Origin: Gigantopelta aegis
Taxonomy: Eukaryota > Mollusca > Gastropoda > Neomphalida > Peltospiridae
Direction of reading: 5' to 3'
DNA length: 64,000 nt
NCBI RefSeq assembly: GCF_016097555.1
Contig: NC_054707.1
Location: 43,596,873-43,660,872, forward strand
The translations under genes were made by a program, and so were the position numbers. Of the stretch, positions 1 to 64,000 are shown one piece after another (position 1 is the first letter of the stretch; each line of letters begins with the position of its first letter). A model generated the notes under the pieces. It was not told where the DNA came from, made no database searches, and saw nothing but the letters and a program-made list of their open reading frames with translations.

Positions 1-1191
1 TTTTATCATTTAGCTTAATTTTTATCAGATCTGCGTCCCAATCATCAAACATACTTATAATTGGGCCTGAAACAATAGTCATTATAGCGATTGGTACATT
101 ACGAAAATACAAATGAGAATTAAGAAATTGTATACAATTCAGCATGGGGTGTTACCTCTGTCCAAAGATGCTTAGTAGTCATATTCCCCACCGTTTTGGT
201 TCATTTACATACCCTACTGCTCTAATTTAATGAATACAGCTAATAATAACCCTATGTGCTAGTCCAGAAAGGACACAAATAAGCACTTCAACACGAAGTC
301 ACATGATAAAATCTTTAATACATTTATTTCAATTTTAAGTTATTCATTATCACAAATATCTCCCGAAATGTGACTGAAATATTTTTCTTTTCTCCAAACA
401 ATCTGCTTGAAAGTGAACATCTGAAATCTGCGAACTACCATGCCATAAATGTTTTTTTCTTGTTGATGATGATAATGAACACAATGTTTACTTTATGCAT
501 TTCAGTTGTCATAAATCAATATTACAATCACCGTTTTAAAACGTTGCAACCAGGGTCTCACATTTCATGTGAGAAAGCAAGAAGCTGCATAAAAAGAAAC
601 TCTACAGTTTCAAACAGCTCCATGCTAGTTCATATCCCTGTCAAATAAACGAAGATCTCATCCACACGGCTTTCAAACAAGGATACAGTATAACACACAA
701 CACACCTTCCACAAGCCACAATCATTCATACACATAGTTCTCCTGATGCTGCCATTTCTCAAGTACTTGAAATCTTCGTACTTGTCCACATACACCGACA
801 CTGTGTTGCTACTATGTTATGACAGCGTGCTGCAACCATGTTATGACAGTGTGCTGCCACTAAATCCCCACATTAAATTTTTTTTATCCTTAAATGAGAC
901 ATTTTGTTTTGATAACCATTTTAGTTTTTGTATACTTTAGTACAGTTTGTAGAACATTTTAAATGTATCTATTTATGTAAAACCACCAGTATACTTCCAA
1001 GTGGACCAGTTCAATTAAAGTGAACTATAAGGGATTTTGATTTTTGAAAATAATTTTTAATAACTTTTCAGGCAGTCACGAACATAAAATGGGTGCCTCA
1101 TTTAATAGTATTAACGAAACCCTAATTAACCCTAATTATGACAGCGTGCTGCCACCATGTTATGCCAGCATGCTGCCACCATGTTATGCCA
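1..1191 (-). other. MFAP1 3' UTR and downstream flank
   Basis: This AT-rich stretch follows the MFAP1 stop codon on the minus strand. An AATAAA hexamer on the minus strand at 328-323 is one possible polyadenylation signal; the true transcript end cannot be decided. Short copies of a roughly 22-bp word (core ccaccatgttatg) occur at about 815-860 and 1135-1192. No other gene is supported; the short ORFs here have no recognisable similarity. Confidence 0.4.
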
Positions 1192-1194
1192 CTA
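1135..1194. repeat. Short tandem repeat abutting the MFAP1 stop codon
   Basis: About two and a half copies of a 22-bp unit (gctgccaccatgttatgcc type) begin immediately after the MFAP1 stop codon (TAG on the minus strand at 1194-1192). A related pair lies near 815-860. The repeat therefore occupies the first bases of the presumed 3' UTR. Confidence 0.6.
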
Positions 1195-1371
1195 TGTTCT
1201 GTTCTGTTTGCCAGACGGCCTGTCAAACACCTGCTTCATTCCTCCGCCCTTCGCTGTGTGGAACTTGAGGTTCTGTGCGGTGTCCGAGATCCACGGGGAA
1301 TCAAACTGGGTCGTGTCCTGGTCAAGTAGATGTGTGTATTTGGTCCGGCCGGATCGTCCAAAGTTCTTCAC
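1192..1371 (-). CDS. MFAP1: MFAP1 exon 10 (stop codon)
   Basis: Residues 382-440 and the TAG stop. It opens [20 protein letters not shown], then TQFDSPW, and closes [11 protein letters not shown]. Human ends FERPSAKKRKTT, so the length is preserved. The acceptor is GATTCAG. Confidence 0.95.
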
Positions 1372-4300
1372 CTGAATCAAAGAGAAAGTAAATGTAGCAA
1401 AATTAATTGAAAATAAGTATTCAAATCCAAACAGCTTAGACTGTAATTCCACGTCATGTGCATGACAATGTACAGAAATGTGCGTTTTAAGGAGATAACA
1501 TATTTAGTAATTGTTTTGAAGAAGTAAAATTGATCAACATATTTAGTATGTATCGGATTCCACTGAGCATGCAATTCACAGTTCGAACCAGTCAACACAA
1601 TCCTCACGATTAGAAAATAAGTGCTAATTTCTTATTATGTCTGTAAAGTGTGTGTCTCTGTGAGTGAAAATGCAGCAGAGAAACCGATTCACAAACCTAA
1701 TCAAACATATGCCGTGTTCACACTGAAAGCAATTTGACAACATTTTCTCCAAATCGGTTTTGTGAAATAATTTTTACATCATACTAAGCATAAATACTAA
1801 CAATCCGGTGCATTTTCACATACTTTCAAACCATTCACACTTGAAATGGTTTAAAATCCTGAAATCACTACTCGTGTATTTGAAACTGTGGTGGTGAACG
1901 ACTGAGAACCTGTGACACCACTATGTGAGGTAGTGTGGATTTTGAGATATTCTCGTCTTTTCGAAACATTTAGGAAGATGTTCGCTGCACCAGAACAGTT
2001 TTTAATACACAGTAGAAGTCCAGAGTCCATGTATACAGATGAACACTGAATGCATGAATCCGGTGCATTTTTATTAAATTGTTTTAAAGTATTCACACAG
2101 CAAACCAAAATCAATATGCTGAAAGAGATTTTTCAATTTACTTTAAAAAAAAGGTTAATTAAAATGTTGGTGCAACACCAAATGATCACAGTAAGCCACT
2201 GTCTTGAGTTTCTATGGACATTAGACCAACACAGAACACAGATGAGGGTTGTAAGCAAGATAAACTTCAATGAGAAGTATTGTACAATGTTTTTATGTAC
2301 CTCTCACGACAAAGATGGTAGTAAAAGCAAGATGTGTTACCTGCATGACCTTGGGTAGAATGGTCTTGTCAAAGTGATCTTCCAGAGTAGGTGACGAGAA
2401 GTCTTGTTTGAACACTTGGTCATCTTCATCCTGCAGGACAAAGGGGACAAATATTTAGCGACACTAAACAAGCAGAGATCTTTATGTATGCACTCTCCTA
2501 CAGATAATACATTCAACAGCCTTTGATATCCCAATTGTTAGACACATGTTGGGATGGAGAAAAACCGACCTCGGTGGAGTCGTGGTTAAGCCATCGGCCA
2601 TAAGGCTGGTAGGTACAGAGTTCGCATCCAGGTATCGACTTACAGCCAGAGCGAGTTTTAACTACTCAGTGGGTAGGTGTAAGACCACTACACCCTCTTT
2701 TCTCTCACTAACCACTAACAACTAACCCACTGTCCTGGACAGACAGCCCAGATAGCCGAGGTGTGTGCCCAGGACAGCACGCTTGAACCGTAATTAGATG
2801 TAAGCATGAAAATAAGTTGAAATGAAATGATGGAAAAAAACTGAAATCATCAAATGGAATTATTGCCAATAGAACCTGCGACTTTGTGTATCTCAGGTGA
2901 CTGCTCTACCACTGGGCTACACCCCACTTGTGAATACAAATAATTATTACAATTTTCATTCTTGAAAATCAAAAACAGATTACAAAGGGTAAAGATCTTG
3001 TGCAAATACTGACAAGGCCAGACAACCAAATGGAAACTTGACAACAGATTGTAAAAGTGTTAAGCAAATACTGGTATGGACAAACAACTTGTAAGAAATG
3101 AATCTACGCTAAATAAGAACATCAAAAAAAATTAATTTCTTTTCCAGAAAGTTATTTCACAATAAAGCTGTGTAAATTTTTTGTTTTGTGATGGATATTT
3201 TGGGGAATATATATATATGTTTTTAAATAATCTGAAAAAGAAAGGAATGTAAAATATGAAACAGGTTCAAGGACATGTTACAGTACAATGTGTTCCAACA
3301 ATAAACACTTTTGTAAAGATACTGCAAGCAATAATTTAATTCTTACAATGAAGAAGGCTCCTCTGTGGTAATATTTCTGCAGGAACTTGTATTTGCCCTT
3401 GGGTGCTTTGTTGGTGATTTGTTTCGGATTCTGTCGGAACTCTTGTCGTCGTTCATCCTCTGTCATGTTTCGCAATCTCTCTATCTCTAACTTCTCTTTC
3501 TCAGTCCTTTTTAAAAAACAAAAAAACATAATCACAGTCTTCAAATATTCTTCAAATTGGGCAAAACATGACTTGAATTACAACAAAGCAAATGTTTCTC
3601 CAGTGAGGTGATAGTAACCAATGGTGCACTTCTGTAACTGCTATTTCTTGATTTTAAAACTTATGGTTACAGTTTACATGGTCATATGTTATGTATATAG
3701 CTGAATTGAATTTGTCGTACCATCTCCATTTCAATGTTATAAAATATACCACTTAACCAATAATAGTGTTTTGTGTACTCTCACTCATTCTTCATCCACT
3801 CACACATTCAGAGTCTTTCTTTCTTTCTCTCTCCCTCCCTCCCTGCCCTCTCTCCCTCTCTCTCTGTCTCTCTCTCTCCCTCTCTCTCTCTCTCATGTCA
3901 GAAGTAGACCATATCACATTACAAGTATATACAGACATATATTAAATTTTTTATAGTTGATGGATCTAAACCACTCACAATGATTTCTTGGTATGAGTCA
4001 TCTTCGTGTTAATGGACTGGGGAAACTTTTATTTATAAAACCCCCGAAAACTGTGTGTATGTGAAGATGAGAACAAGAGAGTGTGCTTACTTTTCCCTCT
4101 CCTCGCGATCTCGTTTGAGTCGTTTCAGCTCGCGAACCTTCCATGATTCATACTCCTCTTCATCGTTCTCATCATCCGTCTCGACCAGGTCGGCCGCATC
4201 CATAATACTCCGCTGTTCTTCATACTCCTTACGAGCTTCATCCTCCACGATCTGTGTCACAGAGAATAAATAAAGATTATTATACAAGCTTATGTGTCAT

Positions 4301-7300
4301 ACTGATTTTACAGAACGAGTGTCAGGATTCTGGTATTGCCCAAGCAAGTGTGTGGATAATACATAAATCCTGCAATGAGTTTTGTAAAATTAATACGATT
4401 CACACGCAAGTTTAATCATTTCTTTTAGCCATAATATTTTTATGAATAACAAGGACCATGTCAAAACATTTGTTGAGTGAAAGAAAGAAATGTTTTAATT
4501 AACGACGCACTCAACACATTTTATTTACGGTTATATGGCGTCAGACATATGGTTAAGGACCACACAGATTTTGACAGGAAACCCGCTGTCGTCACTACAT
4601 GGGCTACTCTTTTCGATTAGCAGCAAGGGATCTTTTATTTGCACTTCCCACAGGCAGGATTGCACAAACCATGGCCTTTGTTGAACCAGTTATGGATCAC
4701 TGGTCGGTGCAAGTGGTTTACACCTACCCATTGAGTCTTGCGGAGCACTCACTCAGGGTTTGGAGTCGGTATCTGGATTAAAAATCCCATGCCTCGACTG
4801 GAATCCGAACCCAGTACCTACCAGCCTGTAGACCGATGGCCTAACCACGACGCCACCGAGGCTGGTCTTTGTTCAGTGATTACACAGAGCTAATACTGGG
4901 GAAGCCGCATTATGTTATGTCACTTCCCAAAATTACGTCATTCATTGTGAACATGAAATAATTTGACTGGATTCCATTCTGTTCTATCCCATCACAGGTA
5001 ATATTACATGTTAAATGCAGTCTAGCTAGCAACAGCGAGCACTTAGCCTCCTGATCAGGCCTCATGACTTAATACTTTAAGTAAACTATACCTTTGAAAC
5101 TAGGGACAGACTTTAATAATTTGACAGGGGTAGGATATAGGTCTGTTTGTGTGTACAGCATTCACCCGAGGTACTGGGGGACATAGGATTGATTGCTCTC
5201 AATGAACTTGGGATTTATCACATCCCAAACATGTCAACAAATATGGTATGTACTGTCCTGTCTATAGAAAAGTGCATACAACAGATCCTCCTTTGCTGCT
5301 GTTTTGGTAGGAGTAGCATGTTTGACAGCAGTCCAGTGCACCACAATTGATATATCAACGGCTGTGGTTATGTGCTATCCTGTCTGTTGGATGTTGCATA
5401 TAAAGATCCCTTGCTACTAATGGAAAAATGTAGCAGGGTTTCTCTCTGAGAATATGTCAAAATTACCAAATATTTGACATCGAATAGCCAATGATTAATA
5501 AATCAATGTGCTCTATTGGTGTCGTTAAACAAAACAAACTTTAACTTGTTTTTTTTTTTGACAGCAGGAGGTTTTCTGTCTGTATTTTTTTACCAACTAC
5601 TGAAATACCAGTATGTTACACATCAAACAATGATAGCAATATCTGGTGTCAGTCCCAAGCAGTGAATATGTTAGACATCAAACAGCCATAGTTTAAGAAG
5701 GTGCCACTGTGTTATTGATCAGCAGATGAGACGACCGTGTACCTTAAGTGTCTGTTTGCGTCTGTCCTCCACCGATTTCTTCTTCTCCAGCTCCATCTCC
5801 TTCTGTCTCAGCTCCTCGCGCTCCTTCTCCTGGATCGTCACGCGGTCTCGTCTACACAGAGAGAAAAACATTAACACTTTCTCACAGACACGCGGTCTCA
5901 TCTACACACAGAGAAAGACATTAACACAGTCTCACAAACACACTGTCTCATCTACACACAGAGAAAAACATTAACACACAGTCTTACAGACACGCGGTCT
6001 CATCTACACACAGAGAAAAACATTAACACACAGTCTCACAAACACGCGGTCTCTTCTACACACAGAGAAAAACATTAACACACAGTCTCACAGACATGCT
6101 GTCTCATTTACACACAGAGAAAAACATTAACATACAGTCTCATACATGTACGCGGTCTCGTCTACACACAGAGAAAAACATTAACATACAGTTTCATACA
6201 CACGCGGTCTCGTCTACACACAGAGAAAAACATTAACATACAGTCTCATACACATGGGGTCTTGTCTACACACAGAGAAAAACATTAACACACAGTCTCA
6301 CAAACACGCGGTCTCATCTACACACAGAGAAAAACATTAACAGTCTGACAAACACGCAGTCTCGTCTACACACAGAGAAAAACATTAACAGTCTCACAAA
6401 CACGCGGTCTCGTCTACACACAGAGAAAAACATTAAGACACAGTCTCACAGACATGCTGTCTCATTTACACACAGAGAAAAACATTAACATACAGTCTCA
6501 TACACACGCGGTCTCGTCTACACACAGAGAAAAACATTAACACACAGTCTCACAAACACACGGTCTCGTATACACACAGAGAAAAACATTAACACAGTCT
6601 CACAAACACGCGGTCTCGTCTATACACACAGAGAAAAACATTAACACACAGTCTCATACACACGCGGTCTCGTCTACACACAGAGAAAAACATTAACACA
6701 CAGTCTCATACACACGCGGTCTCGTCTATACACACAGAGAAAAACATTAACACAGTCTCACAAACACATGGTCTCGTCTACACACAGAGAAAAACATTAA
6801 CACACAGTCTCACAAACACGCGGTCTCGTCTACACACAGAGAAAAACATTAACACAAAGTCTCACAAACACATGGTCTCGTCTACACACAGAGAAAAACA
6901 TTAACAGTCTCACAAACACGCGGTCTCGTCTACTCACAGAGAAAAACATTAAGACACAGTCTCACAGACACGCGGTCTCATCTACACACAGAGAAAGACA
7001 TTAACACAGTCTCACAAACACACTGTCTCGTCTACACTCAGAGAAAAACATTAACACACAGTCTTACTGACACGCGGTCTCATCTACACACAGAGAAAAA
7101 CATTAACACACAGTCTTACTGACACGCGGTCTCATCTACACACAGAGAAAAACATTAACACACAGTCTCACAAACACGCGGTCTCTTCTACACACAGAGA
7201 AAAACATTAACACACAGTCTCACAGACATGCTGTCTCATTTACACACAGAGAAAAACATTAACATACAGTCTCATACATGTACGCGGTCTCGTCTACACA

Positions 7301-10300
7301 CAGAGAAAAACATTAACATACAGTTTCATACACACGCGGTCTCGTCTACACACAGAGAAAAACATTAACATACAGTCTCATACACATGGGGTCTTGTCTA
7401 CACACAGAGAAAAACATTAACACACAGTCTCACAAACACGCGGTCTCATCTACACACAGAGAAAAACATTAACAGTCTGACAAACACGCAGTCTCGTCTA
7501 CACACAGAGAAAAACATTAACACACAGTCTCACAAACACGCGGTCTCGTCTACACACAGAGAAAAACATTAACACAAAGTCTCACAAACACGTGGTCTCG
7601 TCTACACACAGAGAAAAACATTAAGACACAGTCTCACAGACATGCTGTCTCATTTACACACAGAGAAAAACATTAACATACAGTCTCATACACACGCGGT
7701 CTCGTCTACACACAGAGAAAAACAATAACACACAGTCTCACAAAAACACTGTGGTCTCGTCTACACACAGAGAAAAACATTAACACACAGTCTCACAAAC
7801 ACACGGTCTCGTATACACACAGAGAAAAACATTAACACACAGTCTCACAAACACGCGGTCTCGTCTATACACACAGAGAAAAACATTAACACACAGTCTC
7901 ATACACACGCGGTCTCGTCTACACACAGAGAAAAACATTAACACACAGTCTCATACACACGCGGTCTCGTCTATACACACAGAGAAAAACATTAACACAG
8001 TCTCACAAACACATGGTCTCGTCTACACACAGAGAAAAACATTAACACACAGTCTCACAAACACGCGGTCTCGTCTACACACAGAGAAAAACATTAACAC
8101 AAAGTCTCACAAACACATGGTCTCGTCTACACACAGAGAAAAACATTAACAGTCTCACAAACACGCGGTCTCGTCTACTCACAGAGAAAAACATTAAGAC
8201 ACAGTCTCACAGACACGCGGTCTCATCTACACACAGAGAAAGACATTAACACAGTCTCACAAACACACTGTCTCGTCTACACACAGAGAAAAACATTAAC
8301 ACACAGTCTTACAGACACGCGGTCTCATCTACACACAGAGAAAAACATTAACACACAGTCTCACAGACATGCTGTCTCATTTACACACAGAGAAAAACAT
8401 TAACATACAGTCTCATACATGTACGTGGTCTCGTCTACACACAGAGAAAAACGTTAACACACAGTCTCATACACATGCGGTCTCGTCTACACACAGAGAA
8501 AAACATTAATACAGTCTCATACACATGGGGTCTTGTCTACACACAGAGAAAAACATTAACACACAGTCTCACAAACACGCAGTCTCGTCTACACACAGAG
8601 AAAAACATTAACACACAGTCTGACAAACACGCTGTCTCATATACACACAGAGAAAAACATTAACACACAGTCTCACAGACACGCTGTCTCGTCTATACAC
8701 AGAGAATAACATTAACACACAGTCTCACAGACACGCTGTCTCGTCTACACACAGAGAAAAACATTAACACAGTCCCACAAACACATTGTCTCGTCTACAC
8801 ACAGAGAAAAACATTAAGAGTCTCACGAACACGCGGTCTTGTCTACACACAGAGAAAAACATTAACAGTCTCACAGACACGCTGTCTCGTCTACACACAC
8901 AGAGAAAAACATTAACAGTCTCACAAACATGGAGTCTCATCTACACACAGAGAAAAACATTAACACACAGTCTCACAAACACACTGTCTCGTCTACACAC
9001 AGAGAAAAACATTAACACACAGTCTCACAAACACGCAGTCTCGTCTACACACAGATAAAACGTTACCACACAGTCTCACAAACACGCGGTCTCGTTTACA
9101 CACAGAGAAAAACATTAACACACAGTATCACAAACACGTGGTCTCGTCTACACACAGAGAAAAACATTAACAGTCTTACAAACACGCGGTCTCGTCTACA
9201 CACAGAGAAAAACATTAACACACAGTCTTACAAACATGTAGTCTTGTCTAAAAAAAGGTGAGATGTAGGCCCACTTTTCATTAACACAAAGTTTCCGAGC
9301 GAGTTTATTGAAACATTGCATTTACATAGGACCTTTTCCATATTCACGATTCCATATGCAGGTATTCAGCGCACTAAAAAAAGCATATTTCTGCGTGTGC
9401 TGAAACTCACACAATGAAACAGGCATGGAATCGTGTTAATGGAAAGTTATTATGATGCATCGCCAATTGTCGAAAACTGTATGAAATCGAAAACTGTATT
9501 ATTTTACTTCCGGGTATTTTATAATATCTGCGCATGTTCGATCGTTGATACGACAACAACTTCTTAAAACAAATTTCATTAAAAAATTTGCACCCTGGAA
9601 TCTTACTGAATGCAATGCATCCCTAAACAGCAAAAGGTGCACGATGGAATCCACACAATCAAACACGTCTGCTAGCACTGCCAATTAAGTAATGACTGGT
9701 CACTACCGGACAGCCGCTTTCAGGTCACGTGACTGTCATGTTGCTCTTTTCGCGGGAAAAGCCGATTTTATGTTGTTGCCATTACGATGATAACGTACGG
9801 TTTTCGATAATGCTTTTAAAATGACGTTTTCTTAGCACCTGGTGCAATTCTTGACGGAACAGAGATAACATGTGCGTACTTACCTTTTTATACATTTTAT
9901 TTCTAAATTGAACATGGTAAACATTAATGTCGTTAAATTGATAGCCTGACATGATTGAGCACGCGCACCAGCCATTTCCTCTTAGTCATACGGTTTTCGA
10001 TTAAACGAGGATACTCTGTAGCATAAAAAAAATAACAAAAGTTATACACACCACTCACTTTCAGCAGGAACTTATCCCACCTCAAACAGTAACACCTCTA
10101 CCCGAATGAATACAATTTATCAGATAAATCTATGATAAAAGTAGTCTTTTCCCTGAAACATTCTCAATTCCTTAATATAAGAAGAGAGGGCTACTGTCCA
10201 GCTCATAAGTTTATGTTTTCAAATATTAACTGATTGGGTTAAAGCAAACAAACATGTTTAGTTAGGACGGAGGAGAGCAAGTAAATGTTTGACCAACTTT

Positions 10301-13300
10301 CTGACAAATACGGGCTTGAGTCGAGGTCCAGTTTCTTCTTCCGAGTCGGAGTACTCTTCATACTCGGACGATTCCTCCTCACTGTCCCCATCAGACTTCT
10401 CCTCCTCCACACGTAGCACCTCCTGAAACAACAAAACACATCTTCATTACACCCGCTCTTTATAAAGCTCAGAGGTAGAGACGTATCTTCATTACACCGG
10501 CTCTTTATACAGCTCAGAGGTATAGACGTATCTTCATTATACCGGCTCTTTATATAGCTTAGAGGTAGAGACGTATCTTCATTACAGCCGCTCTTTATAC
10601 AGCTCAGAGGTAGAGACGTATCTTCATTATACCAGCTATTTATACAGCTCAGAGGTAGAGACGTATCTTCATTATACCAGCTCTTTATACAGCTCAGAGG
10701 TAGAGACGTATCTTCATTACACCAGCTCTTTATATAGCTCAGAGGTAGAGACGTATCTTCATTATACCAGCTCTTTATACAGCTCAGAGGTATAGACGTA
10801 TCTTCATTACACCGGCTCTTTATATAGCTCAGAGGTAGAGACGTGTCTTCATTACACCGGCTCTTTATACAGCTCAGAGGTAGAGACGTATCTTCATTAT
10901 ACCAGCTCTTTATATAGCTCAGAGGTAGAGACGTATCTTCATTACACCGGCTCTTTATACAGCTCAGAGGTATAGACGTATCTTCATTATACCGGCTCTT
11001 TATATAGCTCAGAGGTAGAGACGTATCTTCATTACACCGGCTCTTTATACAGCTCAGAGGTATAGACGTATCTTCGTATCTTCATTACACCAGCTCTTTA
11101 TACAGCTCAGAGGTAGAGACGTATCTTCATTATACCAGCTCTTTATACAGCTCAGAGGTAGAGACGTATCTTCATTATACCCGCTCTTTATATAGCTCAG
11201 AGGTAGAGACGTATCTTCATTATACCAGCTCTTTATACAGCTCAGAGGTAGAGACGTATCTTCATTACACCCGCTCTTTATACAGCTCAGAGGTAGAGAC
11301 GTATCTTCATTACACCAGCTCTTTATATAGCTCAGAGGTAGAGACGTATCTTCATTACACCAGCTCTTTATACAGCTCAGAGGTAGAGACGTATCTTCAT
11401 TACACCCGCTCTTTATACAGCTCAGAGGTAGAGACGTATCTTCATTATACCAGCTCTTTATACAGCTCAGAGGTAGAGACGTATCTTCATTACACCAGCT
11501 CTTTATACAGCTCAGAGGTAGAGACGTATCTTCATTACACCAGCTCTTTATACAGCTCAGAGGTAGAGACGTATCTTCATTACACCAGCTCTTTATATAG
11601 CTCAGAGGTAGAGACGTATCTTCATTATACCGGCTCTTTATATAGCTTAGAGGTAGAGACGTACCTTCATTACACCGGCTCTTTATATAGCTCAGAGGTA
11701 GAGATGGGATGGGATGGGAACTCTATTTACGTGCCCATATCCACATAGGTTCAGGCACGTCCACCCTGGACCTAGTCTCTGACTTCGCCAGTGACCAATT
11801 CCGGACCAGGAAGTCTCAGAGGTAGAGACATATCTTCATTACACCGGCTCTTTATATAGCTCAGAGGTAGAGACGTGTCTTCATTACACCGGCTCTTTAT
11901 ATAGCTCAGAGGTAGAGACATGTCTTCATTACACCGGCTCTTTATATAGCTCAGAGGTAGAGACGTGTCTTCATTACACCTGCTCTTTATACAGCTCAGA
12001 CGTAGAGAACTCACAACTGACCACAGCCTCTGATCTCAGGTATTTAACTCCTACTATTAAACAGGGACTTATGGCCTGGTGCTTATAAAACTTTTTAGAG
12101 TCTAAACTTGAGACTCTAATAGAGTCTGAGACATGAATGTCATGGCAACGCCATACAAATTGTATGCGTGTGACATCATTAGAGATTGAGTCTGGACTCT
12201 AAAAGTTTTATATGCACGGGCTCTGGAAAGCATACAGTTAAAGTTTGATTTCTTTAACGACATCACCCGAGCACACTGATTTATTGGATGTTAAACATTT
12301 GGTAATATAGTCTAAGAGAAAAACCCCGCTACATTCTTTATTAGTAGTAAGGGATCTTTTATATGCACCATCCAACAGACAGGATAGCACATACCATGGC
12401 CATTGTTATACCAGCCATGGTGCACTGACTAAAACAAGAAATAGCCCAATGGATCCACTGAAGGAGATTGATCCTAGACTGACCATGCATCAGGCGAGTT
12501 CTTTACAGCTTAGTGTTACACATAACGCTTAAATGAATCCCAGACTGATATCATGGATATTGTTTACACATGAACAAAGAAACAAATGGTCAACTCAATC
12601 ATAATCCTAGACCGATATCATGGAAATTGTTTACAGACGAACAGAGAAACAAATGGTCAACTCAAAACTAATCCTAGACTGATTTCATGGAAAATGTTTA
12701 CATATGAGCAGAGAAACAATAAGTCAACCTAAAACTAAAACACATCATAAGCTCAGTGTGAACAGATTCACACCAGTCTCACAATACCAGTTCATGTTGA
12801 CCAAAATGGTCGTTTACAGAGGTTGAGACTGCAGTCTGACTGTATTCATTTGTTTTGCTGTTAGACTGTAAGTAAATTGGATCATTACAAATCCTGATCC
12901 CTCACAATTCAATGTAAGTTAAGTATAAATCATCTAGCCCCCCACCCCACCCCACCCAGTGGATTCTCCCTGACTGGGATGACAACTTACTTCTTCCTCC
13001 TCCTGATCCTTGGTAATTCAATGTAAGTTAAGTATAAATCATCTAGCCCCCCCCCCCCCCCCCCCCCCCCCCACCCCACCCTGTGGATTCTCCCTGACTG
13101 GGATGGCAACTTACTTCTTCCTCCTCCTGATCCTTGGTAATTCAATGTAAAGTTTAAAATCATCTAATGCTAAATGAGAATATTAGAAGTAAAGATATAT
13201 ACAATGTTTTGAATAATAATCATGTAATACCAAAGGCACAAAAAAATATGCATCTAAGGTTTAGCATTTGATTGTTATATGTGGAAACAGTTCTATGTTA

Positions 13301-16300
13301 TACCCTTTAGATGTACAAAAGATACTACCTTGCAATGGTTTCAATACCGATTGCTCCATAGAATCCTAGATACTAATACCTTTCTGCATATGATTCATTA
13401 TGTAAATAAAAATAAAAGTAAATATGTATACAAATAAATGTAGTTTTTGTAAAAATGTTCCTAAAACCTTACATTTGTTTTATGATTGTAATAAAGTAAA
13501 ACATATGTGGAAAGAGTTGGAGAAATGGATATTTAACAAAACTGAAGTCAGACTTCCACTTAATAAACATACAGTTATGTTTGGTATGATAAATGGTGAG
13601 TTTAGCAATGTAGTTAACTGGATTTTAATCAATATAAAATATTACTTTTATAGTATGAAAATACTTAACAAGAGTCTTCATATTAATGTTATAAAAAACA
13701 TATTGCAAAATAAATTTCAAATAGAAAGATACATTTATTTTAAAAACTGTGAACATGACAAATTTAATTAATGCTGAGGAAAGTGGTTTAACCTTTTCAG
13801 TATTGACTAATAACATCAAAAACACCATCTTCTTTAAGTTTAACTATAGGTTAGGACCCTTTCCTTTGGTTTCTTTGCTTATTGCTTTTTATTTACAAAA
13901 ACACCATAACTTGTTTGCAAATACAATTCTAGATTTATCTCTTTTATGAATCTTACATCCACCACATCTACTCATAACTGCTTCTTCTCTATACGACATT
14001 AAGTGTGGATATTAACTGGTAGACACTATTTTGCTTCGCTTATTAAATTTTATTATTTTATTGTTTTTGAATTAGCCTGAACCCCATAAAGAAATTGTTT
14101 CTTTCCCCCCTCTGTCTTTTCTGTCTTTCTTTCCTTTTCTTCCCTATTTTTCTTTTCTTTTTTTATCTTTGACTCTCAGATCAAAATCATTTCAGATAAT
14201 TATGGGTGTACATATACATTAATAGGGTATGACTATGTTTTGAAAGTATATATTAAGTATTGGTATATGTAATATGAGTATACATATGTATGTATGTATG
14301 TATGTATGTAGGTGTGCATGTATGTATGTATGTATGTATGTATGCACTACGTATGTATAACTATATGTAAATATTATGAAATGTAAGACAATGATTCAAG
14401 GCACCCCAACCTTGACATTGCCCGTGATCTGGGGACAATAAATCATTTTTAAAAAAATCAAAAAAAATCATCTAGCCCCTCACCCCACCCTGTGGATTGT
14501 CCCTGACTGGGATGACAACTTACTTCTTCCTCCTCCTGATCCTTGGTAATTCAATGTAAGTTAAATATAAATCATCTAGCCCCCCACCCCACCCTGTGGA
14601 TTCTCCCTGACTGAGATGATGACTTACTTCTTCCTCCTCCTGATCCTTGGTAAGTCAATGTAAGTTAAGTATAAATCATCACCCACCCCCCACCCACCCC
14701 CCCCCCCCCACCCTGTGGATTCTCCCTGACTGAGATGATGACTTACTTCTTCCTCCTCCTGATCCTTGGTAATTCAATGTAAGTTAAGTATAAATCATCT
14801 AGCCCCCACCCCACCCTGTGGATTCTCCCTGACTGAGATGACAACTTACTTCTTCCTCCTCATGTCTTTTCTGAAGAGCTCGCTGACGAAGCATAACTCT
14901 CCTCCTCTCAATTTCCTGTCGTAAAGAGAAATTAAAATTAAACAGCCTCTGATATTTGCTAAATAAAGGTGTAAAAAAATATGTATAATAATTTAAAATT
15001 GTTTAAACAAGTACACGGTTCTGAATTATTTCTACATCAACCAAAAGAATAATAATTCTTTTTTAGCTTTTACACAATAAGAGATGGGTAATAGTGTTGT
15101 CTCATATGGAATCACTACATGTAAATCACACTCACCCTGCCCATTGATTTAGTCAATAGCTTTTTTTTACATAATACAAAGTGACTACAACATTTAATAT
15201 TTGGCTAATAATAAAAAAAAAAATTAATTAACCACTTTTTAATAATTTCCAGACATTACTCTACATATATTTCCAGTGTGAGGTTAAAAAAAAGTCTGAC
15301 TCTAACCTCTTCATCGAGCTCTTCCTCCTCGCTAGATTCTTCCTCATCTTTACCTTTGAACCGATCTTCTTCCTCAGACACCTCCTCAATAACCTCTGGC
15401 TCTATAACCTCTCGCCGGTGACGGGCCACTCTGAAAAAATACACACAAAACCCGGTCACAATATCCACTAACATTATATGTGCATTTTCATCCCCATGTC
15501 TTGGCTAACATTACTTGTCACCTGTGATGTGCCACCCAGAAAAACAGTTCATGCCTTACCCTATCACTTGTGAATATATGTCCTAAAACCAGGCCAGTGA
15601 GTACTGTTTAACACCACAGAACCCTCGCATCAACTGAATACACTGCTGTTTAATATCACAGAACCCTCGCATCAACTGAATACACTGCTGTTTAACACCA
15701 CAGAACACTCGCATCAACTGAATACACTGCTGTTTAACACCACAGAACACCCGCATCAACTGAATACACTGCTGTTTAACACCACAGAACACCCGCATCA
15801 ACTGAATACACTGCTCTTTAACACCACAGAACACCCGCATCAACTGAATACACTGCTGTTTAACACCACAGAACACCCGCATCAACTGAATACACTGCCG
15901 TTTAACACCACAGAACACTCGCATCAACTGAATACACTGCCGTTTAACACCACAGAACACCCGCATCAACTGAATACACTGCCGTTTAACACCACAGAAC
16001 ACCCGCATCAACTGAATACACTGCCGTTTAACACCACAGAACACCTGCATCAACTGAATACACTGCCGTTTAACACCACAGAACACCCGCATCAACTGAA
16101 TACACTGCCGTTTAACACCACAGAACACCCGCATCAACTGAATACACTGCCGTTTAACACCACAGAACACTCGCATCAACTGAATACACTGCCGTTTAAC
16201 ACCACAGAACCATCGCATCAACTGAATACACTGCTGTTTAACTTTGTTTAAAATCAGGCGGGACGTAGCCCAGTGGTAAAGCTCTCGCTTGATGCATGGT

Positions 16301-19300
16301 TGGTCTAGGATCAATCCCCGTCAGTGGGCCCATTGGGCTATTTCTCATTACACCACGACTGGTATATCAAAGGCCATGGTATGTGCTATCCTGTCTGTGG
16401 GATGGTGCATATAAAAGAACCCATGCCAATAGCCGATGATTGATAAATCAATGTGCTGTAGTGGTGTGGTAAACAAACCTAACTTTTTCTTGTTTAACCA
16501 TCATTCCTTTCTGTACCGCTGTTTCATAAAACCCAAACTCAAATACTCAATAGCAAAGACTGGTTAGAAATCACATAAATATAACATTTTAAAGGGCGGA
16601 TTTCATTGTTAATAATGTAAGGGAGATAAGTCATATTTCGAAACATGAATGTCTAATCAAAAACTACATGATAAATACTACCAGCTGACAATCATCAATA
16701 AACATATATAATTATGAGTCTTTGTACTGAGTATTCCATTTGTCCATCAGTTTAAAATTTAATATATTCACCAGGTCAATTTGGAGCCCAGCCCAACATA
16801 AAATACAAATTACTTTATAAATGCAAACTGACCAAACATATTGGTGCCCAGACTAAAGAGGTCCATCACAGTAAAAAAAAACATTGCTAGCAATTTAGGA
16901 AAAAAAAAAAATATATATACTATTTATATATTTGTTTTAATTTTATTGTCCCAGATTACACACATACATTGCAGCAATGTCAGGGATGGGAGCCCTAAAA
17001 CACTGCTGTACATATAATAATAATAATATAACACACACAAAGACGTACACATGTGCCCAGCAGACCCTGTCAACCCTCCCGGATTCCGCGGGAGTCTCCC
17101 GGTATTTGATCAAATCTCCTTTCCCCTGTGCGGGAGACAGTTTCTCCTGTTAAATGACATTTTTGTAAGCATAAAAAAAAATCGATCCTCTTTTGTCAAA
17201 ATAACAGAGGGAAGTAACTCTGCCTTTTTTTCTCATTCGGAAAATGTCGACTACTTTCTGTTTCTGAGAATGTAACAGGCCGAATTGTCCCGACTGTTTA
17301 ACTTTTGCCGAAGTGAGAATTGTGGGATAGCCTATTCATATTGTTAAAAAAGCACATGGAGTTTATAAAATGATGTGTTATTATAATGTTTGTTGTCATC
17401 GTAATGGCTACGAAGCGTGTTGCCGCTAATTCAACAGGCTGTGTATTGACATTCAGTGTTGCCATATAAAAAACCAAAAACTATCCAATTTAGTTCTAAT
17501 AACACCTCTGAATTGTAAAATGTCTTCCCACTGGATTACATAATGCAACTATGACGAATCTGAACTGCCAGTCTCAGAGTTGACAGCGATACACACGATG
17601 CATGTTAAAATCACATGTCACAGCAAGACAACGAAAATACCAATTAGATGTATAAACATACTTGTGTCAGTTAATTTTGTATGTTTGTGCAGTAAAATGT
17701 TGGTTATAAGGGTACACTTCAAGAAATTATTTTTGTACAATTAAAAAATGTTGTGTTTGACATTGACATAAAGTTACTCACGGAAATGGGTATAATTCCG
17801 GTATATTTCACACGATGTCCGTAATGAGGTTTTACTTATGATTAATCAAAATACAATGTTTATTGCATCATTATAATGATTTTAAATAAGTACCACGCCA
17901 CCGTTCCTCATTATAGTAAAAACTGAATATTAATTTTTAAGATTTATATAAATTTGTCTTTGGTACTTGGGTACACTAACCACAAATGATAATGTAACGC
18001 AACCTGTAAGGCTGTAAGTGTAATACCGTAAATGTACTAATTAAATTTTTTATTTCTTGTTCATGTTCTTAACATTTTTGGATAAAATATTTTTTTTTTT
18101 TTTAAATATGTATTAAATCATAATAATATTTAAACTTAAAAAAAAAAAAAAAAAAATTTAATATATATATATTTGTTTTAATGCCAAGATCTAAGGTTAA
18201 GAAGTATATATGACACTATAAAGTATTCATATAACTTATTGTAATAATGTTTTTTTTAAATCTTGCGATTTTGGGTTAAATTGTGTGAATTTAAAAAATC
18301 TCCTGCTTTTTGACAAAATCTCCTGCTTTTTCAACACACACCTCCTGCTTTCTCTTGACTAAAGGTTGACAGGTCTGGTGCCCAGGTGTCCTCCGATACA
18401 TGCACATATATACACACATACACACATACATACATACATACATTATGTCAAAAAAGGTGATAGGGAAAGAAGAAAATTGTTTTATTTTACAAAATATAGT
18501 TTTTTCGTACAATGTTGCTGAATGACCATGTTTGTTAATGTTCCTGGAATGGGACAGCATGCCCAAATGCACCCTAAAACAAATTTAATGCACATTGTGG
18601 CACGTTGTGCGACAATTGCAGGAAATCGGCATGGAATGGTCCAGATTTTGGCGAATGCACATGAAATTCGGGGAAAAGATTGGGATAGTAATGGGTATTT
18701 AAAGCTGCAATGCTCGCAATGATGCCTCATTTCCATTTCGACTTAGACGAGTTACAAGATGCCAAGACTAAACCTGCCGAATCAATACATTGCAATAGGC
18801 CGCCTCCAGTTAGGTGAATTGCAGTCAGCAGTCGCACATCACATGAACGTCTATCAGAGCACCATTTCACATCTCTGGGACAGGTACCTGCAGTTTCAAT
18901 TAGCTGAAGACCGGCCCAGAAGTGGAAGACCTCGCATAACAACTGCAGCACAAGATCGCTACATCCGGGTTCTGCACTTGTGTCACCGAACTGCCACAGC
19001 ATCAAACACTGCTGGACACATACCTGGTTTGAGAAGGGAGTCTGCACAAACCATTCAGAACCGACTTCAAGAAGCTGGTTTACGGGCTAGACCGTATGTT
19101 GGCCCCATCCTGCGACGTCAACATTGACATTTACGTGTTCGCTGGTGCACGAATGTACGGGGTGGAATTTGGGGAAACTGGTGGCAAGCATGGTTCAGCG
19201 ATGAGACACGTTTCCTTCTACAGCGACGTGATGGATAACGTGTTTACAGACGCCGCATGAACATTTTGCCAACAACTGCATCGCCCAAGTTGACAGATTC

Positions 19301-21992
19301 GGTGGAGGGAATGTCATTATGTGGGGAGCCATCTCATACGCCGGCAGAAGTGAACTTGTGTTCGTACAAGGCAACCCGACAGCTGTACACTACAGGGATG
19401 AAATTCTTCGCTGTCACATGCTTCCCATTGTGGATCAACAGAGAGAACTCTTTCAGCAGGACAATACCAGGCCGCATACAGCACGTGTAACAATTAATTT
19501 CCTACAGAATAAGAACATTAATTTGCTGCCATGGCCATCAAGATCGCCAGATCTCAACCCCATTGAACATCTATGGGACGAACTGGACAAACGTGTACGC
19601 CAGTGTGACCAGGAGCCTCAGATGCTTCCGCAACTGTCACATGCACTGCAGGAAGAATGGGCTAGGATTCCACGTGCCCGGATTCAGAGACTTATTCAGT
19701 CTATGCCAAGGAGATGTCGCGCAGTGATTGCTGCTGCTGGTGGCCACACAAGGTACTGATTTCAGCGCACTTGTACGACGCTGTTTGGTGACGAAAACGC
19801 CTTCACTGCCGTCAGTCCATAGCAAGAACATTGTCACATACTCATGTCAAATTTGACTGATACGATCATAAATAACAACATTATACCACTTTGTATTAAA
19901 GAGATAATTCCATGAATATTTTGCCTATGCGTTTCTTTTTTGACAGAGTATATATACATACATACACACACACACACAAACACACACAGAGGAAAAAAAA
20001 AAGGCTCTTTAATGAATTGTATTTCTTAAATTTTCAAGAAAGCTTTTTTGAAATTTAATAATAAAATACATTCACCAAATTCCACTTAATCTGGAGAAAT
20101 GGCAAATCACCGATTAAATTCACTGTATATATATTCACTGTATATATCGAACAAGCAGTTTATGTGATCATCTTTATTCCAATTTTGGACATAAGTTTTG
20201 TGAAAACACTTTTCAGTTGTAAATTATGTGTTCTGCATGTATATTTGACTGTGTGTGATACTTATGGACTGTATGTGATTTTTCAGTTTTACATTATGTG
20301 TTTTGCATGTATATTTGACTGTGTGCGATACTTATGGACTGTATGTGATTTTTCAGTTTTCACCTGTCTTCGTCTTCATCATCGTCGCTGTCGACAGCTC
20401 TGCGGTCGCGGAGTCTGCGCAGCCGTCTGTCAGCCACGTCGCCGTCAGCCTCCTCATCCTCCACTGCCCTCTCGGTCGCCACAGCCTTCTTCTGCATCTC
20501 AAACGGCTCATCATCCTCATCACTATCACTCTCCGGGGCAAACTCCGGGCGCTTCCCCGTCACGTACCGGCTCACCTTCACCTTCTCCATAGTCAAGTCA
20601 CCTGCAAGGGAATAATTAAAGTTTAAAGACTGTTTTGCTTAACTACACCACTAGAGCACATTGATTTATATATCATTGGCTACTGGTAATTTCGACTATA
20701 GTCTTAGAGAAGAAACCCGCTAGTTTTCCATTGGTAGCAAGGGATCTTTTATATGCACCATCCCACTGACAGGATAGCCCTTGATATACCAGTCGTGGCA
20801 CACTGGCTGGAACGAGAAATAGCCCAATGTGCCCACCAATGGGGATCGATCCTAGACCAACCGTGCATCTAGCGAGCACTTTACCACGTCCTGCCCCTAT
20901 GGAATAATGTGCACGCAAAAACAGACCCTGCAGTTGCTCATGGCAATCCGTAATGCTGTGGAGATTGCCATGGAATTTTTAATTCTCCACGACAGCTTTT
21001 TAGCTGTGGACTATATTCAAAACAAATTTCACAGCGTTAATTGCATGAGTGCTTGCCGGTGCTTGCTGATTCTCATTCAAGAAGAATTTGCAGAAGAAAA
21101 AAAACTGCTTAAGAAACCCCAAAACATTTAACCACAATTCATTTCTTTTAATATTTAAATAAATTTTGCAAAAAATAAAAAATAAAAAATAAACTCACTA
21201 CTGAAAAACATTATTACATGTATGATGTACATGTATGTATACATTTTGTTGAGATGACAGAAGTGGAATTTAACTATGTGTTTCATGTTCAGGTGTAGTT
21301 GGTCAGGGCTTCAGATTGCACCAAAACGTTAAAAGTTTGTTTTGTTTAACAACACCACTATAGCACATTGATTTATTAATCATCAACTATTAGATGTCAA
21401 ACATTAGGTAATTCTGACATATAGTCTTAGAGAGGAAACCTGCTACATTTTTCAGTTAGTAGCAAGGGATCTTTTATATTTACCAACATACCACAGCTTT
21501 TGATATACCAGTCGTGGTGCACTTGCTGGAACGAGAAATAGCCCGCTGACAGGGATCGATCCTAGACCGACCGTGTAACAAGCGAGCACTTTACCACTGG
21601 GCTACGACCCGCCCCAAGATTGCATCACTGTCAAGGCAATTAAATGTTGTGCCATAAATACATATATGCCAAATAAACTACAGACCAGCTGACCTCAAAA
21701 TATTTAACCTCAAAACCACTGAAATGTTAAGGTTAATTAGATTAAAATAACTTGAAATGCATTTCTGAATATTGATAACTCTACAGCAGAGCTCTGTTAA
21801 TGACAGTACTGAACTAAAACAACCTTCCTGCACTCAGAAATGATAAAAGTCCCTGTTGTGCCAAAATCAGTGAGTCCTAAAGCCTCGTTGGTACATGTAT
21901 ATGCAAAGATGAGCGATCTTACCTTTTTCATTGCGGATAGTGATAGCACCAGCCGTCGACTGGATAGGAACTTTCAACATGGGTAGCGCCAT
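1192..21992 (-). CDS. MFAP1: MFAP1, spliceosomal microfibrillar-associated protein 1 (whole coding gene, 10 exons)
   Basis: In human spliceosomes MFAP1 is a nuclear component of the B complex, acting with PRP38 and SNU23 around tri-snRNP activation. Ten coding exons in transcript order are 21992-21923, 20601-20364, 15430-15307, 14915-14850, 10422-10298, 5851-5743, 4251-4091, 3506-3347, 2430-2341 and 1371-1192. All introns are GT-AG, all phases agree, and they give 440 residues, against 439 in human. Recognisable blocks are [16 protein letters not shown] near the N terminus, [10 protein letters not shown] before an [10 protein letters not shown] coiled-coil-like region (about 207-240), [19 protein letters not shown], the highly conserved [20 protein letters not shown] (about 327-350) and [15 protein letters not shown] near the C terminus. 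The middle is strongly acidic and the protein is mostly charged. It is divergently placed to PKMYT1. Introns are swollen by minisatellites and transposons; three arrays touch its splice sites. Family assignment is from remembered human sequence and is very secure. Confidence 0.96.
2341..2430 (-). CDS. MFAP1: MFAP1 exon 9
   Basis: Residues 352-381, [20 protein letters not shown] and then [10 protein letters not shown]. It matches human DEDEEVYKRDFSAPTLEDHF. Exactly 30 codons, phase 0 on both sides, with acceptor CCTGCAG and donor ATGCAG then GTAACA. Confidence 0.95.
2566..2830 (+). mobile_element. tRNA-headed SINE, third family
   Basis: The head has a tRNA-like internal promoter (cggtggagtcgtggttaagc and a ggttcgcatcc-like B box). 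The body contains cactgtcctggacagacagc and gtgtgtgcccaggacagc, and the tail ends in an A-rich ataagttgaaatgaaatga. It lies in MFAP1 intron 8, opposite to the gene's strand. The body differs from the two common SINE families of this window. Confidence 0.7.
2866..2930 (-). mobile_element. tRNA-like SINE head fragment
   Basis: On the minus strand it has an A-box-like tagcccagtggtagagc and a degraded B box (gcaggttctatt). It is too decayed to fold as a tRNA and has no SINE body, so it is read as a SINE head remnant. Confidence 0.45.
3347..3506 (-). CDS. MFAP1: MFAP1 exon 8
   Basis: Residues 299-351, [20 protein letters not shown] and on through [20 protein letters not shown] to AFFI. This is the most conserved block of the family. 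The acceptor is AAAAAG and the donor is TTCATT then GTAAGA. Residue 351 is Ile where human has Met. Confidence 0.95.
3815..3895. repeat. (CT)n low-complexity tract
   Basis: A pyrimidine-rich run of ctttct, ctccct and ctctct units in MFAP1 intron 7. On the transcribed strand it is a purine tract, so it is not a polypyrimidine tract for splicing. Confidence 0.85.
4091..4251 (-). CDS. MFAP1: MFAP1 exon 7
   Basis: Residues 245-297, [20 protein letters not shown], then [20 protein letters not shown] and [10 protein letters not shown]. It is nearly identical to human in the [18 protein letters not shown] block. The acceptor is GACACAG and the donor is AAAA then GTAAGC in phase 2. Confidence 0.95.
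4482..4864 (-). mobile_element. SINE family B, near full length
   Basis: Read on the minus strand, the tRNA-like head (cctcggtggcgtcgtggtta) lies at the high-coordinate end. It is followed by catgggatttttaatcc, the shared central domain (aagggatcttttat read on the plus strand), and the tail cgtaaataaaatgtgttgag with terminal ttctttctttc. It sits in the intron between MFAP1 exons 7 and 6. Confidence 0.8.
5330..5550 (+). mobile_element. SINE family A, headless copy
   Basis: Contains the body from gtgcaccacaattgatatat through agatcccttgctactaatgg to the tail aatgtgctctattggtgtcg and ttaaacaaaacaaac. The tRNA head is missing or unrecognisable. Confidence 0.75.
5743..5851 (-). CDS. MFAP1: MFAP1 exon 6
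   Basis: Residues 209-244, [18 protein letters not shown] onward to RRKQTLK. Human has KDRVTVQEREAEALKQKELE here. The acceptor is TGTGTAG; its polypyrimidine tract, AG and the first 13 exon bases form the core of the large array that fills the intron upstream (5852-9250). The donor is CTTAAG then GTACAC. Confidence 0.94.
5852..9250. repeat. 46-53 bp minisatellite carrying a splice acceptor (MFAP1 intron 5)
   Basis: Roughly 65-70 copies of a unit with core ggtctcgtctacacacagag, aaaaacattaaca and cagtctcacaaa. On the transcribed minus strand each good copy reads a pyrimidine tract (TTTTTCTCTGTGTGTAG) followed by ACGAGACCGCGTG, which is the acceptor and first 13 bases of MFAP1 exon 6. The array touches the exon without a gap, so the exon boundary is the last unit of the array. 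Blocks of about 1.1-1.2 kb recur (for example near 5881, 6961 and 8201), giving a higher-order period. Many copies have decayed to cactgtctc or catggtctc, altering the exon-like part but rarely the AG. Confidence 0.93.
9251..10297. other. MFAP1 intron 5 remainder, possible decayed transposon
   Basis: Inverted words occur at 9468-9500 (tcgaaaactgta, twice) and near 9800 and 9990 (tacggttttcgat), which suggests a small terminal-inverted-repeat element of roughly 530 bp. A 61-codon minus-strand ORF (9684-9499) opens [10 protein letters not shown] and has no confident match. Nothing else is supported. Confidence 0.3.
10298..10422 (-). CDS. MFAP1: MFAP1 exon 5
   Basis: Residues 167-207, [13 protein letters not shown] and then an acidic/serine run [12 protein letters not shown], ending PRLKPVFVR with two bases of the next lysine codon. 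It matches human SEYEEYTDSEDEMEPRLKPV. The acceptor is GTTTCAG and the donor is AGAAA then GTTGGT, a weak GTTG donor. Confidence 0.93.
10433..12003. repeat. 45-bp minisatellite (MFAP1 intron 4)
   Basis: About 33 copies of a 45-bp unit (acgtatcttcattacacc, ggctctttatac and agctcagaggtagag). It starts about ten bases intronic of the exon 5 acceptor but does not contain exon sequence. Copies vary mainly at ccg/cag and ata/aca positions. It is interrupted at about 11703-11815. Confidence 0.95.
11703..11815. mobile_element. Short repeat fragment interrupting the 45-bp array
   Basis: About 110 bp unlike the array: gggatgggatgggaactcta, ttacgtgcccat, gttcaggcacgtccaccctg and gaccaattccggaccagg. I recognise this word set as a dispersed molluscan repeat. 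It splits one array unit, so it arrived after the array had begun to expand. Confidence 0.5.
12074..12222. mobile_element. Fold-back MITE
   Basis: Long imperfect inverted repeats: gcttataaaactttttagag at the left and, inverted, ctctaaaagttttatatgc at the right, with a further inverted pair around atacaaattgtat in the centre. No coding capacity. Lies in MFAP1 intron 4. Confidence 0.7.
12237..12510 (-). mobile_element. SINE family A
   Basis: Minus-strand copy: the tail end (ttaacgacatcacccgagca) is at the left, the core agggatcttttatatgcacc in the middle, and a degraded tRNA head (gattgatcctagactgacc) at the right. Confidence 0.75.
13167..14463 (+). mobile_element. 5'-truncated LINE (L1/Tx1-like 3' end)
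   Basis: An ORF of 115 codons (13424-13771) carries the C-terminal zinc-knuckle-like segment of a non-LTR reverse transcriptase protein: [17 protein letters not shown] followed by [11 protein letters not shown]. In-frame sequence upstream reads [18 protein letters not shown], typical of L1/Tx1-like proteins, and is separated from it by stop codons, so the copy is dead. The 3' end is an AATAAA and an A-rich tail. A direct repeat aaatcatcta flanks both ends, and the target is the donor-array unit. Confidence 0.7.
14281..14344. repeat. (TATG)n microsatellite
   Basis: About fifteen tatg units with one interruption (aggtgtgc), inside the 3' untranslated part of the LINE fragment. Confidence 0.9.
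14850..14915 (-). CDS. MFAP1: MFAP1 exon 4 (66-nt micro-exon)
   Basis: Residues 145-166, [20 protein letters not shown] ending in EE. Human has EIERRRGMMRQRAQERKNEE at this point. The acceptor is CGACAG and the donor is GAAGAA then GTAAGT. The last 12 exon bases plus the donor are repeated downstream in the next intron. Confidence 0.93.
15307..15430 (-). CDS. MFAP1: MFAP1 exon 3
   Basis: Residues 104-144, reading [20 protein letters not shown] and then a highly acidic tail ending in ELDEE. Human MFAP1 has LARHRKIVEPEVVGE here. The acceptor is TTTTTTCAG and the donor is GAAGAG then GTTAGA. Confidence 0.94.
15597..16243. repeat. 42-bp minisatellite (MFAP1 intron 2)
   Basis: About 15 tandem copies of a 42-bp unit (tgtttaacaccacagaacac then ccgcatcaactgaatacactgc split over two words). 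Because 42 is a multiple of three, all frames stay open and a long false ORF runs through it on the minus strand. It lies about 170 bp upstream of the exon 3 acceptor and contains no exon sequence. Confidence 0.95.
16256..16488 (+). mobile_element. SINE family A
   Basis: The tRNA-like head is well preserved: gcgggacgtagcccagtgg with A box, then ggatcaatccccgtcagtg as B box region. The body has gggctatttctc and tgctatcctgtctgtggg, and the tail is aatgtgctgtagtggtgtgg. It starts directly after the 42-bp array. Confidence 0.85.
17061..18377. mobile_element. hAT-like non-autonomous transposon with 8-bp target duplication
   Basis: Ends are CAGACCCTGTCAACC at the left and GGTTGACAGGTCTG at the right, an inverted pair. 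The flanks carry a perfect 8-bp direct repeat GTGCCCAG (17053-17060 and 18378-18385). Sub-terminal repeats with tctcctgc and tctcccgg words follow. No transposase is visible. The CAG...CTG ends and 8-bp duplication fit the hAT superfamily. Confidence 0.75.
18446..19948 (+). mobile_element. Tc1/mariner (DD34E) transposon, inactive
   Basis: About 1.5 kb between TA dinucleotides, with inverted ends sharing gtcaaaaaag. The transposase remains as two blocks in different frames. The N-terminal paired-like block (18759-19127, helix-turn-helix and [17 protein letters not shown]) is followed by the catalytic part (about 19190-19759) with [19 protein letters not shown] and [11 protein letters not shown]; 34 residues separate the second D from the E. 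At least two stop codons (near 19125 and 19227) and one frameshift between 19227 and 19319 disable it. It lies in MFAP1 intron 2, opposite to the gene. Confidence 0.88.
20212..20362. repeat. 70-bp duplication ending at the MFAP1 exon 2 donor
   Basis: Two full copies (starting about 20212 and 20282) and the start of a third (20352) share ttcagtttt, attatgtgttttgcatg and actgtatgtgatttttcag. The third start coincides with the exon 2 donor on the minus strand. The copies have GTAAAACTG where the real donor has GTGAAAACTG. Confidence 0.8.
20364..20601 (-). CDS. MFAP1: MFAP1 exon 2
   Basis: Residues 25-102, beginning [19 protein letters not shown]. It contains the acidic DSDEDDE run and [10 protein letters not shown], and ends DSDDDEDED. 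The acceptor is TTGCAG and the donor is GACAG then GTGAAA in phase 2. The intron side of the donor borders a 70-bp repeat. Confidence 0.94.
20618..20897 (-). mobile_element. SINE family A
   Basis: Minus-strand copy with tail (ccactagagcacattgattt), core (agggatcttttatatgcacc) and tRNA head (ggatcgatcctagaccaacc, then ttaccacgtcctgcccc). In MFAP1 intron 1, just upstream of exon 2 in transcript terms. Confidence 0.85.
21331..21615 (-). mobile_element. SINE family A
   Basis: Minus-strand copy with ttgtttaacaacaccacta, the core agggatcttttatat, and the head ending gggctacgacccgcccc. In MFAP1 intron 1. Confidence 0.85.
21923..21992 (-). CDS. MFAP1: MFAP1 exon 1 (start codon)
   Basis: Residues 1-23 plus one base. 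The ATG is at 21992-21990 and the peptide begins [17 protein letters not shown] and ends NEKG, matching the family N terminus ([18 protein letters not shown] in human). The donor follows base 21923 (AAAAG then GTAAGA). The leader upstream may contain another intron: an AAAG acceptor-like site lies about 50 bases upstream. Confidence 0.93.
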
Positions 21993-22884
21993 CTTTAACG
22001 GTCCAGATGTCTTCTGCTGTTATGACTTCTGAAGTACTTTAAACAAAAAATATTACAAATGTTATACAGTAAAATACAGTAGTAATCTAGATACTGGCAC
22101 AACAGATTTTACATACATGTACAATCCTAAATTATGAAAATTCTCCCAGGTTATTTCTTTCATATATAACATATACCAGGGATGGGACCATTCATCTCAG
22201 TTTTCCAATTTGCGTTCCGCGGTTTATTTCGATATTATTTTCTTTTTTAAATGGTATCCTGGTGTCATGTTTTTTTGATACGATAAGCAAAAAATTAAAA
22301 TATAATAAAAACAATGCTTGTAATACAATAATACTTTACCTATCTCAAGTCACATTAGTTTATTGTGAAAAACAGTGATAATCTTCCATGAATGTCAAGT
22401 TTTCCTCAAAAAAAACAAGCCCTAAATCATACAGGTGTTTCCCAGTCCTTGGCTTTTGAAAAAACATGGCGAGTGAAAAATTGCACCCCTCAAAATACTT
22501 AGGTGAGTGAAAACCAAGCATTATTAATTGATTAAGTAATCAGTACATGTAAATGTAGTCACATACATTATGTTGCAAAAATTAACCAATAAACCAATAA
22601 CGTTTTCTTCTAATTTGTTGTTTGGTTCATATTAGTGTAGTCTGACTTCTTTTCCCGTTCAGGAATGGAGTTATTAAACAAATTCAGGAGCAGTGCTATA
22701 GAAATATAATTATGACATACTCTGATGCAATTTGATTTTTTAATTACAATATGTATTATTCAGATAATTTGATGCACACAATTATAGATACCTTTTCAGT
22801 GTTAGATGGTTTGATGAACGTGCAGCTAAACATGTGTAGGAATCAACGTGTCTTGAATTTCATTATTATGTACAACAAACATAA
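21993..22884. other. MFAP1 5' leader and upstream DNA
   Basis: This holds the leader and presumably the promoter of MFAP1, but no TATA box or other convincing promoter element stands out. Composition is AT-rich. No gene is seen. Confidence 0.35.
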
Positions 22885-22993
22885 TTAGGATGGTTGGGAT
22901 GGGAAAAACCCACTGGTTCTGAGGAAGTGGTTCAATTAGAACTACGACCCAAGCATCTCAGGTATGCACTACCGACTGAATTAGATCCCTCAT
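22885..22993 (-). mobile_element. tRNA-like SINE head fragment
   Basis: On the minus strand it reads taattcagtcggtagtgc (A box) and further on ggtcgtagttctaattg (decayed B box), ending in gggtttttcccatccc. It is a remnant of a tRNA-derived SINE of a different head type from families A and B. Confidence 0.5.
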
Positions 22994-24844
22994 ATTATTT
23001 TATTTTTTTAAATAACTTGTTAAATGTAGGACTACAATTAGTTCAAACGATAGTGTTCGTTGAAGCATTGACATTCACTTGGCATTTTTAATTCAACAAT
23101 TACGCAACCAGTATTTTGTAACACGTCATTTGACCTACCACTACCAGTTACGAACAGCGTTACATTATTGATCTAAAACAGTCCCAATGTTGTTGATAAC
23201 AAAAATATACAAACTCCGACAAAATCTGTCATTACAAAGGATTTAATTCCAAACACGGGATGCCATAATAAAGATAATCTAAAAAAAAAACCATACTTTT
23301 AGACACCATCATAAATGCGTAACAAATTGTCAAGTAGACCAGCGTGTGTGTGCAGCCAGAATTCCAAGAGTAAAAATAATTTGACCCCGATAGCTTTGAT
23401 TGGTCAATACGACACAGAGTACTGCACATAATCATGTTTCAGTCACATGGTCTGTGACTTTCTAACAAATAAACGTATTAAAACAAACAAAAATTAAATA
23501 GTCGGCTATGATCATTGATTACTGTTACTATACAAATAACAGATGTACATTAATTAACCTATGGTTGAAATAAAAAATATTTAAATGAAGTTTTATTTGA
23601 TTTTTTTTAAAGATGAAAAAAGAAAAATAATACTTTAAAAAAAGATTTTTAAAATTTGTAAACTAGACCTAGGCCTATTCCTACAAACCTATGATCATTT
23701 CTTTTCCTTCTTTTTATTATTCCGTCTACTTTTGAATTCTCTTTGTCTAAATATTTTTTTTTTTTAAAGAAAGTAGAAAGTTACCCCTTACCATTTTTCA
23801 GGACCTCACGTAAGCTTTGTAGGCTAACAGTTATTAACTAATCAAGACAATTTTACCAACTTCGCTGATTTCCGTAACAAATTCATTTGTGTACTATTTA
23901 AATCAATTCCATTTTTTCTTTTCTTAACTACATGTATAAGAACAGTATAAATGAGTTAGCCTTATCAGATGTTGTGATCTATTACCTAATAAAAGTGGAC
24001 CATTTCTAATTAATAATAAATTAAATAGGTAAAGGAGTTTTAATCGAATTGGTACATCTTTGAAGATGTCTGTTAAACCAGTGTTTTCCTATTTGTATAG
24101 CAAAGATAAGTACTAGTCATATATTAAAAGCTTGCATAGATGCTACCATTCACGTCACATTCTTTATTTTTCTGGTATTATTAAACGGGTCTTTCTATCA
24201 GCTACATACGATAAATAGTGGCAATCAATATACAACATTATTTTATGTGCGCTGTTTGTTAAGTGTAATGTGTATTATTTTTCACACTCACCAGGTTGAA
24301 AATATGTGTGCTGTACGAGCCTGATTGCACTCACGCATCTTAAAAGATAAGGTCTGGTTACCGCTATATTTTGACAAACATCATATGTTTTCTATAGTTT
24401 CATTGGCTGTCTATTTTTTTCCTTGTTATGGTAGTGTATGGTCTACACTCAATAATTTTCATCAAATTCTTCTTTTGAAAATAAAATCATAAAATGTTTG
24501 TAACTTGTAAAACATATTAAATAATTTTCAGATCAATAAACAGTGTTCACTGAAAACACATTTACATTATGTTATAGGTTAATGTCTAATCCTCTTGTTC
24601 TACCTTAAGTACTCTGACAGAGGTAGACAACTATATATTTTCATAAAATGTAACACCACCAAACCACTTTGATTTGTACTAAATGTAAATGTACATGTAA
24701 ACAGGCCCCCACCAGAAATTACTGAATAGAACTTTGTGGTGAATGACATTAGAGGTAACCCAACTAGTAGACCATAATTTTTATTGTTCAGTTAGGATCA
24801 TGTGTCATATTATTTAACTTTGACAGGTCTAATGTCAGCATAGC
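22994..24844. other. AT-rich intergenic DNA without recognisable features
   Basis: No ORF with family similarity, no clear repeat and no RNA gene was found between the SINE fragment and the inverted-repeat element at about 24.85 kb. Confidence 0.4.
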
Positions 24845-24849
24845 AGACC

Positions 24850-25776
24850 AGTGGTAGAAATTAGGAAATATTTTCACTGGCCCAGGGGACTAGTTGCTGA
24901 GGAAAGTTACTAGTCCCCAGGAAAAATCACTAGCCCCCCACCCCCACTTCATTATTGAAGCAGTTTGAGAAGATGAAACCTATATGGGATCCAGCAAGTT
25001 GTTCAAGAATTAAACACACATTACTGTGTTGCTTGTACTTTATCTTTAATGGTGCAAATATAATGGACATCCATAATAAAATGAATAAAAGTGAAGTTTC
25101 CAATGTGTTGTCATTTGTGGATAATTTTCATATTTTGTCATCATCCAGTAAATGTTTTTGTTTTTTTAATTACACCCTCCCCCCACAAAGGTGGCAGCAA
25201 AGGTGGGGTGTTTACAAAAACTAATAGCAATTATAATATTAAGTCATAAAACTCAGGAATTATCTTTAATGTTACTGAATTATTTTATTCTGTCCTAATA
25301 CACTTGGATGTCCACTGGTAAACTCGGAACTCTCCACTCAAGATGTTTGGAAGCAGCTGATTAAAATCGATCGATGCCAACATGATCTATTACAATGCAT
25401 TTAATTCAAGACTGAATTTATTACTGATGAAAGGAATACAAGGCACCAACACACACACAAAATAAAAAAACATTTTTCCTTCCGAACATGCCTCATCTAT
25501 AATCGGAATATTACGACAATTTTCGGAATTCGGAAACAAAAACTGTAAAGTTCCGACTGTCTTTGCAGTAAATATCCAGATTTATTGAGACCAAACGAAA
25601 CTGCAATTCTTTTGACTTTGTCAATCTGTCATGGCAAATTTTGATGAAATACATCTAAAGTCTGTATGTTTAACAGGTTTCATTGGCAAAATAGTTTGAC
25701 TCTCTGCATCATGAATTTGGATCACAACTGCCCAGTAGTACTCGCCCCCAGGGATTTCTACTCGCCAGGTGTATCG
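24850..25776. mobile_element. Possible inverted-repeat element
   Basis: The left end cagtggtagaaattagg and the right end ggatttctactcgccag are imperfectly inverted, with sub-terminal words tggcccaggggactag and actcgcccccaggg. No clear target duplication was seen, so the limits are approximate. Confidence 0.4.
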
Positions 25777-25810
25777 GCATGTCCGGTGATTCAGCACACT
25801 AGGTATTTTG

Positions 25811-26300
25811 CTTAAACAGTGTTCTCATGATGCAATTAATTTTAACGATTCGTCGCATATGCGATTTGTCGGCCCTACAAAAATCGGAACGATAAGATAT
25901 TTAGGGTCTTTGTATCACTTACGATTTCTTCTCGCATTCATTCAATTAAACTCTTGTAATGGATTTTCTAGTGACGATATTCCACAAGTTTTCCTGTAAC
26001 AAGTAGTACCCAATAAATCTTTCTGTTTCACTTTGATTCAAGTCGAAACGTTTCCGCAACATGAAGGCAAAGAGATAACAAGGGACAGAACTCTTCTCAT
26101 TTATTTTACTGTAACACAATTGGTTGAAACCATACGATTTGTCGTGAGAAATAGAACAAGTTCTAATTGGTACGATTCTGACACATCTTGTTGTATACGA
26201 CTAAAGTGGTTCCTATTTGGGCGTTCTCACAGTACGATTCGATCGCATATGACAAATCGGTACGACTAATCGCAACATGAGAATGCCGCTTTAGTTTAAG
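25811..26300. mobile_element. Inverted-repeat element sharing ends with the MITE at 42.4 kb
   Basis: Left end cttaaacagtgttctcatga and, inverted, right end catgagaatgccgctttag. Internal inverted words gtcgcatatgcgatttgtcg and gatcgcatatgacaaatcg add a second layer. The gcattctcat terminus is shared with 42394-42540. Confidence 0.6.
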
Positions 26301-27130
26301 TATTTTTTTTAAACAATATTTATTAACGTTTAACGTTTGTGACTGACCAACAGGCGATGCCTATATTAAGGTCTCTCCCAGAGTTTAAGTATGCTTTGGA
26401 AGTTGTCATGTTGTCTGTGTGGGCTACAAAGTGAGGTCATGGGTAGTTTATAAATAGTGGGGTCACCGATCCACATCTACTAGCTGTGCCGAATCACCGG
26501 ATATGCAAATCGTTTTGGATACAAGGGGGTGTCTACATTTATGGACAATTTTAAAATGTTTATTTACTACAGACATAAAATAATGTGTAGTGTATCTCAG
26601 ATTATGCACTGCTTCATTGGTTAGAGAAATATTCTATTACCTGGTAAGTATTTCACAGTGTTCACACAGAAAATGGTCTTTGAATGTGGGTACCAGACGT
26701 TTCGCCCCCAAGCCAGTTCGCTCCCAGTCAGTTCACCCCCAGGTCTGTTCGACCCCAAATTAGATGTCAGTTCGCCCCCGCGTGCTTAACCAGTTAGCCC
26801 CCACAAAGGTACCAGTTCACCACCATAAAGATAATCCCTCAGTTAGAATAACGCTCATCAGAAAAGGCCATATCGAATTGGCATTGCAGTTCAAAGCCCT
26901 CTTAGGTGTTAGTCGAAGATGCACAATCAGCATCAATGTTATGTAGCTGATTAACCATTGTTTTAAAATCAAATAAGGTGGAAGTTTATATTGTTTTATT
27001 TGTGATAGTTTGTAGATGCTCATAATTCTTTTTACTCAAATTATTTCTTTATTCTTAAAACAGATCCTATCTCTGGTAGGAATGGATGTTTTAATAAATG
27101 TTGATGATGTGATTTATGTGTGTAAAAGTG

Positions 27131-27131
<1 letters not shown>

Positions 27132-27168
<37 letters not shown>
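27132..27168. repeat. (AT)n microsatellite
   Basis: An uninterrupted at/ta run of about 37 bases inside the outer nested element. Confidence 0.9.
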
Positions 27169-27171
<3 letters not shown>

Positions 27172-27353
27172 TTAATTAATTAAACTGGTGTGTATATCAA
27201 ATGTGACCGGACTGACTCATGATCCGTCCAAATCGTGGAATGACAACAATTCCTCCCCTCTAAGAAAAGAAACACACACACACACGGTTTAACATGTCTC
27301 TAAAGAAACAATACAATAATTGTTTAAAAGTAACAAATAATTGAGAGTTGGGT

Positions 27354-29423
27354 CAGGGGTCGAATTTTACGCTATTCCGCAAATAGTAAATTTTGTAATG
27401 GAATAGTAAAACAATTCTTCCAATATTCCATCATGAAAGTGAAAATAAAGCACGGAATACCGAAAATCGCCTGCGACTATTCCTTACGCTTTTTGTTCAG
27501 CTACATTTTTCTGCGCTACTAAGACTTTTCTCATGCACTTACCTGTACAAAATAAACATCTTCAGGGGTTCAAACATTTTCCAAAAAATTACTTGCCATA
27601 GAGCAAGTGCCAATCAGATATTCACTTGCCCTATATATTTTTCCACTTGCCTATACTTCTTAAGGTAACCAATTGTGTTACTCCTATTTAATTTAATACA
27701 GTGCTTAATAGTGTAATAATCTTGAAAGTAATTGGTTCAATTGCACAAATAAAGAATTTTGCCAATAGGTTACAACACTTACCCAGGAAGTACTAAATGT
27801 ATATGTCTGTTCAGTAGTATCAACTGTCTTCTTTATTTGTTGTTTTAAACTTTATTTTTTTAAATATTGTCTATTTGTTGATTTAAAGTTTGTTATTTGT
27901 TTGGTAGTGTCCACTTGTTCATCTAAATATAATTATTGTGTTGATGTATGCCTTGGTGACCACTTGTATGGTCGTGGATGTGGTGAGATCCCTTTCCACT
28001 CATGAGCCATCCTTTTATGGATGGCATTGGTTCAAAAACGTTTAGGGATTTTGGCCCATGTGTCATTGTGTATATATTATTTATTTATTTTTGCCCCAAA
28101 ACACTTCTCTGAGGTGTTTTTACCCTGTTCATAGCTGAGAAAAGTCTCTTGCAAACAGTCGTAGCTGGGCTCAAAGTAAACATGAGCTCTTACTTTGGAA
28201 ATGTTTTTAAATAGTGCAGGCTTGGTAAACAACAGCCGGGGAGGGGGTGTACATCGATTGCAGCCTTGTATTTTTAACTTATTGAGCATAATTTATTTGT
28301 TAAAAACTATTAATAAAGCAGAAACAATGAATATATTCATGTATGCTTAGAGGGCATCGCACCATCACGATTATGACGTGAAATCTGACTTATCACGATT
28401 ATTACGTAGGGCTAATGAAAAATAACTTCACCTACATGAACGTAGATTTAAATTTATAAAGTACTGAAAAAAACATTAAGTATGTTCTGCTACAAGATTT
28501 ATTATATCTAAACTAAAATGTCTTGCAACTTTTATAAAAATACAGTTCATAATATGTATGCTCTGTTCAAGTGAACTTGGAAATTATAAATTTGCTTTAC
28601 GTCCCCGTTCATTTGCAAAGAGCAGATTCCGGAACCACGTTAACGTCTAATTTAATTTGAATATAACAATTTTAAACTGTATCCCACCTCAGTTACCATG
28701 TTTGCAAGGATTAAACATTATGATTGCACACTCACGGCATGTACATGTATACTTTTATTTTTATATAAGCTATAAAGCGTATTGAACGCTATTTCTCTGA
28801 AGATCATCAACCGATTATTTGTATGAATTCAGTTGAACGTTCAGTTGCTGAAATTACCAATCTTAGTCGATAGTAAAAGGGGAATAATTCTAAAGTTGTT
28901 ATCGAACTTTTCAACACATTGTTTTCCGTTTTGGTGTGTCAACACATTGGCAAGAGTTCCGATAGTTCCAGCATTTAGGGTCAGGGTTAGTTCTCTTCAG
29001 AGCTATATAAATACGTGTACGGTCGGAACTCTTTCCAAAGTTTTTACCAAGATTTGTAACAAAATTTTAAAAATGTTTTAGGTGTTACATTAGTCACTTG
29101 TCATCGGGCATATGCAGTTAACATAATTACTTGCCCGGCATGGAAATTCCACTTGGCACGGGATTTTTGAACCCCTGATCTTTTTGATCGAGACTAATGT
29201 TTGGAGTCAGTGCATTTGTAATTCCAGCTAGTACGCAGTAATGCATAGACTGGTATATAAACAATTGTTTGTTACACAATGTTGTACAGGGCGACGTAGC
29301 ACAGTCAGGAAAACTAGTGGTACATTAATAATTGAAGGGATAGTACATTTTTAGACGGAATAGTGTTTTCTGAAATTCACTATTCCTTTGGGATAGTGGT
29401 AAAAAATTAAATTTCAACCCCTA
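27354..29423. mobile_element. Middle inverted-repeat transposon of the nest
   Basis: Begins caggggtcgaattttacg and ends ttaaatttcaacccctA (inverted). The flanks carry TGGGT at 27349-27353 and 29424-29428. Sub-terminal gctattccgcaaatag and cactattcctttgggatag are also inverted. No coding capacity is apparent. Confidence 0.6.
27563..29177. mobile_element. Inner inverted-repeat transposon of the nest
   Basis: Begins caggggttcaaacatttt and ends gggatttttgaacccctg, with sub-terminal acttgccatagagcaagtg and its inverted relatives near 29100-29160. A 5-bp direct repeat ATCTT flanks it (27558-27562 and 29178-29182). No transposase is visible. Terminus and duplication would fit a 5-bp-duplication hAT group. 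Confidence 0.65.
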
Positions 29424-29677
29424 TGGGTCAAACTGACAAATAGTTGGGGGCGAACAAGCAAACGGGGGCGAATCGACTTGGGGGCGAACTGGTACATGAG
29501 ACGAACAGGTCAAACTGAGGACGAACTGACTTGGGGCGAACTGCCTTGGGGGAAAAACGTCATGGATTCTTTGAATGCTTAGTTGTGCTGATACACTGGA
29601 TAGCACTGTAACATAATATCTCGCAATACATGCAGTTAAAATGTATCGAAAACATGTTGATCGAAATTGTAAGACAT

Positions 29678-30665
29678 ATCGTCAACGTCCTAACTGCATT
29701 ATGCTTCAAATTCCATTCACTTTGTTTTCTCGTGCACGGTTCGCGCAGTCAACATCCGATATGTTGTCTCAGGAAAATTTTTATAAACAATAAATTTGAG
29801 AAAAGTAAGTATCTAAATACAAAACTTTACAAATCCCTAAAACCATTAATTTTACGAAGTCGTTTTTGTTTATTCCTTAAAATTACCGATATCAGGTCCA
29901 CATGAGTAGAAATTGACTTAAAATGGAGAAAGATGAATTAACATTCGGTGCGTGTCACATGACCTCACACGTGCCAGATCAACAAGGCCAAAGAATTTAA
30001 TTTTTACGATTTTTAAGACCCCTGTTGTTAGAATTTGTTTTCAATTATTATATTCGATCTGCAAAAGGTATGCTACATTTTTGTGTCCTATTGTAGTGAA
30101 TAGTATTCATAATCCATTCATAACAGTTGTAAATAATTTTGAGTATATAAATTGTGTTAATTTAGAATCAATTCATTAAAAAAATTATATTTTACAAACT
30201 ATTCGCAGGTATGAACGTAATGCTTATCAGTATTGACATCAAGTGTGAGCGATGTGTGTTGATAAAACGCGAACCGGACCAGAACATTTGATAAATATAA
30301 TTTTTCCTTTAAAAAAATTAATAGATTAAGTATTCGGCAACTGTGCATAATTAAGAAACATATATTTTTTCATGTAGTTGCCTTAAAAATGGAAAATGAT
30401 GAACCGCACATGTGCAGTATGATACTTTTTGCAAACGCATGCGCCTGAATGCAGTTAGAAACGTCGCACCCTTTCCTGTTTAACGGAGGGTGTTTCACTT
30501 TTATTTATTAGAATGGATTTCTTTTACGTCCACATTGTTGATTTTTTTTACGTTACTTGATTGCAGTTTATTTTGTTTCACGTATTGTTGCTGAAAAATG
30601 TAGAATAGTATTTCCGTAAATATCGTATTCATGTTTTTGTCATTAGGTGAACGCAGTTTGGGACG
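29678..30665 (+). repeat. Left arm of a 1-kb inverted dispersed repeat
   Basis: Inverted and diverged copy of about 33260-34750. Shared words include aatccattca/tggatta, tgcgacgtttctaac (inverted here) and gtatctaaatacaaaacttt. About 210 bp is also related to 49190-49430. No terminal motif or target duplication was found. Confidence 0.7.
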
Positions 30666-30823
30666 TCGATGGTAAATGTATCAACATTCAGTGAGACCGG
30701 GCAGAAAACATGCAACACATGAGAGCCATCACTAATATCTGCTGACAGCTCCTGCATCTGGTAGACTTTAGTGAAGGCAAACTCAATTTGACTCAAAATA
30801 AGTTTGGACTGTTTTCCTAACAA
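30629..30823 (-). pseudogene. Coding-like fragment of unknown family
   Basis: A 64-codon minus-strand ORF, readable as LGKQSKLILSQIEFAFTKVY followed by QMQELSADISDGSHVLHVFC, looks like protein-coding sequence in composition. A CGTTGTTAG acceptor-like site precedes it. I do not recognise the family. Its downstream end overlaps the inverted dispersed repeat, and the start of the same repeat's other arm (about 33285) preserves accatcgacatcccaaactg. It could be an exon captured by a transposon or a transposon gene fragment. Confidence 0.3.
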
Positions 30824-31100
30824 CGAAACTATTAAATTAGTTCTAATTTAACTCATACCTTTTATATCACCGTAATTTAAATTATTAGATGTAGAGTGTC
30901 TTTATTTCAATTATGAAAATAAGCTGATAACTGATTAAAACCACAAAACACTTTTCTTTCACATTGTTTTTCTTCTTTTTTTCATGTGGATGAAAATAAA
31001 GTGTACAGAGTTCTCACCCTTGAAAACGGTGTTGATCACATTTACGCCTCGGATTAAAATATGATTTTTGTTGTTGGTTGTTATTGTTGGTTGTTGTTGT

Positions 31101-31413
31101 TTGTATTTAACGACGCACTTAACACGTTTCATTTACGGTTATATGGCGTCAGACATGTGGTTAAGGAATACACAGATATTGAGAGAGCAAACCCGCTGTC
31201 ACCACTTTATGGGCTACTCTTTTCGATTAGCAGCAAGGGATCTTTTATATGCACCATCCCACAGACAGGATAGTACATACCACGGCCTTTGTTACACCAG
31301 TTGTGGAACACTGGCTGGAACGAGAAATAGCCCAATGGATCCACCGACGGGGATCGATCCTAGACCGACCGCGCATGAAGCGAACGCTTTACCACTGGGA
31401 TACGTCCCGCCTC
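31101..31413 (-). mobile_element. Chimeric SINE (family A head, family B tail)
   Basis: Minus-strand copy. The tail part has catttacggttatatggcg (family B), whereas the head part has ggatcgatcctagaccgacc and gggatacgtcccgcctc (family A). The junction falls within the shared core (agcaagggatcttttatatg). Confidence 0.8.
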
Positions 31414-31422
31414 CTGCACAGT

Positions 31423-31640
31423 GTAGAGTGGAATGGGTATTTGGCGAAATAGTGGTTGATTCCACGAATCTCTATCGAGCGTCTAAGAGTACAGACACTC
31501 CCAATGATATTCTTTGCTGGAGGTTTCATCCCTGGACGCCACAAAGAGGACTGCCATTCCAGACTAATTTACTAAATCAAAACTAGCACAAGACAAAACT
31601 CATATTGGAATAAGTACAGCTGTGATCACATGCACTCAAC
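31423..31640 (+). repeat. Dispersed repeat, copy 1
   Basis: About 200 bp matching 60577-60791 in inverted orientation, including agaggactgcca, tttactaaatcaaaactagc and agctgtgat. No termini are clear. It directly follows the SINE head. Confidence 0.7.
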
Positions 31641-31829
31641 AATCACTGTCAAAATAGTGATGATAGCAGGTGTTCGCGGAAGTTGAGCATATTCTGCCCT
31701 ACCGGTGGCACCCGTTATGCGTACTGCCACCACAACTGTCAAATATGTCACTTTGACATCTAAAACAATGAAAAAATAAATGTCAAAGAGTTTCACCAAA
31801 GAGATGAAAACGTATGCAAACGTTCAAAA

Positions 31830-32110
31830 TATGGAATAGCATCAGCCATCATTTTGGCCAGTGGTGCACCGTATTGAGTAGATCTAGCTTCCAAATGTCT
31901 ACCATAAAACGTTCTGAATGTCTTCAGGAGTCTCTGTGCCAGAATGATATGGCGTTATTTGAAATCTGCATACAATGAGCATGTCCTGAGGTATCTAAGA
32001 AGTTGTGATATGTAGACACCAGAAGCTGGAACAGAATGTATATTGCTCGACATAAAGGGAAAACTGACTGTTGAAAGTTGATGTCTACTCGTTTGTCATA
32101 CAGCAAGATT
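31830..32110 (-). mobile_element. Retroelement polymerase tail fragment, broken
   Basis: Minus-strand peptides LYDKRVDINFQ, ASGVYISQLLRYLRTCS and TFRTFYGRH match a C-terminal segment I remember from animal retroelement polymerase proteins. The class is not assigned. It is a short, damaged fossil with no other parts of an element next to it. Confidence 0.45.
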
Positions 32111-32826
32111 ATTTATTAACACATTCCAAAAGTTCAATGTACAACCACTGCCTCGTTGACATTTGGTGAATAAAATAGCATACCACCGCACTCACCCACC
32201 CAATCATAAAAAAACCACGCACTTTAAACATGGTCCCAGTTAGCCTCAAATTATGAGAAATAAAATTATTTGAAAAGCAAAGCAGTAAAAAAACCACACA
32301 AAAAAACACACAACCTCTACGGGCCACTAAACTCGAACACAAACGTCTGCTTTACTTATTTAAAACGCTGTGTTTCAACGTTCATTTCATTTCAACTGCA
32401 TCCTATTTCACGAATGTATTAGGTCCCGGATATAGTGCAATAGTATCTAATTTGCGTACAAACCGCTAAAATGTAACAGTGGTTTTGATTGGATAATCGC
32501 ATTATTGCATTTTGTTGATTTGTAATTGTTGTTTGTTGTTTGTTTAGTTGACGTAGAAGTTGATATAGTGTAAATCCAGGGTGACATTAGTATTATTACC
32601 TCAAACATTAGTTCATCTTTTTGTGCAACTAATTCTTTATAAATTGCAAAAAGGTCTCGTTGTATTTATTTTTCATTAACCAACCAAAAGGCACAATACA
32701 TAAAAGACAAAAAGACCGCCAAAGTGTCAGTTTGGTTGGACAAGTGCGTTACACTTACAGCTTACATTTTCTTATTTTGTTCTCCGATAACATGATTTGA
32801 TCTGTCATTTTAATGCATCTAGCAAA

Positions 32827-32874
32827 ATGTCCTTGGTATTTTTACCAAGTGACTCGTTTAAAGGAAATACGTGA
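32827..32874 (+). promoter_or_regulatory. Possible upstream ORF in the PKMYT1 leader
   Basis: A 15-codon ORF (ATG at 32827, TGA at 32872) ends ten bases before the PKMYT1 start codon. It matters only if transcription begins upstream of 32827, which the sequence does not show. Confidence 0.3.
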
Positions 32875-32883
32875 TTTCTAAAG

Positions 32884-32961
32884 ATGGACGCTTCTTCGTT
32901 ATCAACACCTCGACCAACACCCCATTTCTTCAAAGATGTGGATACATTTTCCACAAAAAAG
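32884..32961 (+). CDS. PKMYT1: PKMYT1 exon 1 (start codon)
   Basis: Residues 1-26, [16 protein letters not shown] then [10 protein letters not shown], which resembles the vertebrate TP-P-P-YF...FSLK N terminus. Phase 0 to exon 2. The donor is AAAAAG then GTTTGT. It is separated from exon 2 by a 5.7-kb intron, so it is supported by similarity and phase rather than proximity. Confidence 0.8.
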
Positions 32962-35900
32962 GTTTGTTTTATTGATAAATAAAAATAAAATAGCAAAAGA
33001 GTTCGACCCGTACCCCAGTATATCAAAGGCTCTAAAGACTAACCCTAATCCTAACCATGCTTAGGGGGTTACGGGTCAAACTCGTGCCAAAAAGGAAATG
33101 AATAAAACTCGTGCCAAAAAGGAAATGAATAGTAGGCCTACGGTACCACTGTACCAGGAATATACATTTTAGGACAGACTTTCAACGGAAAGAGTTGACC
33201 TGTACCCCTCTATATCAAAGTCTGTAAGACTAAGCCTTGCCTTAAAACTAACCCTAACCATTGAAAGTGGGTACCATCGACATCCCAAACTGTGTTGGAG
33301 CCTGGCGATCTCGCCCCGTGTCAATCTCGCCCGGGCGAGTTCGCCAGGACTTATTTTCATCGTTTGGCGAAGTTATCATACATATTAGACTTGCTAGAAG
33401 ACATATATTATAGTATATATCTACTGTCATTATCAGCATGTTTTTTGTGCCAAAACTACAGGGTTATACCACTATTTTTGTGTTGGGACACGCTGTGGCG
33501 AGATCGCCATATTTACTTCTGTGTTGCATGTCTGTTTAGCGAAGTCGCCAGTACATTATAACTCAACAATATTCAAGTTACAAGCAGTTTAATGTTTACT
33601 TCATTAAGTAAATACATGTGCAGTAGTCATGTTTTGATTTTCTTGTTGTAAAATGTAATACATCGGTAGTTTACACTTCTGATGATTTCACTTGCAAGCC
33701 GGGGCGAGATCGACATACTTCACTGTGTTCACCTAACAACAAAAACACGAATATGATATTTACGGAAATATTATCATATTCCACATTTTCCAGCTACGAT
33801 ACGTGAAACAAAATAGACTGCAATCAATTAACATAAAAGATCAACAATGTGGACGTAAAACAAATCCATTCTAGTAAATAAAAGTGAAACATCCTCCGAT
33901 AAACAGGAAAGAGTGCGACGTTTCTAACTCAGTAGTACTAGTAACTGCGTTCAGGCACATGCATTTGCAAAAAGTATCGTACCGCATCTGCGATCATCAT
34001 TTTCTGTTTTTAAGGCCACTACATGAAAAAGTATATATTTCTTAACTATGCACAGTTGACGAACAGTTTGTTTAATGTTTTTTTAAAAGGAAAAAATCAA
34101 TTTGTCAAGCGTTCTGGTCCAGTCCACGTTTTACCAACACCCAACGCTAACACTTGATGTCAATACTGACACCAGTGAATAGTTTGTAAAATGTAATTTT
34201 TTTAATGAATTGATTCTTAATTAACACAATTTATACACTGAAAATTATTTACAATTGTTATAAAATGGATTATGAATACTATTCCCTACAGTAGAAGCAC
34301 AAAAATGTGGCATACCTTTTGCAAATCAAATATAATAATTGAAAACAATTCTAACATCAGGAGGCTTAAAAATCATACAAATTAAATGATTTAGCTTTGT
34401 TCATCTGGCACATGTGAGGTCATGTCACACGCATCGAATGTTAATTTATCTTCCTCCATTTTAAGTTGATTTCTACAAGTCAATATAGGACCCAATATAG
34501 GTAATTTTAAGTAATAAACAAAAATGACGTAGTAAAATTAATAGTTTTTGGGGTTTGTAAAGTTTTGTATTTAGATACTTGTTTGAAGTATATTGTTACT
34601 GAAAATGTTCTAGACCTGTGAAGAAAAAACCTTACAAATGAATGGCAAGCAGACAAATCGGATGTTAATTGCATGAACAGTGCACAAGAAAACAAAGTGA
34701 AAGGAGTTGGAAGCATAACGCAGTTAGGGACATTGACGATACAGGTCGAACTCATGCCCGTTCAACTGCTCCAGAATTTTTAAATTTATTTTTTAAATCG
34801 TACAGGTCCAGATTGAAAAAGTTGAAGTGACCAAGTATCCATTCTCATACGGTAATTTTGGCATTGTTACCAGTTTGCCAGGTACTAATCTACATTCGCA
34901 AAAGTAGAAGTGACTTGTTCCTTCCCACTCCCAGGATTGTTTTTATTATTAAATCAGGCAAAGTGAACATTTATCAGTACAGTTTGTAACATTTTACCAT
35001 GTTCCACATTCAAATGAATGTGGCTAAGGATTAACAATATTAGACTGGTCACAGCAAATGATGTGACATGGGTCACAGTACATTCTGGCGCCAAAGTAAA
35101 AACACGGACTAATATACAGTGACACAGTGCCAAGTGAGCTATGACACCAAACTAGTCTGGGTCTTGACGTCTGCTGTGTGATTTTTTAAAAATCATATTC
35201 GGTCCAAAATATTACTTTTGACTTCTCACTACTAGTCTATTAATAACTCTGCGACTTGAGCCACCTTTCAACAAAGAAAACATTCATTTCACCGGCAACA
35301 TTAGGGCCTGATTTGTTCACATTGTTCCATCTTAAAAGTCAGGTCATTTCACCTCTACATATATAGTGTTACAGGGTTTTTTTTTTGACTGGCCAATCGG
35401 GCCACTCACAGCTACACTTTGACTCGCCCGTACAACTTTTGAATGGCCCGTGACCGAAATTCGTTTTTCAAATGAACTTACTTAAATTGCACTTTAAAAA
35501 CATGTTATCATATTATACAAACAATAGTAACAACAAAAGAAGGAAACAGAACTTGTTTTAGTTTTATTACAAACTGTTGTAATTAAATTCTAATTATTAT
35601 GTTGTCACAGGACCCACACAATCAAACATCCAGAATGTTTTACCAAGGTTAGGTCTTTGAATGAATAAGGTGCTTTTATGACCGTATGACGAGGAATTAA
35701 AAAAATTGCTACGCTGACAGCAATCTATACAAACGATCAACATCCACTGGAGAAATCAACATACAACACAAGTTGAAGGCATAATTATCATTATTTAATT
35801 GGAGCAGGTCAACTTGCCGCAAAACCAACGTGGTTGGTCAACTCGCCAGACACTGTTTAGTCAACTCGTATATTTACCATTTTAAAAATTAATATACCAA

Positions 35901-38900
35901 CATTTTAAGGTAATGTGCATTAAATATTGTTGAATATGCACACCAGTCGGGAGTTCAAAAGTTGCCTGATCATTCCTTTAAGGAAATAAGGGACAAACTC
36001 ACAAACGTCGTTAAATTAGGGTTGACAGTTCATTGTAATAGAATATTATTTATCCGATGTTAAGATCTCCCCAATATAAAACTATTTAATAAGCGGTGGT
36101 AATACTAATAGCGGAGTTTCACTGTAATATTAATAAATAAAATGACACCAATGTTGTAGACATTGATTTTTAATTTTGTCACAATTGCTTACGGACAGTA
36201 AAGTTTGGGGCGAGTTGTCCAAACACTCGGGCAAGTTGACCAGCATTTCTATTTAACATTCGCACATGCACAGGCAATGATTGCTGTTGTTGAAATCAAT
36301 GTGACGAGTTGTTCCAATTGTAATTAAATGGAAAGTAAAGACGGACATGGCCAAGGTGTTCCGATTGAACCTACGAATACATTTACGTGGCCAAGGTTTT
36401 CCGAATACGTATACATAATCAAAACCGGCTAAGGCATTCCGAATGGTTTTAGACTGTTCCATATACTGGGGAAGTGGTCGCTATTATGTCTTGTATGGGT
36501 TTGGTTACGCAGATATTAATAGGAAACCAGTTGAAAACAATAAATACAAAATAACTTTCTGATCTCTTATGAACATTAATTATTTTCATTTTGATACATA
36601 ATACAATATGTGGAAATTTTCGGCCACGGGCGATATGCCCGATGCTATTTTGACTCGCGATCGGGCGACCGTAAAGTGCACACCCTGGTGTTAATTAAAA
36701 CTAGAGTGAAACAACCTAAGAGAAAGGGAAAACTACTCTGGGTGGGGCGGGTGTGTGTGTCTGAAATGACCCAGATTCATTCCCGGGAGAATGGCAGAAA
36801 TTTAATTAAAAATAGGTGAAAACTGAAATTAACATTTATCAGTATGTGTAGCCCACGTAGAGAGAGCTAAATGTAGACTGACATTCCAACGGTAAATAGG
36901 ATTTTCTCTTTATGGTCTGACAATTCTGTAATGAAAACACAGAATAATCGCCAATTTAATTAGGTAAGAATTCCCACACTATATATACATGTACAGTGTT
37001 CGAGATTACCAGTATCCCGATATCCCGGGGATACCAGAATTTAATTTTGGATACCAAACTTCAATAGCCCAATATCCCACCGATATACCATATATTGTTG
37101 TTGTTTCTTTTTAATCCTGCATTTTTATTTTTCGCTGAAACAGTGAAAATCGTAATTTACTGGTGAAGTTAAGTAATTCACAGTGTCATCCAAGTTTGTT
37201 GCGATGTTATTTATGAATTTCATGTAAGTCGGATACTAAATTTTCAGGTGGGATACCAGATTTTGAAATGTTAGTATCCAACTGGGATACTGCCCAAAAT
37301 TTTAAATCTCGAACGCTAATGTATGACTAATGTTCAATACCTTTACATCAGTCCTTTTCAAGTTTGCTAATAACATATATTTTCACATATTAATCACTGA
37401 TATGTGCACACACTACAGGAAGAAACCTGACAGGATCCCCACTTTTTTTTCAAAGGAAGTGATTAATGTATAAAATATTTGTTACTATAGTATCAGCAAA
37501 TTCGAGAAAATTATTGATGTTCAGGTATTTAAAGGGACTGTCTTGAATTTGCAGTCATTGTAAGAAGTAAACTGACTATATCAGAGCTCTTGTTTAGAAT
37601 TCCAGTATGCTTGCACTCATGTGCTAATGTTTACAAGTATCAATTACTATTTAGTTATTTTACATCATAATATATATTTGTGTATACAAAATTATTTGAA
37701 GATAAAATAATAATATGGTTTGGGCTACTACAATTTGTACAAACACTGTGTATGTTTAATATTCCAAACTAGAAAATATCTTTAATAATAGTATGTTATT
37801 TAGTCATCAAAAAGGCTTTATTGTACAAATTTATGTTACATTGACACCAAATGCATCAATGTATTACGATCCTCTGTACAACTGTTTTTTAGTCACATTA
37901 TTCATTGTAAAAGTGGGTGATTTCATTTACAGTTTTTCATTTCAATGTGCATGGATTGACTACAGGAAATATGTGATTTCTGCTCATTTTAATTTTACTT
38001 TATAGCATGGCTTTTTCAGAAAATTAGGTCTGAATAATAAATTTCAACCAGACTGTCTTTACACTGTAGGAGATATTCTACTAGTATAATGTATAGTTAT
38101 GATTTTTTGTACATTATAAAGTTTAATCAGAATATATGTCATCATGTTTTGTATCAAGATTTCTATCATTTTATGAGGTAACTTTGATTCTTGACAAAAT
38201 GTCACGTCTTTCACAGTACCTTTATTGATTAATAATTGATTATTAAATTATATCAACTGTCTATTTATTTTCTCTGCATGTTATTGTAAAACAACATAGT
38301 GACATAACAAAATAATTGTTGGGATATAAAATAGAAGTTATAGGAGGGCAGAGTTTATAGGTTGAACTTGCAAAAAAAGTTTCATGTGTCCAAATGATGT
38401 CACGTCCATCACACTCTTTAATATGTACATGTATCCAAAAATACAAGTCTAAAAAAAAATTCTTGGGTGAAGTAAACATCTCTAACATGGTTTCTATTAA
38501 TGCAAAATGTAATTTTTTTATTCATGAACATATTTGCGTATACGGTATGCTTGTTGGCCAATACTGTATATATATATATATATATTGGAAGTGTTTAATT
38601 TGTTACGACATGTATTACTGCTTTTTGGGGGACATTATTTTACCTATATCTGATTTTTGTGTGTTTGTTTTTGCAGCAAAGAGGAACACCGCGAGACTCG
38701 GCACCACCCCGGCCACCTGTAAAGAGTGCTCCTCCTGTCAGTAGAATTTTCCCACATCGGCCAATACAGAGAGCTCAAGTGGTGTCTTTCAGGAGCTCGG
38801 AAAACTGTATCCTTCATTTAGTTAGAATGTCATAAAACATGATCAAATTAAAGTTTACGGAACTCCATTTTGTCAAAACATGCTGTTTCTACTTCTAGTG

Positions 38901-41900
38901 GTAACAATATATAACCAGAAATAAAGGCATTAAGTAACTAATCGGATCCAAGCAGTTCCACATATAACTATATGCACATATTAACACAAATTTACTGGTG
39001 TTCAGGATGTACTAGTTGGAACATTTTAGCATGCATGTACATGTATGTATGTAAGTACTGTATCCAGTGTCCTATAACAAAACATTTGAGCTTTCCTTAA
39101 ATTTTGAAAAGCCTTTTTGAGCAAGCGATACAATGAGCAAAGTCGAGACCTGTACTTCAATCAGTGTTTTGAGGTGATCAGTAAACTTGGAGCAGGATCA
39201 TTCGGCGAGGTGAGCTTTAGTCTGATGATCGTTTATTAACAATGCACAGCTCGTACATGTATCAGGGTTTAAGCTGTTGTTGGTCAATTGTCAGTTAAAA
39301 TTAAATAGACAGTAACTAGTTAATGACATCGGATATCGGTTTTATCCTGTGATGGTAAAAATGGGAAATTCTGCCGAGCGGAATTTCTCATTCGGCCTGA
39401 ACAGGATAAAGCAGATATCCAACATCATTAACTAGTTGTTATCTTTATCCTGCAGACCATAAAAAATATGGGGGAAAGCTATTATATCTATTATTTCAGC
39501 CACATTGTACGATGACCTAGAGGTCAAATGAGCAATTTTTGTATTGTAGCTATGTGTGTGATAAAATGTGGTTAATATATTTCATCATAAATGTGCCAAA
39601 AAGCTCATCAAAAATGTGATCCTATTAGATCAACCGCCATTCTGTGTGTTTGGCTACCTGAAAGTTTAATTAGGCTATTGATTTCGGAGAATATTTTGTT
39701 TTTAAAATTGATTAATTAATTAATTAGCAACATTTGCTGTCATTTTGAAAATTAGCAACTAGTAATTAATGTTTCAGAAAATTTATGTTGCAGTTCTTAA
39801 AACAAAAAAACCCACCATATTATTGGGTAAATAAATGCAAATTTTTATTGTATTTTAAGGTTTTCAAAGTTCGCAGCCGGGAAGATGGCCAGCTATATGC
39901 AGTTAAAAAATCACAGGAAAGATTTCGTGGAGAGTCGGACAGGTGGCTGAATTTATACTGTTGCAGTAGTTAGAAAACAAACATCACAGGAGATAAAGAG
40001 GAACTTTGGTTTCTTGACCATATGATTTTGCGACAGTTATTTTCTTCCATTATTTTGCAAGCATTGATGTGATTTTAAATCTAAGAATACTTTTACTACT
40101 ATGGATAACTCATTTTCTTCTTTTTTCTTCAAAGGAAAATGTCAGTTTGTTGGGGTGGGGTTCTGAGTAATGTGTTCAACTTGTTTTATTATTGTATTTT
40201 CATATTGAACCATTAGTGTTAAATATAATTATTGATCATATTTTGTTTATTTTTAGGAGACGTAAACTGGAAGAAGTGGCAAAGAATGAAATTTTACCTC
40301 GTCATCCAAATTGTGTGCGGCTGTATAAAGCATGGGAGGAACGACAACACCTTTATATTCAAACTGAACTATGCCAGTCATGGTGTGTACAGTCCTAAAC
40401 CTGTATAGTTTCAATCATATTTCAGAAAAAGGGTTTGTGTGAGTCTTTGAAAACAAAAGAATGTGGTTTTTAAAATATAAAAAGCTGATGTTAATGGAGA
40501 TTGCACAATTATATTCAGAATTTTATGACCAATTTCCATGTTTAACATCCAATAACTGATGATTAATAAAACAATGTGCTCTAGAGGTGTTGTTAAAGTT
40601 GTGTGACTTTCATGACCATTTTATGAATTATGCCAGTAGGTGGCATTCAGAATAAAAATACTTGTGCATGCTAATGTACACCGAAAGTAGCCAATTATTA
40701 TAAGTTAAACTCCAGAACTGCCATTACACACCTCAGTCGAAGGCTTTTTCTCAGTAATATGTGTCAGCATTGCGATGGTTGTGATAGCATGTGTAAGTCA
40801 AAGCTTTAAATGTGGAATGTTTTATTTTCAGTTTGTGTGACCTGGCGTATAGTTACCATGATTTCTCTGAATCGACTCTGTGGAACTATCTGGTGGATTT
40901 GTTAATGGTAAGTCATTGTACATCACATTACACTGGAGTGCGGGTGATTTAACTACCACGTGAACCTGAACAAATGTCTTCTATTGATTTTATTGCTTCC
41001 TCAGAAATTTATCAAAATTATATTTTGATGTTTTAGTTTAAGCTGTTTTATTTATCATCTCCTATATTCTAAATAATAGATGGTTCTATTTTAAAGGAAT
41101 AAATTAAATTGTTATCTAAACTAAATTTTGATTTATCAGATCCTTTGAAATCACATTTTCAGCCCTAAAAATTCATGAAGCCAAAAATGTATTTGCAATG
41201 GCATATTTATTATCATCTGATATTACTTTATTTTTTGTACCAAATTGTTGTCACAAGATAGTCTAATTTTGAGGACTGCAATTCTGTTTCAAATAGTAAC
41301 AATCATTGGATTGTTTCATTCAGATGTAAAATTGACTCGGTTCAAACAAATTCTTTTTCCACAATATTATAGAAAAATATACATCATTTCGTTTGAGTTT
41401 TATGATAATGATAATTGTTTACTTTAGGCCGTGAAGCACCTTCATGACCATAATCTGGTACACATGGACATCAAGCCCGACAACATCTTCGTGTCTATCG
41501 ATGGGGTCTGTAAACTTGGAGATTTCGGTCTTGTGTTGGACTTGTCGAAGTCCAGTGATCTGTCTGAAGCCCAGGAAGGAGATCCGAAATACCTTGCTCC
41601 AGAGTTGATGCAAGGAAAGTTTGGCAAACCGGCCGATATATTCAGGTATGGGAGATTTTGTACTCCCTCCGTCTATTTTCCCCTATCTTTTTCAACTGCG
41701 TGCAACTGGCTACAAGTTGTATTCTGTGCATAAATCTGTTGAGTGTATACATATCAATAATTTTATTTTATTTTTGTTTTTTTAAATATTGCAAGAGTAA
41801 ATTGAAATGCATATATTAGTTTTGCTGTGCACATCCATGAAATAGCATGCTGAATATTAGTTTAGGTTAACAACTCTCATTTTGAACTATGGCTCCTTAC

Positions 41901-44900
41901 AATAAAGACTTTAAAAAGTAATTTCATATTTGATGTCATTTATGAATGTAAACTTGAACATTGTATTTTAAGCAGGAGTATTGTGCACCGTTCCCTAGTT
42001 TAATGATGTACCTTGTTTAAATTTCAGTTTGGGGATGACTATTTTGGAACTGGCCAGTGACCTTGACCTGCCGCGCGGTGGCGAAGGGTGGCACATCCTC
42101 CGTAGGGGTCAAATACCAGAGGAATTTCTCAGAAGTACGTCTTTCATAACCTGGGCCCATATTTTCGAAGCCATCTTAGCCTGCGAAATCGTAAAATCAT
42201 CGTAAGTTATGACGTCACTATGGCGTGTGCTGTAGTGACATCACAACCTACAGCGGTTTTACGATTTCGTAGCGCTAAAATGGCTTCGAAAATATGGGCC
42301 CAGGTATCCATTTCACGAACAAAAACTAACATTTCTACCTTGTAGTAGTAAAGGAGACCAAGTGTTATAATTTAGTCAACATAAATATTACGTTTAAGGG
42401 GCATTCTCATTATGACTTGTCGCATGCGATTTAATCGTACTATGGGAAAACCTAATTGGGAACAATTTTAGTCTTATACGTTCCGATTTTTGTAAGGCCA
42501 TCAAGTCTGCAACTAATCACATAATGAGAATGCCCCTTTAGCAAGACGAGGCACTTAATGTTCTTTGTGAATAAAACCGAAAGATTTATCTATAGTTGTG
42601 AATATCTTTGTGAATATATGCATTTATTGTTTAATGGTGTTGAAAATTTGTTAGTGAGAATAAGTGGGAAAAATTCCTGTAACACTGTTTTTGACACTTA
42701 CATTTTATAAATGTATTAAACTTTCAGAATTAATTTGCTTTATTAATTTTTTCTCCATTACACTGTTGAGTAATATTAAAGGTTAAGATACATGTATTGC
42801 CAAATACTTGACATTTTAATGATAGCTTATATCATTTTATATCATTGTACTTATAATTTGTAGAAAAGTCATTTGACTTAAAGTACGTAATTCAGCAAAT
42901 GATGGACCCAGACCCAAGAAGCCGACCGACTGTCGACCAGCTGATGGCGTTTCCGTGTGTGCGCAAAGTCTGGAAACGAAGAGTGCGTGAATACATGATC
43001 AAGAATGCTGTGAGTGTATAAAACTGTACAGAGTTACATCGTGCTGAATACTGAGATTTTTGTCAATCATTAAAATGGCAAAGTTAAAATTTTTAAGTGT
43101 GGTTTCGTGAAATAAGGGTCAAAGTGAAAACTGAACTGATGGAGGATAATACTTCACAAAAACGTGTGTCTGAGATAACGGAGTTACAGTGATCGGGTTA
43201 CAGTGCACCACACAGTTTAAAGGTTACCATCAGTATTGCTGTATTGATTTGGAAGTTTTCTTACTCTTGCAGAGACCCCCAAACAGTGCACCACGACTGG
43301 TATATCAAAGGCTGTGGTATGTGCCATCCTGTAAGGGGTGTATATAAAAGATACATTGCTGCAAATGGTAAAAATGTAGCAAGTTTTTGTCTAGGACAAC
43401 AAGTAAAAAAAATACCAAAAGTTTAACATCCAATAGCCGATGATTAATAAATTAATATGCTCTGGTGGTGTCGTTAAACAAAACAAACTTTTTAACTAGA
43501 GGAGCATATTTCACTCTATAGTGCACTTTCTCACCCTCATCTTGGCTGGGTTTACTACACTGAACAGTAACATTGATATGTATTGTTTTATTTGACAGAT
43601 ATCTCGTGTCCGATCAACGTTATGGTCTATAGTGCACTTTCTCACCCTCATCTTGTCTGGGTTTACTACACTGGACAGTAACATTGATATGTATTGTGTT
43701 ATTTGACAGATATCTCAGGTCCGATCAACGTTATGGTCTATAGTGCACTTTCTCACCCTCATCTTGTCTGGGTTTACTACACTGGACAGTAACATTGATA
43801 TGTATTGTTTTATTTGACAGATATCTCGTGTCCGATCAACGTTATGGTCTATAGTGCACTTTCTCACCCTCATCTTGTCTGGGTTTACTACACTGGACTA
43901 ACATTGATATGTATTGTTTTATTTGACAGATATCTCGTGTCTGATCAACGTTATGGTCTATAGTGCACTTTCTCACCCTCATCTTGTCTAGGTTTACTAC
44001 ACTGGACAGTAACATTGATATGTATTGTTTTATTTGACAGATATCTCGTGTCCGATCAACGTTATGGTCTATAGTGCACTTTCTCACCCTCATCTTGTCT
44101 GGGTTTACTACACTGGACTAACATTGAATTTGATATGTATTGTTTTATTTGACAGATATCTCGTGTCCGATCAACGTTATGGTCTATAGTGCACTTTCTC
44201 ACCCTCATCTTGTCTGGGTTTACTACACTGGACTAACATTGAATTTGATATGTATTGTTTTATTTGACAGATATCTCGTGTCCGATCAACGTTATGGTCT
44301 ATAGTGCACTTTCTCACCCTCATCTTGTCTGGGTTTACTACACTGGACTAACATTGATATGTATTGTTTTATTTGACAGATATCTCGTGTCTGATCAACG
44401 TTATGGTCTATAGTGCACTTTCTCACCCTCATCTTGTCTGGGTTTACTACACTGGACAGTAACATTGATATATATTGTTTTATTTGACAGATATCTCGTG
44501 TCCAATCAACGTTATGGTCTATAGTGCACTTTCTCACCCTCATCTTGTCTGGGTTTACTACACTGGGTAGTAACATTGATATGTATTGTTTTATTTGACA
44601 GATATCTCGTGTGTGATCAACGTTATGGTCTATAGTGCACTTTCTCAATTATCTTGTCTGGGTTTACTACACTGGACAGTAACATTGATATGTATTGTTT
44701 TATTTGACAGATATGTCGTGTCCGATCAACGTTATGGTCTATAGTGCACTTTCTCACCCTCATCTTGTATGGGTTTACTACACTGGACAGTAACATTGAT
44801 ATGTATTGTTTTATTTGACAGATATCTCGTGTCCGATCAACGTTATGGTCTATAGTGCACTTTCTCACCCTCATCTTGTCTGGGTTTACTACACTGGACT

Positions 44901-47900
44901 AACATTGATATGTATTGTTTTATTTGACAGATATCTCGTGTCCGATCAACGTTATGGTCTATAGTGCACTTTCTCACCCTCATCTTGTCTGGGTTTACTA
45001 CACTGGACAGTAACATTGATATGTATTGTTTTATTTGACAGATATCTCGTGTCCAATCAACGTTATGGTCTATAGTGCACTTTCTCACCCTCATCTTGTC
45101 TGGGTTTACTACACTGGGTAGTAACATTGATATGTATAGTTTTATTTGACAGATATCTCGTGTGTGATCAACGTTATGGTCTATAGTGCACTTTCTCAAT
45201 TATCTTGTCTGGGTTTACTACACTGGACAGTAACATTGATATGTATTGTTTTATTTGACAGATATGTCGTGTCCGATCAACGTTATGGTCTATAGTGCAC
45301 TTTCTCACCCTCATCTTGTTTGGGTTTACTACACTGGACAGTAACATTGATATGTATTGTTTTATTTGACAGATATCTCGTGTCCGATCAACGTTATGGT
45401 CTATAGTGCACTTTCTCACCCTCATCTTGTCTGGGTTTACTACACTGGACAGTAACATTGATATGTATTGTTTTATTTGACAGATATCTCGTGTCCGATC
45501 AACGTTATGGTCTATAGTGCACTTTCTCACCCTCGTCTTGTCTGGGTTTACTACACTGGACAGTAACATTGATATGTATTGTTTTATTTGACAGATATCT
45601 CGTGTCCGATCAACGTTATGGTCTATAGTGCACTTTCTCACCCTCGTCTTGTCTGGGTTTACTACACTGGACAGTAACATTAATATGTATTGTTTTATTT
45701 GACAGATATCTCAGGTCCGATCAACGTTATGGTCTATAGTGCACTTTATCACCCTCATCTTGGCTGTATTCCTGTATCCGGTGACGTGCTGGAAAAGACG
45801 AAGTGTTTCTCGCATGTGTCTGCCTAGCGACACCAGTCACTCCACAACCTCCGGGGATCACAGTATTTCTGATGGTAGTCTTGTCACTTCATGTATTGTC
45901 AGTAAAACTTGCACTCAAATGACATCTTCACAAAGTTGCATCAGATGTAAATAATTAAATTTCAGCTACATTCGTTACGATTTAACGTCGTCCCATTGGT
46001 CCAGCCGTAGCACTGCAATTTTGTTCATTTTTCATTGAACGTTAAAAAAAAAGAACCAACGTCATATGAAATATGAACTTTTAGTGTTATTATTAGTATG
46101 TTTCAAATGTAATTATAAGTAACAATCCAAAAAGTGGTAAAAAAAACCCACAAATCTACAAGACTGCAATCTACAAGTCACCTCTTTCGATTTGCTGTCA
46201 CATTCAATATTTCACTAACAAATAGTTGGCCACCAGTAATTTTTTACCCATTCATGACATCAGTATACCTACCGATGTAACTTTATTCAAGTTGTAAAGT
46301 GTAAACAAAACTAATAGTAGTAATACTAATAGTAGTACAGTGAAAGCATAATATGCAAAACGATATCCAGTCTTTTATTAGTTTTAAAGGTTGCATGTCA
46401 CCATTTACATTTGTAAAACTTTAAATATGTAAGTTATTAATTTAATTTATAAAATATCACATAAATTGCAAAAAACACACAAAAAAACAACAATTTAGGA
46501 ACACAATATCATGAAATAGATAAATTAACAAAGTACCTACACTGAACAATTACTCATAACTTAGGTCGTTTTAATGGAAACAATTATTTAAAAATTTTAA
46601 TAGGTAACTTTATTCGAAACTGATGAAAATTATTTACATATATTTTTCTATGCAAACCATAAAGTATGCCCAATGAACCTATCTGTTGTGTAAATTGACA
46701 AGTTGATTAAACATGAATTTTTCACCATGACCAGTGAGTTATCAAATCAACTAGCCCTATGGCAAGTGAATTTTATAAAATTCGTGAACCCCTGCAGTAT
46801 ATAGGGATTAGGTGGGCATATCAGTTAAAATATAATTGTATTTTTATTATTTTAACTTTTGTTTCCCTACCAGATGATTGCTTTGACGATGATGTCAGTA
46901 TCACAAATAATTCTGTTGGAGTTCCACTGGATACGTCCTCGTCTTCTGACGATTTTGCCATACCATTGTAAGTATACTGGTATATCCAAATCCATCTCAT
47001 AACAATGGTGAATGCAGTTAACTAGTAGTTCCATTATTTTGCATAAGTGAACTAAGTTGATTTGTCTGTAAAAATTAGATTTTTATAAAACAGCAGTAAA
47101 ATAGTACTGCAAGGTTGAAAATTGGCAGGTGCCATAATCAGACACGACAACAGACTTTTACAAAGATTGGTCACTGGGCGACTTACTTTTAGTAAAATGT
47201 ATCTTTTCAATATAAATTACATTCAATAATGAAAATGCTTGAAGCAATTTATTGAGGCTAGTGAACTTTGGTAATGTCCAGTAACAATTTGTTTTAACTG
47301 GCCTCTGATGACTTGTCATAATGTTTAAGTGTGGATTCAACAAAGACTGGAGTTTTAAATGTGTGACAGTGGAGTACAAACTGCATGGATCCGTTCAGAT
47401 TTTACTAGAAAGATTGATAACTAGGTCTAGATGTTGGATGTAACAATGACTGGTGTCAGGCAGTAGCAAGAGGCCCTGCTTCTAACACTACGACCAATAG
47501 GCGGTAGCAAGAGGCACTGCTTCTAACACTACGACCAATAGGCGGTAGCAAGAGGCCCTGCTTCTAACACTACGACCAATAGGCGGTAGCAAGAGGCCCT
47601 GCTTCTAACACTACGACCAATAGGCGGCAGCAAGAGGCCCTGCTTCTAACACTACGACCAATAGGCAGCAGCAAGAGGCCCTGCTTCTAACACTTGGATT
47701 TGGTTTCACGGCTCAAACATCGAGTGCCACTATGGTACTAACTAAACAACCGTTAACTCCAACCAGGACCCAAACGCCCGTGTTAAATACTGGCAAATAA
47801 TGTTCATACATGTTTATATATTTTGCCGTCAGTGAGGAGCTTTACTGATGGCAGTAATTTGTATCCAGTGGCACAAAAGTGCCTTGGGTGATGCCCCTGA

Positions 47901-50900
47901 CCGACAGCAGTTTATATTTCACCGACGGTAATTGCTGCCGCTACGTTAAAGCCCTGTGGTTGACATGAAGGTTTTATTTTCAGCAAACCTCCACCAAGAC
48001 GAGCCTTCACGACTCCTATTATAAGAAAACGGCCACCAAATTTGCCACTTCCCATGAGTTCGTCGCCCGTTCTACCAGGAATCAACCTGTAAGTAATAGG
48101 TTTTTACCTGCCGTAATATTGGTTTCTCATCGCATCAGGTTACTGTGGGGCTGTTTAACATTGTTGTTGTATATGAAGGTCATCAAGATTACAAAAGTAT
48201 TTTTAGTTCTATAAATTATTATCAGTGACAAGGATGTGTCAACCTCTTCTTTTTTTTGTCTTGGATTTTGTGTCGTCATAGATATTCAAACGTGTGTTAA
48301 TCAGCTGTGTATGACCTTTTAATTGCATTGCAGGTTTTAACTATATGAATTTAATTTGTTTGATTTTAGTAGAAAATGTAGTCCGGAACCCATACTTGAC
48401 AGCAGTATCGATAGTCTGACCGATCACTCTCCGAGTCAGATTATCTTCACAGACGACGAAGCTAAGAACAACATTGAACCGAAAAATCTACTTGGGGTAC
48501 GATAGTTCGTTATATTCTGTTGTTGTAGCCAGTTTTTGTACATTTTTCGTACACATCATACTTCATCATCAGTTCTGTTGTAAACTACTAGCAACTCATT
48601 TTGTCATTAGAATGATTAAAATGTCTTTAAAATGTGAAGTTAAAAAACCCCAAACAAAAAACCCCCAAATAACTACATAATATATTGATCAAAGCTTGGA
48701 ATATACTATATTGCTAGAAATATAGGGCTAAATTAACGAAGCCTGTTTTTTTTTAAATGCAGGTATTTAAGCATTGTAAACGTGTGTAGCTACATTGTTT
48801 AAACAATATTTATTTCACAAAAGAAATGGATTGGCAAACAGGCCATTGGCCTATATTAAAGCCGCACGCCCTAGTTCCATCCAGCGAAAATAAATTATAA
48901 TTTGGTTAATCTACAAATCTGTAACACACTTAGATCACATTTTTATCAAATGGAGTGAAAAAGCAGGTTTTATATCGATAAATACCATGGGAATCCCCAT
49001 GTCCCAATTGCTTGAAATAATTTTGAAAGTTAGTATTCTGATGTCACCGGTAGATGTCGCTCGAAGCACAACAATGCCTACGTCACAACAAATTTCACAG
49101 AGTGCGCACAGACTTGGGGTGCGTTCCTTTCACCTCTCCTGGACATGTTCCAACTGTTCTGTCCTGGTTGTATCCCCTCTCCAGATATCGTATGACTTAG
49201 CAAAATTATTGGTTTTAAGGGTTTGTAACATTTTGTATTGAGATACTTACTTGTCTGAACTTTATTGTTACTGAAAATGTTCACAAACTGTGAAGAAAAA
49301 TCTCACAAATGAACAACAAGCAAACGACAACAAATCGGATGTTGATTGCGCGAACCGTGCACGAGAAAACGAACCGAACCAAAATGATAACGGTCACGTG
49401 GTATACCAACGTCTGTGACATTGAAATGGGAATATCCCCTCTAAAAATAGATTAGAAATACGAAAAATCCATTTTGTGGTATTACAAACACCAGGATTAC
49501 CAAAAAACACTTCAGATGAATGGAAATGTATATTCTAAATAATAAACGGTAAGTAAAGTGCAATTTTATTTGTGAAAAAATGGGTTTAATAGCGAAAAAC
49601 AATGGCGTAATGGTTAACAACTAGGGCGTGTCCCTTTAATGCCTATCCACGCATACTTTGTTACATACAATTTATAATCTACACATATATCAGTTGATAT
49701 GTTCTTCAGAGAATTAGAAACAATTACATAATTTGCACTCAAACATAAAAACAAGTCTTAAAAGACCATTAAATTAATATACTTGTCCATGCGTACACAT
49801 ACCCACGTACATAAATATACCAGATTTCCTAAGGTTAACTTACATCAGTGATTCTCGCCCACTGCCCACAGTACAGCAGCCAAACTTCCAAGTGACAATG
49901 TGATATAGGATAAATGGTTTTAAAAAGTTAAAACGTGAAGCGTTTGACAATTCGAAAAAGTTATGAATAGATTCTGCTATTCGTAAATTAAGGTCCAGAG
50001 GGTAATCATTATTACCATATAGCACTGTATGGAGATCAAAACCACCATTATAAAAATACATTGTTGTACAAATGTAATGTATCTTCATATGGGTGCCCAC
50101 AACTACAAATGGAATTATCATAAATATGTCTTGTATATCTAGGAGCATTGAGGTCACTGCATTCTAAACGAAGTCTACAATGAATTATTTTATTTAAGCG
50201 TGATCCGAATTCTAAAAATGTCTTAGTTAACCCATTTATCAGCGGGGATATACAATTTTTAAATTTTCAAAAAGATTCTATTTGTCTTATATTTTCATCA
50301 ATATTATTCCACTCACGAACTACTAAGGGTAAAAACGATTTCCTGTATAATTCTGTTCTAGCTTGAATATATTGCAATTGGTCAGCATTACGGACTGAGT
50401 GATTTTCAGAAACTGTTGGGTACCAACGATGATAAATACTGTGGAGTTATGCCGTTAACCATTTTATAAAAGATACATATTTTATGAAATACACTATGTT
50501 GGTGTAAAGGACTGAATCCAGTTTCGCTATAAATTTGTTCATGGCTTGTTCCCCTAACAGCACCACATATTGTAAGGAGGGCGTCCAACTGAAGTGTTTC
50601 TAATATATTTGCTTGGGCTTCTATACAATTATCCCAAGTAGTCAAACACTGGCAAAATAACAGATTTATATAATGTTTCCAGTGTTTTCCTTTTTAGACG
50701 ATACTTTAAACTACGAGACAATTTATCATTGGGCTAACTTTATAAACAAGCTGTTCTATGTAGCAATGCCACTGGCCGTCCATTTGGAATGTAAGACCAA
50801 GATGTTTATGATTGTTTACATCAGTTATTTTTGAATCCCCTAAGAATATATCTGGTTGGATCTGTGTGTGGATCTTTCTAGAAAATGTGATTGATTCTGT

Positions 50901-52477
50901 TTTTTCTGGTGAAAATTTAACCTGCCACTTCTCTGCCCAGCTTAATAACAAACTAAGATCTGAATTTATTGTACGACACCCCACTTGATAACCATCTAAA
51001 ACTGGCATAGAAAGAAGTGTCGTCTGCAAATAATTTAATATCACTCTCAATATTCTCCACTATATCATTTATATAAACTAGAAATAAAAGTGGCCCTAGC
51101 ACTGATCCCTGAGGCACTCCTGCCAAAATAGGCTTATTATCAGATTTAAACCCACTGATCACAGTCTTCTGCATTTGTTTTCCTAAGTAATTTTCAAACC
51201 ACAGTAAAAGTCTTCCACTAATTCCCTTAGTCTGTAATTTATATAATAATCCTTTATGTCACACACGATCGAAAGCCTTACTAATATCATAGAATACCGC
51301 TTTGACTTCTTTGCCCTCATCCAATGTTTGTAAAATAAAATTATAAAGATCAGTCAATTGATACAATGTACAATCACCAGACCTAAATCCAGATTGCAAA
51401 TTAGATATTATATTGTGTTGTCCAAGAAGAAATTGGATACATATTTTAAGACGCACGTTTCGAATATTTTTGATAAACAACTGGTGAGAGCCACTGGTCT
51501 GTAACTATTACACAAGTGAATGCTGCCTTTCTTGTGGATTGGAATTATAAACCATTGTTTCTAAACATCAGGAAAAATGGAATACATTAAAGACATGTTA
51601 AACAATTTTGTAAGTGGTTTGATTAAATGTTTTCCGAACATTTTAATAATTCTATTACCAATCATATCTGGACCGTTAGCTTTTCTTACATCTAATGACT
51701 TCAATATATCATTTGACTCTTCTTTTATTGAAATATCACTCAATTTATTAATGGCTTTATATTTATCTGGTACATCTTTATCCGGATTTTCAACTCTAGC
51801 TTGAGTAATAAAATAATCATTCAATATATTCACAATATCTTCCCCCTCTTCATAAACAATTGCACCACATTCGATTGATGGGAGTGTGTAGCTACATGCA
51901 TGTAAGTTGTAAACAGGCTTTGTAAATTCAGCCCATAATCTTAAAAAGGGCTTAAATATCATATCAGGGGTAATGGAATGTTATACGGTGTCACCCATGC
52001 AGTTTTATGTTTCATAATAATCATATTTCAATAGTCTAGCTCATTGTCAACAACAAATGACGAAATATGCCCAAAAGTATAAAAATTCCATTTGCATGTC
52101 AGTCGATGGTGTACAACGGTGTCCAGTAGTTTTAAAACGCATATTCTGGTTGCTTGTTGTTTTAACTTTAAATCTTGACCCGAAACCACCAAGGGATTAT
52201 GTGGTGAACTGTTGAATTAAAATCTTTAGAAGTTGAAAACATAGGATCACCAGAATTTTAGCTTTGATAACAGCTTGTAACATTCCATTGAACGCAATTT
52301 CCATTTGTCCATAATCTATATGCATATACGTATATGTAATACATAACGTAATTGGTCAGTCACTTTCTATGCAAATAGATTGAGTAGATTCCATTTATGT
52401 TTCTCCATACATGAGTGTGTCTGTGTATGTGATCACTATGGATTGTGTGCGTGTGTGTATCTGTGTGTATGTGTATA

Positions 52478-52511
<34 letters not shown>

Positions 52512-53064
52512 CTATGTGTGTGTGTGTGTGTGTGTGTGTGGTCAAGCCTGTAATCAGCGGTCACCTGCCTTAAGCGGCCACTTTTTCTTCCTAAATGATT
52601 TATAATATAAATGCACCTGTAATAAGCGGTCACCTGTCTAGCGCGGCCATTGGCCACTTAAATCGGATCCCAAATTGCTAAAATACCTGTATTAAGCGGC
52701 CACAGTAAATGTTTACCGTTATATAAATATAAAAGGGATATTTTAACAACAGCGATATGGTGCAGCAAAGAACCGATCTTCACTTTGACAACTTTCAATT
52801 TGTGCCTTATGTTTGATGTGATTTTCACAGATTCTGATTGTATTCCTTGTCTAAAGTCTGCATTTAATTTGGCTGTTTTTGTCACATACGTATACAGTTT
52901 GAACGGTCATTGGCTTGTGTGTTGCTATGATCATGTAAAGAGCCCATAGTGTTTTCTTTCTTGTAATATTATATTGTAGAAATATTGTTTTAATATTTTT
53001 ATTTAACTGAATGTTGTTCACTTTTTTTCAGATGTTTGATGCGGCCAGTGATGAAGAAGATTAG
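32884..53064 (+). CDS. PKMYT1: PKMYT1/Myt1, membrane-associated CDK1-inhibitory kinase (whole coding gene, 14 exons)
   Basis: Myt1 phosphorylates CDK1 on Thr14 and Tyr15 and holds it inactive until mitotic entry; it is anchored in ER/Golgi membranes. Exons: 32884-32961, 38677-38806, 39112-39209, 39860-39942, 40257-40382, 40832-40907, 41428-41645, 42028-42134, 42864-43009, 45706-45874, 46874-46967, 47984-48088, 48370-48496 and 53032-53064. All GT-AG and in phase, giving 529 aa (human 499). Visible: glycine loop GAGSFG (96-101), AVKK lysine 118, catalytic HMDIKPDN (Asp 211; HMD for HRD, as usual in Myt1), DFG 229-231, [10 protein letters not shown] with APE 254-256, a GGEGW segment, one hydrophobic helix (about 362-383, [20 protein letters not shown]) followed by KRR, an acidic/serine tail, and C-terminal KNLLGMFD. 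EGDP and the C-terminal anchor separate it from Wee1. The anchor exon is preceded by a tandem array copying its splice acceptor. Confidence 0.96.
33260..34750 (-). repeat. Right arm of the 1-kb inverted dispersed repeat
   Basis: Inverted counterpart of 29678-30665, lengthened by the insertion at 33297-33721. Shared words include caacaatgtggacgtaaaac, agtgcgacgtttctaactc and ttttgtatttagatacttg. It lies in PKMYT1 intron 1, so exon 1 sits between the two arms. Confidence 0.7.
33297..33721. mobile_element. Small inverted-repeat transposon with 8-bp target duplication
   Basis: Starts ggagcctggcgatctcgccc and ends ggggcgagatcgacatactt. A perfect 8-bp direct repeat ACTGTGTT flanks it (33289-33296 and 33722-33729). 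The other inverted arm (near 30650) has the uninterrupted target, which confirms the insertion. No coding sequence. Fits a non-autonomous hAT. Confidence 0.75.
35372..36687. mobile_element. Inverted-repeat transposon in PKMYT1 intron 1
   Basis: Begins cagggtttttttttgactgg and ends taaagtgcacaccctg, with sub-terminal actcgcccg and cgggcgac words inverted. GTGTTA flanks both sides (35366-35371 and 36688-36693). It contains a second inverted-repeat element. Confidence 0.6.
35805..36242. mobile_element. Inner inverted-repeat element
   Basis: Inverted pair ggtcaacttgcc (left) and gggcaagttgacc (right), with caactcgcc and gcgagttg further in. It lies inside 35372-36687. No target duplication is clear, so this may be part of the host element. 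Confidence 0.4.
36994..37318. mobile_element. MITE in PKMYT1 intron 1
   Basis: Begins cagtgttcgagattaccag and ends aaatctcgaacgcta. ATGTA flanks both ends (36989-36993 and 37319-37323). Sub-terminal gtatccc/gggatac words are repeated and inverted. Confidence 0.65.
38677..38806 (+). CDS. PKMYT1: PKMYT1 exon 2
   Basis: Residues 27-69, [20 protein letters not shown], then VSRIFPHRP and VVSFRSSEN. It matches the proline-rich PISRLFPPR...RRVSFRGE of human Myt1. Acceptor TTTTTGCAG, donor AACT then GTATCC in phase 1. Confidence 0.9.
39112..39209 (+). CDS. PKMYT1: PKMYT1 exon 3 (start of kinase domain)
   Basis: Residues 71-102, [20 protein letters not shown] and [12 protein letters not shown] with the glycine loop. 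The acceptor GAAAAG was chosen because it restores phase with exon 2; a second AG eight bases on is out of phase. Donor GCGAG then GTGAGC. Confidence 0.88.
39305..39446. mobile_element. Fold-back MITE
   Basis: Arms of about 40 bp: agtaactagttaatgacatc and, inverted, gatgttaatgactagttgtt-type sequence at the right end, with a second inverted pair (ggaaattctgccg, cggaatttctc) at the centre. The whole element could form one long hairpin in PKMYT1 intron 3. Confidence 0.7.
39860..39942 (+). CDS. PKMYT1: PKMYT1 exon 4
   Basis: Residues 103-129, [20 protein letters not shown] then RFRGESD. It carries the ATP-binding lysine. Human has VFKVRSKEDGRLYAVKRS. Donor GACAG then GTGGCT. Confidence 0.95.
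40257..40382 (+). CDS. PKMYT1: PKMYT1 exon 5
   Basis: Residues 131-171, [20 protein letters not shown] and [20 protein letters not shown]. It has the helix C glutamate region and the QTELC hinge, as in human YLQTELCG. Acceptor TTTTTAG, donor TCATG then GTGTGT. Confidence 0.94.
40540..40599 (+). mobile_element. SINE family A tail fragment
   Basis: Only the 3' tail remains: tttaacatccaataactgat and caatgtgctctagaggtg. Confidence 0.6.
40832..40907 (+). CDS. PKMYT1: PKMYT1 exon 6
   Basis: Residues 173-197, [20 protein letters not shown] then VDLLM. Acceptor ATTTTCAG, donor ATG then GTAAGT. It encodes the kinase helix D-E region. Confidence 0.93.
41428..41645 (+). CDS. PKMYT1: PKMYT1 exon 7 (catalytic and activation loops)
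   Basis: Residues 198-269, [33 protein letters not shown] and [17 protein letters not shown]. It holds catalytic Asp 211, Asn 216, DFG Asp 229 and the APE motif. Acceptor CTTTAG, donor TTCAG then GTATGG. Confidence 0.96.
42028..42134 (+). CDS. PKMYT1: PKMYT1 exon 8
   Basis: Residues 271-305, [20 protein letters not shown] and [15 protein letters not shown], matching human [20 protein letters not shown]. Acceptor ATTTCAG, donor AGAA then GTACGT. Confidence 0.95.
42150..42304. mobile_element. Fold-back MITE
   Basis: Near-perfect arms: cctgggcccatattttcg at the left and its inverse cgaaaatatgggcccagg at the right, with tacgatttcg and cgaaatcgta further in. It begins only 15 bp after the exon 8 donor. 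Confidence 0.8.
42394..42540. mobile_element. MITE with TTAAGGGGCATTCTCAT-type ends
   Basis: Inverted ends aaggggcattctcattatg and cataatgagaatgccccttt. Shares the gcattctcat terminus and the gcatgcgattt/gcatatgcgattt words with 25811-26300, so both belong to one family. Confidence 0.75.
42864..43009 (+). CDS. PKMYT1: PKMYT1 exon 9 (end of kinase domain)
   Basis: Residues 307-354, [30 protein letters not shown] and [21 protein letters not shown] matches human MLEPDPKLRAT. Acceptor TTTGTAG, donor GCT then GTGAGT in phase 0. Confidence 0.94.
43283..43497 (+). mobile_element. SINE family A, headless copy
   Basis: Body from gtgcaccacgactggtatat to the tail gctctggtggtgtcgttaaa. It ends where the tandem array begins. 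Confidence 0.75.
43499..45705 (+). repeat. 107-118 bp tandem array copying the PKMYT1 exon 10 splice acceptor
   Basis: Nineteen copies of TTTATTTGACAG followed by ATATCTCGTGTCCGATCAAC precede the genuine acceptor at 45705. Each unit reproduces the 3' splice site and about the first 61 nt of exon 10, then an unrelated tctgggtttactacactgg and acattgatatgtattg stretch that leads into the next acceptor. In the exon 10 frame each unit encodes an [14 protein letters not shown] hydrophobic run and then a stop inside the next acceptor (ATT TGA CAG). A five-unit block of about 551 bp is duplicated (units with ctcaattatcttg near 44645 and 45196). False ORFs run through the array on the minus strand. 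Confidence 0.95.
45706..45874 (+). CDS. PKMYT1: PKMYT1 exon 10 (membrane anchor)
   Basis: Residues 355-410. It opens [20 protein letters not shown], continues [12 protein letters not shown], then a Ser/Thr-rich stretch. The hydrophobic helix spans about residues 362-383. The last array unit's acceptor (ATTTGACAG) is the one used because only it leads into the VFLYP continuation. Donor GATG then GTAGTC. Confidence 0.9.
46874..46967 (+). CDS. PKMYT1: PKMYT1 exon 11
   Basis: Residues 412-441, [20 protein letters not shown] then [10 protein letters not shown]. The acidic DDD and serine stretch parallels human SSNWDDDSLGPS. Acceptor CTACCAG, donor CATT then GTAAGT. Confidence 0.88.
47459..47696. 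repeat. 41-bp minisatellite (PKMYT1 intron 11)
   Basis: Six copies of a 41-bp unit, ggcggtagcaagaggccctg then cttctaacactacgaccaata split over two words. It includes no exon sequence. Confidence 0.93.
47984..48088 (+). CDS. PKMYT1: PKMYT1 exon 12
   Basis: Residues 443-476, [20 protein letters not shown] then [17 protein letters not shown] and SSSP are possible proline-directed phosphosites, as in the human STPRSRCTPRD region. Acceptor TTTTCAG, donor ACCT then GTAAGT. Confidence 0.88.
48370..48496 (+). CDS. PKMYT1: PKMYT1 exon 13
   Basis: Residues 478-519, [20 protein letters not shown], then [20 protein letters not shown] corresponds to RNLL of human Myt1, within the C-terminal CDK1-cyclin-interacting part. 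Acceptor GATTTTAG, donor GGG then GTACGA. Confidence 0.9.
48856..49639. mobile_element. TTAA-flanked inverted-repeat element
   Basis: TTAA then aagccgcacgccctagtt at the left; the inverse aactagggcgtgtcccttTAA at the right. An internal part (49190-49430) resembles the arms at 29.7 and 34.6 kb. The TTAA flank would fit a piggyBac- or Kolobok-type mobiliser; no transposase is present. In PKMYT1 intron 13. Confidence 0.65.
49830..51965 (-). mobile_element. LINE with reverse transcriptase, CR1/Jockey-like, decayed
   Basis: Minus-strand peptides in order: [40 protein letters not shown] with [30 protein letters not shown] with the catalytic [27 protein letters not shown] with [15 protein letters not shown], and a C-terminal [10 protein letters not shown]...[11 protein letters not shown]. 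The pieces lie in several frames with stops between them, so it is inactive. The endonuclease part is missing. It lies antisense in PKMYT1 intron 13. The clade is approximate. Confidence 0.85.
52437..52541. repeat. (TG)n microsatellite
   Basis: Imperfect tgtgtg run of about 100 bases in PKMYT1 intron 13. Confidence 0.9.
52542..52700. mobile_element. Possible transposon terminus with aagcggccac words
   Basis: Repeated words cctgtaatcagcggtcacct, taagcggccac and cctgtattaagcggccac resemble the sub-terminal repeats of pogo/Tigger-type elements in molluscs. Only one end is visible. Confidence 0.35.
53032..53064 (+). CDS. PKMYT1: PKMYT1 exon 14 (stop codon)
   Basis: Residues 520-529, [10 protein letters not shown], then TAG at 53062-53064. 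Joined to exon 13 it gives [15 protein letters not shown], paralleling human RNLLSLFEDTLDPT. Acceptor CTTTTTTTCAG after a 4.5-kb intron. Confidence 0.87.
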   Translation: MFDAASDEED

Positions 53065-55345
53065 TTGTGATTTCGCTCGTCCTGCATTTATTGTGATGAA
53101 GTCAATCATAGTGCTTACGAATCATTCCGCAGGAAAACCCAACATGGTGGTGTTACTTCAGCAGAATACTCGAAATAACACACTTAGTGCTCTTCTCTAG
53201 TTTGTTCCACACAAACATCATTCCTGATTTTTGTCTTCTCAACTGACATCTTCTATTACAATGAGGGTTTTTTTGGTATTTTATTTACCCATGAAACATG
53301 GGAGTAAACACATGCTATTGGAAAATAATGCATATATATTCTATATTTTTTAATACGATTAAAGAATACTGTAAAATGGCATGTTCATTATTGAAGTCAA
53401 AAGTTGATGTGTTCCAGGTATGATGTCATGTATGGTGAATTGTAATATTGAATGCTCAAAAACTGGAAACAGATACCCAGAGTGTTTGACTGTATAAAGA
53501 CAAAAACTAATACTGAGAATGATTAAATCATACGAACCAATCATAATTTCATCAACGGTATGTACGCTAGCAATGAATGAGTATTGATAACAATAAGAAA
53601 ACCCCCATTATCTCTCAGATTAGCCACTTAATACAATATTGTTTTGCAATAAGCAGCATTTTAGGTGTTAGGTTGGTGTTTTTATCCTCTTCTTTTTTCG
53701 GTGGAGGGGGTTAATAATTAATAGTAACAGTTGAACTTGTAATACAAGGCCCCATTTACAAAGCGATCCTAGCACTAGGATCACCTTAAGTGCATAAGGT
53801 AGATGAAACTGTTATCCCCTAAAATTAATTGCTTCAGTTTTCAAGTATATTTTTGTATGTATGTGTGTGTATGTGCTTAACTTGGGTATCCAGTTTGTGT
53901 GGACATGGATTCGAATTTGTATCTATGCAATTATCTTCTCACTGCCATACCACTGTGTGTTCACTGAAATGTGGTGCTAGATGAAAACAATTGAAATTAC
54001 TGTTGTCACATGACAAAACCTCACTTTTGCATTTAATGCTTTTGTCAATAGTTGATTGTATGTATGAAAGCGCACAACACTGTTTATTGTTAATATTTGT
54101 TACAGTTACTTAGATGAACAATGATGTGAAGGAAAAGCTGATGTTTATAGACTTTGTTACTCATTATCAGCTAATTTAATTTCAACAATGTAAAACAATA
54201 AGTATTGAATGTAATAAAATATGTTTATGAAATGTACTTTGTGACTAGTATCTTAAGATATGTTCTAGTATCATTTGGAAAAGAACCATGGTTTTCACCC
54301 TTATTTTTGCATGATAAAACCTATATCTTAAGCTGTAACCTTTTTGTTTTTCATATATTGGTGCTGGGCAGTCAGTTGGATGGTTATTTTTTTGACATAC
54401 AAATTACTTTGAGTAGTTGGTCATTTGAGCGGTGTATAATATGTTAACTTGAGATAAAAAGAAAGTGAAAAGTGCTAAGAATCTGTACATATACTGTGTA
54501 AATGTGTTTGGAGAAAATGGACATTTCAGGGTTTTATTTTACAACGGTTTTGAGTAGATCATTGGGTGGCTTCAGTCAAGTCGTGAGACTACGGAGCTGA
54601 GCTCTCATTTAATGTTTACATAAGTTCTTTCAAAAATTTAAAATGTGTTTTCACAAAATTTTGTGAAAATACATTTTAAAATTGATTTAAAAGATTGAAT
54701 AATGGAAAACCAATTTAATGTTGATTTATAATTGGTTCAGTTTTTATGTTAGTAATTTGAGTAGAAAAGATCTTATTAAAAAATCTATAATGTCTGAGGG
54801 GGGAAATGTTCCCTTTTATGATAGGGTATGTGCTTTAATCTATTGAACTGCTTCAATAATATTTCTGTTATTTGTCATTTAAAACATTTTTTGGTTAATA
54901 TTTCTTAAAATTAACAGTGATTACAATATATAAATAAAAAAAGTTGTTTCTCCAAAGGTTCTCATCAGTTTAATAATTTTTCTTTATTAACAATATATAT
55001 CTTCCTTCTGTTTTTTTTTCATTTCTTTCTGGAACTATTCATTTTAAATTTCTCGCATGGAATTATCAGAATAGTAATGGATTGCTCCTCTACTAATTCT
55101 AAATCAAGAGACCTGTATTTATAGACAAGTTTGAATCTGTTCAGTTTTCAAGGTTTTCTTACATTTTTCAGTTTTAATAGATTTGCATTCAGTGGTCAAA
55201 CTTTAAAATAACAAAATACTGTGGAAAAAATGTGATGCTGCTGGTTGGTGTTATTCACACTTTAAATACTTTGCGATAAGAATGATGTTTAATAAATAAC
55301 ATGACACCTTTATTAATTTTGTACTTGTTTAAATAAACTGAAAAA
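53065..55345 (+). other. PKMYT1 3' UTR and downstream DNA
   Basis: Candidate AATAAA signals lie at 54213-54218, 54933-54938 and 55332-55337; which is used cannot be told. A half fold-back MITE word set (caaagcgatcctagcactag) occurs at 53765-53800. No other gene is supported. Confidence 0.45.
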
Positions 55346-55394
55346 GTAATTAACACTACACAGTTTTGTTTGTCATATTTTATGCTAGTTTCCG

Positions 55395-55625
55395 TTATTA
55401 GGAGCCAGTGCTTCACAACTGGTGTAACAAAGGCCATGGTATGCACTATCCTGTCTGTGGGATGGTGCATATAAAAGATACCTTGCTGCTAATTGAAGAG
55501 TAGCCCATGAAGTGGCAACAGCGGGTTTCCTCTCTATATTTGTGTGGTTCTTAACCCTATGTCTGACACCATATAACCGTAAATGAAATGTGTTGAGTGT
55601 GTCATTAAAACATTTCCTTACTTCT
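55395..55625 (+). mobile_element. SINE family B, headless copy
   Basis: Body from ccagtgcttcacaactggtg through agtagcccatgaagtggc to the tail ccatataaccgtaaatgaaa and ttaaaacatttcc. Confidence 0.8.
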
Positions 55626-56346
55626 TCCATTATAAGATTTGCTTTCCACGATGTTAATTGTGATACGGACAGCAAGCAACGCTAACATTTGAAAACCTGA
55701 TTTCTTGGTGTGGTTAAATATAGTTTAACTTGAAGCACGTTGACTAGTATAGTGCACTGGCTGAATGCAGACTAGTTACACATGATAATGTGGACAGAAT
55801 ATCATTCACAGCCTGAACCATTACTCCAAAGCCAATTGGATAAGATTTTTAAAGCCAGGAAAATTGACATAAGTGACTAAAACTTGCTCATTCTTGTCAT
55901 TTCAGCCATACTTGTCTGTCCTTAACCTTTCTGGCAACAATGGTGTCAACTTTTGCATTTAGTTCGATGAAAATGTCTCATATTTAGCTCCATTAGTCAC
56001 CTTTTTTTTTTTTAAGTCCTGCGTTTATGAAACTTAGTTTATTGTTTTAATTTTAAGTGTATTGAGATGAATATCTGCATGCAACTGTCGGCAACATAAA
56101 AGAAATATATGATGGGAGAAACTTAATTGCACAGAATTCTTGTTTTAAGTATACATGTTACAAGCATGGTACACGTTTGATAACCAGTGGGACCATACAT
56201 TCAAACCCAATTTTCTTGAATGTAGCACTACTGCATACTGGCCGTCAGACCGTGTCATCACCGCGAAGCAGCCAATCTGATGTCCAATTGATATCTCATT
56301 AGTGAGATGGTTATGTGATACTAGATATCTGACGTGTTCCTCCAAC

Positions 56347-56693
56347 TGACCATCCTCGGCGTCGTGGTTAGGCAAGATTTTTAATCCAGATACCGACTCT
56401 AAACCCTGAGTGAGTGCTCCGCAAGGCTCAATAGATGGGTGTAAACCACTTGCACCGACCAGTGATCCATAAGTGGTTCAACAAAGGCCATGGTTTGTGC
56501 TATCCTGCCTGTGAGAAGCGCAAATAAAAGATCCCTTGCTGCTAATCGGAAAGAGAAGCCCATGAAGTGGTGAAAGCGGGTTTCCTCTCAAATTCTGTGG
56601 TCCTTAACAATATGTTTGACGCCATATAACCGTAAATAAAATGCGTTGAGTGCGTTGTTAAATAAAACATTTCTTTCTTTCTTTTTGTTCCTC
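56347..56693 (+). mobile_element. SINE family B
   Basis: A head with a deletion (cctcggcgtcgtggttaggc runs directly into aagatttttaatccagatac), then aaccctgagtgagtgctccg, the shared core agatcccttgctgctaatcg, and the tail cataaccgtaaataaaatgc-type sequence ending in ttctttctttc. Confidence 0.85.
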
Positions 56694-56815
56694 CAACTGG
56701 TGTGTAAGAAAGCAGAGATTAAATAAAGATGGCATTAACTGATAATGTAAACACAGGGCTGGTCTGTTGGCACTGTCATTAATAATTGTTCTTGAGGGGG
56801 GTGGGGTGGGGGGGG

Positions 56816-57110
56816 GTGGGCAGGACGTTTCCCAGTGGTAAAGCGTTGGCTTTATGCACGGTCGGTCTGAGATGGATCCCTGTTGGTGGCCCATTGGGCT
56901 ATTTCTCGTTCCAACCAGTGCACCACGACTGATAAATCAAAGGTCGTGGTATGTGCTATCCTGTCTGTGGGATTGTGCATATAAAAGATCCCTTGCTACT
57001 AATAGAAAAATATTGCGGATTTCCTGTGATGACTTTTTGTCAGAATTACAAAATACATCCGATAGCCGATGATTAATTGATCAATATGGTGTTAAACAAA
57101 AAAAAAATGT
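56816..57110 (+). mobile_element. SINE family A
   Basis: tRNA-like head caggacgtttcccagtgg with ggtcggtctgagatggatcc, body gggctatttctcgttcc and agatcccttgctactaatag, and a tail shortened to gatcaatatggtgttaaac. Confidence 0.85.
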
Positions 57111-57169
57111 TATTGGGGGTGTAGACTAGGCTTAATGCCTAATATTTGCTGGTTATATTGTAAGTTACC

Positions 57170-57568
57170 GGCCTCGGTGGCGTCGTGGCAGGCCATCGGT
57201 CTACAGGATGGTAGGTACTGGGTTCGGATCCCAGTCGAGGCATGGGATTTTTAATCCAGATAACGACTCCAAACCCTGAGTGAGTGCTCCGCAAGGCTTA
57301 ATGGGTAGGTGTAAACCACTTGCACTGACCAGTGATCCATAACTGGTTCAACAAAGGCCATGGTTTGTGCTATCCTGCCTGTGGGAAGCGCAAATAAAAG
57401 ATCCCTTGCTGCCTGTCGTAAAAGAGTAGCCTATGTGGCGACAGCGGGTTTCCTCTAAAAAACGGTGTCAGAATGACCATATGTTTGACGTCCAATAGCC
57501 GATGATAAGATAAAAAATCAATGTGCTCTAGCGGCGTCGTTAAATAAAACAAACTTTACTTTACTTTA
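57170..57568 (+). mobile_element. Chimeric SINE (family B head, family A tail)
   Basis: The head ccggcctcggtggcgtcgtg and catgggatttttaatccag are family B; the tail tttgacgtccaatagccgat and gctctagcggcgtcgttaaa are family A. The switch lies in the shared core after agatcccttgctgcc. Confidence 0.85.
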
Positions 57569-58477
57569 TATTGTAAGTTAAAACAACGGACATCGGTATC
57601 TTACAGCGAGGAGTATATTGATAGGTTTATTACATCTGTTGGCTGTGGGGATGTCGGTTTTACTTTTATGAGTCTGTCAGATTATACAAAACTACTGTAT
57701 TGTTATGATTCATTGTATTTTATACTTTATAGATATACTGAAATGTTCAGCGAGTGATAGAAATACAATATTTGTGAGAGGTGGATTTAGGTAATCGGTC
57801 TTCTTCCATGCACTGCTACGGTCTACATCTAAGGAGAGTATATTTTAAAGTTCTGTAATGAAACAAAACAAAACGAAGAGTAAATATTGTGGTTTTATTT
57901 ATTTCTAGTAACATATAACTGAAACTCGCCACAAGTATAGGCTCCAAGAACAATTTAGTCTAAATATAATTCAGTGGCGGATCAAGAAAATCCATTCGGG
58001 GAGGGGCGGGTCAATTTCATGTAGTCAAAGGCCACAAACGTTCTCGAAGGGATTCCTCAGATTCTCCAACGTAAAACAACCCCCCAAAAACCAAACCAAA
58101 AAACCCCCCAACCCAACCCCTTGGGAGTGGGTGGGACTTAGACCAACCACTGTAATTAACTATTTATTATTGGCATTGTATACATGCGTTATAACAATGT
58201 AATAACTACTTGAAGAAAACATGCAACCAGTGCTTGTAAAATTTAAAATGTTTTCCTGAGATGTGAAAATGCTTTGGTCGTATTTTAAGGATCACGTCAG
58301 TGTTAATGTCACAGCAACGGCAGCTGGCACGTCCCAGTATGGGATCTAATAGACATGGTTGTTTTCACTCGATAACAAAACATTAATCAGTCTCTAAATA
58401 ACCTTGAACCTGCCCCGGGGTCACATTCATGGGGCTGGGAGTATGCATTTTGAAACACTATCACTTGTCAAATAAAG
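57569..58477. other. Intergenic DNA
   Basis: No gene seen. A cagtggcggatcaagaaaat word near 57972 resembles the terminus of a common hAT-type element, but its partner end was not found. Confidence 0.35.
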
Positions 58478-58780
58478 TTCTGGTTTGTTTAACGACACCA
58501 CTAGAGCACATTCATTAATCAATCATCGACTATTGGGTGTCAAACATTTGGTAATTTTGATTCGTAGTCATCGGAGGAAACCCACATCTTTCCTAATGCA
58601 GCAAGGGATCTTTTATATGCACTTTCCCACAGGCAGGATAGCACATACCACGGCATTTGATATATCAGTCGTGCACTAGCTGGAACGAGAAATAGCCCAA
58701 TGGGCTTACCGACAGGGGTCGATACCACACCGACACCGCGCATCAAGCGAGCGCTTTACCACTGGGCTACGTGTCGCCTC
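58478..58780 (-). mobile_element. SINE family A
   Basis: Minus-strand copy with tail (ttaacgacaccactagagca), core (agggatcttttatatgcac) and head ending gggctacgtgtcgcctc. Confidence 0.85.
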
Positions 58781-59990
58781 TTTGCCAAATAAAGAAAGTT
58801 ATTCATTAAACAATTCAAGAGTTATGGGCAAATAGAGAAACTTTAACCGAACATAACGCAGCTTAACCATGCTTAAACTAAATAGAATTCTGCATATACA
58901 TCACACAAATTTAATTTTGTCTGTAAACAAAGGACAAATGCAAATGTGGTCATATATGAACTTAACATCTAATTAAAATTAGCTCCATGTCCAGTTGACC
59001 TTTCATTTGACCAATCAAAAGCTTACTTGCAAAATCATGCCAGTGATTTGAAAAGAATTTGAAGACATTCGGGATCATGCCGAGGGTATACGAAATGATT
59101 CGGGTAAATTAGTATGCCGGAAACTAATTGCAATATAAAAGTTTATATAAAATTCGTGATGGTATAGCCATAAAATCTGTTTATACTAGTATACAATCCA
59201 GAGTTTATTACTGCACTTTTCTCCCTGTTTTTTCAATGTTGAAATAGACCAACAAGTTCGCCTATTGCATAAATAGTCTCGCCCGATATTTTTAGAATTT
59301 GTATGCTCCCGAATAACTCTATAAACTATTAAAAGGCGAAGTGTAATTGGTCGATATTTAAATTGTTATTTATAGATGAAATGTCGGCTGGACATGGGAG
59401 TCCACGCAATGCTGTTAGATCTACTGGTGGTAGACCCAGTAGAGCTAATTTTAATCAGATTGTGAACTAAACAAAACATCAACATGACATTAACCAAAGT
59501 GACTCGCAACGAGACACCTCATAATATTTTAAATTACACTGTGCATATTATGCATTCATTAAATATTCACCCGTTAACCGCTAGCTTTTGGGGATATTTC
59601 CAAGATAAGTGGTGAATGGGTGTAAAACCTTAACACCCACGCCAACAATCTGTGCCTGTGAACTAAATTAACAGGCTTCAATTTCGTATCAAATTTATGT
59701 CGAAGTTTTCATTTCACAAGCTTCACTATCGCGTGACAAATGAAAAATATTTAATCAGAGACATAGGCTACACTTCATATTAAATGGTAGCATGTTTCAC
59801 GAATATCCTAATTATCACCAGTAATATTAATTTAAATAATATGGCCAATTGACAACGCACATATTCATATCCAACGATAGCTAGGTTTTGAAGTGACGAA
59901 CGGCTGCCAACACTTCTTAGTGGGACCTAGTCAACAAAGTAGGACGAAATAGACATTGGTTGCTGATATATCCGCACATACCAAAAAGGT
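58781..59990. other. Downstream flank of the chitin-binding gene
   Basis: AT-rich DNA that must contain the 3' UTR of the minus-strand gene ending at 59991. No repeat or gene is recognised. Confidence 0.35.
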
Positions 59991-60376
59991 TCAGTGTTTC
60001 ACATTTTGCGCACAGGGAATATTGCGCGCATAGTCACAATTTTTCACACCTTCGTTGTAAAACAGTCCCTCTTGGCAGGTGTTGGCGAACACTGTTCCAG
60101 ACAAACAGACGAAGAATCCCGTTGGAGGGCAGCCGGAGTTGTAGTCGGCGTATATGGCAAACGTCGTCGTCGAGTCGCACTGGGCGGCTCTGCTGCATGT
60201 AACCTCGGCGCTGCAAGTGTCCGTGCCTTCGTCGTAAACTTTCCCAGACGGACAGTGGCCTGTCTCGATCTCACCATACCTGCACGAGAAGAAGTTCCGT
60301 GTTGGGCAGCCGAGGGAATAATCAGGGTAGAATGCTCTTTCCAGGTCTCTCGGGCACTGAAACGACCTGGTCATCG
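59991..60376 (-). CDS. Chitin-binding protein exon 3 (stop codon)
   Basis: Residues 82-208: MTRSFQCPRDLERAFYPDYS begins domain 2, DYNSGCPPTGFFVCLSGTVF lies in domain 3, and the end is CAQNVKH. Acceptor TCTTACAG. An 86-bp duplication (60403-60488) repeats the acceptor and the first 60 exon bases on the intron side. Confidence 0.92.
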
Positions 60377-62409
60377 CTGTAAGAGAAATAATGATCAATC
60401 AGAATAATCAGTGTAGAATGCTCATTCCAGGTCTCTCGGATACTGAAACGACCTGGTCATCGCTGTAAGAGAAATAATGATCAATCAGAGATAAGTTGTT
60501 TTTGTATTTATACCCACTTATTCAAGACTTGAAGTCCATTGTAACTCGTCTTAGTCTGACCAGGAGAAAAACTAATAAGTTCATGTCATCACAGCTATAC
60601 TTATAGCTGTCCGGTGCTAGTTTTGATTTAGTAAACTAGACCGGTAGTGGCAGTCCTCTCTTGTTGTGCAAAAGGGATATAATCTCCAGAAAAGGATCTC
60701 CTCGGGAGTGGCTGTCCTCTTACAGACAAGGCACTAGATAAGGGATTCATGGAAGCATCCACTATTTTGTGAAATGCCCATTCGACTCTGCATTGTGCAG
60801 AGATACGGCCCTGGGTCCCGTTCCACGAAGCGATCTTAGCCCTAAGATCACCGTAACAGCACAGCTAACATATGCACTTACGGTGATCCTAGCGCTAAGA
60901 TCGCTTTGTGGAACGGGACCCTGCTCATCACGATTTTGTGGTTCAGGTAAATAGCTAATGAATAAAAAGAACAGAGAGGAAAAAAGTAAAATGAGCACTG
61001 TTCGAGAATTAGGTATTTCTGTGTCTAACATTTATTACAGATGATTCATGACAATATCCCATTATGTATGCAACACACCTACTCCCGTCAATGGGGGTAT
61101 AACTAGTTGTAGTTATGTGGTTCAGTATCGCTGGGAAACAAAAGTTGAATGATATGACGTCAAATAGTCGTTATTCGCTAAGGACATAAACTTGATATGA
61201 TACAGACGTCGGCTTATTATCCTGTGATACTTACAGGCGACACATTTGTCGAAGGCGTCCACTGTGCATCTCTGTCTGGTGGAATTCAGCGCCATACCCT
61301 CCGGACATAGCACGGTCTTGTAGAGAATTCCGCTGTAGCAGGCGTGGAACTGTCCGCACTGTGAGCCCGCCATCATTACCATGCCAGTTGTGTCCACGCA
61401 CGGGTTGTTCTGTCCACGGACAGACAACAACTGAAGCAGCACAGCTGAAGATAATATATATAAGTCAAATCTGTGTTAAGAAGTCATTGAAAGCCAGGGT
61501 CTGAAAGGCCTATTAAATGAAAATAACTTACAAAGACAATATGGCCCCTCAAAATTATGTATTTCCGGGAACCCGACCAAACCTAGAAATATAAGAGATG
61601 ACCCTAACACAAAGTTCAGTATATTGTTGGTTCTTTTTTCTCTTTTTTTCATCAATACGTAGGTGAAACATAACATTTCATCTGGGATGAATGTATTAAA
61701 ATAATAATAATATGAATAATAACAATATTAAACAAATAAAATAATAATAAATAAAAGAACAAACCTACCTACCTTACCTAAAAAAAAATTCGGCACGTTC
61801 TCCGGAAGCAAACATTTTTCTTTAGGCCTAATTGATTTCTGTATTAATATCTCTGCTGTCGTTCAAATCAATTACAATAAGTTTTCGAACGGTTAATATA
61901 AACTTAACATTTATAAATTTGGTCTTATCCACTAAAGCTCGCTTGCCTTAATCAACAATTAAAGCCACCCATTTCTGTCCTGGAGAGGCAACCCATGATG
62001 CTGGACTAGCCGTGTCCCTAGGGCACCATGAACTGAATCAGAATTCAATATAGGCACGTCAACTTGATCAATTACCATAAAAGTAAAAGTATCTTGTCAT
62101 TATACATTATCAATTTTCGTTTTTAAATTCAATGCGTTTCCGATTGTCTTGGCGTTTGTAATAGTTCGGATTTCATTTTACGCACATACGGAATACAAAA
62201 TATACGTATCTTGGGAAGGGTCAGTCAGGGTATCTTGGGAAGGGTATTTGAATCCTCCCCGCTTTCCCCTCTTAACACCGATTATTTTTAGGAGTACGAT
62301 TTTCTCCTTGGCAGTAGTGCGATTTATCGCAGAGGACTGAATGTTTTCAAAACCGAAAGTCAGCCAGTTACAACTTACCTAGAAAACAGCAGACGAACTT
62401 CCCCTTCAT
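59991..62409 (-). CDS. Secreted three-domain chitin-binding (CBM14/peritrophin-A) protein
   Basis: Exons 62409-62379, 61444-61235 and 60376-59991, all GT-AG and in phase, give 208 aa. A signal peptide (MKGKFVCCFLAVLLQLLSVR, likely cleaved after Gly 21) is split by intron 1. Three six-cysteine chitin-binding type-2 domains follow at about 26-78, 88-141 and 147-202; domains 2 and 3 show the usual C-x-GC-(x)-FF-C-C-C-C layout, while domain 1 is more divergent. Such proteins bind chitin in extracellular matrices; in molluscs they occur in shell matrix, gut lining and radula-related tissue, so the tissue is not decided here. There is no catalytic domain or mucin linker. A second copy of the exon 3 acceptor lies 86 bp upstream. 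Confidence 0.9.
60317..60488 (-). repeat. 86-bp tandem duplication across the exon 3 acceptor
   Basis: Copy 1 (60317-60402) holds the genuine acceptor and 60 exon bases; copy 2 (60403-60488) lies wholly in intron 2. They differ at a few positions. Read as an exon, copy 2 changes the first cysteine of domain 2 to tyrosine and soon meets a stop codon, so it is a non-functional decoy. Confidence 0.9.
60577..60791 (-). repeat. Dispersed repeat, copy 2
   Basis: Inverted relative of 31423-31640 (gctagttttgatttagtaaa, tggcagtcctctc, ccactattttgtgaaatgcc). Lies in intron 2 of the chitin-binding gene. Confidence 0.7.
60813..60921. mobile_element. Fold-back MITE
   Basis: Arms gggtcccgttccacgaagcg and, inverted, cgctttgtggaacgggaccc, continued by atcttagccctaagatcacc. 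Related to the half element near 53765. Confidence 0.8.
61235..61444 (-). CDS. Chitin-binding protein exon 2
   Basis: Residues 12-80: the rest of the signal peptide (VLLQLLSVRG), then QNNPCVDTTG and domain 1 ending VDAFDKC. Acceptor ATCTTCAG, donor GCCT then GTAAGT in phase 1. Confidence 0.92.
61445..62378 (-). other. Chitin-binding gene intron 1
   Basis: No repeat or gene recognised apart from a short aataataat-rich stretch near 61700-61755. Confidence 0.5.
62379..62409 (-). CDS. Chitin-binding protein exon 1 (start codon)
   Basis: Residues 1-10, MKGKFVCCFL, plus one base. Donor CTAG then GTAAGT. Joined to exon 2 it completes a typical signal peptide, which is the main reason for choosing it. 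No clear TATA box upstream. Confidence 0.82.
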
Positions 62410-64000
62410 GTCTTCTGTTAACCGTACACAAAGCCAGAACGAGGGAATTAAACCACTATTTCCACTTCGTACTAGCTGACCATCATCATCCCTCAATTAG
62501 TTGCTCATTTGCATGTATTTGTGGAGTCTATTTGCTCGAAACTGCGACACTTCAAAGCAATGGGACGTCCTCGTTTCATCTGGTAAACACGAGGACAATC
62601 AGCGAGGCAGTACCTGGCCATCTTGGCGGATCTTTCACCTTTAATTACGACAATCCGGGCTCTCCGTGATCACGTTACCCACCCGCTAAACCATCCCCCG
62701 TCTCGACGCCTCCAGTGCAAACTGCAGATAGAGCTGGAGTAAGTGGGGCCGCTACCCGTCCTTCTATTGTGGAGTGTGGTCATTAACGGAGATGGTGACG
62801 CTGGCGGTTTAGACAGGGTCACTCTGGCCAGCAAACACAGGTGCCAAGACATATTTGATCATGTTAATCAACGTTTGTATTGAAATGTGCAGAAGAATAG
62901 TATAAATGTTGGTGAGAAATAAGAATGATATGACAAACTGGTGCTATTATGCTAAAATTTGTTGCATTCTTAAATCCACCTTCTCCAAATATAAAAACTA
63001 AAGAAAATAGTTTCCAAACGATAATGGAATGCACAATCTGTATGAAGTATTTTGTATATACATTCAGGGCCGTAGCTAGGGGGGGGGGGGGGGAGGCAAA
63101 ATAGTAATGCCCTTCCTCCCAATCACACATTTTCCCCATACCATGTTATATATTATATCCTGTCGCCCCATAACTCATAGACAATGTGGTTGCCCACCTA
63201 TCCAAAATATAAAATCCTGACACTGATGATTGTCAGTTTGTAGGTAAACACAGTCTACATACTGTTAATAGTGATTAATAAATAAAAACGTTGTATTAAA
63301 ATGGTTTATTTTTTCTCACTCCCGTCGTACGTATACACACAACATCATATTATAAATCCGATTTTCCTAACCCAAAACACAGTCATACTTCTTACACAAT
63401 AACATTCAAACAAATTCAAAATGTTATGTAAATAACGGAATTAATCCTGTAAAAACTAAATACACATTACTTTGCATCTGGCAAACAATAATAAATATAG
63501 AAAGCTTATTGTAACACAATTATTTTACAGATGACAATATCCACAATAAAATACAATATTGTCTAGTCCACTTATTTATACTTGGACATATCAATCAAAT
63601 GATGATGATGCAAAACAAACATTCAAGCAGAGTATTTTCCAACTTCCAACAAGTGCTTGACTTTCCTCTAGTATAATAAACTATTGCAAATCACAGACTA
63701 ATTCATGTGAAACATTACCTAGTACAGCTAAAATTATACAACATATTATATATGAAACTCTGACATTAGTATGTGGACTATAAATAATAACCATCTCTAT
63801 AACTTATAAAATCCTGCAGTTTGATAAGGTAATTAAAAACATTATTCTGTGACATATCAGTTATCACAACAAAAACCACAAATATGGTGGGTTACGGGAA
63901 AAGTTTCCTTTTCATCTATCCTGTTCTTCAAACATGCATTTTCAGCAACTATTGTCAATGTTTTCATTTTTTAAAATTGCTGCTTTGTTTTCAAGCGAAC
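62410..64000. other. Upstream and distal DNA with no recognised gene
   Basis: Includes the presumed promoter side of the chitin-binding gene, a GC-richer stretch at 62560-62850 of unknown nature, and cagggccgtagctagg at 63066 next to a poly-G run, which looks like one end of a hAT-type repeat. From 63100 on it is plain AT-rich sequence. Confidence 0.35.

Follow-up and report, generated by a model that had tools for sequence, protein, structure and literature searches.

The intron between exons 9 and 10 of PKMYT1 contains 19 decoy copies of a splice acceptor placed ahead of the true acceptor at 45706, as the first-pass annotation had claimed. The array is real and belongs to a known class, the mirages, which are minisatellites with a unit lying across an exon-intron boundary and have been described in the Adh, troponin C, globin and PGBD5 genes of lancelets (PMC3087553, PMC3902484). 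It is probably a neutral expansion in which 45706 is the only acceptor used. Direct observations in the 64-kb window (the whole stretch of DNA analysed) or elsewhere in the genome cover the anatomy of the array, its copies and block duplications, the unconserved reading frames of the decoys and the recurrence of the structure at other exons.

Organization of the PKMYT1 array

All six PDB sequences matched by the encoded protein were PKMYT1 kinase (E values of 1e-40 or better, the best being 8.6e-89), which identified it as PKMYT1. The gene lies on the plus strand. In the spliced model, the exon before the array (exon 9, 42864–43009) ends in phase 0 at the donor GCT/GTGAGT (the slash marks the splice junction) and is joined to the authentic exon 10 (45706–45874), which encodes the membrane helix and has ATG/GTAGTC as its donor. 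Two further exons follow at 46874–46967 and 47984–48088, and the last exon starts at 48370. The array was detected as one tandem repeat of 20.3 copies at 43515–45766 with 95% matches. It begins with a leading partial unit (43515–43598) made of an exon-like part, TCTATAG...TTGGCTG, and an intron end with no acceptor copy upstream, and continues with 19 full decoy units (43599–45705), each having an exon-10-like start and ending with the acceptor of the next copy. The decoy units are 109, 111 or 115 bp long and do not take the range of 107–118 bp given earlier. Each repeat unit spans the exon-intron boundary, consisting of the intron end, TTTGACAG and about 61 nt of exon 10, with units 10 and 15 having 59 nt. 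There are 20 acceptors of the form TTTGACAG/ATAT, 19 of them decoys with exon starts from 43599 to 45595, and the AG is intact in every decoy. The full exon 10 occurs only once, 3' of the last unit, and the authentic boundary forms one end of the array.

Some of the units are identical (3, 7 and 12; 5 and 6), and a higher-order repeat was noticed at 44491–45372 on the same strand, where units 9–11 (44491–44821) appear again as units 14–16 (45042–45372) with 0 or 1 difference and a spacing of five units. These block duplications suggest that the array may be unstable in length between haplotypes or cells. Of 61 sites compared between the true exon 10 and the decoy consensus, 4 are different, and the unit sequences fit concerted evolution inside the array with the edge copy exempt from homogenisation. 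Across units, 3 of 20 acceptor columns, 11 of 61 exonic columns and 9 of 30 mid-intron columns are variable, a pattern in which neither purging nor preservation of the decoy acceptors was seen.

The possibility of an assembly artefact was considered, as tandem arrays are hard to assemble and the lancelet reports raised the same doubt over one PGBD5 mirage (PMC3902484) and described a misassembly of the BflGb6 mirage in a draft (PMC3087553). However, the units carry private changes and ordered block duplications, the array is a single locus within an 84.9-Mb contig, and similar arrays recur elsewhere in the genome, all of which make an artefact highly improbable; the copy number of the array may nevertheless be off. 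The origin of the array from a dispersed element was rejected because a 225-base query from the array end matched its own locus alone (21 matches at one spot), within the limits of a genome search that skipped simple repeats and very common words. The Rfam search gave no match at gathering scores. Reading frames of up to 178 aa run across the array on the reverse strand and were taken as by-products of the repeat.

Mirages at other exons

Three further mirages were found within the window, all on the minus strand. The acceptor of MFAP1 exon 6 is repeated about 66 times at 5839–9250 in a 52-bp unit, ...TTTTTCTCTGTGTGTAG/ACGAGACCGCGTG, in which the AG is intact in 53 of 66 copies including the true one and lost in 13 of the 65 decoys. 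The donor of MFAP1 exon 4, GAGGAGGAAGAA/GTAAGT, is present as the true donor and three copies at 14465–14861, and the acceptor of a chitin-binding (CBM_14) exon, TCTCTTACAG/CGATGACC, has one decoy in an array of two 86-bp copies at 60316–60494. Two arrays close to MFAP1 junctions were not counted as mirages, namely a 45-bp array at a distance of 18 bp from an acceptor and a 70-bp array at a distance of 4 bp from a donor. Elsewhere in the genome, a sample of 58 exons that were not picked for repeats (40 kinase and 18 chaperonin exons) contained mirages at five exons, four of kinases and one of a chaperonin, and one exon had them at both ends; L050, L065, L071, L078 and L091 were not counted as mirages. 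Across eight arrays, the AG was kept in 107 of 125 decoy acceptor copies, which together with its loss from the MFAP1 decoys indicates that decoy acceptors are neither conserved nor purged. The mirage structure is not special to PKMYT1 in this genome, and its presence at unrelated exons makes a dose device specific to PKMYT1 unlikely.

The position of arrays could also reflect a process aimed at junctions, for example one tied to transcription or splicing, in place of random minisatellite growth. In the window, 6 of the 9 arrays with a period of at least 40 have one end no more than 65 bp from a junction, where random placement gives 1.31 (P = 0.00025, 1 of 4,000 placements), a value that goes with a tolerance set after the data were seen and a window picked for one of these very arrays. 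At the kinase loci, arrays with an end near a junction (tolerance 25 bp) numbered 7 of 17, with 3.21 expected (P = 0.013), and 10 of 37, with 5.34 expected (P = 0.023). When arrays containing a junction were counted, however, no clear excess was found either in the window (4 of 9, with 2.28 expected, P = 0.15; 4 of 15, with 2.42 expected, P = 0.18) or at the kinase loci (5 of 17, with 2.63 expected, P = 0.07; 6 of 37, with 4.05 expected, P = 0.18). Mirages in the genome sample were about twofold over the expectation from random array placement, without clear significance, and therefore do not demonstrate a junction-targeting mechanism, which we consider rather unlikely.

Predicted products of decoy use

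The annotated early stop on decoy use was confirmed for all 19 decoy acceptors, from each of which read-through reaches a stop upstream of three further introns, and for inclusion of one, two or three cassettes, as tried with units 13–15; with the 79-nt cassette of unit 13 the stop falls in the true exon. As the PKMYT1 exons continue past the array, a decoy stop would be premature. The expectation that the helix is kept in the exon's frame held for 15 of 19 units, which retain both the frame and the hydrophobic stretch, and failed for units 4, 8, 10 and 15, which have a TGA at codon 5. Similarly, 10 of 19 units stop as proposed, at the TGA in the unit that follows, but units 3, 5, 6, 7 and 12 stop at +78. 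Three codons differ between the decoy consensus and the true exon, all with a change of amino acid, and conserved coding in the decoys was rejected on account of the stops, a frameshift and these amino-acid changes. The donor-like GTAACA was indeed found in most units (14 of 19, being gone from the other five), and the cassette would have the proposed length of 79 nt in 12 of these 14 units, those of units 10 and 15 being shorter at 77 nt.

If the decoys were used, a stable short Myt1 having the membrane helix and lacking the cyclin-binding tail might be produced, and the hydrophobic stretch kept in most units is consistent with it. Against such a product, three introns follow the stop, so that decay is expected, the frames are unconserved between units, and the decoy helix is weaker (the best 19-residue Kyte-Doolittle mean is 1.52 in the two most common decoy products vs 2.12 in the true helix); it is very unlikely.

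When splice sites were scored with a small PWM built on 20 donors and 21 acceptors of the window, 17 of 19 decoy acceptors scored equal to or above the true acceptor, and the decoy donor ACA/GTAACA (4.71) scored above the own donor of exon 10 (3.0). Site strength therefore offers no explanation for the decoys being ignored. These scores and the early stops would agree with a splicing sink, in which decoy acceptors or 79-nt cassettes are partly used, the early-stop products decay and the array length sets the dose of Myt1. PMC5389562 also reports that a duplicated strong 3' splice site binds a second U2AF35 without ATP and that weaker two-site substrates are inefficient in splicing. Like poison exons, the cassettes have an acceptor and a donor-like site and would bring a stop or a frameshift on inclusion. 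Unlike what is expected of poison exons, the cassette sites are not kept against mutation, as the donor-like site is lost in 5 of 19 units, the AG being intact in all; the reading frame is lost in four. The reported normal splicing of the published mirages (PMC3087553 and PMC3902484) and the arrays of the same type at unrelated exons further argue against the sink, which is unlikely.

Splice-site choice and relation to known systems

Between the two options of the first-pass annotation, a silent array in which the last acceptor wins is better supported than a sink, by the reported normal splicing of lancelet mirages, the distal-site splicing of beta-globin substrates, the unconserved decoy frames and the recurrence at unrelated exons. 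The data of PMC3087553 suggest that mirages do not interfere with regular splicing, with a cryptic-site role being possible for their copies, and PMC3902484 states that the Adh and troponin C mirages generate no aberrant mRNAs. When 3' splice sites were duplicated in beta-globin substrates, leaving a proximal exon of 14, 55 or 205 nt, the distal site was used exclusively (PMC5389562). These substrates resemble the PKMYT1 array in their identical acceptors and the short exon stretch after the first one, but they are artificial and have two sites, whereas PKMYT1 is a natural gene with twenty.

The neutral mirage would have arisen by tandem duplication and unequal exchange of a segment across the intron 9/exon 10 junction, giving a minisatellite. 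Under exon definition, the acceptor and donor would be paired across the exon, so that the choice would fall on the acceptor that lies closest to the real donor and has the full exon behind it, and the 19 decoys would be removed in the intron lariat at little cost. In that case the array would be a neutral passenger, probably variable in length. Near-perfect decoy acceptors or donors by the dozen at several exons of one animal amount to a natural experiment on splice-site choice, in which exon-wise pairing predicts the exon-proximal site and intron-wise pairing the outermost decoy.

The lancelet mirages (Adh3, troponin C, BflGb6, BflGb9 and PGBD5) are likewise minisatellite-like tandem copies of exon-intron boundaries on the acceptor or donor side, many with AG or GT, homogenised inside with the edge copies exempt, and two haplotypes of BflGb6 carry 6 and 3 units (PMC3087553). 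The present arrays differ in belonging to a mollusc-like genome, in having 19 and about 65 decoys and in affecting 5 of 58 sampled exons. No mollusc mirage was found in a thin literature search that barely covered gastropods, and the present arrays extend mirages from lancelets to an apparent mollusc. They also provide young cases in which the conversion of mirages into new introns, as has been proposed, could be studied. The term "mirage" was reportedly coined in a 2002 paper in Nucleic Acids Res. A repeat unit carrying a splice site is also known from the minisatellite of IFI6 (6-16), which contains repeated splice donors that are used; there the donor side is repeated and in PKMYT1 the acceptor side.

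As a long shot, a sizeable share of exons in this genome might be flanked by arrays that repeat their own splice sites up to about 65 times and have a junction-linked origin; splicing factors would be loaded on these arrays, and array length would tune how fast many genes are spliced and at what dose, PKMYT1 included. In human genes, internal tandem repeats at exon-intron boundaries also grow as minisatellites and can create introns or shift them, although they involve exon or intron elongation in recent paralogs of segmental duplications, whereas PKMYT1 is a single-locus gene with decoy acceptors; according to PMC2812944, 66% of the intron modifications in such paralogs with tandem repeats at exon-intron boundaries also had a transcript with the repeat in the exon.

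The exon-10 array of PKMYT1

The interval 43515–45766 was resolved by Tandem Repeats Finder as one array of 20.3 copies with a period of 111 and 95% matches. A motif scan of this array located 20 acceptors of the form TTTGACAG/ATAT (slash, exon boundary), with exon starts at 43599, 43710, 43821, 43930, 44041, 44156, 44271, 44380, 44491, 44602, 44711, 44822, 44931, 45042, 45153, 45262, 45373, 45484, 45595 and 45706. The last of these is the authentic acceptor, and the even spacing of the 20 leaves no room for an additional broken copy. The single array of decoys (extra splice-site copies) described in the first-pass annotation was upheld; its unit size was corrected and takes three values (109, 111 and 115 bp). 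Joining 43009 to 45706 in phase 0 yielded a spliced model that encodes a kinase; its product matched Pfam Pkinase at 2.8e-48, and all six PDB matches at E 1e-40 or better were PKMYT1 (best 8.6e-89). Beyond this junction lie a hydrophobic stretch (Kyte-Doolittle mean 2.12) and three further exons. Units 3, 7 and 12 are without differences, as are units 5 and 6, and units 9–11 reappear as 14–16 with 0 or 1 difference, which points to growth by block duplication. An intron of PKMYT1 also holds a 41-bp array of 5.8 copies (47458–47694), at least 290 bp from the modelled splice sites.

Splice-site strength and coding consequences of the decoys

The splice sites were scored with a small PWM; three gene models in the window supplied its 20 donors and 21 acceptors. 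Sixteen of the 19 decoy acceptors equalled the true one (5.95), and the second, ninth and fifteenth scored 4.74, 8.46 and 4.76, respectively. The decoy donor ACA/GTAACA scored 4.71 as compared with 3.0 for exon 10's own donor. These scores argue against the simple view that the decoys are ignored because of weakness. The donor-like GTAACA, said earlier to occur in most units, was found in 14 of 19, and the remaining five read GGACTAACA at that stretch. By inspection, this stretch lies ~30 nt upstream of the next acceptor, at the expected branch-site location, and CTAAC appears the better fit to the branch consensus. Likewise by eye, ATTAAT precedes only the true acceptor among the 20; the corresponding position holds ATTGAT at the others, except that an insertion occurs there after units 5 and 6.

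Exon 10 differs from the decoy consensus at 4 of 61 positions, within three codons, and on inspection the amino acid is altered in all three. A transcript reading from exon 9 into a decoy had been proposed to stop at the TGA of the next unit; this holds for 10 of the 19 units (+105), and the stop falls at +78 in five and at +12 in four. Cassette combinations were examined for unit 13, units 13–14 and units 13–15. The frame-shifting effect claimed for the 79-nt cassette was borne out, with inclusion of unit 13 giving a stop within exon 10 and two or three cassettes giving an earlier stop than unit 13 alone.

Mirages in the window and elsewhere in the genome

Other mirages (minisatellites whose unit spans an exon-intron boundary) were found in the window, all on the minus strand. 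MFAP1, which adjoins PKMYT1 and was called by exon-wise similarity to human MFAP1, has an exon-6 acceptor array (5839–9250) with ~66 copies of a 52-bp unit comprising the intron end and exon 6 start. In a gapless scan, AG was intact in 53 of 66 copies including the true one and lost in 13 of 65 decoys. In the exon-4 donor array of MFAP1 (14465–14861), the true donor GAGGAGGAAGAA/GTAAGT is accompanied by three copies in tandem (GAGGAAGAA/GTAAGT). In a chitin-binding (CBM_14) exon, the acceptor and exon start are duplicated once (60316–60494; 86 bp). Two more minus-strand arrays, 45 bp x 35 (10440–12008) and 70 bp x 2.2 (20210–20360), end 18 and 4 bp, respectively, from MFAP1 splice sites, with no clear repetition of the site.

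Sampling of the genome to which the window belongs, 1.149 Gb in 5216 contigs, covered 40 of 136 kinase matches, picked by us regardless of repeats and roughly by descending score with a few skipped; the matches were up to ~600 bp, lay on contigs C1–C14, and some exons share one gene. Clear mirages were present in 4 of the 40 exons (95% interval 3–24%). Locus L064 has them at both ends: in addition to the true sites it carries 9 copies of the acceptor and 16 of the donor, and the donor copies reach the limit of the sequence retrieved; L073 has 4 copies, 2 of them worn, and L076 and L077 have 13 and 12. Among 18 chaperonin exons, which came from four places and were drawn from 64 matches, L088 was the sole mirage (acceptor side, two decoys), giving 5/58 for both samples together. 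The PKMYT1 array is one of several mirages in this genome and no speciality of PKMYT1.

Placement of arrays relative to splice junctions

In the window, arrays of period at least 20 occupy 14.6% of the sequence; in the kinase loci (96,040 bp) they occupy 10.0%. The genome is minisatellite-rich. Array ends in the window were compared with 42 modelled splice sites (one, MFAP1 3502, approximate, having no AG at the modelled position) over 4000 random placements. For period at least 40, ends lay within 65 bp of a site in 6/9 arrays (1.31 expected, P 0.00025, 1/4000) and within 25 bp in 4/9 (0.57, P 0.0025); for period at least 20, the counts were 6/15 (1.93, P 0.008) and 4/15 (0.95, P 0.012), all with tolerances chosen post hoc and in a window selected for one of the tested arrays. 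Arrays containing a site numbered 4/9 (2.28 expected, P 0.15) and 4/15 (2.42, P 0.18), respectively. In the kinase loci, exon-match edges were overlapped by 5/17 arrays of period at least 40 (2.63 expected, P 0.07) and 6/37 of all arrays (4.05, P 0.18); the corresponding values were 5/17 (2.86, P 0.11) and 6/37 (4.56, P 0.28) with a 10-bp tolerance, and 7/17 (3.21, P 0.013) and 10/37 (5.34, P 0.023) with 25 bp. The enrichment of mirages at junctions is modest at most.

Sequence retention in decoys and the likely status of the array

Pooled over eight acceptor arrays, AG was kept in 107 of 125 decoys (PKMYT1 19/19, MFAP1 52/65, L064 8/9, L073 2/4, L076 12/13, L077 11/12, CBM_14 1/1, L088 2/2), in motif scans biased toward intact copies. 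GT was present in 19/19 decoys found in two donor arrays, the three of MFAP1 having been located by GTAAGT itself. Variable columns in the PKMYT1 array numbered 11/61 in the exon part, 9/30 in mid intron and 3/20 at the acceptor. Neither retention nor removal of decoys was apparent from the AG/GT counts over ten arrays and the PKMYT1 columns, which would fit rarely used decoy sites, short of proof.

In the lancelet globin report, minisatellite-like tandem duplications of exon-intron boundaries are termed mirages after an earlier Adh3 report; one has two haplotypes with 6 and 3 units, RT-PCR suggests regular splicing, and an intron-gain model is offered (PMC3087553). A further paper adds PGBD5 mirages and cites those of Adh and troponin C as being without aberrant mRNAs (PMC3902484). 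The PKMYT1 array shares the sequence-level features of a mirage. The first-pass annotation had raised the possibility that the decoys act as a splicing sink tuning Myt1 dose. Human boundary repeats are described as creating novel introns, and for 66% of these a transcript in which the repeat stays exonic is also reported (PMC2812944), and a second U2AF35 as bound without ATP at a strong duplicated 3′ splice site (PMC5389562); these repeats and a reported effect of proximal exon length count toward such a sink (PMC2812944, PMC5389562), which we nevertheless consider unlikely. The PKMYT1 array is a large, well-formed mirage that is probably inert, and an inert mirage is the overall explanation that we favour with fair confidence; the anatomy given in the first-pass annotation stands, with the corrections above. 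The array is set apart from an ordinary minisatellite by decoy number (19 here, ~65 in MFAP1), by mirage frequency across the sampled exons and by the apparent clade.

Additional observations

One SINE of the window is presumably molluscan. A nuclear copy of mitochondrial cox3-nad3-nad2-cox1, in that order, lies at C6:42726858–42730848 (L012–L013); its frames, named by eye, are long and open under the invertebrate mitochondrial code, and we take the order to fit gastropods and chitons, not lancelets. The copy may be recent, or the assembly may have misplaced this piece. Many kinase matches, some single-frame across nearly the whole domain, fall on small contigs (C666, C776 and C1387 among them), which are possibly another organism's DNA within the assembly.
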